Assembly: GCA_036365515.1 (NCBI GenBank)
Contig: CM070877.1
Span: 111,554,011 to 111,618,010, forward strand
DNA length: 64,000 nucleotides
Reading direction: 5' to 3'
DNA from: Torymus aiolomorphi
Taxonomy: Eukaryota; Arthropoda; Insecta; Hymenoptera; Torymidae
A model generated the notes under the pieces. That model searched no databases, was not told the DNA's origin, and saw only the letters and a program-made list of their open reading frames with translations. Below are positions 1 through 64,000 of the stretch, piece after piece. The first letter of the stretch is position 1, and every line of letters starts with the position of its first letter. The position numbers and the translations under genes were made by a program.

Positions 1-1316
1 GCGGAAACTTTCGGTCTGGCTTTCTCCGCGCCCCATCTCCCCCTCCGCCCCGAGCTGTTGCGCCCCGTCTCTGCCGGGCTGACGAGCGCGAAGCGGGCGA
101 CCACTTGATGAAACACGCGACAACGCGGAGGAGAGTTTTTGCTGCTCGCCTTGAAAATGACGTAAGAGTTTGCGCTCGGAACAGCGGTGTTTACATGGCC
201 GGGCCACTCCAGAGGCCGTCGGCAGGCCCCTGCATGCACAGTCGCCGGCCCGCGCGAGATCTATCGCGTGCAGTCGCTGCATCGGCCTGAATAAATTTCT
301 TTCAGCGCGAACACTTGTTGCAAAATTTCGAGCTGCCGAGCGCGCGCGCACACGGCCGGCCCTCGGTCCAGCGCGGGCCCGGCGCAAACGGGAGAACAAA
401 GGAGCGCGGCAAGGAAAGGGAAGGTCTGGAGGAATCCGCTGTGCTAGAGCCTCGGCCTCACCTGCTCAAAAGAGCCCACGCTGTCGTCGAATTGCTCCGG
501 CTGCGAAGGCCGCTCGCAGCGTCACGGCGCGCATGGCCCCGCCGCCACAGCCGCCTCTGCGTCGCGCGTTATTATCGTGTGTGTGCAGCTCGTGAGTCGG
601 AGGTGGCCGGGCTGCCAAGCCAGCTTCTCCGCTGGCTCTTCTGTCGCTTCCTCTGCTGGGCCGGCGGTGGGCAGGCTCCTGCCTCGGAGCCACTTCACCA
701 GAGCGAGCACCGCCGAGCGCGGAGGGAACGCGAACTCACACGCGAATCAGCCATCTCGGGGTTATCCGGTTGGGGCGGAGGAGGCGAAGGTGCGTTGTCT
801 TCGACGGTCCCCGTATCGATCGCCTCCGCTGCCGAGAAAAGCTTCTCGGAGCCGACGCGCGCACACACCTTCCTCTTGTAGCAACAGCTCGGCGCACCTG
901 TTCTCCTGCTCGTCTCCTCGTTTCTCGCTCTCCTTCTCCGAGTTCTCCCTCTCTCTCTATCTCTCCCTCAGTCCACCGCCCTGCAAGGAACAAGTGCGAG
1001 CGTTGAGAGGCGGGCGGGCGTGAGGTAGGGGCGGGTTGGAAAATTGGACCTCCGCGCGAATGTTTATTTGAAGAAGCGCCAGCTGCGAACGAGAGTGGAT
1101 CGATCGAGAGGAGGATTAGCGCGACGACAGAGAACACCGTGAATCTCTGTTCGCGGGCTCTAGGAGAGATTATAAAAAAATGGGAAAATCAATTAGTAAT
1201 AACGAAAAAAGAGGGTCGGTCCGGGAAAGAGAGGCGTCCTCCGCTCGATCCTTCGCGGCCGCGCGAAATCAGGAGCAGCAGCAAGGACACGGGGGAAGGG
1301 GAGAGGGAGGGGGAGA

Positions 1317-1355
1317 GATAGATAGAGAGAGAGAGAGAAAGAGAGAGAGAGAAGA
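1317..1355. repeat. (GA)n microsatellite
   Basis: A GA-dinucleotide run with a few interruptions, inside the GC-rich block. It accounts for the E/R-repeat peptides in this region. Confidence 0.9.
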
Positions 1356-1753
1356 GAGTAAATATACAAGTGAAGAGCGCGGCACTGACAGTCGCTGCGG
1401 CTCTCGGCTGTCGCTCGCTCGCGCAAGTGGTAACAGGCGTGCTTCGTTCGGGCCGGTGCTGCTACCGCTACTGCCAGAGACGGCGCGCGCTCGAGCGGGG
1501 CTGAGCGCCGCTTGCTCAAGCTGCTGCTGTCGACGAGGCGGACGATATTTGGAATCGGGCCAGCCATGCGCCGCGCGCGGCGCCGCTCAGTGCGGGGGCG
1601 ACCGTCGCTGCTGCGCCGACTCCCTGCTACCACCGCCACCAGCGGTGGCAGCGGCGGCAGCGGCGGCACCCCTGTGCGCACACAGGGCTCGCGCCTCTGT
1701 TTTCACAGTATGCGCGGAGGCCGCTCTCCGCGCGTACGCGTGGCCGCGCCTCT

Positions 1754-1777
1754 GGGGGGGGGGGGGGGGGGGGGGGG
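1754..1777. repeat. Poly(G) homopolymer
   Basis: Twenty-four consecutive G residues. It is either a genuine G tract or an assembly-prone site. A similar C tract sits at the extreme right of the window (about 63972). Confidence 0.9.
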
Positions 1778-2255
1778 AAGCTCGGCTTTGTAGCCCTCGC
1801 GCCTCTTCGCTACCTCCGAGCGCCGTCTCGCGTAGGGAATCTTCGTATAGGGCTATCACTTTCTCACGCGGGAGCTCGATATCTGCTCGATGCTTTGTCA
1901 GGTTGGCGTTCTCACTTATCAGCCCGGCTATCGTCGCACAATCAATGAATTTTGCAAACCCCTTTTGCGTGAGCAATGCTTATGAATATATATACAATAG
2001 GCCGAAATTGTGGAGAACGCACTTCCCCCAGGTATTTCTATGCTAATGCAAAGAGCACTTGGAACTCGAATTTTTATCCCTACGTATTTTATACAATTAA
2101 TGGTTGACAATTTTTTCCTTGCTGATAGCATCTCTGCTGTAGAAGAAATTGAACCCTGAAAGCTCATTTGGTATTTTGCGGAGGGCTTTTCTAGCGAATA
2201 TAAGTTAGAGCGCACGACTAAAAGCTTGTAGTAATATAGTAAAGCACATTAATGA

Positions 2256-2366
<111 letters not shown>

Positions 2367-3099
2367 CTTATAGGTACTTTAACGAGAAAAGCAGGCCTTA
2401 GTTTTGGTGAACTTATTTTACTGGCTTACTTTCTTTCCTAGTTCACGTAGAAAAAACGTCGTAAAACTGAAAAAATTTAGGTTCCCAAAACCATTTTCTT
2501 TTCCAATTACAATGCCGTATAAGTATATCAAGGTTTGCAAAATGCAGTCTTTCTTACATACAGTTACGAAAATTTAAACATATATATATATAAATATTTA
2601 AAAAATTTAGCAAGTTTTTTTCCTATAGCTTTCAAACTTTCTTTTTTCAGTTTTTACACTTCTTACATTTTTAAACTGAGGTATTTCAGAGCTTTTATAT
2701 AAATAAATCCTTATTGACGTAGGAATATTAAAAAAAAAAATTATTAAAATCACCTGTATTTACTGTTACAATTAGTTAAATCGTAAAATAGTAAAGTGAA
2801 CAAATTATTTATTTGAGAAAAATGTAAATGCTCTAATAAAAGGTCACGAATAGAAATAAACGAAAAGGTAACAAACTGACTAAGAAATCAAAAGAACAAT
2901 TAGTTGTCAATCAGAAAACGAAATTTTGGAGAGAGTAAAAATATAAGGCAAAGTAAAGTATAAGATAAGATCTTTTAACGTATAGAAACAACGAACCCTG
3001 AAAAAAGCTAACAAACAACTGGAGGGGAGAATAAGTAAAGCCTGCACGGGGGAAAAGTAAAAGTGTGCGAAAGCGAAAGGCGAATAAGGGAGCGAGCAA

Positions 3100-3106
<7 letters not shown>

Positions 3107-3174
<68 letters not shown>

Positions 3175-3190
3175 GGAGAGAGAGAGAGAA
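3107..3190. repeat. (GA)n microsatellite, about 84 bp
   Basis: GA dinucleotides with two small interruptions (GAGCGAG and GAGGGAG). Confidence 0.95.
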
Positions 3191-3607
3191 GCAGAATGGA
3201 GAGCAGCATAGGAGCGAAAAAGATGGAAAAGAAATCGAATTGGACTTGGACGCAAATAGTCGACACCATTGTGTGCCTGATTTTATCTACGCGATAACGT
3301 TGAACTTGAGGCTCGCAAATTGCGAGGTGAAACGAGAACTCGGCTGATTGCTCGCCCCAAGGCGCACGTGCCCTTTTTTCCTTTCCTCGCCCTTCTTCGT
3401 CGGGAGCCCGTTTTACTTTGCCGAGTTTATGCGAACAGCCACTCGTTTTACATCGGCCTTTTTCCCCTGTGCGTGTGGCGGCGCCAACATGTCATGGAAA
3501 CAAATACGGAGAATAGCCACATCTTAATGTGTGACCAGTTGCAATTGAGAAATGAAGTTATTATATTATCTGAAATAGATGCGGCTTCATGATTGATGAC
3601 GTATAAG

Positions 3608-4038
3608 TCGAAAGAGAATTAAAATACCTATATTTTCTAAAAAAAATTAATTTTCTATCTATCACGATTCTTTAGTTATCATCAAAAATAAAAACGTGTT
3701 TTTTTTTTTAATCATAACTCCAATGATGTGTAACAAAATTAATTAAAATGTTTAAAAATTATATCTATTATAATCTATTATAATTATGAATTATGCATTA
3801 TGAATGCATTATATTCTGCATTATTATAATTTATTTGTGAGTTATGAACTTTTTTAAAAAAACACGTTTTTGTTAATAACAAAATAACAATGATAGCTAT
3901 AAATTTTTTTTTTCTTAAAAAATATGAATTATGAAATATAATGTAAAAAAAATACGTTTTTATTAATAACAAAACAATCGTGATAGCTATTTGTTTTATT
4001 ATAAAATATAGATATTTTACTTCTATTTCAAATGATAA
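3608..4038. repeat. Decayed dispersed repeat in inverted arrangement
   Basis: The stretch 3608-3705 reads again in inverse orientation at 3945-4038. Both contain a CTATCACGAT...AAAAACGTGTTTTT-like string, and a third, weaker copy lies at 3845-3905. The same string occurs in the Helitron-like block (23770-23890 and 24234-24360), so it is a dispersed family member, not a unique hairpin. Confidence 0.55.
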
Positions 4039-4047
4039 CTTTATTTA

Positions 4048-4753
4048 TACACTGAGAAAAAATTAGTGGAAAAATTAGAAGAATGTTCAAGAAAAATTAC
4101 CCTACTGTGGGGGGAAACCGACCACAGACTGTCAGTCTGGTAGTTTTTATAAAGCAGTAGGGTAATTTTGTATTCGCTTCGAAAAATAAAGAAAAAAAAA
4201 ACCAGCCGTGATGGAGAATCGAACCTTGGACCTTTGAATTGACAAACAGCTTACCGACTGCGCCACGCAGTACTACATACGGAAGATGATCCAAATCGTC
4301 TACATATGGTCCATTGATAATAATGATACAATTCATTTATTTTTAGATATTTTGATAATAACGTTTACAATTAGGAAAACAATAAATTTATAATCATTTC
4401 AAATATTAATTGAAGCTATTTACATTGTTTATAGTGACCAGAGAGTCTTATTTGGCTACAGAATTGCAGCTTTGGAGGTTATGTCGTGTCGTGCAGAGCT
4501 CGAAAAATTACCCTAATGGCTTGTAAAGTCTGTCAGCTGTACACGAGTAAAATCTATGAGATTTCATTTTTACCATACTATCTAGTAATTTTTCTAAGTT
4601 TTTGTTTGAATTTTTCTTACGAAAAACCAGTAATAATTATTATAATTAGAATAAATAAGTTACTTGTGACAGTCTGTGGTCGGTTTCCGCACGCTATATG
4701 GTAATTTTTATTCGGCACTCTTATAATTTTTCAACTAATTTTTTCTCAGTGTA
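4048..4753. mobile_element. CACTG-family TIR element copy 1 (E1), TA-flanked
   Basis: The element begins TA-CACTGAGAAAAAATTAG and ends with the inverse, CTAATTTTTTCTCAGTG-TA. The terminal inverted repeats extend imperfectly for about 85 bp on each side and include a conserved block ACCGACCACAGACTGTCA. Flanking TA on both sides fits a TA target-site duplication. There is no transposase frame, so it is non-autonomous. Subterminal copies of an AAAATTACCCTA motif occur at both ends and again inside (about 4150 and 4505). It contains a minus-strand tRNA-like sequence about 155 bp from the left end. The TA duplication suggests a Tc1/mariner-like mobiliser, which is inference. Confidence 0.75.
4204..4273 (-). 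other. tRNA-like sequence inside E1 (A and B box, T-run terminator)
   Basis: Read on the minus strand it has an A-box-like TGGCGCAGTCGG (4254-4265), then a B-box match GGTTCGATTC (within 4213-4225), and ends next to a run of nine T. The T-stem and acceptor stem do not pair well, so it is not a functional tRNA gene. The spacing of A and B boxes is tRNA-like, and Pol III transcription is possible but inferred. Confidence 0.5.
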
Positions 4754-4767
4754 TCAGCTCAAAATTT

Positions 4768-4963
4768 ATATAAATTTGATATAAATAAATAATAAATAAA
4801 TAAATAAATTTAAAAATTAACAATTTTTAATATTCATAACTGAATTTAATTATAATTATGCAATAAATTTTTTAAAAAATTATAAATTATGTTATTAAAA
4901 ATTAATTAAAGGAATCAACAAATTACGGTTGAGGAAGCTACGGGCCAATGAATTGGCAGCGGT
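4768..4963 (+). repeat. Dispersed repeat family member, copy 1 of 2
   Basis: About 195 bp closely matching 24561-24750. It starts with an (ATAA)n run and ends with a conserved block containing GCCAATGAATTGGC, a perfect 6-bp-stem hairpin, followed by AGCGGTT. The shared ends indicate a mobile or dispersed family. No coding content. Confidence 0.65.
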
Positions 4964-5017
4964 TGTATGCATTATTTTGTTAAATATAAATATACCTAAT
5001 ATTTTAAAAATTAATAA

Positions 5018-7792
5018 ATTACTAAACTCTTCCACCCTCTCTTCTCCCTCACTCTCTCCCTCCGTACCAAAAACTTTAATGAGAGCTTAAATATTTTTTC
5101 AAAACAATCAACACGTTCTTTAAAAAACTAATTTTTTAAATATATTCTATCCACACCATTTGTCTATAGTCCTTTTATTTATTCTGATCTCATATATTCA
5201 ATAACCACTCTTTACAAATGGTAAGAATTTTTTTCATGACTGTACCAATAATAATATTGTTAATATAAAACTTTCTACGAAAGTATAAAATAAGGCAATT
5301 ATAGACGTTTTTTCTGTATAATGTATAAAATAATAATATTTATGTTTTTTTAAAAGAAATCAAATAAATACCAGTGAAAAAATCTTTTATTTCTTTGAGT
5401 CATTGTATGCTGAACAAATTATATGTAAGTAAGTACATTCAAATTGTTCATTGCAAATCAAATAAATGAAAGTTGTGAAATCAATTATCGATAGTCAAGT
5501 AATGCAAACGACTCTCGGAAACAACTGTATGACTATTCTCAGAAATGTACTAAAATTTGTTCATCCTTCTATACAAATTAAACACAAGAAAGTACTGAAA
5601 TCAATTTATTGTAGTCAAGTACCCATAAGTTAACTTGACTGAATAATACAACTTTTCGTAACTACTTAAAAATATTCAGTCAGCGGGCATAAAGTACTAC
5701 TTAACGCCTAACAGGCGTAATAGCTCCCATACTCTTATCAAACTTTATAGAACCTACGCACTTTACGCCCGTGTGGGCGAAAATTATTTTAATTATATAA
5801 CTACTATGCCTTCTTTTTATTTCTAAACTTCATAAGAATTTTATCAGATATTTACGAAAAGTCAAAGCCTATATAAAAAAATTACATAGTTACCACCACA
5901 TCTCCATTTTTTATTGATCTTTCTCAATTTTGAAATTTCTATAATATTACGCATCTTGGGAGGACAATAGAAGTCTATAGAGCTGCTCTAGCAGGGGTGG
6001 TCCTCCAATCTCCCATACATACTTGGCGGACCCGACGGTTTCCAGTTTACTGGTGGGCTTTGTAAATGTAGAATACTAAATTTTTACATAAATTCATTAA
6101 CAATGTTTATACCTATAAGCCCATTATAAATAATTACATTGGCTCTAATTTTTAATTGATACCGTTTAAATATAATATCCCTACATGTGCAGAATCTCAT
6201 GATTTACTTTCATTACCGAAAATATTTTTCCTTGTGTCCGTCTTTTTTAAACGGGAATGGGATAAAAAATGCATATAAATTTATTGTCTACTCAAAAGTG
6301 CTTTAGGTTTTATTAACCATTTTGTAAGCTACCTATTTTTTATTCTTTTCCGTCGTGTAAATATCATATGAGATCTCATATGAGATATCATATGTGTGAT
6401 GTCATCTGCAATTTTACATATTATGAGATCTCAAATGAGATCTGATGCCCGATATTCTCTATGAGATCTGATGTCCGATATTCCCAAATGAGATCTGATG
6501 TCCAATATTCTCATATGAGATCTCATATGATATTTTCATGCGGGTTTGCACTTTCTATTCAAAAACAGAGTAATAAATTCAATACTGAGCCCTACTTAAT
6601 ATGTAGAAGCAACCCATTTATCATTTTATCTGATCTTTAAATATATGAATATTTATATGAAAATGACCATGTCTAGACCTTAAACTGCAAACCGTCGGGT
6701 CCGCCAAGTATGTAAGGGAGATTGGAGGACCACCCCTGCTAGAGCAGCTCTATAGACTTCTATTGTCCTCCCAAGATGCGTAATATTATAGAAATTTCAA
6801 AATTGAGAAAGATCAATGAAAAATGGAGATGTGGTGGTAACTATGTAATTTTTTTATATAGGCTTTGACTTTTCGTAAATATCTGATAAAATTCTTATGA
6901 ATTTTAGAAATAAAAAGAAGGCATAGTAGTTATATAATTAAAATAATTTTCGCCCACACGGGCGTAAAGTGCGTAGGTTCTATAAAGTTTGGTAGGAGTA
7001 TGGGAGCTATTACGCCTGTTAGGCGTTAAGTAGTACTTTATGCCCGCTGACTGAATATTTTTAAGTAGTTACGAAAAGTTGTATTATTCAGTCAAGTTAA
7101 CGTATGGGTACTTCACTACAATAAATTGATTTCAGTACTTTCTTGTGTTTAATTTGTATAGAAGGATGAAAAAATTTTAGTACATTTCTGAGAATAGTCA
7201 TACAGTTGTTTCCGAGAGTTGCTTGCATTACTTGACTATCGATAATTGATTTCACAACTTTCATTTGTTTGATTTGCAATGAACAATTTGAATGTACTTA
7301 CTTACATATAATTTGTTCAGCATACAATGACTCAAAGAAATAAAAGACTTTTTCACTGGTATTTATTTGATTTCTTTTAAAAAAACATAAATATTATTAT
7401 TTTATAGATTATACAGAAAAAACGTCTATACTTGCCTTATTTTATACTTTCGTAGAAAGTTTTATATTAACAATATTATTATTGGTACAGTCATGAAAAA
7501 AATTATTACCCTTTGCAGAGTTCTTATTGAATAAATGAGATTCGAATAAATAAAAGTTATTTGTACAGTCATGAAAAAAATTCTTACCATTTGTAGAGAG
7601 TGGTTATTGAATATATGAGATCAGAATAAATAAAAGGACTATAGACAAATGATGTGGATAGAATATACTTAAAAAATTAGTTTTTTAAAGAACGTGTTGA
7701 TTGTTTTGAAAAGATATTTAAGCTCTCATTAAAGTTTTTGGTACAGAGGGAGAGAGTGAGGGGGAAGAGAGGGTGGGAGAGTTTAGTAAATA
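5018..7792. mobile_element. 2.8 kb palindromic (fold-back) element
   Basis: The left arm (about 5018-6045) recurs inverted at about 6693-7792. Both outer ends carry TTACTAAACTC followed by a pyrimidine-rich tract (CCCTCTCTTC). Inner arm ends carry the block with TGCTAGAGCAGCTCTATAG, mirrored near 5970-6000 and 6735-6760. The right arm is longer because a roughly 70-bp segment near 7495-7640 is duplicated. A central spacer of about 630 bp separates the arms. No frame above about 60 residues looks coding. The high arm similarity suggests a young or homogenised fold-back element. I could not settle a target duplication. Confidence 0.75.
6361..6540. repeat. Array of palindromic ATGAGATCT-type repeats in the spacer
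   Basis: Several copies of AATGAGATCTGATGTCCGAT and shorter CATATGAGATCTCATATGA palindromes occur in tandem in the centre of the 2.8 kb palindrome. AGATCT recurs at about 20-40 bp spacing. Confidence 0.7.
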
Positions 7793-9480
7793 ATGTTTGT
7801 TAAGTACAAACTATGTAGAATAGTAACCAAACTTATTCTTGCCTATAAGTTTTTACTTTTGTAAAATAATTTTTTAAAGAGATTTCACAACTTTTTAAGA
7901 GTAAAACTACATTGTAAATAATGTCTGTTAAGTATAAAACTACACTTTAATTGATTTCACAACTTTTTGGGTTTGATTTTCAGTATCCGCGTGAAAGAAA
8001 TTTATTTCGACTTTAGAACGCAAACATTTATTATTTATTCGTAGAATTCCTTTTCATAAAATAAAACGTAAATAATTTTTTAGGATATTGTATAGGTTTC
8101 GGAAAATAATTCTTATGGTTTACGAAAAAATTCTTATCGTTTGTAAAAGTTTTTGTAAAGTGATTGTAAAGGTTTTGGAAAAGAATTTCTCGTTGCTTGC
8201 AAAAGTTTGTAAAGGATTGTAGAAGTTTTGTAAAATAATTTTTTTAATTGATTTTTTAAAAGATATAGAAATGGACCATTTTTTGAGATATTTTGTAGAG
8301 AAAATATAATAATGAATAATTTACAGATAGAAAATACTTTAAAAAATAGTTTTTAAAAGTGTTTATTATAATTGTTTCAAAAAAATATATAAGCTTTCAG
8401 TCAAGTTCTTTGTAGAGAGTTGGACAGTTGTTGAGAGCAAGATTGTTTGGATAAAAACATTAAACTTTTATTAGTATTTCGATAGAGAATTTAAAGTTGT
8501 TAAAAACGATAACAATAATATATTTTTTCTTTGTAGCTATCGCAAGGAATAAAAGAAAAAAGTACAAGTTCTCAGAATTACAATTCAAATCTCTATATCA
8601 TCTGATTCTCTTACTTTTATAAAACTTGAAGCTCAAAGTTGGCTGAGAAGTTGAGTTCTCATGTCAACTGCCATTTCCATAGCAGCAGGCGGTACAAAGT
8701 TTTTTAAAAACTATTCTTTCGCATCTATTTCTCTGAAATCACCTAATCCTCTAGCCTTTACAAAATGCGAAGCTCAAAGTTTGCGAAGTTAACTACCCTT
8801 GCGTAACAGAACCTGATACTAAGTTTTTTTACAAAACACTCTTATGCATCCATTTGCTTTTGTTTTTTTGACAAATTATTATTACATTATTAAATTTGTG
8901 CTAAAATTTACCTTTAGCCTTTTATTGCACATTCTAAAGCTGGAACTCATTTCATTATTTTGATATCCACATATTTCTTTTTCATAATATTTTATCAAAG
9001 ACTTGCAAGGGTACTAGATCTAATAATCATACTATTGCATCACAATCAGCTAGCAAATTAAAATGTTGGTTGCAGATTCAAAAAGTAGCCATTACAGTAA
9101 TTTATATTATGGTTTCATGTACTGTATATTCACAGAACAAATGGCTCCTCTGAATCATTTGGTGCCCCTCACCATAAGCCAATCATTAATTACATTATTT
9201 TCAACACTTGGATTCGTTGAAGTTTTCACTAGAAACCACTTGAATTCATAATCTATCAGACGCATCTTGCAAAACTAAAAACAAAAGTTTAGGAACTAAA
9301 AATCATTGGGAAAAAAAAGCTTTCTCGATATTCTTTTATAGTAGAAAGTATAAAACAGCTTAATTTAATAACTCATGATTACCGCACACATCTTGTAAAA
9401 TTAAAAACAATCAGTTTATGAACTATAATTACTGATAATAAAAGCTTTCTTAACATTCTTGTATACTTTTTCAAATAATT
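7793..9480. other. AT-rich stretch, no gene seen
   Basis: Short local repeats occur (a TAAATAATGTYTGTTAAGTA string at about 7787 and 7915, and a run of TTGTAAAAGTTTT-like words at 8100-8240). No coding, RNA or element end could be supported. Confidence 0.5.
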
Positions 9481-9931
9481 ATCTGAATCTTGTGTAGAAA
9501 AATATTTACTGAGAAATCCTCTGAAACATTTTGACGTCTCCCTCCGTGAGAAAATTATAAAATTAGATTAACTGAGCACTTTTATTCGTTGAAATTTTCA
9601 CAACAATAACACATCATTTTGGCTTTTTTCTGTATTTTAATGTTCATTTGGCATAATCTTTTAATTCGTCGTTAAGTAAATATGTACAAGAGCACAGCAC
9701 TAATATTGACTCAGTTTCTTGAAGTATAGACAAAAAATGCTTTTTCTTAACCAAGGCTCTAACGTCTCACATTATTTTAAATTCTGATTTTAAGTAGAGG
9801 TTCTAAATTTGTTATAAACACTTCATTTAACACATCATACTGCTACTTATTTTATTTATTATACAAAACATTTTATTATATCTGATCTGAAAACTTGCAC
9901 TGACTTCACTATTATTATATTTCTAAGTTAT
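9481..9931 (+). repeat. Direct duplication, copy 1
   Basis: About 450 bp nearly identical to 10199-10649, offset by 718 bp. Shared words include CCTCTGAAACATTTTGACGT and GATCTGAAAACTTGCACTGA. A partial third copy lies at about 9990-10040. Not obviously coding. Confidence 0.75.
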
Positions 9932-10198
9932 TTTCTTGTACAGGATGCTTGTAGATTTCCACTTCTTCAGGCCGTTGTTTATAGTATATGCAAAAATTAC
10001 TAAGAACTCCTCTGAAACATTTTGACGTCTTCCACCGTAAGAAATTTCTCATATAATCTAAAAAAAAATAATAAATCAACACAAAGTGTCAATGTTCATT
10101 TTTATAACCAACATTTTATATTTTGAAAATAGATATTTAGTCATTTCATACATATCTGATTATTTTTATTGTTGATATATACAAGAAATCTTGTAGTT

Positions 10199-10649
10199 AT
10201 CTGAATCTTGTGTAGAAAAATATTTACTAAGAAATCCTCTGAAACATTTTGACGTCTCCCACCGTGAGAAACTTATAAAATTAGATTAACTGAGCACTTT
10301 TATTTGTTGAAATTTTCACAACAATAACACATCATTTTTGCTTTTTTCTGTATTTTAATGTTCATTTGGCATAATTTTTTAATTCGTCGTTAAGTAAATA
10401 TGTACAAGAGCACAGCACTAATATCAACTCAGTTTCTTGAAGTATAGACAAAAAATACTTTTTCTTAACCAAGGCTCTAACATCTCACATTATTTTAAAT
10501 TCTGATTTTAAGTAGAGGTTTTAAATTTGTTATAAACACTTCATTTAATACATCATACCACTACTTTATTTCATTTATTATACAAAACATTTTATTATAT
10601 CTGATCTGAAAACTTGCACTGACTTCACTATAATTATATTATAGATATG
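10199..10649 (+). repeat. Direct duplication, copy 2
   Basis: Second copy of 9481-9931 with only scattered differences. It ends about 25 bp before E2. The 718-bp offset with an intervening unique part suggests a local tandem duplication. Confidence 0.75.
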
Positions 10650-10673
10650 TCTTGAAAAATATTGTGTCGTAAA

Positions 10674-11780
10674 TACACTGACAGAAAAACCCGGGGAAAA
10701 ATTCCTATGTTGCTCTTGGAAGTTGCCCACAACTGCTTAAAATCGAAAAATTTACTATCTTTTATATGAAAAAGTCCAATGTCACAAGTAAAACTTCCTA
10801 TGCCAGCATAGTAAAAATTAACACGTGGCTAATGGAACTTTATCTTTTGTACATTTTCCCAGGCTAGCATGGTAAAAATTGAGAGAGTTTTAGAATAAGA
10901 ATTCACACGTTCAATCGTAAACAGCCCGCGAGTGCACGAAAAGTTGACCTCTTCAATGTCAAAATAGGAAAGATTCAGACAGATACATGTCAACAAACTC
11001 AATCCACCTTGGCAACATCGAGACAAAACACAAACGCTAAACGCAACAACTGAATGTGCCGTTCTAATCCAATATACTTGTTTTTATTTATTTTTTTTTT
11101 ATTTTTTATGATGAGACAATTTTTAAAATAATTGTTTATTTGTAATATTTTTAAGGAAGGTTGTGAAAAACTATTATATCGAAAATACAAATTCATTAAT
11201 AAATAAATGAGCTTGTTTAATTTAAGGTATTGGTAATATTTATAAAATGTTAAACAATATTCTTAATATATAACATTTGTAATAAATTACGCTAAAATAG
11301 AGAATAGTATTATTCGAGTTAAAGCATAATTTGTTATAAAATTAGCGCGCATATCTTACGTTTGGGGATATACAAGTTCCAAAATTTTGTAGGACATATG
11401 TCTTTATAGGTAAGTGGTTAGCGCTCCCGACTACCGTGCCAAGGGTTCCAGGTTCGAGTCTCGATGTCGTCAAAAATTTTTAATTTATTTAATAAATTTT
11501 CTTTAATCATGTTTAATTAAAAAATAACTTCTGTATTGTCTAAATATAATAATTATGTGTCTGATACTCGCTCCTCCCCCACTCCTAAAAAAAAAGATGA
11601 AATAATTTTTTTCGCTCTTTAAAATCAGTTATAAAAAAATTCCCATGTTAGACTTGGAATTTTTCCTACGTGTATTGCAAATTCTGCTAAAAATCCGACA
11701 TATGGTCGAGTTACGATTCCAACATGGTAATTTTTACACGACAACATAAGAATTTTTACCCGATTTTTTCTGTCAGTGTA
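10674..11780. mobile_element. CACTG-family TIR element copy 2 (E2), TA-flanked
   Basis: The left end is TA-CACTGACAGAAAAA and the right end TTTTTTCTGTCAGTG-TA. Subterminal motifs of the AAAAATTCCTATGTTG / CCAGCATAGTAAAAATT type appear near 10700, 10804, 10866, 11640 and 11725 in both orientations, the same layout as E3 and E4. No transposase frame is present. A plus-strand tRNA-like core lies at 11400-11473, with an upstream string (TACAAGTTCCAAAATTTT) also found in E4. Confidence 0.75.
11400..11473 (+). other. tRNA-like sequence inside E2
   Basis: A-box-like TAGGTAAGTGG (11407-11417) and B-box GGTTCGAGTC (11451-11460), followed within about 15 bp by TTTTT. Only part of the T-stem pairs and the acceptor stem does not, so it is a tRNA-derived or tRNA-mimicking Pol III module and not a tRNA gene. 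It is closely similar, box for box, to the module in E4 (minus strand 49201-49272). Confidence 0.55.
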
Positions 11781-13900
11781 ATAATATATTTGCCCCATAG
11801 TAATATTGGTTTGGTTTTTCTATCTTGAGTAGTACGTGTCTGTTCTTGTATTAAAATAACTTTTTCTTGTTCATTAATAATAACTCCAAGGGTCATGAGG
11901 GCACTCGTTCATTTTTGTTAATTCAAAATTAGATTTTTCAGGCAGTACACAATTAGAACTCCTCAACATTATTGGCTATAATTATATATATCTTCAAAAT
12001 GACTCGAAAAAAATCTTTTGGTATAATATCTGTAAAAATAAAAAATCTCACAAAGTATCAAGTTTAAAAAAATGATTGTAGCCATTTAACATTTAGCTAG
12101 TAAGTACTTATCTAATGAAAGTTATTTTCCCCATTGATTGATAGACGAATAGATCAATTTTTCTCATCACCAGTTGACAACTTGAGATCTTTCAAATACA
12201 TAACTAATTAAGTAACTCACGATATGATAACATTTGCAAAATGTATATCTATAAAATAATAGATAGATAAAAATTCTTCTTCTTAGATTGCTAAGAATAA
12301 GTTCTTAACCTAAACAATCTAGCAACTTCTTGAGATCTTTGAAATGTGTTATTAACTAACTCACGATATGATAACATTTGTCCCTCTATATAAAATGCAA
12401 CCAGACATGTTCGGCGCCATGTTGATTTTTTCTCGAAAATCTCGAAGTATATCTCGAAAATCTCGAATCGCATCAATTGCGTCTGCTAAAGTTAGAGGGA
12501 CTAGAGTTTTAAATGCGAACTAGATTAAGTTTTGAATACAAATATTGTAGTAATATGTAAATTGTATTTTGTATTATGTTGACATGTTGTTGTATATTAC
12601 ATTATTGTAATGATTGCATTTGTAATATAATAATATTAAAGAGGCGTATACATTCAAATGTTGCGCCGTGTTGCATGCGCAGAGATGCAACGTGACTGTG
12701 ACGCGCGTCATAAGACGGTCATGCGACCGTCTTAAGATCGTCGAAAATATGAAGCAAATGACCATACTTTGTCAAGTTCCTGATGACGCTTATCGCTATT
12801 TTAACAGATTTGATATTGATAAATGCAACACATATTTGTCTAAAGTTTTTAAAACTCGTATCGTATATTTCTTAAAATAAACTTTTTATATTTAAACTAT
12901 TTTTTTAATAGCAAAACTTAGATTAAAATTAAAATTCATGACGTGACCAAAACTTTTAAGACGGTCATTCTACATCTATATAGATTTATAGGGTTATAGA
13001 TTGGATAAATGCAATACATATTTGTCTAAAGTTTTTAAAACTCCTATATAGATATACATAAACTATTTTTTAACTATCAAAATTACAATTTAAATATATT
13101 TTATTACAAGAATAAAAGTTACAATCACAAAATAATTTATTAGATTAAATTAACTTTATAATGACAAATATTAAATGTAGCTCCTATTACACTATACTCG
13201 GGACTACCGCTTTCAAATGTAGCTCAATCTGAGACACAAAATACAACAAACTTGCGGTTTTTATAGGCGGTGATCACGAATCTGATATAAAAAATAATGT
13301 AATAATGAATTTAAACAAAATTATTTAAACAAATTATTGAGAAATATAATTTTTTGAAACTATAATTACGGAACTGTATTATGTTTTGTTTTTGGGGTTG
13401 CTAATCACGAATCTGATATCAAAAATAATGAAATAATGAATTTAAACCGGATTATTTATTTAACAAACTATTACAAAATAGAATTTTTTGAAACTATAAT
13501 TACGAAACATGTATTAGTGCAAGTAGGCGGGGGATATGAGGTCCACGCATGCAAGGGAGTTATGTAGACATAAAAAAATAAGCAAAACGATTATTTAAAT
13601 AACTTGTAAACCCCAGTAGTCAGGGGATATGAGGTCCACGCATGTAATTTGCCCACCACTAAGCATCGAAGCCGAAGATTGGCTCCGATTGGCTGAGAGT
13701 TGGGTACCTTAATGCACAAGGTACATTATGTAGATACTCATGAATGACAGAAATTTTAAAACGGTAATTTCTCGAAAACACGTAAAATATAGTTACGTCG
13801 TCATTCCTGGAAGCCACATATATGTATTTGCATAAATACTTGACCATTTTGATAGCTTTATTAACAAATTATTAGCAAAATAAAAAAAAAAGAAAATCAG
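11781..13900. other. AT-rich stretch with short direct repeats and one strong hairpin
   Basis: A segment of about 55 bp with CTCACGATATGATAACATTT occurs at 12180-12238 and again at 12329-12380. A 10-bp perfect hairpin with a 4-base loop (TAAGACGGTC and its inverse) lies at 12711-12734, and the half-site AAGACGGTCAT recurs at 12958. No coding sequence is supported. This may be the body of the Helitron whose 3' end is at 13927. Confidence 0.45.
12711..12734. repeat. Perfect 10-bp inverted repeat (hairpin)
   Basis: TAAGACGGTC, loop ATGC, then GACCGTCTTA. This is long and GC-rich for this AT-rich neighbourhood. Function unknown. Confidence 0.7.
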
Positions 13901-13927
13901 CGCGCGAAGCGCGCGTGTCGAACTCTA
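13901..13927 (+). mobile_element. Helitron-type 3' terminus
   Basis: The hairpin CGCGCGAAGCGCGCG (13901-13915) is followed by 8 nt and then CTAG, with T as the next base. A GC hairpin about 10 nt before CTRR, inserted before T, is the known signature of Helitron 3' ends. I could not fix the 5' TC end. A candidate start is near 12382 (TCCCTCTATATAAAATGC), which is weak. Confidence 0.55.
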
Positions 13928-14336
13928 GTATATAAAAAAATACTGACATGTTGTATGTAAGGTTAGATCGATCAGATACGGGTATCTATATATATATAGA
14001 TATACAAGCGTAAGATAGACGACAACCGGAAGTGTTGTAAGAGCTGCAAACCGGACGCCGGAATAAGGAGAAGAAAAGTATAAATCGCACATAAAAAATT
14101 CAGCTCTCTATATCTTCTGAACGAGATAATCTTTTTAAATAAAATGTTTTGATTTGAGTAGAGCAATGAAATGGCTTTCGATTAAGAAGGATATGTTATA
14201 TAGTAAAAACTAACGCAATATACGTAAAAGCGCATTGAATTTTTCGTAGACCCATTTCAATGTATATGTAGCACGGGTCACTCCTTTAGGCTTCTTCTAT
14301 ACTTGCCTTCGGAGCGCTCCCGCCCTATTGAAAAAA

Positions 14337-14452
14337 ATCATGTGACTAATCATATGATTAATCCAGTGATTAATCACATGATTAATCATATGATAAATCA
14401 TGTGATCAATCCTGTGATTAATCATGTGGTTAATCATGTGATTGATCACATG
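14337..14452. repeat. Subterminal array of palindromic ATCATGTGATTA units, left arm
   Basis: About nine tandem copies of a 12-15 bp palindrome-like unit (ATCATGTGATTA / ATCATATGATTA) directly inside the left terminus. A mirror array is at 22460-22647. Multiple closely spaced identical sites at both ends look like transposase or DNA-binding-protein sites, which is inference. Confidence 0.75.
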
Positions 14453-15016
14453 AATTTTTCCAGAATCCAGGAATATGCTCTGCTGAATTTATAACTTAAT
14501 TTATTTATTATCTAGCAGTTTACCACTGCTATATTATAAATGAAAAAAAATAGTTAAATGAAACATTTGCAATATAATATAATTATTTGTATATTACAGT
14601 TATTTAGATAATTAATTCAATTGAAGATATAGACAACATTATTATATTACAATTATAATGTTCCGACATAACTGAAGAATAGGACAAAATAGGAACTTCT
14701 AAATATATTCTGCCCTAATGAAAAGATGGGATATTTGGGTTATTGGGTATAGATGAGCGATTGATATACGATAAATGGGCCCTATGGGTTTTCCTTGCGG
14801 GTCCCATATGACTGATATAAAACTAGTTAACATTTTTTTTTGGATTTCAAACATTTTATTCGAATAATAATCAATATTACTTCTTATACTACTTTGATAA
14901 AAGTATATTTTTATTATAAATTAAGGCTACAACTGTAAATAAACAATAAAGACACGTAACATACCTGTATAAGGGAATAAGATTATTATAAATGATATTG
15001 TTATTAATGTAGAGAA

Positions 15017-15253
15017 ATGATGTTTAAGGAGCCTCGTGCTCGCGCTACTCGACTCCGACCCGTGGTAGCAAATTCACACGAAGCCGGAGCCGAGCGCGCC
15101 CACGTGTACTCGATTTTGGCAGCTACCATGAACAGTTGCGACGACGTCGGCGACAGCGCGAGGAGGCCACTACTTGGCGATGCTTTTTCTATTAAAAAAA
15201 CAGAGAAGATATTTTACATAAAGTCAGCAGCTCAAAATTTTAGAATCGTTTAA
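15017..15253 (+). other. GC-rich patch with 78-residue frame, left arm (mirrored)
   Basis: An abrupt GC-rich patch in AT-rich DNA carries a frame starting MMFKEPRARATR. The mirror copy at 21651-21896 (minus) encodes almost the same peptide, starting MMFNEPRARATR. Conservation is expected for recently homogenised arms, so it is not evidence of coding. No domain recognised. It could be a promoter-like CpG patch. Confidence 0.35.
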
Positions 15254-16617
15254 GCTTTGTGAGTTAACTAATATTTTTTATTCAACAAAATTTTTTCTGA
15301 TTCTTTATTAAAAACCATTTAAAATGAGCCCTGGAACGATATTAGCAAACATTTAAAATGATCCATTTGGAAAGTCTCAGATTCGCTACTTATTAGTATA
15401 CCTTCATCTGAAAAAAAGAAAATAATAAGTACAGCAGAATATTTTTGATTGGACAAAATTTTTACTGAATCTTTATTAAAGTCCCTTTCAAATAAGCCCT
15501 GATCGGTGTTCGCAAACACACTTGAAAAGAATTGTATATTTTTTTAATCTCAGTAGAAACCAAAAATTGGAATTTTTGACAACCTGCTGGATTTGAGATC
15601 TTAATATTATTCATATATCTTATGTCATGCATCTTGTCGCTGAATTTTCTCAAAGCATGAAAAATATATTAAACATCTATTTTCAACAATATTTTCAACA
15701 GGCATTTATACTTTCCTAAATTTTCAATGGGAGATGCTTACACTGTTAATAAACTGTATTTGCAAACTTCATATCTATTCGAAACTGAATTTTATAAGTA
15801 ATCTATTATTATGTGAACCAAAGCTAAAATTAAAATACTATAAAAAAGTTGCAATCAAATTAGTTGAAAGACAATAAAATATGGTGTTCTTATTAAGGCT
15901 TCGTTTCATAAATTTCATAAACTATGTAATCTACAAACTTGTAACTCATTAAGATCCATAATACAATTATTTAATTTTCAACTTACGCTGAATAATTTAT
16001 GAAATTTCGTGAAGCAAAGGCTTAATAAGAAAACCATATTTTATTGAAAATTATTGGTTATGGAGTATACGTCTGTGCATTTGAATTTGCAATTGCTAAA
16101 TTGTCTTTCGACTAACTTGATTGCAACTTTTTTATAGTAATTTATTTTTAGCTTTGGTACACATAATAATAGATTACTTATTAAATTCAGTTTCAAATAG
16201 ATATGAAGTTTACAAAAAGAGTGTATTAACAGTGTAAGCGTCTCACATTGAAAACTTAGGAAAGTATAAGCCTGTTGAAAATATTGTTGAAAATAGACGT
16301 TTAATATATTTTTAATGCTTTGAGAAAATTCAGTGACAAGATCCATGACATGAGATACATGAATAATATTAAAATCTGAAATCCATTGTGTTGTCGAAAA
16401 TATAAATTATTGCTTTCTACTGACATTTAAAAAATATACAATTCTTCTCAAGTGGGTTAGCGAATATCGATCAGGGCTTATTTGAAAGGATCTTTAATAA
16501 AGATTCAGTAAAAATTTTGTAGAATCAAAAATATTCTGCTGTACTTATTATTTTCTTTTTTTCAGATGTAGGTATACTAATAAAGAAAATATAACCACAT
16601 ATACAGATAAAAAGCAA

Positions 16618-17290
16618 ATTTTTTCCCAATCAATATTTTATACAAAAAATTTCAGGATTGAGTAAAGAAAATGAGAATAGTTGAGTTTACACAAAAAATT
16701 GCAAAGAATAACAGCTTTCCACATTAGAGAGGTTAGAAGCGAGAAAGGGCTTACCGAATCTATGCTTTGCAGGTAACTTCGCTGTCTTGTTGTCTCAAAT
16801 GGGTGATCACCTCCAAGTGATGGACGCGACGAAAGAATCAAAACCCACCAGGACACCGTACTACAACCGCCGCTATCATCGCTGGGAACGCCACGGACGA
16901 GACACGCGCACGGCAGCCTCGGTAGGCATTTCTTATACAAACAATTCAATCAGCTGTTGGTGCTACCGTGCCTCGTGCGTGCTTTCGAATTTGCGATAGA
17001 ATCGTCTCGTCCGTGGCGTTCCCAGCGATGACAGCGACGGTTGTAGTACGGTGTCCTGGTAGGTTTTGATTCTTTCGTCGCGTCTATCACTTGGAGGTGA
17101 TCACCCATTTGAGACAACAAGACAGCGAAGTCACCTACATGCATAGATTCGGTAAGCCCTTTCTCGCTTCTAACCCCTCTAATGTGGAAAGTTGTTATTC
17201 TTTGCAATTTTTTGTGAAAACTCAAGTATTCTCATTTTTTTTACTCAATCCTGAAATTTTTTGTATAAAATATTGATTGAGAAAAAATTT
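16618..17290. repeat. Nested inner palindrome with GC-rich core
   Basis: Arms 16618-16912 and about 17005-17290 are inverse copies separated by about 95 bp. The arm includes GGGTGATCACCTCCAAGTGAT and CATCGCTGGGAACGCCACGG. A diverged single copy of the same arm lies at about 31915-32110. It sits inside the 8.3 kb element. Confidence 0.75.
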
Positions 17291-17553
17291 GCTTTTAATT
17301 TGTATATGTGGTTATATTTTCTTTATGATCCATTTGGAAAGTCTCAGATTCACTATACTTATTAGTATATACCTTCATCTGAAAAAAAGAAAATCATAAG
17401 TACAGCAGAATATTTTTGATTCGACAATATTTTTACTGAATCTTTATTAAAGTGCCTTTCAAATAAGCCCTGATCGATGTTCTCAAACCCACTTGAAAAG
17501 AATTGTATATTTTTTAAATGTCAGTAGAAACCAATAATTGGTATTTCCGACAA

Positions 17554-20500
17554 CCTGCTGGATTTGAGATCTTAATATTATTCATATATCTCATGTCATG
17601 GATCTTGTAGTTGATTTTTTCAAAGAATGAAAAATATATTAAATATTTATTTTCAACAATATTTTTGACTGGCTTATAAGTAATAATATTTTTATTTACT
17701 GTCCTAAATTTTCAATAGGAGATGCTTAACTCTATTTGTAATCTTCATATCTATTCGAAACAATTTTATAAGTAATCTATATTATCGTGTGCCAAAGCTA
17801 AAAGTAAATGACTATAAAAAAGTTGCAATAAAGTAGTTGAAAGACAATTTAGCAATTGCAAATTCAAATGCACAGACGTATACTCCATAACCAATAATTT
17901 TCATATAAAATATGGTTTTCTTATTAAGCCTCCGCTTCATGAAATTTCATAAACTATTCAGTGTTAAGTTGAAAATTAAATAATTGTATTATGAATATTA
18001 ATGAGTTATAAGTTTGTAGATTACATAGTTTATGAAATTCATGAAACGAAGCCTTAATAAGAACACCATATTTTATTTGAAAATTATTGAGTAAGTAGTA
18101 TTTGTATGCGCAATGGAATATACAATTGTTAATTGTCTTTCAACTAATTTGATTGCAACTTTTTTATAGTATTTTACTTTTAGCTTTGGTACACATAATA
18201 ATAGATTACTTATAAAATTCAGTTTCGAATAGGTATGAAGTTAACAAATAGAGTGTATTAACAGTGTAAGCGTCTCCCATTGAAAATTTAGGAAAGTATA
18301 AATGCCTGTTGAAAATATTGTTGAAAATAGATGTTTAATATATTTTTCATGCTTTGAGAAAATTCAGCGACAAGATCCATGGCATAAGATATATGAATAA
18401 TATTAAGATCTCAAATCCAGCAGGTTGTCAAAAATACCAATAATTGGTTTCTACTGACATTAAAAAAATATACAATTCTTTTCAAGTGGGTTTGCGAACA
18501 TCGATCAGGGCTTTTTCGACAACCTGCTGGATTTGAGATCTTAATATTATTCATATATCTCATGTCATGGATCTTGTAGCTGATTTTTTCAAAGCATGAA
18601 AAATATATTAAATATTTAATTTCAACAATATTTTTGACTGGCTTATAAGTAATAATATTTTTATTTACTGTCCTAAATTTTCAATAGGAGATACTTAACT
18701 TTATTTGTAATCTTCATATCTATTCGAAACAATTTTATAAGTAATCTATATTATCGTGTGCCAAAGCTAAAAGTAAATGACAATAAAAAAGTTGCAATAA
18801 AGTAGTTGAAAGACAATTTAGCAATTGGAAATTCAAATGCACAGACGTATACTCTATAACCAATAATTTTCAAATAAAATATTGTTTTCTTATTAAGCCT
18901 CCGCTTCATGAAATTTCATAAACTATTCAGTGTTAAGTTGAAAATTAAATAATTGTATTATGGATCTTAATGAGTTATAAGTTTGTAGATTACATCGTTT
19001 ATGAAATTCATGAAACGAAGCCTTAATAAGAACACCATATTTTATTTGAAAATTATTGGTTATAGAGTATACGTCTGTGCATTTGAATTTGCAATTGTTA
19101 ATTGTCTTTCAACTAATTTGATTGCAACTTTTTTATAGTATTTTACTTTTAGCTTTGGTACACATAATAATAGATTACTTATAAAATTCAGTTTCGAATA
19201 GGTATGAAGTTAACAAATAGAGTGTATTAACAGTGTAAGCGTCTCCCATTGAAAATTTAGGAAAGTATAAATGCCTGTTGAAAATATTGTTGAAAATAGA
19301 TGTTTAATATATTTTTCATGCTTTGAGAAAATTCAGCGACAAGATCCATGGCATAAGATATATGAATAATATTAAGATCTCAAATCCAGCAGGTTGTCAA
19401 AAATACCAATAATTGGTTTCTACTGACATTAAAAAAATATACAATTCTTTTCAAGTGGGTTTGCGAACATCGATCAGGGCTTTTTCGACAACCTGCTGGA
19501 TTTGAGATCTTAATATTATTCATATATCTCATGTCATGGATCTTGTAGCTGATTTTTTCAAAGCATGAAAAATATATTAAATATTTAATTTCAACAATAT
19601 ATTTGACTGGCTTATAAGTAATAATATTTTTATTTACTGTCCTAAATTTTCAATAGGAGATGCTTAACTTTATTTGTAATCTTCATATCTATTCGAAACA
19701 ATTTTATAAGTAATCTATATTATCGTGTGCCAAAGCTAAAAGTAAATGACTATAAAAAAGTTGCAATAAAGTAGTTGAAAGACAATTTAGCAATTGCAAA
19801 TTCAAATGCACAGACGTATACTCTATAACCAATAATTTTCAAATAAAATATTGTTTTCTTATTAAGCCTCCGCTTCATGAAATTTCATAAACTATTCAGT
19901 GTTAAGTTGAAAATTAAATAATTGTATTATGGATCTTAATGAGTTATAAGTTTGTAGATTACATCGTTTATGAAATTCATGAAACGAAGCCTTAATAAGA
20001 ACACCATATTTTATTTGAAAATTATTGGTTATAGAGTATACGTCTGTGCATTTGAATTTGCAATTGTTAATTGTCTTTCAACTAATTTGATTGCAACTTT
20101 TTTATAGTATTTTACTTTTAGCTTTGGTACACATAATAATAGATTACTTATAAAATTCAGTTTCGAATAGGTATGAAGTTAACAAATAGAGTGTATTACC
20201 AGTGTAAGCGTCTCCCATTGAAAATTTAGGAAAGTATAAATGCCTGTTGAAAATATTGTTGAAAATAGATGTTTAATATATTTTTCATGCTTTGAGAAAA
20301 TTCAGCGACAAGATCCATGGCATAAGATATATGAATAATATTAAGATCTCAAATCCAGCAGGTTGTCAAAAATACCAATAATTGGTTTCTACTGACATTA
20401 AAAAATATACAATTCTTTTCAAGTGGGTTTGCGAACATCGATCAGGGCTTTTTCGACAACCTGCTGGATTTGAGATCTTAATATTATTCATATATCTCAT

Positions 20501-21330
20501 GTCATGGATCTTGTAGCTGATTTTTTCAAAGCATGAAAAATATATTAAATATTTAATTTCAACAATATATTTGACTGGCTTATAAGTAATAATATTTTTA
20601 TTTACTGTCCTAAATTTTCAATAGGAGATACTTAACTTTATTTGTAATCTTCATATCTATTCGAAACAATTTTATAAGTAATCTATATTATCGTGTGCCA
20701 AAGCTAAAAGTAAATGACAATAAAAAAGTTGCAATAAAGTAGTTGAAAGACAATTTAGCAATTGGAAATTCAAATGCACAGACGTATACTCTATAACCAA
20801 TAATTTTCAAATAAAATATTGTTTTCTTATTAAGCCTCCGCTTCATGAAATTTCATAAACTATTCAGTGTTAAGTTGAAAATGAAATAATTGTATTATGG
20901 ATCTTAATGAGTTATAAGTTTGTAGATTACATAGTTTATGAAATTCATGAAACGAAGCCTTAATAAGAACACCATATTTTATTTGAAAATTATTGGTTAT
21001 AGAGTATACGTCTGTGCATTTGAATTTGCAATTGTTAATTGTCTTTCAACTAATTTGATTGCAACTTTTTTATAGTATTTTAATTTTAGCTTTGGTACAC
21101 ATAATAATAGATTACTTATAAAATTCAGTTTCGAATAGATATGAAGTTTACAAATACAGTGTATTAACAGTGTAAGCGTCTCCCATTGAAAATTTAGGAA
21201 AGTATAAATGCCTGTTGAAAATATTGTTGAAAATAGATGTTTAATATATTTTTCATGCTTTGAGAAAATTCAGCGACAAGATCCATGACATAAGATATAT
21301 GAATAATATTAAGATCTCCAATCCAGCAGG
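17554..21330 (+). repeat. Tandem array of four ~969-bp units, each self-complementary
   Basis: The anchor CCTGCTGGATTTGAGATC starts at 17554, 18523, 19492 and 20460, giving periods of 969, 969 and 968 bp. Each unit begins with a block (GATTTGAGATCTTAATATT...) whose inverse closes the unit (AATATTAAGATCTCAAATCC), and the halves mirror each other around the TTAAGTTGAAAAT region. Differences between units are few, so amplification is recent. A related, more diverged inverted pair occupies 15420-16560. Confidence 0.85.
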
Positions 21331-21650
21331 TTCTCAAAAATACCAATTATTGGTTTCTACTGAGATTAAAAAAATATACAATTCTTTTCAAGTGGGTTTG
21401 CGAACATCGATCAGGGCTTATTTGAAAGGGACTTTAATAAAGATTCAGTAAAAATTTTGTCCAATCAAAAATATTCTGCTGTACTTATTATTTTCTTTTT
21501 TTCAGATGAAGGTATACTAATAAGTAGCGAATCTGAGACTTTCCAAATGGATCATTTTAAATGTTTGCTAATATCGTTCCAGGGCTCATTTTAAATGGTT
21601 TTTAATAAAGAATCAGAAAAAATTTTGTTGAATAAAAAATATTAGTTAAC

Positions 21651-21896
21651 TCACAAAGCATAAACGATTCTAAAATTTTGAGCTGCTGACTTTATGTAAA
21701 ATATCTTCTCTGTTTTTTGAATAGAAACATCATTGCCAAGTAGTGGCCTCCTCGCACTGTCGCCGACGTCGTCGCAACTGTTCATGGTAGCTGCCAAAAT
21801 CGAGTACACGTGGGCGCGCTCGGCTCCGGCTTCGTGTGAATTTGCTACCACGGGTCGGTTTCGAGTAGCGCGAGCACGAGGCTCGTTAAACATCAT
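21651..21896 (-). other. GC-rich patch with 81-residue frame, right arm (mirror of 15017-15253)
   Basis: Inverse copy of the left-arm patch, with a few substitutions that keep the frame open. See 15017-15253. Unlikely to be a gene. Confidence 0.35.
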
Positions 21897-22459
21897 TTCT
21901 CTACATTAATAACAATATCATTTATAATAATCTTATTCCTATATACAGGTATATTACGTGTCTCTATTGTTTATTTACAGTTGTAGCCTTAATTTATAAT
22001 AAAAATATATTTTTATCAAAGTAGTATAAGAAGTAATATTGATTATTATTCGAATAAAATGTTTGTAATCCGAAAAAAAATGTTAACTAGTTTTATATCA
22101 GTCATATGGGACCCGCAAGGAAATCCATAGGGCCCATTTATCGTATATCAATTGCCCATCTATACCCAATAGCCCAAATATCCCATCTTTTCATTAGGGC
22201 AGAATATATTTAGAAGTTCTTATTTTGTCCCATTCTTCAGTTGTGTCGGAACATTATAATTGTAATAACAATAAAGTTGTCTATATCTTCAATTAAATTA
22301 ATTATCTAAATAACTGTAATATACAAATAATTATATTATATTGTAAATGTTTCATTTAACTATTATTTTTCATTTATAATATCAGTGGTAAACTGCTAGA
22401 TAATAAATAAATTAAGTTATAAATTCAGCAGAGCATATTTCTGGGTTTTGGAAAAATTC

Positions 22460-22647
22460 ATGTGATCAATCATATGATTAATCATGTGATTAATCACATG
22501 ATTTTTCCGTCGATAATATCATGTGATTAATCATATGATTGATCACATGATTAACCACATGATTAATCACATGATTGATCACATGATTTATCATATGATT
22601 AATCATGTGATTAATCACTGGATTAATCATATGATTAGTCACATGAT
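22460..22647. repeat. Subterminal array of palindromic ATCATGTGATTA units, right arm
   Basis: About fourteen copies of ATCATGTGATTA-like palindromes, more than in the left arm, with one interruption near 22505-22520. The open frame of M-I-N-H repeats at 22523-22738 is a translation of this array. Confidence 0.75.
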
Positions 22648-22669
22648 TTTTTTCAATAGGGCGCGCTCC

Positions 22670-23085
22670 TTGATGTTAAGAATAATTTTTTTAAAAAACA
22701 TTACAGAAAATTTAAAAGAAAACATAAATGTTTCATGATATTATATAATAGGGGGTTATCCTTATTCATCATTATCAATATTTATCTTCATATGAAATAT
22801 AATCCATAACTACAATTATAAGATTAATTTTATATCACATTATTATATTTTTTAAAATAATCAATTTTTATATATAATTAAAACTTAAATAACTTTCCAT
22901 ATTTATTTGATCCAAATTTTTGTGATTATTCACTGAATGAATATTCGAGCATATCTAGCAAATTTAGAAAAAAAACATTTTTAAAAACAAAATTCAGTCA
23001 GTTTACACATATTTTAGAAAACGATTTTCAGTTGTATTAGCTGTTGCTATAATATTTTTTTTTAACAATTCACACTAAAAATGGG
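22670..23085. other. AT-rich stretch, nothing recognisable
   Basis: No coding, RNA or terminal-repeat signal was found between the palindromic element and the Helitron-like block. Confidence 0.5.
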
Positions 23086-24510
<1,425 letters not shown>

Positions 24511-24560
24511 TGATGTTATATATGTATATATTATGTTAAACCTGGAACATTCTTGCCGGT

Positions 24561-24750
24561 TGATATAAATAAATAAATGAATGAATAAATTTGAAAATTA
24601 ATACTTTTTAATCTTCAAAATAAATTTAATTATAAATATGGCATAATTTGTTGCAAAAATTATAAATTTTGTTATTAAAAATTAATTAAAGGAATCACAA
24701 AATTAAGTTTGAGGAAGCAACGGGCCAATGAATTGGCAGCGGTTTTTTAA
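24561..24750 (+). repeat. Dispersed repeat family member, copy 2 of 2
   Basis: Matches 4768-4963 across almost its whole length, again beginning in an (ATAA)n run and ending with GCCAATGAATTGGC and AGCGGTT. Confidence 0.65.
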
Positions 24751-25148
24751 AAATCAATAAAAAAAAATTTTTATGATTGTTTTTTAATATTTCTTTTATA
24801 ACAAAACAGCAGCCAACATTTTAAGAGGTAATTTACTAAAATAACATCTGTAAATTTAAAAAGATATTTATTTTATTCTTATTTCATTTTTTTTTTAATT
24901 TCATTTTTTTACAATTTAATTATTTTATTTAATACAATGCATATCTATAACCAAAAAAGTGGAATTCATAAAGTAAATCATGACGTTTATTACTTAACTA
25001 TAAGTGAACATTTTTATTATATTGTGTATACATATTTTTTAAACGAAAAAATTGAGATTTCTCTCAAAAATTACGAAAAATTAATTTAATTAATACTTTT
25101 TTTATTCTCATGTTACGAGTGAGCTATCGCAACTTTTAATAATAAAAA

Positions 25149-25223
25149 GTGACGGACCCTGGGATCGAACCAGAGCCGCCGACTCGCGAGTCAGAAACGC
25201 TACCATCAAGCCACGACCGTCAC
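25149..25223 (-). tRNA. tRNA-like sequence, possible tRNA pseudogene
   Basis: On the minus strand the ends GTGACGG and CCGTCAC pair perfectly. There is an A-box-like TGGCTTGATGG and a B box GGTTCGATCC with a five-pair T-stem, followed by TTTTT. The anticodon loop would read CTCGCGA (anticodon CGC), but the anticodon stem is poor and there are one or two extra bases at the acceptor junction. From memory the A-box to anticodon-stem part resembles tRNA-Trp, but the anticodon does not fit. It lies about 170 bp left of E3. A decayed tRNA or tRNA-derived element is more likely than an active gene. Confidence 0.45.
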
Positions 25224-25395
25224 CGCGCGGCTTTCTGCTAATCGGCGTCATATTGTAATCGGACGCCTTGCTTATTTCGTTCTTTTCATATTCGTACGTG
25301 TATCCACACCTAACACTTCCAGGGCTGGAAAAAATCGACGTCCTCGTCGATGAAATCTTCTTTATCGGCTCCATATGCGCTGGTCGGACCTCGTG

Positions 25396-25735
25396 TACGG
25401 AGAAAAATGTTTGTTGAAAAATTACTATGTTGGCTAGTAATAGGGTGACAGACTTGTATTCTGAGCCTATTTAGTATACTTTTAGTAATTACTAATATAA
25501 CATTGATGAAAAATTAATAGAAATGGCTATAAAATTTACTAAGGTAACACAGTAAAAAATTTGAGAGTGAAAGATTAATACGATATAAAGTAAGTTTTAG
25601 TACATATTTTGTATAATTTTTGCCAAAATTTATCACAAATTTGACTATACTACATCGTAAATTTCAGATATTTTAATAATTGACAGAAGATATAAGAATT
25701 TTTACAAGCCAACATAGTAAAAATTGAGTTGTCGT
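25396..25735. mobile_element. CACTG-family related element (E3), right end undefined
   Basis: The left end TACGGAGAAAAATGTTTG resembles the E4 terminus TACACTGAGAAAAATGTTG. AAAAATTACTATGTTGG lies just inside, and its inverse CCAACATAGTAAAAATT lies at about 25707-25725. No TA-flanked CAGTG end is visible on the right, so it is degenerate or truncated. Confidence 0.45.
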
Positions 25736-26212
25736 CTGCTACCAGACCAGAAATAAAATCAGTATAAAATAAGGCCTTGATCAAGATCTTGATTGTACTG
25801 ATCCAGTCCTGATCAAGATACTGATCAATGCCGGATCAAGGTGGTGACGTTTTTCTAGTCAAGCCCGGATTTGACAAATGAAAATCTGTCGTAGATTCAA
25901 ATTAGACTAACCTCTTATACTTATAGAAAAATATTATCTGCTGTTAAAATTTAATTTTTATATCGTGCGGTAGGGATTAAAATGTCTTTATTAACAATAT
26001 TACATGCACTTCATTTTTTCAACTATTTTATGCAGTATTAAGACGTTGGATTTTTAGTGAAATCACTTATGTACCTTACGTCATTGACTTTGTACAAGTA
26101 TACATGAGAGCTGCTAACAATATTTATGTATTTATGGTACATAATAATTGAGCTATTACTAATTAATCATGGTTATCAAACATTTTTGCAGTTTAACAAC
26201 CTATAATAGAGT
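25736..26212. other. AT-rich stretch with a TGATCAAG cluster
   Basis: At 25773-25842 several overlapping TTGATCAAGAT / TGATCCAG / GATCAAGG words occur within 70 bp. The rest shows nothing recognisable. Confidence 0.45.
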
Positions 26213-26312
26213 GTCCAAAATCATGAAGCTAATGGCCAAATTTACTACCACTCCAGTGTTATTAATTAAAAGATGATTAATAAAACAACACCATTTTTTT
26301 CTTTTTATCCGT

Positions 26313-26350
26313 CGACGTTTCGGACAATTTTATTTTTGTCCCTCTTCAGG
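26313..26350 (-). ncRNA. Hammerhead-ribozyme-like motif, left terminal repeat of PLE A
   Basis: Inverse copy of the motif at 29774-29810: on minus CTGAAGAGGGAC, A/T-rich loop, GTCCGAAACGTC. Core elements CTGANGA and GAAAC flank a GGAC/GTCC stem II. The fifth core base is A where canonical hammerheads have U, so activity is uncertain. Confidence 0.5.
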
Positions 26351-26444
26351 TATCTAATATATACAACCGTAGTTAATATTATTATAAATATATAGTTAAT
26401 ATTATTAAGTGCATATCATCCAGCACTACCATCTTCACTTCACC

Positions 26445-26887
26445 ATGGAAAACACATTGAACCTTCAACTACAACTTCGAAGGGATACAACACGTATGTT
26501 AAACCAACATGAGACAAAAAAAGAACTCTTGATTTATTTTTTAAAAAATCGAAAAGATGTTAATCTTAATTTAATAATGCATCTAGTATTATTGATTTTT
26601 GGTTTTGATATTAGAAAATTACATTACAAATTAACTAAAATGTTATATAAAGAAAATGAGTTGAGAGAACGTATAAAATTTCAGATTAAATGCCGGTTTT
26701 ATCAAGTTTTACCTAACCATTTAAATTTTATTACAAAGAATATAAAGAACAATCATATGTTCTCTCATATTTGTAAATATAAACAGAAAAAACTTATTGA
26801 TTATCTAATATTTCGAATGTTAAATATAGAAATTTGCGATTTACATTCTCAAGTTTATAAAACTAATATAGTACATTACGATACATG
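26445..26887 (+). pseudogene. PLE A N-terminal coding part (interrupted)
   Basis: Start chosen at the second methionine (MENTLNLQ), since the first at 26409 lies inside the terminal-repeat junction. The peptide is Lys/Asn/Leu-rich and matches in position the N-terminal region of PLE B (MSGTNTT... at 55750, minus). It runs into the GC-rich hairpin insertion at about 26888 and ends in inserted sequence at 26948. It should continue into 27111 onwards in the uninterrupted element. Confidence 0.6.
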
Positions 26888-27107
26888 TGACCTAAGTAGC
26901 ACTTTTTTGCACGGCGTGAAGTTAGGGCCCGAGCGCAGCGAGGCTTAGCTACCTAAGCCCGCTGTCACGCCTATCCGTGCCCTAAGTAGTCCTTTTTTGC
27001 ACCGTGAGGTTAGCGCACGAGCGTAGCGAGTGCGATAAACACGGTGCAAAAAAGTACTACTTAGGTCACGGATAGGCGTGACCTAAGTGCGGGCTTAGGT
27101 CACACAG
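26888..27107. mobile_element. GC-rich fold-back insertion inside PLE A
   Basis: The region 26952-27099 is a near-perfect palindrome: CCTAAGCCCGC...GCACCGTG on the left and its inverse on the right, with GAGCGTAGCGAG in the loop region. A further direct partial copy of the inner arm lies at 26889-26943, with GAGCGCAGCGAGG. It is far more GC-rich than the surrounding frame and breaks it, so it inserted later. No clear target duplication (TGTGAC occurs at both sides in imperfect form). Confidence 0.65.
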
Positions 27108-27110
27108 TGC

Positions 27111-28851
27111 TATAAAAGAAATTAACAAAACAGTGTGTGACATAGAAAAGGTAGTTGGAAATGATTTGATTATATTATTTATGCAATATTACAAATGTAA
27201 ACTTATTTTTATTATGGATAAAGTTAAAATTAAATTAGATAGAAAACTCAATGGCATTTATTTCAAAAAATATAAATGTGAATTAGAAAGAGATAGATAT
27301 AGAGGAGATTCAGCGATTAATAAAGTAGGGGTCAATCTCCGAAATAACAACACACAGGTTGTCGACCCCGTGGATTCGACTTTGAAAGCAGAAAAATGGT
27401 GTGTCAATGTTTCGGATATTGAACTACCTTTTTATGTCAATGACATATTAAAGCTAGGTGAAAAGTTTAACTTTAATAATAGATTCGACGATAGACTGGC
27501 ACTAAGTTTTGTTAAGAATTTTGAAGCTTTCCTTAAAAATTATCCTGAAAATGAAAAGATCCCGAAAATAAGAGGTAGTTTTCTTAATGTTATAAAAAAA
27601 TTTTATAATAAAGAGTTATCGATTCATTCACATGTTGATAAACAATTTAAAATGGATTTAGTTAAAACTAAAGAATTTTTGAAACGAAATCAGGATATTT
27701 TAATAACGAGAGCTGATAAAGGAAATGCCACAGTGATTATTACAAAAGCATCGTATAATGAAAAAGTAGAATCGTTATTTGGTGATAACAAATATTATGA
27801 AAAAATCAAATCAAATCCTCTATCTTCGTTAGAAAGGAAAACTAATGAATTGACAAAATGGTTAAACAAAATCGATTTCATATCTAATGGAAAAAAATTA
27901 GGACCAGTTTTACAAAAATTTAACATTTCCAAAGCATATGGGTTGATTAAAATACATAAAACGGGTTTCCCAGTTCGACCCAACATCTCTACCATAAATT
28001 CACCTTCTTATTTTATTTCAAAATTTTTCGCAAAATTCTTACAAAATAACTTAAAAACTCCGTTTTCTCATATTGACAATAGTGAAAAACTAAAAGAAAA
28101 AATTGATAATATTCTAATTCCGCACGACTACGAAATTATTAGCTTTGATGTTGTCGGTTTATTCACAAATGTACCTGAATATTTGGTGTACAATGCTATA
28201 GAAAAGAGATGGCACCAATTGTATAATAAAATCAATCTGAATTTCTCTGAATTTATTAAGGTTATGAAGTTCATATTAAATAATAATTTTTTTCAGTTTA
28301 ATGAAAAATTTTATAGACAAACTTTTGGTTGTGCTATGGGAAACCCGATTAGTCCTATTTTATCTGATATTGTTATGGAGGATCTAGAATTACATTGTAT
28401 AAACAAATTGCATTCCAAGCCTTTGTTTTATTTTCGGTATGTAGATGATATTATATTATGCATACAAAAAAATGACATAGAACATACCTTAGACGTCTTT
28501 AATTTGTATGATAAAAACTTGCAGTTTACAGTAGAAAGATTAAAAAATAATAGTATTAGTTTTCTGGATTTAAAAATAAATATTAATGATCATAGACATA
28601 TTATAACGAATTGGTATAGAAAACCTACTTTCTCTGGCAGATATCTCAATTTTAATTCTCACCATCCTTTGGTGAATAAAATTGCGATTATTCATAGTTT
28701 GGTTGATCGGGCAATAAAGCTGTCGCATAAATCCTTTCACAAAAAAAATATTTTTTTCATTAAAGATGTCTTAAAATATAATAATTATCCACTAGATTTA
28801 CTTAACTTCTATATAAAAAAAAAGACTAAAAAAGATTTATTCGATGTCTAG
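27111..28851 (+). pseudogene. PLE A reverse transcriptase
   Basis: A frame of 572 residues is open from 27133. RT landmarks in order are RADKGNATVI, YGLIKIHKTGFPVRP, ISFDVVGLFTNVP (first catalytic Asp), FGCAMGNPISPILSDIVM, the YVDD box in FRYVDDIIL, then SFLDLKI and TNWYRKPTFSGRYLNF. This order matches the Penelope family and PLE B and C in this window. The frame ends at 28851 and the endonuclease continues in the next frame from 28844, where family members have one continuous protein, so a single-base change is inferred. Catalytic residues are intact. Confidence 0.85.
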
Positions 28852-29371
28852 TTTCTCACATGGAAGTATTAGTGTTAATAAAACTTTTATAAGTTTACCT
28901 TTTGTTAAAGAATTAGAAGGCTTCACAAAAAATTTTTTTAAACGCCTTAACACAAATGTAGTATTTAGCATGAATAATACATTGAATAATGTTATAATAT
29001 TAGGCAAGGATAAGAATAAAAAATGTAATAAGTCTAATGTTATTTATAAAATTAATTGTGAAAATTGTAATGCGTCCTACGTAGGACAGACATGTAGACG
29101 TCTAGGCGTTAGAATAAAAGAACATCATAAAAAATATTGTGATGCGGATAAAAATTTTTCATTATTTATTCATAAAATAGAGAACTCACATAATATAAAT
29201 TTTCAAGACGTAAAAATTTTAGATACAGAATTCAACACCGGTAAAAGATTGTTCACAGAAGCTTTATATGTACATACGCAAAAAAATTTTATGAATAAAC
29301 AATTTGAAATTACAAAATTACCAAAGGAATACAGTATTTTGATTAATAATGTCGAATTTTTGTCCTTTTAG
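28844..29371 (+). pseudogene. PLE A GIY-YIG endonuclease domain
   Basis: Contains VIYKINCENCNASYVGQT, the GIY...YIG-like pair with the CxxC insert typical of Penelope endonucleases, then RRLGVRIKEH with the conserved Arg, and a downstream Glu in LFTEALYVH. It is 175 residues from the first Met. It overlaps the RT frame by 8 nt in a different frame. It acts in target nicking for target-primed reverse transcription in this family. Confidence 0.8.
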
Positions 29372-29773
29372 AATTAGAATAACTGAGTATTGTAGACGAG
29401 CAGGTATTAGGAGCATATGACTAGTAGAGCTATATGCGGTACACTATCCATCGTATTCGCAGACGTGTTTGCCTAATACCTCTTCCCGTTCTCGAACTCT
29501 GTTAGTGGGCTGTGACCCACCTACTTACATATACTGTCTTATGTATGTACGTTCACACCCTTTATTACACACACTTATTTAAATATTAGACTATATAAAG
29601 AGAAATAATGGTTTATGTGACTATTGACGGGTGGACTGTTTTCCACGTAACACTTGGACTTTTAACATTTTGATTGTAAGTTTTGTATTCTGTTTTATTT
29701 ATTTCATGTGAAAAATATTTCTCTGTTGGAAATTATTATAATAATATTAACTACGGTTGTATATATTAGATAC

Positions 29774-29810
29774 CTGAAGAGGGACAAAAATAAAATTGTC
29801 CGAAACGTCG
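29774..29810 (+). ncRNA. Hammerhead-ribozyme-like motif, right terminal repeat of PLE A
   Basis: CTGAAGA, G, stem II GGAC/GTCC around an A/T-rich loop, then GAAACGTC. Placement in a Penelope terminal repeat matches the described PLE hammerheads. The core deviates at one position (A for U). Confidence 0.55.
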
Positions 29811-29928
29811 ATGGATAAAAAGAAAAAAATGGTGTTGTTTTATTAATCACCTTTTAATTAATAACACCGGAGTGGTAGTAAATTTGGCCATTAGCTTCAA
29901 GATTTTGGATATTAGAAGAAATCTACCA

Positions 29929-30880
29929 TTAGCTGCATTATACAAAAATAAAAAAAAAATATAATAGAGTGTATAAAAATATATATCTAGAAACAAATAT
30001 GGAAAGTTCTATCTTACACTTATAGGTAAATCTGCCTAATGTGTTTTACGACTTATTTGGTTTAGTAAAATATTGCATAACACTAGTTATTGATTTTAAA
30101 GACAGTACACCGAAAGAAAATGCCCTTTCTTAATACAGTATATGAGCAATTCTCTAGACTTTTAACTTTTACAGTACTGTAACATATCTTATGGTTCTCA
30201 AATATTTAGCTATCTAAGTCAAACAAATATTTATAAAATCCATTTCCAGTAACGTGTTCCACTACATAGAATTTACTTTTAAACAAGGATAAGCTCATGG
30301 GCAATCGGAAAAGGCCTAAATTTAGAGATTTGCCTGCGTACTGTCATAAATTTTCATCCTTTTTACACCATTAAAAAAAAACTTTTATAAATGCTTTACC
30401 AACTTTTGTCTGATTGAATGTGCCTACCTTTAAAAAAAGTGTATAGCATTATCTCTGCGATGCTGTATTTTGGTAAAAATAAAAATGAAACTTTATTTTT
30501 CTATTAAAAAGAAAGCTTTTGTGTTTTTTTAATTTTCTGGGGCATAAATTACTCGCCTTGGAAATACGAACAAACTGTGACTTTGGTTTATAAGTGTGCC
30601 TCTTATGGAAAGTGAATTATGATATTAGATAAGAACACGGTGTCGATGCGCCCCTTATGTAAAAAATTATCAGTTTTTGGTAGCACACATAAACAACGGT
30701 AAATTAGTTTAAACTAAGTATTGCTCTTTTTTCTACACACATTTTTTGTAACTAATTCTCGGGGTGTCTAACGAAATTCGGATTTATCTAAAAAAAAATC
30801 AAAAAAGAAACTGATTGTAAGGCAGTTTTACATGCATTCGCTTACGCTTACTCGTACGTGCATAAGCATACAATATTAAA
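29929..30880. other. AT-rich stretch, no gene seen
   Basis: No coding, RNA or element-end signal was found between PLE A and the Helitron-like terminus at 30881. Confidence 0.5.
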
Positions 30881-30975
30881 CTAGGGGGGCTGCGCCCCCC
30901 AGCGTGCCTTCGGCACGCCATCCCCCCCGCCCACACACACACCTGCTCCTCGCTTCGCTTGCCCCCCCCTCCCCC
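30881..30975. repeat. Cluster of strong GC hairpins at the block's edge
   Basis: GGGGGGCTGCGCCCCCC, GCGTGCCTTCGGCACGC (stem with TTCG loop) and a C-rich tract follow each other within 95 bp in an otherwise AT-rich region. Confidence 0.75.
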
Positions 30976-31799
30976 CCTTCCTATGTAAAAACTTCGTTTT
31001 TACATAATAGGCACGACCGCAATGCTCAGAAGAACCTTATACTTTTATTATTGCAAAAATTGTAATACTTTATTTATCGTTTTTATCATTTAAAATAAAC
31101 ATAAATACATCTGCAGTAGAATTTAAATAATAGTTATCCATTTACTTTTACACATTTATTTCTTCTTTTTTGTAGAAGGTTTGCGTTTTAATTCTGTATA
31201 AAAATATTTAGATAACTTTTTAAATAGCCTATGATGTATATACATTTATTAAGTATTAATTGATATGATTAAAGCGCGCATGGGAATATTGAATATAAAT
31301 ACCATGATTGAAGTTATATTTAAAATTAAAAACATAGTTTTCATAATTTCTATTATAATTATAATAATTGGTTTTTTATTTTTATTTATGAAAATGTAAT
31401 ATGAAAACAAAATTTTGTTTTAATCTTATCCATAAGGTGGAGACTAGCTGCTCATGGATTTATGGGTGTTCCTAACTAGCATATACCTATACAATCTCAA
31501 TTACAAAAAATACTTGCGCACATATACACTAATACCGCGAAAAGGAGAAAAACAGAAGGAGAATGCTCAATACTGATGCATTGGGCAACGGCAATCTGGC
31601 TTAGCCCTGCGACCTGCGTGCATGAATATACTTATACTGCAGCAGTCGTAACGGCTACGCTAGGCACCTCGGCTCACGGTCGTACACACTTTCCGGACCT
31701 ATGTGACCGTGCCTCACTGCCTCGGCTAGGCTGCGTTCGCACACCAAGTACAGCGGAAAAACACATGCGACTCACGCAACCGCGAGCGCTCCCTGTATG

Positions 31800-31802
<3 letters not shown>

Positions 31803-31839
<37 letters not shown>
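31803..31839. repeat. (TA)n microsatellite
   Basis: About 37 bp of TA dinucleotides. The frames on both strands crossing it (31576-32209) owe their Y/I repeats to it and show no domain. Confidence 0.9.
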
Positions 31840-31842
<3 letters not shown>

Positions 31843-31914
31843 CGCGCGCGCTTTCTGCTACTGCCGCGTGCCGTGGCGCACATGTGTCCATGATGTGTGT
31901 TGTCAACAATCGAA

Positions 31915-32115
31915 TCGTCTGGCTTCCGGCGTCCCCAGCGATAACTGTGGCTGCTGTAGTATGCTGCCCTGGTGAATCGTGTTCGCCCTTGCATCGTGTT
32001 CGCCGATTGTCGATGATTCGTCGGAGATGAAAAGGCAGTGTGTCAGCGGAGAGAGCAGATTTAGTAAGCATTTCCTCGTTCCTAACCTCTCTGATGGGTG
32101 AGCTCATGGTACTTT
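31915..32115. repeat. Diverged copy of the inner-palindrome arm
   Basis: GGCGTCCCCAGCGATAAC...TGTAGTATG.TGCCCTGGT and then TAAGCATTTCCTCGTTCCTAAC align in order with 17025-17190 of the 8.3 kb element (and its inverse at 16720-16890), at roughly three-quarters identity by eye. The GC-rich 31570-32120 stretch therefore represents another member of that family or its source locus. Confidence 0.5.
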
Positions 32116-32120
32116 CGCTT

Positions 32121-33344
32121 GTTGCAGGTATCTGTGGCAGCGAGAGTAGTGTAAACGACGGATACTGTTGCAGACTGTTTCTTGGGTGTGGAAATGTTGT
32201 CTGAGTCATCTATTTATTAATTATATGTGGTTTTTAGGTGCTCAACTTTCCTTGTTTGGCTCTTACAGTAGTGACTATTATTTTTACAGTTAAGCTGCTG
32301 CTTGTGTCTCTACTCTCAGGCTGTTGCTGTTTCCAGCAGTGAAACAGCGGTTAAAGGTCTTCACCAGTCCTTCCCCTCTAGTTCTTACAGGAAGCTGGTA
32401 CAGTGAGTGAACAACAGCCATTGCTGCAGACTTTTCTTTTGTATGGTATCTTTTTTTTAATTCTTCTATTTATTAGTCATATGTAATTTTTAGGTGCTCA
32501 ACTCTCCTCGCTTATCCCCAAGAATAGGGACTGATCTGCTGTTCATGTGCTTTGCTGATCCCTAGGCTGAGGCAGTCCCTGACATGAAACCCAATTGACG
32601 GACTCTGTCAGTACTTTCCTTATCGGTGGTGTGGTTACTGACATAGTGGATCGCTGTTAGATGATTCTCAGCAGACTGGCATCCATGGAGTAGTGCCAGC
32701 CTAGACCGTCCAGCCCTATTTTGCAACTTCTACAGCTCTAAGTGATCTTCGAGTGTTAGTGCTTTAAAGTGTGAGGGGATAGGTAATAAGAACTGGGAAA
32801 TATTATATAAGTGCTGTGTGTTGTTGTTAAATGCGATAAGGGTAGGTAGTTGTCCCTGGTAATATTAACTCATCTATTTAATTTCTAAGTTTAGTCAGGG
32901 TGTAAGAACTCACTTCCGGGTATCTGTTGTATTAAAATACATCATTATGTATTTCGCATACTTCTACCCAGTGAGACTTGACTATTTAATAGTTTTCTAC
33001 ATGCTGTAAGACTGAGTCAGCTAGAATATTGCATTCTTTATGCTTTGAAATTTACCATATTACAACATTTATAGCTCATACATTACGCAAAAGTTTTTTT
33101 TGTATATATGATATTCCTTTAACATGTACTTATATAATATTACACACTTTTGATTCTTTTAGTTCAATCGCTTAGGTCCTGGGAACATAGTTAGTAGGTT
33201 AAGCTGGGTAATCTTATATTAAGTTTTTTAAATTTGTTATTAAAAATCTTTTTGTAATATGTGTTTATCCCATTGAATATTGTAATCAAATGTAATTTTG
33301 TATCTTATTATTATGTTTTTGTAATTATATTATCTTTGGAATGT
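32121..33344. other. AT-rich stretch, no gene seen
   Basis: No supported coding sequence. CAG- and TTGCAG-like acceptor sites near 32126 are not enough to call an exon. Confidence 0.45.
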
Positions 33345-33965
33345 TATGTCGATTTTTTCCATCTTATTAGAGCTATTGTATCGAATACTTCTGTGCAAAT
33401 CTAATTCTGTTAAATAATAAGCGAAAATTCACTATACGTGTATTGGGGTATTAAAAATCATGTTTATACGTTTGATGATCCAGAAATTATTGTACATAAA
33501 AATGTTAATTGGGAATAAGTTTTGTTTAAACTATATCTATATGCTTTGTATTTAACAGTTTTATTGAAAGTCAAATTCTTGTATGATAAGCGAAAATCGA
33601 CTATTTCAGGTGTATTTAGGCATTAAAAATCGTTTTTATAGGTCTAAGCGGTCATGAATCCATTTTATATGAAAATGTTAAATGGGAAAAAGTTTTATTT
33701 AAATATTATCTAGAACTTTTGTATTGAACATGTTTGTGTAAAATCAAATCCTGTCAAGTTTTAGCCGAAAATCGTCCATTTTATGTATATTTTGACGTTT
33801 AAAATCGTTTTTATAAGTCTAACTCGCCAGTAGTTGATTTTACACGAAAGTGATAAATAGGAAAAAGTTTTATTTAAATATTATCTCCAACTTTTGTATT
33901 TAACATTTTTGTGTAAAATCAAATTCTGTCAAGTGATAGCCGAAAATCGTCCATTTTTGACCTTT
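33345..33965 (+). repeat. Decayed ~174-bp tandem repeat, about 3.5 copies
   Basis: AGTTTTATTTAAATATTATC-like anchors occur at about 33518, 33691 and 33866 (spacing 173 and 175), each followed by GTGTAAAATCAAATYCTGT and AGCCGAAAATCG. Copies are diverged. Non-coding. Confidence 0.7.
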
Positions 33966-34634
33966 TTTGTCGCTTTTCGCAGTTATCTTGGCAAATATTG
34001 CTCGCAGAAAAAAGTGTCCAACAGATAAAAGGTGTATTTTAATTAGTTTTAGCAGATACACCTGTAGATACAAGCTTAAAATTAATTTTTCTAGTCATTA
34101 AGCTTAAAAATCGATATTTTGAAATATTTCTTTGTGCTCGCATTTTTTTAATTTTTCATCGATCGATCTCAATTGAGAACCAGAACTTAGGTATAATTAG
34201 AGGAATATTTTCCCGCGATCCCGATGAAATCGGTTGAAAATTGATTGAGATAATCGAGGAACTTGCGTACATACGGGCGTACAGACATACATACATCACA
34301 GAAAACGCTTAAAACGCACTCATTTTGACTGGGAAAGACTTTTCTTGTATCAAATTATTAGTTTTTGAAGTCAGACAATTTGCGCTCTGGTGAAATTATA
34401 AGGCTCTCCCGAGCAGCGGTCGTGCCTAAAAACTATGTTTAAAAATGAGGAGCACACCCTTTTTATTGTTATCGGTACCTAAAACAGAAAAAAATCCGTT
34501 TTGTGAATGTGCCTCAACATTAAATTTTGAAATTTCTATTTAGCTAAAAGTTAAAAGATCCAGAGAAAGATTCATATTTATAATAAACGTCGATATTGTA
34601 ACAGTTACAATGATATTTGAATGAGCGGGTGTAG

Positions 34635-35985
34635 TGTTACGACCCGAGTCGGGCTCGGCGAGCAGAAAGGTGCTTCTGCAATGGTCGCCAAGTTGACCAA
34701 TCGGAATGTGGAATTCGTTTGCTCAATTAAGCGCTAAAGCGCATGGAGTTGCAGGAAAGTTGAAATAAAACTCGAACTCGAGAGAGTAAACTTTAACTTG
34801 AGGTTTATTAAATTAATTAAGTACTTTATGAACTTTAACAAACAAATAGACTTTTGACCGTGACTCTATACAATTGCAAAAATGCGTAGAATGACTGTGA
34901 CTATTTAAAGCTTCTGGGCGCAACATGCACAATGTCAGCAGAGTACCAAAAATATTGATAACGACCCAAGCTCTAGCTACTAAGCGTCTCATGTACTCGG
35001 TAGCGACTGACTCTGGCGGCTCGGGGCTCTTCTTTTATACCCCTAGCGCGGACCTCAGGCCGTTGACAAGGATCCCAGGAGAAACGCTATTGGTCGGCAG
35101 CTTCAGGTTGGTAGTGGCAGGCAGTATGGTGTAGAGGCTGTAGGGCGCCAGGTTGCCTCAGAAGCCTTCCCCCACTCCCAAGTGGGGAGAGTGGCGATGA
35201 AGGGGCCCTAGACCAGAAAACAGGGTCGAGAGCGATGAGCAGCGGGTGACGGACCGCCTCCCTCCAGTGGCGCGGGACGCCGCTAGTCTGTGATTGGCTG
35301 TTGGCGATGGCTCGGGCCGTTAGGTTGTTGCGCCACTGCGCCATAGTTCTGGGAATTGTTTGTCTCTCGTCGGGTGACCGTTGGCACTAATGGATTCTGA
35401 GAACTGTTTACGCATTCCTGGCCTGTCCGTTAATCCTTTCCTTAGCCTAATGGATTCCAAGAAGTATTTACGCATTCCTGGTTCGACCGTTGATGCATTC
35501 CTGAAACTGTCGACCTCGAAGTGGATTAAGTTTCCTCGAGCCCTTCGCTAGTTGATTCTCGGAAGCGTTCACGTCTTTTGTTTTTCCTTGAATTGTTTCT
35601 CGAGCTGCTGGCTGTCCTTGGGAATTTCTGTAACAGAGCTTCTTCACACCTGAGCGAGCTTCCCTAATTAATTATTATTACGCCTGCCGTTATTTATCAA
35701 ATCGCTAATTATTATGACGTAATTATTATTTATTTAGTTTTATTGCTAATCTCAATTTGTTCATTAGCGCATTGACCTTGATAGTTTAAGGACGCTATTA
35801 CTATTTGTAATTAGTTAATAAATTCATTATCGCTTGTTTATTATTGATTTTATTCGGGTTATTGCTAATTAATTAATTGTTATCCTAGCTCGAGATTATT
35901 ATTTAATTGGTTTTTATACTAGATTTCGGGCTATCATCGTAGAACGACCCTAAATATCAGGCTATGCGCAACGCAGTTTGTAACA
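34635..35985 (-). repeat. 3' LTR of the gypsy element
   Basis: Begins next to the polypurine tract at 35986 and ends at the GTAG duplication (34631-34634). On minus: TATA box at 35033-35039, initiator about 35008, polyadenylation signal AATAAA at 34804-34809. That implies a U3 of roughly 980 nt. Confidence 0.92.
35033..35039 (-). promoter_or_regulatory. LTR TATA box (TATAAAA)
   Basis: TATAAAA on minus is followed about 31 nt downstream by TCAGT, an arthropod initiator consensus match. The same pair occurs in the 5' LTR at 46473-46479 and about 46448, where it would drive the element's RNA. Confidence 0.7.
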
Positions 35986-35986
35986 G

Positions 35987-36000
35987 TTCCCCCCCTCTTT
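35987..36000 (-). other. Polypurine tract
   Basis: AAAGAGGGGGGGAA on minus abuts the 3' LTR, the expected site for plus-strand DNA priming. Confidence 0.8.
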
Positions 36001-36070
36001 TAAAACACGAACCCATGGTTCGGGCTTTTCACACAATGAGAAAGTTGGTACGCCTGATGGTGGGAAGGAC

Positions 36071-36219
36071 CCGATGTGTGCGGTGTATGCGTGTGTGCGT
36101 GTGCGCTGGACGAATATGTGTGTGCGTATGTTGCGTGTGCGGGTGCGTGTGTGTGTTGGATGAATGTATGTTCGTGGGTGTGTGTGTGTTGGACGAATGT
36201 GTGTTGGACAAATGTGCGT

Positions 36220-36258
<39 letters not shown>

Positions 36259-36952
36259 TTGGACGAATGGGTGCTCGTGTGTGTGTGTGTGGGTGTTGGA
36301 CGAGTGTGTGTTCGTGTGTGTGTTAGACGAATGTGTGTTGAACGAATGCGCGTTCGTGTGTGTGTGTGTGTGTGAGTTGGACGAACGTGAGTTCGTGTGT
36401 GTGTATGTGTGTACGTGTTGAACGAGTGTGTTCGTGTGTGTGTGTGTGTGTGTTAGACGAATGTGTGTTGGACGAATGTACGTTCGTGTGTGTGTGTGTG
36501 AGTATGTGTGTACGTGTTGAACGAGTGCGTGCTCGGATGTGTGCGTGGGTGTTCGATGAATGTGTGTTGGACGAATGTGCGTTCGTGTGTGTGTGTGAGT
36601 TGGACGAATGAGTGCTCGTGTGTGTGTGGATGTTGGACGAGTGTGTGTTCGTGTGTGTGTGTTAGACGAATCTGTGTTGAACGAATGTGCGTTCGTGTGT
36701 GTGGGTGTGAGTTGGACGAACGTGTGTTCGTGTGTGTGTATGTGTGTACGTGTTGGACGAGTGTGTTCGTGTGTGTGTGTGTGTGTGTGTGGGTGTTAGA
36801 CGAATGTGTGTTGGACGAATGTGCGTTCGTGTGTGTGTGTGTGAGTTGGACGAATGTGTGTTCGTGTGTGTGTATGTGTGTACGTGTTGGACGAGTGTGT
36901 TCGTGTGTGTGTGTGTGTGTGTGTGGGGGGGGGGTTAGACGAATGTGCGTTC

Positions 36953-37025
<73 letters not shown>
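36071..37025. repeat. GT-rich minisatellite with ACGAA/TTCGT motifs
   Basis: About 950 bp of GT runs are interrupted regularly by TTGGACGAATGTG and GCGTTCGTGTG words, so each unit holds an inverted ACGAA...TTCGT pair. It lies in the 3' non-coding part of the gypsy element. The V/C-repeat frames over it (36076-37050) are artefacts. Confidence 0.9.
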
Positions 37026-37149
37026 GTGGAAGAGAAGGAAGAAGCGATAAAATATTTTTATTACATTTTATTCATACACTTAGTTTTAATTTATACAATA
37101 CTTAGCTTTATGCAAAAACAAAATTAAACAAAGAAAAAGAATTGAAATT

Positions 37150-37818
37150 TTAATTTTCTGTCCTTGATATAAACACCTGCCGCCTCTTAATTTCCTCCTG
37201 GTGGAAGTGGAATACGTAAACACATGTGAGGCATGTGTCCATTCTTTTTATGGTGTGCGGGTTTCGCCCACACCGGCACTCGGGGGTTTTCAGAGCCCTG
37301 AATGCACCGACCACGTGTGTCCTCCTAAGGGTCCACCCCGACCGGGCGGACTCGTAGCAATCGAAACACCTCCAGTCACGGCCGGAGGATGCTCTGAAGT
37401 AATCGACCGTGCAGTGACCAATGGCCGCTGCACCCTGGTTACGCCGGTCGATTTTTCCCTCGAGGATCCTTTCCAGCCTCTTCAAATCCCTCTTGTGGGC
37501 GGGAATACCCATCGTCCCAGTAGGGGCCACCCCCGACGGTGGCATAGTGATGGGTTGGGTCTACATCACAAGGGTCGACCCCATTCCCAAGCGGGGCCTC
37601 CCCTTCTGGGCCGGCTCAGCCATGCCACCGGTCCCAACGCCGACCTCACCGCGGCCCTCCCGGCCGAGAGCGGCCAAGGTCTCGGCGGCCTCCAAGTCGC
37701 CGCACGTATATCCCCCCGGTAACGGCTCAGGCGCGCCACCCCCGACCTCGCTCAGGTTCACCCGCTGTTCCTCCTCCTCCTCCAACCATTCTTCCTTGAC
37801 AAGAAAGTATTCCTCCAT
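37150..37818 (-). CDS. Accessory 3' frame of the gypsy element, cysteine-rich, with one in-frame stop
   Basis: From ATG at 37818 the minus frame gives 85 residues (acidic EEWLEEEEEQ stretch), a TAG at 37561, then continues in the same frame for a further 136 residues to 37150. The second part has a basic segment KRDLKRLERILEGKIDRR and cysteine pairs RCFDC, CRCG and CLTC, which look metal-binding. The ATG is preceded by CATATTCCTTCCAG, a good splice acceptor, so it may be expressed from a spliced RNA, as 3' env genes of errantiviruses are. No transmembrane segments or env features. Codon-like, GC-rich composition differs from gag-pol. Function unknown, and the stop could be a mutation or readthrough site. 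Confidence 0.45.
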
Positions 37819-37860
37819 GACTGGAAGGAATATGGGGTTCAGAGAATTCACTGGATGCGT

Positions 37861-37861
<1 letters not shown>

Positions 37862-37893
<32 letters not shown>
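37862..37893. repeat. (GA)n microsatellite
   Basis: A short GA run just upstream (on minus) of the accessory frame, within the possible intron. Confidence 0.9.
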
Positions 37894-37899
<6 letters not shown>

Positions 37900-38039
37900 G
37901 GAGGGGGATGCATGCATTCGCGATCCGGGGAAGAACGCGCCCGAGAGAGACAGAGGAAAAGCGCATTCGTGATATGGGGAAGATGCGCGGAAAAAGAAGA
38001 AGGAAAAAGGGCGCACGCACTCGCGATTCGGGAAAAAGG

Positions 38040-38240
38040 CGCGAGGAGAGAAAGAATACGCGCACTCGCGCTTTGGAGAGGACGCGCAATAATCGAGAGA
38101 GCGGAGGAACACATGCACCCGCGATTTCGAGAAAATGGGCGAGGAGAAAGAATGCACGCACTCGCGCTTTGGAGAGGACGCGCAAGAATCGAGAGAGCGG
38201 AGGAACACATGCATCCGCGATTCCGAGAAAATGCGAAAGG
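38040..38240. repeat. 96-bp minisatellite, two full copies in a GA/GC-rich tract
   Basis: CTTTGGAGAGGACGCGCAA begins at 38071 and 38167, a 96-bp period, and related words (ACGCGCACTCGCG, GCATCCGCGATTC) continue on both sides from 37920 to 38300. All six frames stay open over it, so the 341-residue frame at 37561-38586 is not coding evidence. Confidence 0.7.
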
Positions 38241-38936
38241 AGAAAGAAAGGAAAAAGATCGAAAAAATACACGCAGAAAGGGAAAGAAACGCACTTCCGC
38301 GACATAAAAGAAAATGCGCGAGAGGAGCGAGAGAAGCCAAGAAAAGGAAAGGAAACTTGAGACAGAGGTGAGAAAGTACACGAGGAGGAGAGATCGCCGC
38401 GCAGCGCGATCCCAAGGACGGCGCATTCGCATATGTCCATGGTCGAGAAAATAGTGCAAAACTTATTGGTATTCTAAAAAGAATGCAGAAGGAAAGAAAG
38501 AAAAAGGAAAGAACCATACATGCTCGCGATCCAAAGAACCATATTGGTAAATACCTTTTTGTTGCGGGGATGATGGTGGCGGACAACCTCTCGCCACGGC
38601 GGCTGTCGGAAGAAGGACCCGCCGAAGTGGAAGGACCCGAGGGAAAGGCGCAGGCGAAGCGGGGAGCGAGGGCGCCACGCTCGAGTAATGGGCCGCGTCA
38701 TAAACTTGGTCATTGGGTTTGGACAATGTCACAGTCCATTACCATGAAAAGCTTAGGGTGTTTCCAGGGAACCTTAAAGTTTCCCTATAATATCGTAATT
38801 TCGCACTACATTTCAAACATATCCCCCGCGGTATACCATTCGAAATGCAGCGTCTGTCGCAATGTTTTCCTCTTTTTTTTTTCTTATATATTTTGAAATT
38901 TTTGGGATGAATTTTCAATACGTAAAGTTTAGATTT

Positions 38937-39360
38937 TAAGGGTGAAGTTACAATGAAACACGGGTTTAATAGTTAAGTTTTTTAAGGGTAAAAACGCGGG
39001 TTAAAGAATTAGTTTAAGGATGAGCTTATAATGAAACGCGGCCTTAACGATTAATTTTAAGGGTGAATCTACAATGAAATGCGGGTTGTAATTTAAATTT
39101 TAAGGGTGAATCTACAATAAAACACGGGTTTAATTTAAATAATTTAAATTTTTAAGGGTGAATCTACAATAAAACACGGGTTTTAATTTAAATAATTTAA
39201 ATTTTTAAGGGTGAATCTACAATAAAACACGGGTTTTAATTTAAATTTTAAGGGTGAGTCTACAATAAAACATGGATTTTAATTTAAATTTTAAGGGTGA
39301 ATCTTTTTATGAAACGCGTTTTCGCTTTTTAAATAATTCAATTTTTTAAGGGTGAAGGGA
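38937..39360. repeat. Tandem repeat of ~42-55 bp, about ten copies
   Basis: The word TTTAAGGGTGAATCTACAAT recurs about ten times with variable A/T spacers and an ACGGGTTTTAATTTAAAT tail. It is located just 3' (on minus) of the integrase frame. Confidence 0.85.
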
Positions 39361-39792
39361 GCCCCTGCCATCGCTCCCTTCCGTGAGATGCTTCCCATGG
39401 CTCGCCGGGACCCACCCTGATGCACCGCATCAGGAGTACTTCCGGTTTCCCATTTCCAGAGCGTAAAACAAGAGATTATCTTAAACATTCCTTTAAAGCG
39501 AGCCCTGGCCATCTCTCCTGTAACCCTTATTACTTTATTATTTATTAATTTGGTTACAAACAGGATACATAAATTTATGGTTAGGTCGCACGCAAAATAT
39601 AAAAATATAAACGCCGCACAGAATAGCATTATAAATATCGCGTAAAGGGGGGAGAAATGAATAAAATTAGTTAGGTCGCAAACACGCATGTTTTAATTTG
39701 TCCACATGGACTACCTTTGTTCTGTTATTCCCTAAATCTATTCTCGCGTTTCTATCGCCTATCAATTCTATGACCTTATACCGGCCCGCGTA

Positions 39793-42300
39793 TTACTCAT
39801 CAAATTTACCTATTCGCGGCTCTTTCAATAAATATACCTCTTCTCCTACCTTGAAATTCTTTATATTTAATTTTTGGTCATAATATCTTTTCGAGCGTTC
39901 TTTTGCCTCTAATAATCGGGTTTTTGCCATTTTCTGGGTGTCGTTTAATTTAAATATTAGTTCGTCTAAATACATTTCGTAGGTTTTTTCCACGGTTTTG
40001 GTCTCGAATTCCGAGGGTAGCCTCGCCTTCTGACCGAATATTAATTCGTGGGGGGTAAAACGGTGCGCTGAATGAACCGACGTATTATACGAAAATATGG
40101 CCATTTTAATCCAAGCGTCCCAATCAGTTTTATCCGTGTACATTTTTAAATATTCTACTAGTGAATGATGACTTCTTTCTAAGGATCCGATTGTTTGGGG
40201 ATGGAAGGAGGTTGATCTTAATTGTTTAATTTTAAATATTTTTGCTACTTTTTGCATTAAACTACTCTGAAAATTGGTTTTTATGGCTTCGGGACAACCA
40301 AACCTAGTAATGAAATCGTGGACTAACGCGGTGGCAACCATCTCAGCGGTTATATCGGAAATAGGAAGGGCGTCAGAATACTTAGTTAGGTTGCACTGGA
40401 GGGTTAATATATATTTATTCCCGGCTACAGTTACAGGTAAGGGCCCTACGATATCCATCTCTAAGACTTCGAATGCCTTGCTAGGGGTTGTAGTAATCCT
40501 CATAGGCTGCTTTGTTTTTACTCGAACTAGTTTCCCTTTTTGACATTCCTCGCAGGTTCTAACATATTCGGATATATCTTCCTTTATCTCAGGCCAAAAG
40601 TATCGTTCGCGTACGCGGTGATAAGTTTTCGCGATGCCTTTGTGGCCCCCAATGGCTGAGTCATGGGCTTCGTTAATAATTCCCAACCTATCGTCTAGAG
40701 GTGGAATAATTACTTCGCCGGTGCAAATAACTAATTTGGGGGTTGCAGTTTTCCAACCCGCCCGTAAGGTTATTTCGATGGGTAACCAATGATTCTTTTC
40801 CAACCCGTCGCCGACTTTCAAGATGCTAAGTGAATTTACTTGCTCCTCAATCATTGCGGTTCGGAGTGAATCTAAGCATTGAACTATCATGGTCGCGGTA
40901 GCTATCTCACTTGATTTTTTTTTTACAAATAATGAATGTATAATTTTACCATTTGATAAATTCGTTTGTACTACCGCGCCTATACCAATGGGTTCTGTTT
41001 TTAATTTCTCAATATCTATCATTTCTAAATCCGCTAACTGTTGGCAAATTGGGGTGCTTATTTCGCAATCTACTGACATAAAATGCGCGATATTATCTTT
41101 TCTCATTAAAAGCTGATCTCTCGAATATTCCACGGGGGTTATGACTAAAATTCGATCAAATTTAACGGGTGTCTCGTCCATACTGGACGGTGTCTTGTGA
41201 ATTGTGTTCGTGATATTGTCCCTGCAGGACTGTGTCTGTATCTCGCCATCTCCGCATGACGGTATCTCGTGAGTTGTGTTCGTGATATTGTCCCTACAGG
41301 ACTGTGTCTGTATCTCGTCATCTCCACATGACGGTATCTCGTGAATTGTGTCTTTAAAGGAAGGCGCTATTTTACAAGTTTTTATTTTAATAATCTCGTG
41401 TTCTAATTCATTGCCTGAATTGTCGGACGCAATGTCAGAGGAAATTGGATTTTCAGTCATTAGTTCTTGGAGAGCAATCACCCCTTGAACTTGTGTCGTG
41501 TCCTTCCTACCTAAGCCTGGGTCTTCCTGATAGGTAAATCCATGTGGAATCCCGGCCCTATTTCTCTCCTCATCGTGCGTGGAAGTAATACGGCCTGAGG
41601 ATCCACAGTCCACAGCCCCCCCAACGCACGCGAGGACATCAGTTGTAGCTCTCGCGACCGGAAGTTCGCCTGTCAGGGTTTCTTGATGGGAACTCTCCCG
41701 TAGGCCCCCGGCGCTCTCCTCGACACGTGCGGAAGTACTACGTTCCGTCGGGATTTCTTGATAGGAACTCTCCTGTAGGTCCCCGGCCCCCCCGACACGC
41801 GCGAAGGCATCAGCCACCTCACTTGTGACTGGTATACTCCTAGCGCTATTTCCTCCTCTTGCGAGGGCATCGGACGCGTAGACCGCGACCGGAAGTCCCC
41901 CTATGCTATACTCCTGTCTCACCAGGGCATCGGCCACGACTTCTACAACTGGTATCCGCTGAAAGCTAACCTCGGTCACGTCACCCATGACCGCTGTCTC
42001 TTCTGCTGAAAAAACAGCCCTAAGTTCATTAGTCAGTCCGTTATTTTGTCTTGTCAATGTGTAACAGTCCTTCGATCCTTCAGAATTAGCTAAATTTATA
42101 TTATTTACAAGAAATAGATTTTTTATATTTGCTTCCGAATATAATTCCTCTGGATCAAAGTCAGTGTGGTCGGTGGGTATGGAAAAGGAAGGTATAGGGT
42201 TTCGAGACAAGGCACCCGCGTTCATGTTCATTTTCCCGGGTTTGTGCGTGACGTCACAATCGTATTCTCTAAGCAATATTTTCCATCTATTTATTCTCAC
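39793..42300 (-). CDS. pol: gypsy RNase H end plus integrase (pol, downstream frame)
   Basis: Begins with the end of RNase H/tether (TRINRW-type, EYDCDVTHKPGKMNM). A 400-residue linker with internal repeats (HEIPSCGDDEIQTQS, twice) follows, then integrase: HHCC zinc domain at about residues 546-590, catalytic core from about 615 with MDIVGPLP (first Asp about 616) and HPQTIGSLERSH (Glu about 708). The region of the second Asp reads KTNFQSSL: only 31 residues separate the N from the Glu where 35 are usual, so about four residues including the catalytic Asp seem deleted. The integrase is probably inactive. The frame differs from RT by one base around 42290. Confidence 0.85.
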   Translation of the reverse strand: MRINRWKILLREYDCDVTHKPGKMNMNAGALSRNPIPSFSIPTDHTDFDPEELYSEANIKNLFLVNNINLANSEGSKDCYTLTRQNNGLTNELRAVFSAEETAVMGDVTEVSFQRIPVVEVVADALVRQEYSIGGLPVAVYASDALARGGNSARSIPVTSEVADAFARVGGAGDLQESSYQEIPTERSTSARVEESAGGLRESSHQETLTGELPVARATTDVLACVGGAVDCGSSGRITSTHDEERNRAGIPHGFTYQEDPGLGRKDTTQVQGVIALQELMTENPISSDIASDNSGNELEHEIIKIKTCKIAPSFKDTIHEIPSCGDDEIQTQSCRDNITNTTHEIPSCGDGEIQTQSCRDNITNTIHKTPSSMDETPVKFDRILVITPVEYSRDQLLMRKDNIAHFMSVDCEISTPICQQLADLEMIDIEKLKTEPIGIGAVVQTNLSNGKIIHSLFVKKKSSEIATATMIVQCLDSLRTAMIEEQVNSLSILKVGDGLEKNHWLPIEITLRAGWKTATPKLVICTGEVIIPPLDDRLGIINEAHDSAIGGHKGIAKTYHRVRERYFWPEIKEDISEYVRTCEECQKGKLVRVKTKQPMRITTTPSKAFEVLEMDIVGPLPVTVAGNKYILTLQCNLTKYSDALPISDITAEMVATALVHDFITRFGCPEAIKTNFQSSLMQKVAKIFKIKQLRSTSFHPQTIGSLERSHHSLVEYLKMYTDKTDWDAWIKMAIFSYNTSVHSAHRFTPHELIFGQKARLPSEFETKTVEKTYEMYLDELIFKLNDTQKMAKTRLLEAKERSKRYYDQKLNIKNFKVGEEVYLLKEPRIGKFDE

Positions 42301-43837
42301 TCGGGTCCTTTAATTTATGCAGCCATAACAGCGGCCTATGATCCATTACTAGAGTAAAGTTCCTACCGTATAGATATGGTCTGAATTGTTTTACCGCGTG
42401 AATTATAGCGAGAAGTTCCTTTTCGGTGGTAGTATATTTTAATTCTGCGCCAATTAATGCTTTTGATGTGTAAGCAATCGGGAGATCTCTTCCTATCGGA
42501 CCCTGACTCAGCACCCCCCCTAAAGCATAATTTGACGCGTCTGTAGTTACTATAAATGGTTCATTGAAATTAGGATACTGCAATATTGGCCTGGAACAAA
42601 GTGCTTGCTTTAAAGCGACAAATGCCCTTTCCTGTGCTTCCTCCCATATAAATTTCACGTTTTTTTGCAAAAGGTAATGAAGGGGCCTAGCAATTTTAGC
42701 AAAATTCGGAATAAACCTCCGGTAATACCCGGCTAAACCTAAGAATTGTTTAATGTTTTTAGGGTTTTTTGGACACGAAAACTCAGAAACGGCCTGAGTT
42801 TTCCTGGGATCTGGTCTTACCCCCTCCTCCGATATCACGTGACCCAAGTACACGACCTCTTTTCTCAAGAAAAGGCACTTATCGGGCTGCAAGGTGAGAC
42901 CGGCAGTATTTAATCTTCCAAATAATTTTTTAATCTTCCGAACATGATCTTCTAAAAACTCAGCATAAATTACTATATCATCCATGTAGACAAACAACTC
43001 AATACCTTGGAGCCCGCTAAGAACCTTATCCATAAGGGCCTGAAATGTAGAAGGAGACCCTTTCAAGCCCATAGGCATTCGTTTATACTGTAAGTGGTTA
43101 AAAGGAGTTGAAAACGCGGTTTTAGGTGCATCAGCGGGATCGATCGGTACCTGATGAAATCCAGAGGCTAAGTCTAGGGTTGAGAAATATTTGCTTCTAC
43201 CAAGTTGATCAAGAATTTCCGTTATATTGGGGAGGGGATAGGCAGAAGCGATGGTTTTTTCATTCAAAGCCCTAAAATCTATGACTAAACCCCATCTTTT
43301 ATTTCCCTGCGAATCGGCCTTTTTGGGAACTATCCACAAAGAGGAATTATACGGAGATTCTGACTCTTCTACTATATCATTATCAATTAATTCTTGTACA
43401 TGTTTTTGAACTATATCGCGTAACTGGGGTGGATAACGATATTGTTTTATATTAATAGGGACATTGTCGGTAGTCGGGATTTTATGTACAATCATGGAAG
43501 TTTTACTAAGTTTATCATTTGGCAAATGGAACTGACAAGGAAATTCTGAGACAATTTGCATTACACTTTCTCTCTCTTCCGGATTAAGCTCCCTCAAATC
43601 GAGAAGTTCAATTACCCTATCTATTCTAAGTTGCCGTTCTACTTCATCTTGGGGTTTTCCCGATGTTCTTATAACCCGTACCGGTTTCAAAGTGCTATCA
43701 TATGCTTCTAACGTGAGAGGCGGAATAATAAGATTTATATCCTCGGAAGTCGTATTTATCGCGAACAGGTTGGCCTTCCCATCCCTATTAACGACCAAAC
43801 ATTCCCCAATGAAAATTCCTGGCCCAGCATTTATCAT
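42287..43837 (-). CDS. pol: gypsy reverse transcriptase and RNase H (pol, middle frame)
   Basis: 516 residues. RT motifs: VIDFRALNEKT (about 185-195), LDLASGFHQVP (221-231), PMGLKGSPSTFQ (255-266), FVYMDDIVIY with the catalytic YMDD at 284-287, LGHVISEEGV, FLGLAGYYRRFI. RNase H starts near TTDASNYALGGVL (catalytic Asp about 433) and includes TEKELLAI and DHRPLLWL. All visible catalytic residues are present. It is in the same frame as the protease, separated by one TAG at 43868, so protease-RT was one protein before mutation. The end at KDPSENK is a frameshift, since gypsy proteins continue through RINRWKI, found in the next frame. Confidence 0.9.
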   Translation of the reverse strand: MINAGPGIFIGECLVVNRDGKANLFAINTTSEDINLIIPPLTLEAYDSTLKPVRVIRTSGKPQDEVERQLRIDRVIELLDLRELNPEERESVMQIVSEFPCQFHLPNDKLSKTSMIVHKIPTTDNVPINIKQYRYPPQLRDIVQKHVQELIDNDIVEESESPYNSSLWIVPKKADSQGNKRWGLVIDFRALNEKTIASAYPLPNITEILDQLGRSKYFSTLDLASGFHQVPIDPADAPKTAFSTPFNHLQYKRMPMGLKGSPSTFQALMDKVLSGLQGIELFVYMDDIVIYAEFLEDHVRKIKKLFGRLNTAGLTLQPDKCLFLRKEVVYLGHVISEEGVRPDPRKTQAVSEFSCPKNPKNIKQFLGLAGYYRRFIPNFAKIARPLHYLLQKNVKFIWEEAQERAFVALKQALCSRPILQYPNFNEPFIVTTDASNYALGGVLSQGPIGRDLPIAYTSKALIGAELKYTTTEKELLAIIHAVKQFRPYLYGRNFTLVMDHRPLLWLHKLKDPSENK

Positions 43838-43867
43838 GAGAACGTACCCGGTGGAACGAGTGGAATT

Positions 43868-44254
43868 CTAAATAGAGACTTGAATTAAAGTTTTAGTTCT
43901 AGCCGGTAAGTAAAAGGTGTCATGATTGATAAAAGGAATCATTTCACGCTCATTTCCGTAAAGAAGTTCATTATCTTGAAACGATAGGACTGCCTTCTGC
44001 TCTTTTAAAAATTCCACTCCGAGAATTCCATCAGCCTTTATGGGAAAATCGTTGGGCACGACGTTTAACCTACAAGGAACCCCTCCAAGATTTACCCTTA
44101 TATATCCTTCGGTTAGAACAAGACCCTCACTAATGCCTGCTAATCTATACAAATTATCTTTCTGTATTAGCAGGCCATGTTTTACAATATTCAGTTCTGA
44201 TCCCGTATCAATGAGAAATCGCGGCCTATCTTTAATTAAGTCATGACTTTGCAT
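43868..44254 (-). CDS. pol: gypsy aspartic protease
   Basis: RFLIDTGSELNIV carries the retropepsin DTG at residues 16-18, and DGILGVEFL is the conserved second motif of retroviral-type proteases. The frame extends upstream of the ATG and overlaps the end of gag in the -1 frame, so expression by -1 frameshifting from gag is likely (inference). It ends with a TAG directly before the RT frame. Confidence 0.8.
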   Translation of the reverse strand: MQSHDLIKDRPRFLIDTGSELNIVKHGLLIQKDNLYRLAGISEGLVLTEGYIRVNLGGVPCRLNVVPNDFPIKADGILGVEFLKEQKAVLSFQDNELLYGNEREMIPFINHDTFYLPARTKTLIQVSI

Positions 44255-44271
44255 CGCGACAATTGGAGATT

Positions 44272-45513
44272 TTATCTCCTCGGCGGTACTAGCGGCAAAG
44301 ATAACAGCGCGGGTCTGGACACTGGATTTTGAGAGTTCGCCATTGCGCCCGTATGGCGAACCACATTCGCGTTTAAATGTTGGGAAGAGTGCTGCGGAGG
44401 AAAATTTGTGGATGCCGGAAAATTGGCGTTCGGTGGATAATTTATATATGGATTACTATTATTATTTGGCGGGCAATTAATCCTCAGCGGGAAATTATCC
44501 CAGGGTCGGTTTCTACATGAATCGAAGGTATGCCCCTCGATTCTACAATAGTTACAGTAGAGGGGACCATAATTTCCCCTTTTTCGGCATTTTCGTGAAA
44601 GGTGCCCCAGTTCGCCGCATCGGTAACACCTTCGTTTCTCACTCGGAGGTTCGCTTTCGTCCTTTGCCCCTGCTACCTGGCAATATGCCCTTTTTCGACT
44701 TTCATTCGGGTTTTCCCCATGCAAATTGTTTCTTTGCTGGATGAAAAGTTCGCTCTCTATCGCTATGCTAATCGCGTTTTCAAACGATGTTAATTGTTTC
44801 CCCGCCATTTGTACCGTAATATCGGAGCGCAAACCTAGTTTAAAACATTGCGTGGCCGTATCAATTGCCCCCTCGATCAGGCTCTGCGCATTAGTCGAAT
44901 TAGAATTCTCTATTATCTCCCTTATTTTCTGAAGAATGTCTGTGACTCTTAACCCATACTCTGCTACTTTTTCCTGAGGGCCTTGCCTGACGCGCGCGAG
45001 GTCTATTTTTAACTGAGGCAAATTTTTTGTTGGTGTGAAGGCTCTTTTTAACTCAGATAATAACTGCTCTAAATTATCGAACCTTTTAAATTGCAGATAG
45101 TTCCGAGCCTCACCAGTAACACGAGATTTCACAATTTTCAAAAAGAAATTTTTATCATTTGGATTCACAAATTCCTCAGCGTCCCTACATTCCCTTATAA
45201 ATTCAGTTACCGATATATTTTTCCTGTTGAATTCCGGAAGAATTCGCGCTATTTCATTAGACTTTTTATAACACGCGTGTGAATTATTATTGACATTACT
45301 AGTAGTTGAATTAATCTCAAAAGCCGTCTGAAAATCGCGAAGACCCGGTAAAGAACCGGCACGTGGTCTAAAGGGAGGCAAATTTAGTCTTTCGCGATTT
45401 CTCATATCTAGACCGTGATACGGGTTACTAAGTAGAACTTCGGACGTTTTATCGATATTATTTCCCGGGTTTCCCGAATTTGAACCGGACGCTTGTTCGT
45501 TTTTGTCGGACAT
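44272..45513 (-). CDS. gag: gypsy Gag with two CCHC zinc knuckles
   Basis: 413 residues from ATG at 45513, preceded by a non-coding leader. The N-terminal half has the capsid-like region (ISVTEFIRECRDAEEF... and LRVTDILQKI). Two CX2CX4HX4C knuckles follow, CYRCGELGHLSRKC (296-309) and CNYCRIEGHTFDSC (320-333), and then an Asn/Pro-rich tail. It packages element RNA in the cytoplasmic particle. The frame is intact. Confidence 0.9.
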   Translation of the reverse strand: MSDKNEQASGSNSGNPGNNIDKTSEVLLSNPYHGLDMRNRERLNLPPFRPRAGSLPGLRDFQTAFEINSTTSNVNNNSHACYKKSNEIARILPEFNRKNISVTEFIRECRDAEEFVNPNDKNFFLKIVKSRVTGEARNYLQFKRFDNLEQLLSELKRAFTPTKNLPQLKIDLARVRQGPQEKVAEYGLRVTDILQKIREIIENSNSTNAQSLIEGAIDTATQCFKLGLRSDITVQMAGKQLTSFENAISIAIESELFIQQRNNLHGENPNESRKRAYCQVAGAKDESEPPSEKRRCYRCGELGHLSRKCRKRGNYGPLYCNYCRIEGHTFDSCRNRPWDNFPLRINCPPNNNSNPYINYPPNANFPASTNFPPQHSSQHLNANVVRHTGAMANSQNPVSRPALLSLPLVPPRR

Positions 45514-45676
45514 TTTGAATTATTCCTACTCGCTCGCTCGCTCGAGCAGGGTACTTAGCTCTAATTTTCCGCAGGCGACCTCGGTGCTTCAGGCAGGAGC
45601 TGGTGACTCGTAACGGGTGCTGGTGCTGATGACTCGTGACTGATGTTGAAGACTCGTAGCTGACGTCGTTGATTTA

Positions 45677-46036
45677 TTAATGACCCTGGCAATGCTTGCA
45701 ATGAGGGGGAGTGAACAGGCAGTGGAGAGATCGCAGATGACGTCCCGAACGGAGTTGGTACTGATGTCCAGGTGTGGATGTTCGGTGCCTAGCAGCCGGC
45801 CCTGGAGTTACCTCGTCGGTGTCGCTCCTGTACCCCAAATCAGGACTGCTTTCTCGTGTATTCGAAGGAGCTACGTAACCGTCGATTGGCTGAGGATGTC
45901 TTTCTTGTGGCTGCCGTGGACTCAGATACCCAATCAGATGCTCCGGCATTCGCCCAAGTTCTAAGGGAAACCACGGCTTAAAACCTTGGACGGAACAAAA
46001 TTCTTGAACTCCTCCGGAAATGTCTTTTTCCTTCAC
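45677..46036 (-). CDS. Small leader frame between 5' LTR and gag
   Basis: 119 residues starting MKEKDISGGVQE, beginning 16 nt inside the primer binding site and ending before gag in another frame. It is Pro/Arg/Ser-rich and ends with cysteine pairs HCLFTPPHCKHC. No recognised domain. It may be a real pre-gag ORF or chance in a GC-rich leader. Confidence 0.3.
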   Translation of the reverse strand: MKEKDISGGVQEFCSVQGFKPWFPLELGRMPEHLIGYLSPRQPQERHPQPIDGYVAPSNTRESSPDLGYRSDTDEVTPGPAARHRTSTPGHQYQLRSGRHLRSLHCLFTPPHCKHCQGH

Positions 46037-46051
46037 AACTCCTTGAGCAAT

Positions 46052-46067
46052 CCCACCGCTGTCACCA
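46052..46067 (-). other. Primer binding site
   Basis: TGGTGACAGCGGTGGG on minus lies about 6 nt inside the 5' LTR. It starts with TGG, complementary to a tRNA CCA end. The pattern resembles the tRNA-Leu type sites of some gypsy elements, but the tRNA identity is a guess. Confidence 0.65.
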
Positions 46068-46073
46068 AAAATT

Positions 46074-47424
46074 TATTACGACCCGAGTCGGGCTCGGCGA
46101 GCAGAAAGGTGCTTCTGCAATGGTCGCCAAGTTGACCAATCGGAATGTGGAATTCGTTTGCTCAATTAAGCGCTAAAGCGCATGGAGTTGCAGGAAAGTT
46201 GAAATAAAACTCGAACTCGAGAGAGTAAACTTTAACTTGAGGTTTATTAAATTAATTAAGTACTTTATGAACTTTAACAAACAAATAGACTTTTGACCGT
46301 GACTCTATACAATTGCAAAAATGCGTAGAATGACTGTGACTATTTAAAGCTTCTGGGCGCAACATGCACAATGTGCAGCAGAGTACCAAAAATATTGATA
46401 ACGACCCAAGCTCTAGCTACTAAGCGTCTCATGTACTCGGTAGCGACTGATTCTGGCGGCTCGGGGCTCTTCTTTTATACCCCTAGCGCGGACCTCAGGC
46501 CGTTGACAAGGATCCCAGGAAAATGCTATTGGTCGGCGGCTTCAGGTTGGTAGTGGGAGGCAGTATGGTGTAGAGGCTGTAGGGCGCCAGGTTGCCTCAG
46601 AAGCCTTCCCCCACTCCCAAGTGGGGAGAGTGGCGATGAAAGGGCCCTAGACCAGAAAACAGGGTCGAGAGCGATAAGCAGCGGGTGACGGACCGTCTCC
46701 CTCCAGTGGCGCGGGACGCCGCTAGTCTGTGATTGGCTGTTGGCGATCGCTCGGGCCGTTAGGTTGTTGCGCCACTGCGCCATAGTTCTGGGAATTGTTT
46801 GTCTCTCGTCGGGTGACCGTTGGCACTAATGGATTCTGAGAACTGTTTACGCATTCCTGGCCTGTCCGTTAATCCTTTCCTTAGCCTAATGGATTCCAAG
46901 AAGTGTTTACGCATTCCTGGTTCGACCGTTGATGCATTCCTGAAACTGTCGACCTCGAAGTGGATTAAGTTTCCTCAAGCCCTTCGCTAATTGATTCTCG
47001 GAAGCGTTCACGTCTTTTGTTTGTCCTTGAATTGTTTCTCGAGCTGCTGGCTGTCCTTGGGAATTTCTGTAACAGAGCTTCTTCACACCTGAGCGAGCTT
47101 CCCTAATTAATTATTATTACGCCTGCCGTTATTTATCAAATCGCTAATTATTATGACGTAATTATTATTTATTTAGTTTTATTGCTAATCTCAATTTGTT
47201 CATTAGCGCATTGACGTTGATAGTTTAAGGACGCTATTACTATTTGTAATTAGTTAATAAATTATCGCTTGTTTATTATCGATTTTATTCGGGTTATTAC
47301 TAATTAATTAATTAATTGTTATCCTAGCTCGAGATTATTATTTAATTGGTTTTTATACTAGATTTCGGGGTATCATCGTAGAACGACCCTAAATATCAGG
47401 CTATGCGCAACGCAGTTTGTAACA
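46074..47424 (-). repeat. 5' LTR of the gypsy element
   Basis: Contains the active-promoter candidates: TATA at 46473-46479, initiator about 46448, AATAAA at 46243-46248 (all minus). Followed on the right by the GTAG duplication 47425-47428. Confidence 0.92.
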
Positions 47425-47428
47425 GTAG

Positions 47429-48005
47429 TATGTACATCGGGAGTTGCTCGGGATAGCAGATAAATAGGTTAGGTAGTGCTTTTCGTATTTTTTTGCGATT
47501 AGATCTCAGGACGCATGTAATACGTGCTCTAGGGGGCCGGGGTAGCCAATAACGGTGTCTAGGTGGTACGCTCTATAGGTTTTTGCCTCTAGGCGTTGGA
47601 AATCATCGAATGCGTAGTCTAGGTGTTCAGAGTGGCCGATGGCAGAATCTAAGTGGTGCGCTCCGTAGCTTTTTGCGTCTAGGTATCAGAATGCATTCAA
47701 TGCGCGGTCTAGGCGGCCGGGTATCCGACGACGGTATCTAGATGATGCGTTCCGTAGTTTTCATCATCTATACCATATTTTCGATGCGCTCGAACACCTA
47801 GAGCCAAAAAGTACGGAGCGCACCACTTATATATTCCATTATCAGCCACCCCAAAGATCTAGACCACGCGTTTGATACGTTCCGAAACCTACAAAAAAAA
47901 AATACGGAGCGCACTACCTAGACATCATTATCAACTACTCCGAACACCTGGTCCACATATTAGATGCGTCGTTATATCTAAACGCATAAAACTACGGAAC
48001 GCGCT
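47429..48005. repeat. Inverted array of ~90-bp units
   Basis: On the left half, GGTGGTGCGCTCCGTAG-like anchors recur at 90-bp spacing (47561, 47651, 47741). On the right half the same unit occurs about three times inverted, with GTACGGAGCGCAC at about 47810 and 47905. The centre of symmetry is near 47780. GC-rich relative to its surroundings. No coding frame. Confidence 0.75.
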
Positions 48006-48007
48006 TC

Positions 48008-48505
48008 AAAAAACTCAAGTTATGGACATTTTTTGCTTTATTTTGAGAAAATCTTTTAAAAAAGCCTCTTCTTAAAACAGTAACCATTTACTCTAACAAA
48101 GTTTCAAAAACTGTTTCAAAAGGAGAAAATAACACTAGATAAAACGATCTTTCATTTACTTTTTTCGGAATTAAAAAATATTAATTTCTTCCAAAGTTAT
48201 AACAGTTTAAAGTTGAGTAACGAAAATACACAAAAATATGTATGAATTCGGACAGCGAACGCTTTACGCTTTTAACAGTGTATTTTTATTGTTCAAATTT
48301 AAATTTTTATAACTTTGGAACGAATCAATATTTTTTAATTCTGAAAAAAGGGAATGAAGGATTGCCTTCTCTAGTTTTATTTTCTCTTCTCGAAATAGTT
48401 TTTAAGATTTTGCTAGAGTAAATGATTATTATTTTAAGAAGAGACTTTTTTAAAAGATTTTTTCAAAATAAAGCGAAAAATGTTTATAACTTGAGCTTTT
48501 TGGAG
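48008..48505. repeat. Second inverted repeat, ~200-bp arms
   Basis: The arm AACTCAAGTTATGGACATTT...(48008-48205) returns inverted at about 48300-48505 (...TTTATAACTTGAGCTTTTT), with a spacer of about 95 bp. It directly abuts the 90-bp array and the LINE to its right. Confidence 0.75.
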
Positions 48506-48578
48506 CTTTAGGGTCTAATATTGCAGCTTTCTTCATGTTTCTACGTCCAAAAAATTTTTAACCGAATTTCCGATAAAA

Positions 48579-48950
48579 TTGGAAAAAATTTTTACTCAGA
48601 AAAGTTTTTTTCATATTCTTCGCGCAATGTTAAAACCATTCTCTTTTTACAATGTCAAGAAAATGGCGCAGGAAGGCTTGCAGCCACGAGGCAAGCCTCC
48701 GGAAAAATCTTACATATACCCGAAAGCGAAAGTGGCAGCTGTTGTGTGTGTACTATGTGAAAACGTTTTTCGTGCGAGTGAGTTTGCCAAGTTAAGCAAT
48801 ACAATAAAAGTGAGTGAAGTGTTCGTAATCTGTCCAAATCATGATGACATCGACATAACCTCAATTAAAAGCGCTATGCCAGATGAGGATGAAATCAAAA
48901 ACGACACAGTAATGAATAATATGAACAAAATGATTCTCTTGCAACTTCTA
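48579..48950 (+). pseudogene. LINE ORF1 fragment, 5' part
   Basis: Contains VCVLCENVFRASEF (possible half zinc finger) and VICPNHDDIDI. The frame runs into E4 after CTT CTA. Beyond E4 at 49956 the same frame continues GTC AAA ATA GAA, giving LLVKIEELKTQVN, so the insertion split one protein exactly. Confidence 0.6.
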
Positions 48951-49953
48951 CACTGAGAGAAATGTTGTAGTAAAATTTATTATAAACATAAGAAAAATTA
49001 CTATATTTTGTAGGAACGGAGGGACAAATCGAAATTATAACAATTTTTGCTATGCAACATAGTAATTTTTATGAATAACCTTAAATTTCAAAAAATTAAA
49101 TTTTTTCTCGTTCTTCCTGTTTTCAGAACTATTTTCAGACTCTAATCATACAATATTTAATGTGAAAATAAATTAAAATGAGAAATAAAAATATTTTTTT
49201 TACGAGCGTTGGGATCGAACCTGCAACCTTCACCGCGGCAATCGGACGCGCTAACCACTTACCCAAATAGGATTCTTGAGTGTAAAATTTTGGAACTTGT
49301 ACATGTCAAACCATCGATTTCAAGAAAATTTCAGATAATATTAAATAATGACAATAAATAACTTTGATAACACAAAGAAACTTACCATTAATGTGCATAA
49401 TATAAAAATAAAATAATTGAAGTAAGGTTTTGAATGTTTTGTAAACTTAAAAGCAAGACAAAGTGAAATTCCCGTAGAAACATAATCTCAATCAGACACG
49501 TGGGCGCCTTGATCTGCGCAGAAAGTACTAATGATGTAGCAATTTTTACTATGTTGGATAGCAAACTTTCTTATGGCCTGTAGCAATTTTTGAATGTGGC
49601 ACTTTTTACTATGTTTATAGTAATTTTTAATACGCTACAAAATAAAATTTATACGCTACAAAATAAAATTTAAACGCTACAAAATAAAATTTATATTCTA
49701 TTCTAATAAAAATTAAAAGCATATATTTTAAATTTTATTATATCACAGTTTTTGCTATGTGTATAGCAATTTTTCTTTTATTTCGTAATACTTTCTAATC
49801 AACAACTGTCATAAAAATTACAAGAAATTTTGTAATTATTCATACAATTATAATAAAAATGCAGAATAAAGTGTATTTGTCTCACCCTTCCTATACTTTA
49901 TAGTAATTTTTATTACAGTTATAATAAAATTTACTACAACATTTTTCTCAGTG
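48951..49953. mobile_element. CACTG-family TIR element copy 4 (E4), precise TA insertion
   Basis: Starts CACTGAGAGAAATGTTGTAG and ends with the inverse CTACAACATTTTTCTCAGTG, flanked by TA at 48949-48950 and 49954-49955. Terminal inverted repeats run about 36 bp. Removing element plus one TA restores the LINE frame. Motifs of the CAACATAGTAATTTTTA type lie at about 49060, 49545 and 49600. It contains a minus-strand tRNA-like core at 49201-49272. No transposase. Confidence 0.85.
49201..49272 (-). other. tRNA-like sequence inside E4
   Basis: Minus strand: A-box-like TGGGTAAGTGGTTAGCGCG, B box GGTTCGATCC, then an A/T tract with TTTTT about 15 nt later. Upstream it has TACAAGTTCCAAAATTTT, as E2 has. 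T-stem pairing is partial and the acceptor stem is absent. Confidence 0.55.
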
Positions 49954-49955
49954 TA

Positions 49956-50634
49956 GTCAAAATAGAAGAACTGAAAACTCAAGTAAATAAGGCATTTAAC
50001 AGCACTACAGAAGAAGACGGAAATATGCTAAAAAAGCTAAGTACAGAAGTGCAAAACAACAATCGGTTACTAAAACAAATAATTAACAAAGAAAATGACA
50101 ACAAAGAAAAAAAGACCTTCGCCGAGGCACTAGTAAATGATAAATCTCTAGTAAAAAGAATACCAAAATTAATAGTAAAGAGAAGAAATATCGATAAAAA
50201 AGATGACAAAAAAGAAGAGGAACTAGATATAAAAATGTACATAGCGCACTACATAAACAAAATCCCAACAGTTCAAGCAAAAAACGTGCAAATAAATTTA
50301 ATGCAAATAATTTAAAACAAAGTATGATACAAAATACGTGGTCAATGATAGCGAAAAATGTGAGGTTATGAAACACAAGATAAGGAAGTTGATAGCAGAA
50401 ACAGATTATCCAATAAGGCCTTACATTCCAAGATATGTAGGTAAAATAAATAGTCAGCCGCAAGTACTAAACTCAAATCCTACAGTCGACAAGTTACCGG
50501 CCGAAATTAAATCTACTGTGATAAGTAAATATACATTCAGCTCCACAACGACTGGCGCGATAAGCAAAGCCACACTCAGCCCGACAACGACTGATGCACC
50601 TCGAATACTATACGGTCTCAGATATCAAATAATG
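49956..50634 (+). pseudogene. LINE ORF1 fragment, 3' part
   Basis: Two frames: EELKTQVNKAF...KKTFAEALVNDKS (49956-50321, coiled-coil-like and Lys-rich) and, after a one-base frame change, VMKHKIRKLIAETDYPIRP (50338-50634), running into E5. Confidence 0.55.
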
Positions 50635-51190
50635 CACTGAAAAAAATTTTAGGCTGTAGAAACCATAGTTTCGATTTGCTGTACTAACACTATTTATAGT
50701 GTTCATTTACCCTTACATACGGTTGAAGTAGCTATTCATTTGTATAATGTAACGGCACTATTTGTCAGAGGCGGGAAATGTGTTTGTACAGTTCTGACAA
50801 CGGTACGATTTCGTTTTGCCGCCGGTATTTGTTTGTTGACAACGCTACAGCGCGAAGCCGATGTTCATCTTATAACCTAAAAAAGTCAAGAAACCGGCCA
50901 CATCAACCGCATGTTTGCAATCCGCTTTTGCGTATTTCATCTGTAATCAGTGTACTTATCAATCGAGATTATTTTAATGAAAAATATGTATGTATGGCGA
51001 ATCATAACCTATTTAATGATTTGACAAAAGAACTCTATACATTAGTGCTTTCAGTGTACGTTGTACAGCTCTCACAACTGTACGAATACAATTACTGTAT
51101 CTATAAAATTCAGCAGAAAGAAAATCAGCCGAACAGTACTATTGTCAGAGCCGTACTTTCAGTTCTTACAACGTGAAAATTTTTTCAGTG
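50635..51190. mobile_element. CACTG-family TIR element copy 5 (E5) inside the LINE
   Basis: Termini CACTGAAAAAAATTTT and AAAATTTTTTCAGTG. Flanks TG (50633-50634) and TA (51191-51192) suggest a TA duplication with one changed base. Taking the element out gives a continuous LINE frame (...YQI-I-RHRNKRK). 556 bp. No B-box match was found in this copy, so it is a related but distinct subtype. Confidence 0.7.
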
Positions 51191-51192
51191 TA

Positions 51193-52570
51193 AGACACCG
51201 GAACAAACGCAAACCAAATTTTAGCGAATCTATAATGGATCAAAACATAGATTATGTGGAAACGATACAAGAAGAAAAGATACGGAGTGAGGAGACCTTT
51301 GAAGACCTCTTTGCTCTCAATAAGTACATTAAAACAAAGAAAGATAATATTTTGTATTTAAATATTAGAAGCTTAAATGCTAATTTTAATAAATTGCAGA
51401 TATTTATTGACAGTTTTGAGATTAAGCCATGCATTGTGGTGTGCGCAGAAACCTGGAATTTAGAATGCTATAGTTACTTCTCTTTAAAAGGATACAAAAT
51501 GTATTATAATTATAGTAGGCTAAATATATATTGATGACAACATAACAGAATATACAAAAGTAATTGAAATAGGTAAGCTTAAAATCTTAAACTCGTGCAT
51601 CATAATGAATAACAATCAAAAACTTGAAGTATCAGCTTTATATAGATCACATGATCTATCGAAAACCGAATTTATTAATAACTTAGATGATTACCTAAAA
51701 AATAAGCACAATACCAAAAATTATCTAATTTTGGGTGATTTCAATATAGACCTACTTCATTTGAACATTACAAGTCAGAAATATTTGAATAATTTCCTAG
51801 AGAGAGGCTTTACACATGGATTCCAGGGTGTAACCAGACCGTCAGATAATGGCAATAATGGCTCATGCATTGACAATATCTTTATAAAAACCAATACAAT
51901 AAATACAAATACTTTAAGATTAACAAACTTGAACAGATCACTATCCTCTTTTCGGAACTATAAGTAAAGTAAGAAATTACAAAAAAAATGAACCAAAAAT
52001 GTCAATAAACCATAACAAATTATATAAAATAGCAGAAAAAGAAAATTGGAATACAATATTGTCATTGACTGATCCAAATGAAGCTACTAATGCATTAATA
52101 AACATGATAAATTGTACTGCCTTAGCAACTTATTGTATTAATACTAATAAACAACAAAATAATTCAATACCTAGAAGTAAATGGATTACCAAAGCAATCA
52201 TGATATCTTGTGACAAAAAAGAATTACTATACAAAATATGGAAAGCTGACCGAAATAACGAAACAACTAAGACAGAATACAAAAACTATGTTAAAATACT
52301 AAATAAGGTTATAAATAATGCCAAATTAATGTATAATCGCGAACAAATCCGACAAAACTGCAATAATTTGAGAAACCTATGGAAAATAATAAATGCTAAG
52401 CTAGGAAAAAATATACAAAAAGGTGTTAAAATAAACCAAATATATGATAAGAATATGCAAAAAGCCACTAACCCTAATGAAATAGCGAATACAATGAACG
52501 ACTACTTTTGTAATATTGGTAAAGAATTAAGTGAAAAAATACAACCACCTTTCAATATCATCATGAATAA
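51193..52570 (+). pseudogene. LINE ORF2: APE endonuclease and RT linker (frameshifted)
   Basis: Pieces at 51235-51534 (YLNIRSLNANFNKLQ, VVCAETWN), 51605-51967 (LILGDFNIDLL, SCIDNIFIK) and 51999-52574 (pre-RT linker with NTMNDYFCNIGKEL) are in different frames. Endonuclease motifs with the GDFN Asp/Asn are recognisable. RT catalytic motifs are not reached before the PLE insertion. Confidence 0.65.
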
Positions 52571-53144
52571 TTAAAAAATAAATTATAGAACTATTTTCTT
52601 AACACCAACAAACCATCACGAAATTATTAAAATCATTAACAACATGAAGCTGAAAATGGTGGAGTTGATAATATTAATGCTAAAATGCTGAAAACGGTAT
52701 CATACTATATCGCAATGCCACTAGAGTATATAATTAACCTTTGCATTGAAAAAGCGGCCAGAGGCGCTTAAAAATGCAGAAATAATATACACAAGGCGAA
52801 TAGTAAAAATCATGCATCTAACTATAGACCAATATCACTTATATCTAATATATAAGACCCTCATCAGGTTCCAATTTCTAAAAGTTAAGATACATGTAAA
52901 TTCAAACAAATGTTAAACAAAAATCACGTATTATTACAAACTTACAGTTATTTCTACAAAAACAACTTTCGGCAACACGCTAGATGGTAGAGCGGTGAAT
53001 ACAAGCTTCACTGTCGCGTTATATTCTTATATATGTTCTGTGACATACGAGTGTGTATATGAATAAACACAATACTTGTACCTGTCTCACCTTACGTATA
53101 AAATTAACGAACTACTATGCTTTCTAAACTTAATAGTCAAAATA

Positions 53145-54473
53145 CTAAACATTATTATTAAGGACATTTTTATAACAAAATTTTAAATTGTTTGTGTCTA
53201 ACATTCTATTAATATTATTCGCATTAACATGAATATGCAGCATTTCAGAGAACAATCGCTTGAATTTATTATTTTCTGTGTCTAGTATTTTTACCTTATC
53301 AAAGTTAAATGAGTGTGTTGTTTCATTAATATGTTCTACTAAAGCTGATTTCTCTCTAAAATGTTTACAGTCGCTTTCATGTTCCTTTACTTTAGTTTTG
53401 AGATGCCTGGAAGATTGGCCTATGTAACAAGCTTTGCAGTTATTACAGTTTATTTTATAAACAATGTTACATTTGTCTATGTGACACATTCGATCTTTTC
53501 CCAATTGAATAAATCTCGAGAATTTGTCAATGCATTTGAAAATTACATTAATATTATTTTTGTGAAAAATTCTCTTAATAATAGAGTCAAATTTTTTAAA
53601 ATAAGGTAAAACTATCAATTTTTTATTACTGAAAATCACTTGATTTGAAGCTGCGTAATTGTATATTTTTTGTAATTTTTTTTTTATATATTTATTAATA
53701 AAATTATGTGGGTAATTATTAGTTAGTAAGAATTTTTTTGATATTTCAAGATTTCCACTGTGGAATTTAACGTCGAGCAATTTGATACTGTAATCTACTA
53801 ATGTGTAGACTATTGCGATTTTTTGAGATAAAGGGTGCTGTGAATTAAAATTTAAGTAATGACCAGAATGAGTAGGTTTCCTATACCAGTTAGTAATTAT
53901 TGAATTATTATCTTGAATTATGAGCTTCAAATCAAGAAAACTAATTTCATTATTATTTGTGGTTTCCACTGTAAATTGTAGGTTACTGTCAAAGTTATTA
54001 AACACTTTCAAAGTTTCATCGATTAAACAAATGGGAATATATATTAGAATGTCATCTACATAGCGTAAGTATAAAGGTACATCAAAACTTAGTTTATTAA
54101 GACAATGTTCCTCCAAGCGTCTCATAGCCAAGTCACACAAGACAGGACTTACAGGACTTCCCATCGCAGATCCGAATGTTTGTTTATAAAATTTGTCATT
54201 AACTTGGAAAAGAGTGGAGTCAAGGACTATGTTAATACCTCCACAAAACTCTTTACAAGAAAGATTTATTTTATTGCGTAAATATTTCCAATTATCTTCT
54301 ATTGATTTTATAATAATTTCCTTGCTTGTATTAGTGAATAAACTAAACACATCTAAACTAATTAGTGTGTATCCTGGAGGTATAACAAATGAATCTATCC
54401 TTTCTTTGAGATGAAAACTATTTTTTACATATGAATTAGTTTTTGGAATGTTATCATTTAAAAATTTTTTCAA
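53145..54473 (-). pseudogene. PLE B RT (C-terminal part) and GIY-YIG endonuclease
   Basis: 442 residues: LISLDVFSLFTN (first RT Asp), FGSAMGSPVSPVLCDLAM, LRYVDDILI, FLDLKLI, NWYRKPTHSGHYLNF, then the endonuclease IVYKINCNNCKACYIGQSS, RHLKTKVKEH and LFSEMLHIH. It continues the protein from 55750-54470 in another frame. Confidence 0.85.
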
Positions 54474-55750
54474 GAATTTAGATAAATTATATGTCGGAGA
54501 ATTAACGGCGGAAATAATAATACGTATAGGATGTCCAGTCTTGTGTACTTAACTAAACCGTAACATTTTGCAAGATCTGTTTTATTAATTTCCGTTGGTT
54601 TTAGATCAAATTCATAATCTTGAAAAATGCCTAAATTGTACCAACGGTTTACAAATGCTGTTGTAGTTCTAATTAATTTATTGAGGGGGTTCTTTGACAA
54701 TTCTTTGTAATATTTATCATTCTGTAGTTGTTTTTCAACACTGTCAATATATGTATTTTTATCTAGAACGACTGTGGCGTTTCCCTTATCTACTTTTGTC
54801 ACTAGTAAATTTTTGTGTTGTTGAAGAAAATAATTAGTATTTTCAATGTCATTTATCATCTTGCTGGCGAAGAAACTTTGTTTTTTGGTAGATTTTAAAA
54901 AACTCTCAAAGGATTTTAAAATATTATTTCTTAATTTATCAGTGTTAAAATCTAAAAAATATAATCCAGATTCTAATAATTTAAAAAATTCAAATTTAGA
55001 TTGGGTGTCAATATTACTAGTGAAATTAAAAGTTTCGCCCAATTTTAAAACGTTAAATACTGATTCTGGAATAACTGTACTAGTAAGATATAACCACTTA
55101 GAATTTACATCGGTGTTACTTATATTAGCTACAGTCGATGTTTTTCTATGAGTACGTTGATCTATCACTGTGTCGACAATTTGTGTATTGATAGTTCTAT
55201 CATCTTCCAGATTATATTTATATTTCGAATAAAATAAGCTTTTTAATTTTTCATTTAATTTAGAATCAAATTTGCGTAAATCTACTGTTGTTTTGGAAAC
55301 AGTGAACTCTTCAAAATGAGCAATTATTTCAGAGTCGATCAATTTATCAATTAGTACATTTTTTGTTTTAAATATTAAGTTAATTAAAAAACTTTTGTGT
55401 GCATTAGCGTCAGCTATTTCATTGTTAAGAATGGTTCTCATAAAACTAGAAATAATTTTATTGTTTTTGTTTCTTGCAAATTTACTTTTGAATTTTAGAT
55501 TGTTTAAAGATTTTAATCCATTAAAAATGTGTTTAGGAACTATATCATAGTTTCTACATTTGACTAAAAATTTGCACTGTAAACTAGTGGCTCTTAATTT
55601 TTTCAGAAAAACATACAAATCAAAAAATAATGTACGAATATCACCTCCAAATTGACTTTCTATTCGGCGTAAGATGGAAGAAACGGTGCACTCTCCTCTT
55701 TTTTTCATAGTCAAAATGAGCCGGGAGACAGTTGTGTTTGTACCACTCAT
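54470..55750 (-). pseudogene. PLE B N-terminal region and first RT motifs
   Basis: 426 residues from MSGTNTTVSRL. Ends of the genuine protein at KCYGLVK, where copy C continues VHKTGHPIR. Here one A is missing, so the frame runs out in unrelated residues. DKGNATVVLDK matches the family motif before RT. Confidence 0.8.
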
Positions 55751-55948
55751 TGTTAATAAGTAAGTAGTGACGGCGATGTGTAGTCAGAAGAAAAGTTGCA
55801 GCAAGAGATGCTGTTGTCCAAGACGTAATTTTTTCAACCAAACGTCATACTTAATGATTAAATGACTCTAGTGAAAGCCATAGATTAATTTGGATAATAA
55901 GACTCGGGTGGTGATACTATCAACTTATTTATTCACTAAAATAAATAA

Positions 55949-56000
55949 CGACTTTTCGGCCCGTACAGAACGATGTACGTTACAAGGCCCTAATCAGGTT
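55949..56000 (-). ncRNA. Hammerhead-like motif at the B/B2 junction
   Basis: Minus: ACCTGATTAGGGCC, long loop with GTAC pairs, GGGCCGAAAAGTCG. The core has CTGATTA in place of CTGATGA, a probable inactivating change relative to copy C. Confidence 0.55.
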
Positions 56001-56274
56001 CCAATTTCTAAAAGTTAAGATACATGTAAATTCAAACAAATGTTAAACAAAAATCACGTATTATTACAAACTTACAGTTATTTCTACAAAAACAACTTTC
56101 GGCAACACGCTAGATGGTAGAGCGGTGAATACAAGCTTCACTGTCGCGTTATATTCTTATATATGTTCTGTTACATACGAGTGTGTATGTGAATAAACAC
56201 AATACTTGTACCTGTCTCACCTTACGTATAAAATTAACGAACTACTATGCTTTCTAAACTTAATAGACAAAATA

Positions 56275-56610
56275 CTAAACATTATTATTAAGGAAATTTT
56301 TATAACAAAATTTTAAATTGTTTGTGTCTAACATTCTATTAATATTATTCGCATTAACATGAATATGTAGCATTTCAGAGAATAATCGCTTGAATTTATT
56401 ATTTTCTGTGTCTAGTATTTTTACCTTATCAAAGTTAAATGAGTGTGTTGTTTCATTAATATGTTCTACTAAAGCTGATTTCTCTCTAAAATGTTTACAG
56501 TCGCTTTCATGTTCCTTTACTCTAGTTTTGAGATGCCTGGAAGATTGGCCTATGTAACAAGCTTTGCAGTTATTGCAGTTTATTTTATAAACAATGTTAC
56601 ATTTGTCTAT
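56275..56610 (-). pseudogene. PLE B2 endonuclease part
   Basis: CNIVYKINCNNCKACYIGQS, RHLKTRVKEH and FSEMLHIH are all as in C. Upstream coding continues beyond the LTR at 58197. Confidence 0.75.
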
Positions 56611-56615
56611 GTGAC

Positions 56616-58191
56616 TGTTTGAGAATTCCATAATTTATAATGAGGACATGCTGTGGGTGTTTACAAAATAAATTGAGAGCCAAACACTTCAGTCAATTAA
56701 ACTATAATATATTCAAATAACTATAAAATATAAATTACTATTACATATGTCGATAAAAAGGTTGTTATAAACGATTCAGATAAAATGTGCGTAAATGTTA
56801 CAATAAATAGTTGAGTGGATGACTGTTACAATTTGTATGAGTATTGGTGAGTTTGCTGTTTGAGTGTATGAGTGTTACAATTTGTGTGAGTATTGGTGAG
56901 TTTGCTGTTTGAGTGTATGAGTTTTCTGTGTGACGTTGCGAATCACTGATGAGAATGCTAACCATACAATAAGCAACACAATCAATTATTATTGAGTTGA
57001 TTGTGGTTGAGTTTTCAATGAGAAGACACGATTAGGTATTACTGACCTAATCGTGCCTGAGTATTTCCTAAGTATACCGCGTGGCTATGCGTTCCGTATA
57101 GCAGCGCACCTTGGTATAAAATGGCCGCATGTAATTGAGTATTTACCTTCTCGCACGTAGCGTTGTATTAATCGCTACGCTGATGAGGTGGTCGAGTGAT
57201 GGTGATTCAGTAACGACGATGAGCAGTTGAGAAGAGCCTTATGTTGAGCATGATGATTAAAATGAGACAGCCGGTGAGATAAGTGTGAGGATGCAAAGCA
57301 GCCGATGAAAGAGGCCATATCAGCAATCCTGTTGAGTTTGGCGTAGCAGTTGCTGAGATGTGTCGCCTCGTTGCTAGCTAGATGCAGCAAGCCTTCCAGG
57401 GTTGCGCACTGCGACACAACCCTGCTGTAAGGAGTTGCGATATGAGAATGTCCGGGTGAGAAGCTGCCTCGTGGTGTGCTCAACGCATCGAGCGCCGGTG
57501 AGAAAAATGCCGCATGAGTATCACCGCCGTGTGAGAAGTTCCCGTGTGAGAACACTAGTGAAGCCTCCTCCTTGAGAGCAGCCTCCAAAGTGCAGCAGAT
57601 GTCGCTTGAGTATCACCGCCGTGTGAGAATCACTGCCGCACTAGAAGATGCCGCACGAGCAGTCCAAGCACTTCGTGGCAAGCGCGCAATGGACTATACC
57701 GTGTGAGAACTGCTGCTGTATGATCGTAGCCGCGTGAGCCGATGCCGCATGACATCCATGTGGAGAGAGTGAGAAAGATCACACCTGAGTCCATCCGATG
57801 AGAATTGCCGAGAATGTCCGCACTGAATCTCCACGAGGCCGACCGTTTTAGAGTGAGAGTTTGACCAGATTGAGCGAGAATACCGTGAGAGGCGGCCTCG
57901 TGGCGAGCACGCCGTTTAGACTTTTTCTAGCGACTGAATGAATGAATGAGCACTTCCGTCTTCTTCCTCGTCTCGTTGTTCCCGAGGAGTGAGTCAAATC
58001 ACCGTCTCTCTCATTTACATGTGTAAGCATGAGAGAGACAGTATGATTTTTGCCGTACTCGGCTAATCAGTGTAGCGATTCAGCTGTTCCGCAGAGAGCA
58101 GCTGACAAGTGCTACCGTCGCGCGGCCGCCTGCTGAGTTATCCCTCAGTCGTGCAACCGCGGGAAATTCAAAACTTGATATTTCCCAAACA
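56616..58191. mobile_element. Solo LTR, 1576 bp, with GTGAC target duplications
   Basis: Begins TGTTTGAGAA and ends TTTCCCAAACA (inverted TGTTTG..GAA ends, TG...CA). GTGAC stands directly on both sides (56611-56615 and 58192-58196), while uninterrupted PLE B has it once. That is a 5-bp target duplication, as LTR retrotransposons make. No internal coding region. Contains tandem GTGAGTATTGGTGAGTTTGC words at 56830-56920. The frame at 57175-57588 has no domain. No similarity to the gypsy LTR was seen. Confidence 0.75.
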
Positions 58192-58196
58192 GTGAC

Positions 58197-58723
58197 ACGT
58201 TCGATCTTTTCCCAATTGAATAAATCTCGAGAATTTGTCAATGCATTTGAAAATTACATTAATATTATTTTTGTGAAAAATTCTCTTAATAATAGAGTCA
58301 AATTTTTTAAATAAGGTAAAACTATCAATTTTTTATTACTGAAAATCACTTGATTTGAAGCTGCGTAATTGTATATTTTTTGTAATTTTTTTTTATATAT
58401 TTATTAATAAAACTATGTGGGTAATTATTAGTTAGTAAGAATTTTTTTGATATTTCAAGATTTTCACTGTGGAATTTAACGTCGGACAATTTGATACTGT
58501 AATCTACTAATGTGTAGCTATTGCCATTTTTTTGAGATAAAGGGTGCTGTGAATTAAAATTTAAGTAACGACCAGAATGAGTAGGTTTCCTATACCAGTT
58601 AGTAATTATTGAATTATTATCTTGAATTATGAGCTTCAAATCAAGAAAACTAATTTCATTATTATTTGTGGTTTCCACTGTAAATTGTAGGTTACTGTCA
58701 AAGTTATTAAACACTTTCAAAGT
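58197..58723 (-). pseudogene. PLE B2 RT C-terminal part
   Basis: NNEISFLDLKLI and NWYRKPTHSGRYLNF match C, with small indels near 58515 (QKNGNSYTL where C has QKIAIVYTL) and at 58385. Confidence 0.75.
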
Positions 58724-58779
58724 GGTTATATAATCTTACTAGTACAGTTATTCCAGAATCAGTATTTAACGTTTTAAAA

Positions 58780-60279
58780 TTGGGCGAAATTTTTAATTTC
58801 ACTAGTAATATTGACACCCGATCTAAATTTGAATTTTTTAAATCATTAGAACCTGGATTACATTTTTTAGAATTTAACACTAATAAATTAAGAAATAATA
58901 TTTTAAAATCATTTGAGAGTTTTTTAAAATCTACCAAAAAACAAAGTTTCTTCGCCAGCAAGATGATAAATGACATTGAAAATACTAATTATTTTCTTCA
59001 ACAACACAAAAATTTACTAGTGACAAAAGTAGATAAGGGAAACGCCACAGTCGTTCTAGATAAAAATACATATATTGACAGTGTTGAAAAACAACTACAG
59101 AATGATAAATATTACAAAGAATTGTCAAAGAACCCCCGCAATAAGTTAATTAGAACTACAACAGCATTTGTAAACCGTTGGTACAATTTAGGCATTTTTC
59201 AAGATTATGAATTTGATCTAAAACCAACGGAAATTAATAAAACAGATCTTGCAAAATGTTACGGTTTAGTTAAAGTACACAAGACTGGACATCCTATACG
59301 TATTATTATTTCCGCCGTTAATTCTCCGACATATAATTTATCTAAATTCTTGAAAAAATTTTTAAACGATAACATTCCAAAAACTAATTCATATGTAAAA
59401 AATAGTTTTCATCTCAAAGAAAGGATAGATTCATTTATTATACCTCCAGGATACACACTAATTAGTTTAGATGTGGTTAGTTTATTCACTAATACAAGCA
59501 AGGAAATTATTATAAAATCAATAGAAGATAATTGGAAATATTTACGCAATAAAATAAATCTTTCTTGTAAAGAGTTTTGTGGAGGTATTAACATAGCCCT
59601 TGACTCCACTCTTTTCCAAGTTAATGACAAATTTTATAAACAAACATTCGGATCTGCGATGGGAAGTCCTGTAAGTCCTGTCTTGTGTGACTTGGCTATG
59701 AGACGCTTGGAGGAACATTGTCTTAATAAACTAAGTTTTGATGTACCTTTATACTTACGCTATGTAGATGACATTCTAATATGTATTCCCATTTGTTTAA
59801 TCGATGAAACTTTGAAAGTGTTTAATAACTTTGACAGTAACCTACAATTTACAGTGGAAACCACAAATAATAATGAAATTAGTTTTCTTGATTTGAAGCT
59901 CATAATTCAAGATAATAATTCAATAATTACTAACTGGTATAGGAAACCTACTCATTCTGGTCGTTACTTAAATTTTAATTCACAGTACCCTTTATCTCAA
60001 AAAATCGCAATAGTCTACACATTAGTAGATTACAGTATCAAATTGTCCGACGTTAAATTCCACAGTGAAAATCTTGAAATATCAAAAAAATTCTTACTAA
60101 CTAATAATTACCCACATAATTTTATTAATAAATATATAAAAAAAAAATTACAAAAAATATACAATTACGCAGCTTCAAATCAAGTGATTTTCAGTAATAA
60201 AAAATTGATAGTTTTACCTTATTTAAAAAATTTGACTCTATTATTAAGAGAATTTTTCACAAAAATAATATTAATGTAA
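58780..60279 (+). pseudogene. PLE C reverse transcriptase
   Basis: 499 residues open: DKGNATVVLDK, CYGLVKVHKTGHPIR, LISLDVVSLFTN, FGSAMGSPVSPVLCDLAM, LRYVDDILI, NWYRKPTHSGRYLNF. The N-terminus is missing by truncation. A lost T near 60225 (relative to B) shifts the frame before the endonuclease. Confidence 0.85.
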
Positions 60280-60317
60280 TTTTCAAATGCATTGACAAAT
60301 TCTCGAGATTTATTCAA

Positions 60318-60677
60318 TTGGGAAAAGATCGAATGTGTCACATAGACAAATGTAACATTGTTTATAAAATAAACTGTAATAACTGCAAAGCTTGTTACAT
60401 AGGCCAATCTTCCAGGCATCTCAAAACTAGAGTAAAGGAACATGATAGCGACTGTAAACATTTTAGAGAGAAATCAGCTTTAGTAGAACATATTAATGAA
60501 ACAACACACTCATTTAACTTTGATAAGGTAAAAATACTAGACACAGAAAATAATAAATTCAAGCGATTGTTCTCTGAAATGCTCCATATTCATGTTAATG
60601 CGAATAATATTAATAGAATGTTAGACACAAACAATTTAAAATTTTGTTATAAAAATTTCCTTAATAATAATGTTTAG
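60318..60677 (+). pseudogene. PLE C GIY-YIG endonuclease
   Basis: 119 residues: CHIDKCNIVYKINCNNCK, CYIGQSSRHLKTRVKEH, ALVEHINETTHSFNF and LFSEMLHIHVN. CxxC between GIY-like and YIG motifs, as usual for the family. The true protein starts upstream in the RT frame. Confidence 0.85.
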
Positions 60678-60951
60678 TATTTTGACTATTAAATTTAGAA
60701 AGCATAGTAGTTCGTTAATTTTATACGTAAGGTGAGACAGGTACAAGTATTGTGTTTATTCACATACACACTCGTATGTCACAGAACATATATAAGAATA
60801 TAATGCGACAGTGAAGCTTGTATTCACCGCTCTACCATCTAGCGTGTTGCCGAAAGTTGTTTTTGTAGAAATAACTGTAAGTTTGTAATAATACGTGATT
60901 TTTGTTTAACATTTGTTTGAATTTACATGTATCTTAACTTTTAGAAATTGG

Positions 60952-61003
60952 AACCTGATGAGGGCCTTGTAACGTACGTCGTTCTGTACGGGCCGAAATG
61001 TCG
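60952..61003 (+). ncRNA. Hammerhead ribozyme candidate in PLE C
   Basis: CCTGATGAGGGCC, a loop containing GTAC/GTAC pairing, GGGCCGAAATGTCG. The full CTGATGA and GAAA core and a GGCC stem II are present, the most canonical of the motifs in this window. Stem III would be very short, as described for Penelope hammerheads, which act best as dimers. Confidence 0.65.
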
Positions 61004-61097
61004 TTATTTATTTTAGTGGATAAATAAGTTGTTAGTATCACCACCCGAGTCTTATTATCCAAATTAATCTATGGCTATCACTAGAGTCATTTAATCA

Positions 61098-61312
61098 GAA
61101 AGTTTATATTGTTAGGGTTTGTCAGCGAGAAGAAATAAAATGGAAAGTAAGACTTCAAGAGTCTTTGCAACCAACTCCGCTCGAAAGCGAAAGTTAGAAT
61201 GCAGAAAATAGGAACGCAAATGCGTTCGAGTAAATACGCAAAGTGTAGCTGCAAATAATACGAGAGCTTCTCGTATTATTGACAAAAGCAAGCAAAGCAA
61301 AGCAAAAGTAAT
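61098..61312. other. Short intervening stretch
   Basis: No coding or RNA signal. GCAAAGCAAAGCAAAAG words precede the LINE poly(A). Confidence 0.5.
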
Positions 61313-61629
61313 TTTTTTTTTTTTTTTTTTTACGAGGGAAACAGTGAAATCTTGCATCAGTCCGGTGGACCAAATGCTCCACCGGACCGCCTGGGCCGCA
61401 TATCCATGCCAGCCCAGGAGACACCGCAAGAGGCTCCGCACTCCCACGGCGTGTGGGATTCCTACCCACTAAAAACACTAACCCTTTCTGCTCTGCACTA
61501 CTGTACAGACCCTCCCCGGCACCGTTTTACACATTACTTCAGGGGAGGGCTTGCTTCGCCTGAGCGGCACCTTCTCACTTCAGATCGGCCGTTGAGACCC
61601 GCAGGGGTCTTTTTTTTTCCCGTGAACAG

Positions 61630-62127
61630 CTACGGCGCCCTGCGGACCGCCGATCTGCTGTTCTCCTCTTCCCTTTTTTGGCGCAAGATCGCCTCCACGT
61701 AGGAGGCGACTTTCGCCCATTGTTGAGGACCTTGGTGCATCAGCCTGACTATATTGTCAGGTGATATGCAGCCAAGGTCCTCTCTAGTGCCCCCCTTTCG
61801 ACGGTCCACCTTCCGCATACGAAGAAGGTGTGGAACACGTCGTCCGGGAGGCCCTCACAATAGGCGCAGCCTGGCTCCGCGACTTTACCCATCTTATGTA
61901 GGTATGCGCGGAACAGGCCGTGCCCCGTCAAGATTTGGGTGAGGTAGTAATTTACCTCACCCTCTTTTCGGAACAGCCAGGTGTCCACTTGTGGGATCAG
62001 CCTGGCCGTCCATCTTCCTTTAGTGGAGGATTCCCACCGATGCTGCCAAGCCTGGATGGTATTGGCCCTGGCCGTTCGGTGGGCCTCCACTACCCCAAGA
62101 GCAGGCTTCTGCTGATGGACGAAGCGT
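61630..62127 (-). pseudogene. R1-like ORF2 C-terminal part
   Basis: RFVHQQKPALG...LTGHGLFRAYLHKMG, then CAYCEGLPDDVFHTFFVC, the CX2C...H...C motif characteristic of R1-group C-termini. A frame change near 61800 leads to the true end (SPDNIVRLMHQGPQQW). Confidence 0.7.
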
Positions 62128-62272
62128 CCCTGATTAAAAAAACCCATTCATTCCTTTAAAAAGCTGTTAGTTGAATCGACTTTAATGAGGATTTTTTACT
62201 GACTTAATACATGGACTATATAGGGAATTTAATAGGATCCAATAGGATTTAATATTTTTTTTTAATCAGGGG
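62128..62272. mobile_element. Small TIR insertion (MITE-like) in the R1-like LINE
   Basis: 145 bp with inverted ends CCCTGATTAAAAAAA. It splits ORF2 between LER and RFVHQQ, which read through in frame if it is removed. GGATCCAATAGGATTTAAT words inside. Family unknown. Confidence 0.6.
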
Positions 62273-63520
62273 TCTCTCCAGTGCAAGAAGGTCGATGGGT
62301 ATTACCCCAGCGACCACTAATATCGCGGGCTCGGAGACCGTGCGGTAAGAGCACGCGATCCGGAGTGCTGCTCTCCGTTGCACCGCGGCGAGACGCTTCC
62401 TGTGCACGTCTTTCCGTAGCGCATCGGCCCAGACCTCCGCTCCGTACAGCATGACGGCTTCGGCGGCACGCATGAGTAGGCGCCTTTTACAAGGCCGGGG
62501 GCCGGCGGTATTGGCCATGAGCCTACTCAGCGAGGCTGTTACTGCTGCCGCCTTTTCCGTCACTATAGTGAGGTGTTCCCTGAAGGTGAGCTTGTTATCA
62601 AGCGTCACCCCGAGGTACCTCACCGCACTCTTTGCCTGTACCGTCGCGTCTCCTACTTGAAAGGGGCACATGGTATTGATGTGCCTCTTCGTGAGTAGCA
62701 CGACCTCCGTCTTCTTTGTGGCTAATTCAAGCCCGTGATCCTCCATCCAGGAGAAAACGCGACGCATTACCCGGTTGAGTAGCAGCCTAGCGAGGTCAAC
62801 GTCTCTGGCTACGATGACCACCGCTATGTCGTCAGCATACCCAACCAGGAAGGTGCCCTCGGGCATTTCCATGCGCAGGATCCCGTCATAGAATACATTC
62901 CATATATCGGGACCCAGCATGGAGCCCTGAGCTGCCCCAGATGTTATTTCCCTCTTTATTGGTCCATCCTCAGTGTCGTAAGTTATCGAGCGGTCCCTCA
63001 GATAATCCCCAAGAATGCGTAAAAGATACGCGGGGATACGAAAGTCCCGCTCGAAAGCTTCCAGCGCCTTGTCCCACCTAACTGAGTTAAACGCGTTTTT
63101 AACGTCCAAGGTGGCCAGCAGACAAATAGGGCGAGAGAAATGGTTGCCCTGTTCCGTTGACCTGGCGGCATTTACCACCTCCTGGATTGCATCTACGGTT
63201 GACTTATCTCGCCTGAAGCCATACTGCCGCGGAGCCAGATCTCCGAACGCACTTATGGCTGCCTGGAGGCGAGGTTTCAGCAGTTTCTCCAGAAGTTTTC
63301 CCGCCGTGTCTAGCATGCACAGCGGGCGGTAGGCCGACGGGCTGTCTGCTGGACCCTTGTCCTTGCTGATGAGGACAAGTCTCGCTGTCTTCCATCGGGC
63401 AGGAAAAATGCCCGCCTTCAGGCAGGAGTTGTACATGTCCAGCAAGAGGCGCGGGTGACTGCCGCCGATGGCTTTCAGCAGCTCTGCTGGTAATCCATCC
63501 GGCCCCGGAGCTCTCTTATT
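62273..63520 (-). pseudogene. R1-like reverse transcriptase (5'-truncated)
   Basis: Open for over 410 residues: RAPGPDGLPAEL, RLVLISKDKG, YRPLCMLDTAGKLLE, RQYGFRRDKSTVDAI, ATLDVKNAFNSVRW (first Asp), AAQGSMLGPDIWNVFYDG, VGYADDIAVV (YADD), TKKTEVVLLT and VRYLGVTLD. Endonuclease and ORF1 are missing. The residues upstream of about 63520 are (AAT)n translation. Confidence 0.85.
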
Positions 63521-63548
63521 AAGCAAAAGTAATAAGCGTAAGCAAATC

Positions 63549-63598
<50 letters not shown>
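63549..63598. repeat. (AAT)n microsatellite
   Basis: Seventeen or so AAT units between the truncated LINE and the satellite. Confidence 0.95.
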
Positions 63599-63602
<4 letters not shown>

Positions 63603-63969
63603 CAAATTCGCGCGGCACTTATCTCCTGGGCATCAGCGTTTCGAGGTGCACCGAAATAGTCCTGAAAAACGTATTCAGCGAGTCAAAAAACCCCCAGGTA
63701 CACTCAAATCCGCGAGAAAGTTATCTTCTGGGCCTGTCGCTGTCCACAGAAATAGTCCTCAAAAACGTGCTCAGCAGGTCGAAAACCCCCCAGGATCACT
63801 CAAATTCGCGAGGTAGTTATCTTCTGGGCATCAGCGTTTCGAATTGCACCGAAATGTTCCTCAAATAGATGCTCAGCAGGTCGAAAAAACCCCCCAGGTA
63901 CACTCACATACACGAGAAAGTTATCTCCTGAGCGTGTCGCTTTCCACCGAAACAGTCCTCCAAAACGTA
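63599..63969 (+). repeat. Satellite-like tandem repeat, ~100-bp monomers alternating in two types
   Basis: CACTCAAAT-type starts at 63599, 63701, 63797 and 63901. Monomers 1 and 3 share GGGCATCAGCGTTTCGA, monomers 2 and 4 share TGTCGCT.TCCAC, so the higher-order unit is about 200 bp. Ends at a C tract (63972-63984) near the window edge. Confidence 0.8.
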
Positions 63970-64000
63970 CTCCCCCCCCCCCCCGCTCCGCCCTAGGAAT

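What the first reader, a model, noticed from the sequence alone, without database searches (positions are those of the whole stretch)
14315..22669. 8.3 kb palindromic element with nested palindromes and CGCTCC duplication
Perfectly matched outer ends, a 6-bp target duplication and multi-kilobase mirror symmetry with inner palindromes and tandem units, but no enzyme gene. A 6-bp duplication is known for Polinton/Maverick, and 7-9 bp for Galileo or fold-back types. The architecture does not fit any I can name. Such a structure would extrude or form hairpin RNA, a possible siRNA source.
Basis: partly seen in the sequence, partly recalled or inferred. Interest (0 to 1): 0.85.

Follow-up and report, generated by a model that had tools for sequence, protein, structure and literature searches.

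The report
Non-coding foldback transposon with inner array
This is an 8.3-kb piece of DNA, probably from an insect genome, whose two halves mirror each other and in which no enzyme gene was recognised; it looks like a 'foldback' transposon, an established kind of mobile DNA, in which an inner segment has multiplied into a small satellite-like array.

Summary
The element runs 14321-22663 (8,343 bp), with 91 bp of perfect terminal inverted repeat and CGCTCC immediately outside each end. Best reading: a non-autonomous foldback transposon. From each end inward it has 12-bp near-palindromic sub-repeats (8 and 14 CAYRTG cores), about 1.1 kb of outer TIR, then palindromic units U1-U5 with a central 742-bp palindrome B between U1 and U2. 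U2-U5 meet at three identical joints absent from the parent sequence, so one abnormal join followed by unequal exchange would explain the 969-bp units. The mirror arms differ by 1-5% (outer) to about 15% (inner), which argues against a copied-contig artefact. No transposase reaches a Pfam cut-off in 14321-20329 or in 10 of 40 listed window ORFs. Long, internally repeated TIRs are known from Galileo, Tetris and Tm1. The 6-bp duplication with CGCCC ends matches none of the 6-bp superfamilies I checked (Dada, IS3EU/GingerRoot; Polinton ends by recall), but this rests on one copy. The host-genome search did not complete (13 attempts), so other copies, donor transposase and empty site are untested; small RNAs could not be tested. 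Interest moderate-low.

The parts
14315..14320 (.). target-site duplication CGCTCC, left copy (second part of a 10-bp palindrome GGAGCGCTCC)
14321..15389 (+). left terminal inverted repeat, outer domain; first 91 bp perfectly mirrored at the right end
14336..14452 (.). subterminal array of 12-bp near-palindromic repeats (AATCAYRTGATT), 8 CAYRTG cores, all in one 12-bp phase
15030..15190 (.). G+C-rich segment in left TIR (52% in 15001-15200, 22-31% in the neighbouring 200-bp windows) with a short ORF that contains MNSCDDVGDSARRPLL; origin unknown, captured host DNA is a guess
   Evidence: no Pfam match
15390..16583 (.). palindromic unit U1 (left half matches U5 right half 97.7%; right half divergent, 87.0-90.2% to all others); boundaries set by me
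16584..17325 (.). central palindrome B (middle domain); arms 94-96% alike, unmatched centre of about 100 bp; G+C-rich core with mirrored ORFs 16712-16999(+) and 16950-17231(-), no homologue found
17326..18512 (.). palindromic unit U2
18513..19481 (.). palindromic unit U3 (969 bp)
19482..20449 (.). palindromic unit U4 (968 bp)
20450..21523 (.). palindromic unit U5
21524..22663 (-). right terminal inverted repeat, outer domain
22458..22648 (.). right subterminal 12-bp repeat array, 14 CAYRTG cores in two phase blocks (break near 22507-22518); the right arm is 73 bp longer here than the left
22664..22669 (.). target-site duplication CGCTCC, right copy

Best explanation
A non-autonomous foldback-type (class II, TIR order) transposon. 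Shown: 91-bp perfect ends, 6-bp flanking duplication, 12-bp near-palindromic sub-repeats at both ends, 2.6-2.8-kb mirrored arms, no recognised transposase, and three identical inner joints. Inferred: a transposase made elsewhere in the genome binds the 12-bp repeats (their symmetry suggests as a dimer), cuts both ends and inserts with a 6-bp stagger. Inside the element, an illegitimate join at a T-rich stretch fused two truncated palindromic units; unequal exchange then spread that joint into the 969-bp array, while gene conversion or recent hairpin-templated repair kept the outer arms alike.
For: Ends and duplication; terminus only at this element in the window. Sub-repeats: 8 CAYRTG cores on the left, all in one 12-bp phase, and 14 on the right with one phase break. 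Arm identity by 150-bp windows is 94.7-99.3% over 14321-15970, 94.2% at 15971, falls to 87.5% and 84.6% at 16121 and 16271, is 93.3% at 16421, 94.0% and 95.3% in B, and 57.8% of 83 columns at the centre; in all 2444 of 2599 aligned columns are identical, on a right arm that I collapsed by leaving out 17971-20891. Half-unit matrix: U2L-U5L 97.1-99.5%, U2R-U5R 95.1-99.8%, L against R of U2-U5 84.6-89.6%, U1L against U5R 97.7%. The joint GATCAGGGCTTTTTCGACAACC is identical at U2/U3, U3/U4 and U4/U5, while the sequences it would derive from, near 17530 and 21410, differ. Published precedents, read as passages: Tetris, Galileo with TIR tandem repeats and proposed multiple binding sites, Tm1.
Against: Only one copy is in view; mobility is inferred from one hexamer duplication and the anatomy. 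The foldback-type elements whose passages I read have 7-10 bp duplications, not 6. No transposase partner is identified. It is not shown that the whole element moved with its array; the array may have grown after insertion.
Confidence: 0.82

Rival explanations
1. A non-autonomous Polinton/Maverick or other known 6-bp-duplication element (Dada, IS3EU/GingerRoot) reduced to its TIRs.
For: 6-bp duplication; Polinton, IS3EU/GingerRoot and Dada (6-7 bp) make such duplications.
Against: IS3EU ends are TA..TA and GingerRoot mostly TA..TA, occasionally TG..CA; in Dada no TIRs were found and it inserts in small-RNA genes, while no Rfam family reached its cut-off anywhere in the window; Polinton ends AG..TC (recalled). 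Here the ends are CGCCC..GGGCG.
Confidence: 0.08
2. A host palindrome or satellite array formed by template switching and unequal exchange, never a transposon; the hexamer duplication is chance.
For: Inner units behave like a satellite array.
Against: Identical hexamer exactly at both ends of a 91-bp perfect inverted repeat, about 0.0006 by chance; phased sub-repeats at both ends.
Confidence: 0.06
3. Assembly artefact: arms or units duplicated by mis-assembly.
For: No reads available; near-identical tandem units (U3R/U4R 99.8%) are places where copy number can be wrong.
Against: Arms differ by 155 substitutions (central loop included) and six indels of 5 bp or more over 2599 compared columns; L and R halves of U2-U5 differ by 10-15%.
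Confidence: 0.04

Closest known systems
Tetris (foldback, Drosophila virilis; PMC4079207; part 1 of 6 and found passages read)
   Same: Non-autonomous, long TIRs with a flanking domain, tandem repeats inside the TIRs that seeded satellite arrays, variable middle without coding capacity, transposase not found
   Different: 8-10 bp duplications; about 220-bp repeats rather than 969-bp palindromic units; sequences not compared
Galileo (P superfamily, foldback-like; PMC3573991; found passages read)
   Same: Long TIRs with a variable number of tandem repeats, copies made of TIRs only, sub-repeats discussed as secondary transposase binding sites
   Different: 7-bp duplications; TIRs of about 0.3-1.2 kb; transposase-coding copies known; sequences not compared
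Tm1 (Mutator/Foldback, root-knot nematodes; PMC3169594; found passages read)
   Same: Composite TIRs of variable length, MITE-like members
   Different: mostly 9-bp duplications (8-10 bp in 45 of 53, as the paper states); members with a putative transposase known
MULEs with multiple tandem TIRs (plants; PMC3310237; abstract read)
   Same: Duplicated TIR sequence within an element
   Different: Mutator superfamily, plants; usual Mutator duplications are longer than 6 bp (recalled)

Membership tests
Foldback-type element (structural class) | very long TIRs filling most of the element | tested here: met
Foldback-type element (structural class) | TIRs internally repetitive (tandem sub-repeats) | tested here: met
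Foldback-type element (structural class) | dispersed copies with variable arms | not tested
   no second copy in the 64-kb window; own-genome search did not answer in 13 tries
Polinton/Maverick | 6-bp duplication | tested here: met
   Polinton length
Polinton/Maverick | AG..TC ends (recalled) | tested here: not met
   CGCCC..GGGCG
Polinton/Maverick | integrase and protein-primed polymerase genes (would be absent in a non-autonomous copy) | tested here: not met
   six-frame Pfam of 14321-20329
IS3EU/GingerRoot | TA..TA (or TG..CA) ends | tested here: not met
Dada | no TIR; insertion in a small-RNA gene | tested here: not met
Galileo / P superfamily | 7-bp (Galileo) or 8-bp (P, recalled) duplication | tested here: not met
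   only length 6 matches; Galileo length
Mutator/FB | 8-10 bp duplication | tested here: not met
   lengths
any DDE superfamily | related transposase for the same ends | not tested

The most novel reading that the evidence does not exclude
The element is the non-autonomous face of an undescribed 6-bp-duplicating cut-and-paste transposon lineage with CGCCC ends and arrays of dimeric 12-bp transposase sites, whose nested palindromes are read into long hairpin RNA that feeds host small-RNA silencing.
Probability: 0.1. Interest if true: 0.65.

Novelty: new member of a known kind. Interest (0 to 1): 0.33.

Why it matters
It adds a case where a foldback transposon holds a young satellite-like array whose founding joint can be read directly, which bears on how satellite DNA starts. 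If further copies confirm a 6-bp duplication with CGCCC ends, the transposase behind it may belong to no superfamily that I could check.

Tried and rejected
Terminus in viral contigs: 12 stretches share the 16-mer. I printed each with 30 bases before and 90 bases from the match start: one (L011) goes on to match all 19 bases, none continues into the 12-bp repeats, so I take them as chance. 22-mer in prokaryote genome contigs: 0. 2.67-kb left arm against phage records: no match. ORF in B: 2 candidates, none significant; no PDB match. Pfam on six ORFs: nothing at cut-off. In the read-through frames, 16 matches at E up to 1 were listed, all below their cut-offs: the best is Nm-ACP (E 2.5e-5, 24.9 of 27.5 bits needed); RAG2_PHD, the one with a recombination-related name, appears twice (E 0.13 and 0.002, at most 18.6 of 27 bits). 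I take all as low-complexity noise. The B-arm ORF copies, from the shared GGT codon on, differ at 5 sites, two silent and three changing the residue (counted by eye), so there is no sign of coding constraint. Flanks: no match in the window spans the insertion point apart from the locus itself. Capture of host gene fragments in the G+C-rich parts was considered; without a homologue it stays a guess.

Paper searches: no title or abstract start in the listings names a foldback with a 6-bp duplication, but the listings were partial (20 of 27, 7 of 7, 1 of 1, 15 of 29, 6 of 13), and two listed papers that hold the words '6-bp TSD' or '6-bp target site duplication' (PMC3627910, PMC4440537) were not opened. 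No claim of absence from print is made.

Full report
Observation. The element lies at 14321-22663, 8,343 bp, with 91 bp of perfect terminal inverted repeat and CGCTCC immediately outside each end; among flank lengths 4-12 only 6 matches. The left copy of the duplication is the second part of a 10-bp palindrome, GGAGCGCTCC. The terminus occurs only at this element within the window. All 8,343 bases fall in minus-strand self-matches at E<=1e-20, against 2458, 498, 0, 0, 1032 and 2791 in six equal control segments; the higher controls hold other inverted repeats of this window.

Anatomy. From outside in: a 12-bp repeat array (AATCAYRTGATT; each unit nearly its own reverse complement), with 8 CAYRTG cores on the left in one phase and 14 on the right with one phase break, the right arm 73 bp longer here; in all about 1.07 kb (left) and 1.14 kb (right) of outer TIR with one G+C-rich segment; then palindromic units. 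U1 is followed by a central palindrome B, then U2, U3, U4, U5 and the right TIR; unit boundaries were set by me. With 17971-20891 set aside (my choice), the element is one large palindrome about the centre of B, with arms of 2,633 and 2,789 bp. The arms agree at 2444 of 2599 compared columns: 94.7-99.3% per 150-bp window in the outer 1.65 kb, down to 84.6% further in, 94-95% in B, and 57.8% of 83 columns at the unmatched centre.

How the array arose. The ten half-units fall into classes: L halves of U2-U5 97.1-99.5% alike, R halves of U2-U5 95.1-99.8%, L against R of these 84.6-89.6%, U1L closest to U5R (97.7%), U1R apart from all (87.0-90.2%). The three inner joints are identical and differ from the sequences they would derive from. 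One illegitimate join followed by unequal exchange explains this; the L/R palindrome is then older than the array. That the outer arms are more alike than the L and R halves of a unit suggests conversion between the outer arms or their recent copying. These steps are inference.

Coding capacity. No ORF of 120 aa or more starting at ATG/GTG/TTG lies inside; stop to stop the longest inside is 121 aa. Pfam gives nothing at cut-off for six ORFs or in six frames of 14321-20329. The B ORF has no homologue in the protein collection or PDB. Of the 40 window ORFs listed, the 10 that were scanned gave reverse transcriptase, RNase H or integrase zinc-binding domains in 6 and nothing in 4; no DNA transposase was seen, and 30 were not scanned.

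Host. The reverse transcriptase at 27133-28851 (Penelope-like is my own label) has 278 matches, of which the best 120 were listed; the named ones come from ants (Temnothorax, Vollenhovia, Ooceraea), the wasp Microplitis, beetles, a fly and a butterfly. The window is probably from an insect, perhaps a hymenopteran; this is inference.

Comparison. The architecture is that of foldback elements. Tetris has long TIRs with about 220-bp tandem repeats, a coding-free middle and 8-10 bp duplications, and provided the building blocks of satellite arrays. Galileo has TIR tandem repeats, 7-bp duplications, and sub-repeats discussed as transposase binding sites. Tm1 has composite TIRs and mostly 9-bp duplications. 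A 6-bp duplication is shared with Polinton, IS3EU/GingerRoot and Dada, but the ends or the target rule fit none of them (Polinton ends recalled). The superfamily is therefore unassigned, on one copy.

Limits. The own-genome search was sent 13 times and not answered, so copy number, donor, empty site and family termini are untested. Nothing here bears on small RNAs.

Noticed in passing
5019-7793: A second foldback-like element: arms 97% alike (aligned blocks of 878 and 233 columns, with an 80-bp tandem duplication in the right arm), ends TTACTAAACTCTYCCACCC, and a middle at 6361-6535 with ATATCATATGAG-type repeats. No match to the main element at E<=1e-5; no clear target duplication found by eye.
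   Followed up: partly
47475-48506: Two adjacent imperfect self-palindromes of about 0.5 kb, 68% and 80%.
   Followed up: no
26951-27100: A 157-column palindrome (80%) just upstream of a reverse transcriptase ORF; a 174-column inverted pair 26214-26387 / 29736-29909 (98%) brackets that ORF region.
   Followed up: no
52851-61103: Retroelement copies (Penelope-like by my own label) 98% alike in opposite orientation, making a large inverted repeat; reverse transcriptase by Pfam is just under the cut-off (26.9 and 28.3 of 29.6 bits).
   Followed up: partly
34637-47426: Gypsy-like (own label) LTR retroelement ORFs with integrase zinc-binding, reverse transcriptase and RNase H domains at 39793-43837; a direct pair 34637-35987 / 46076-47426 (98%) may be its LTRs.
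   Followed up: partly
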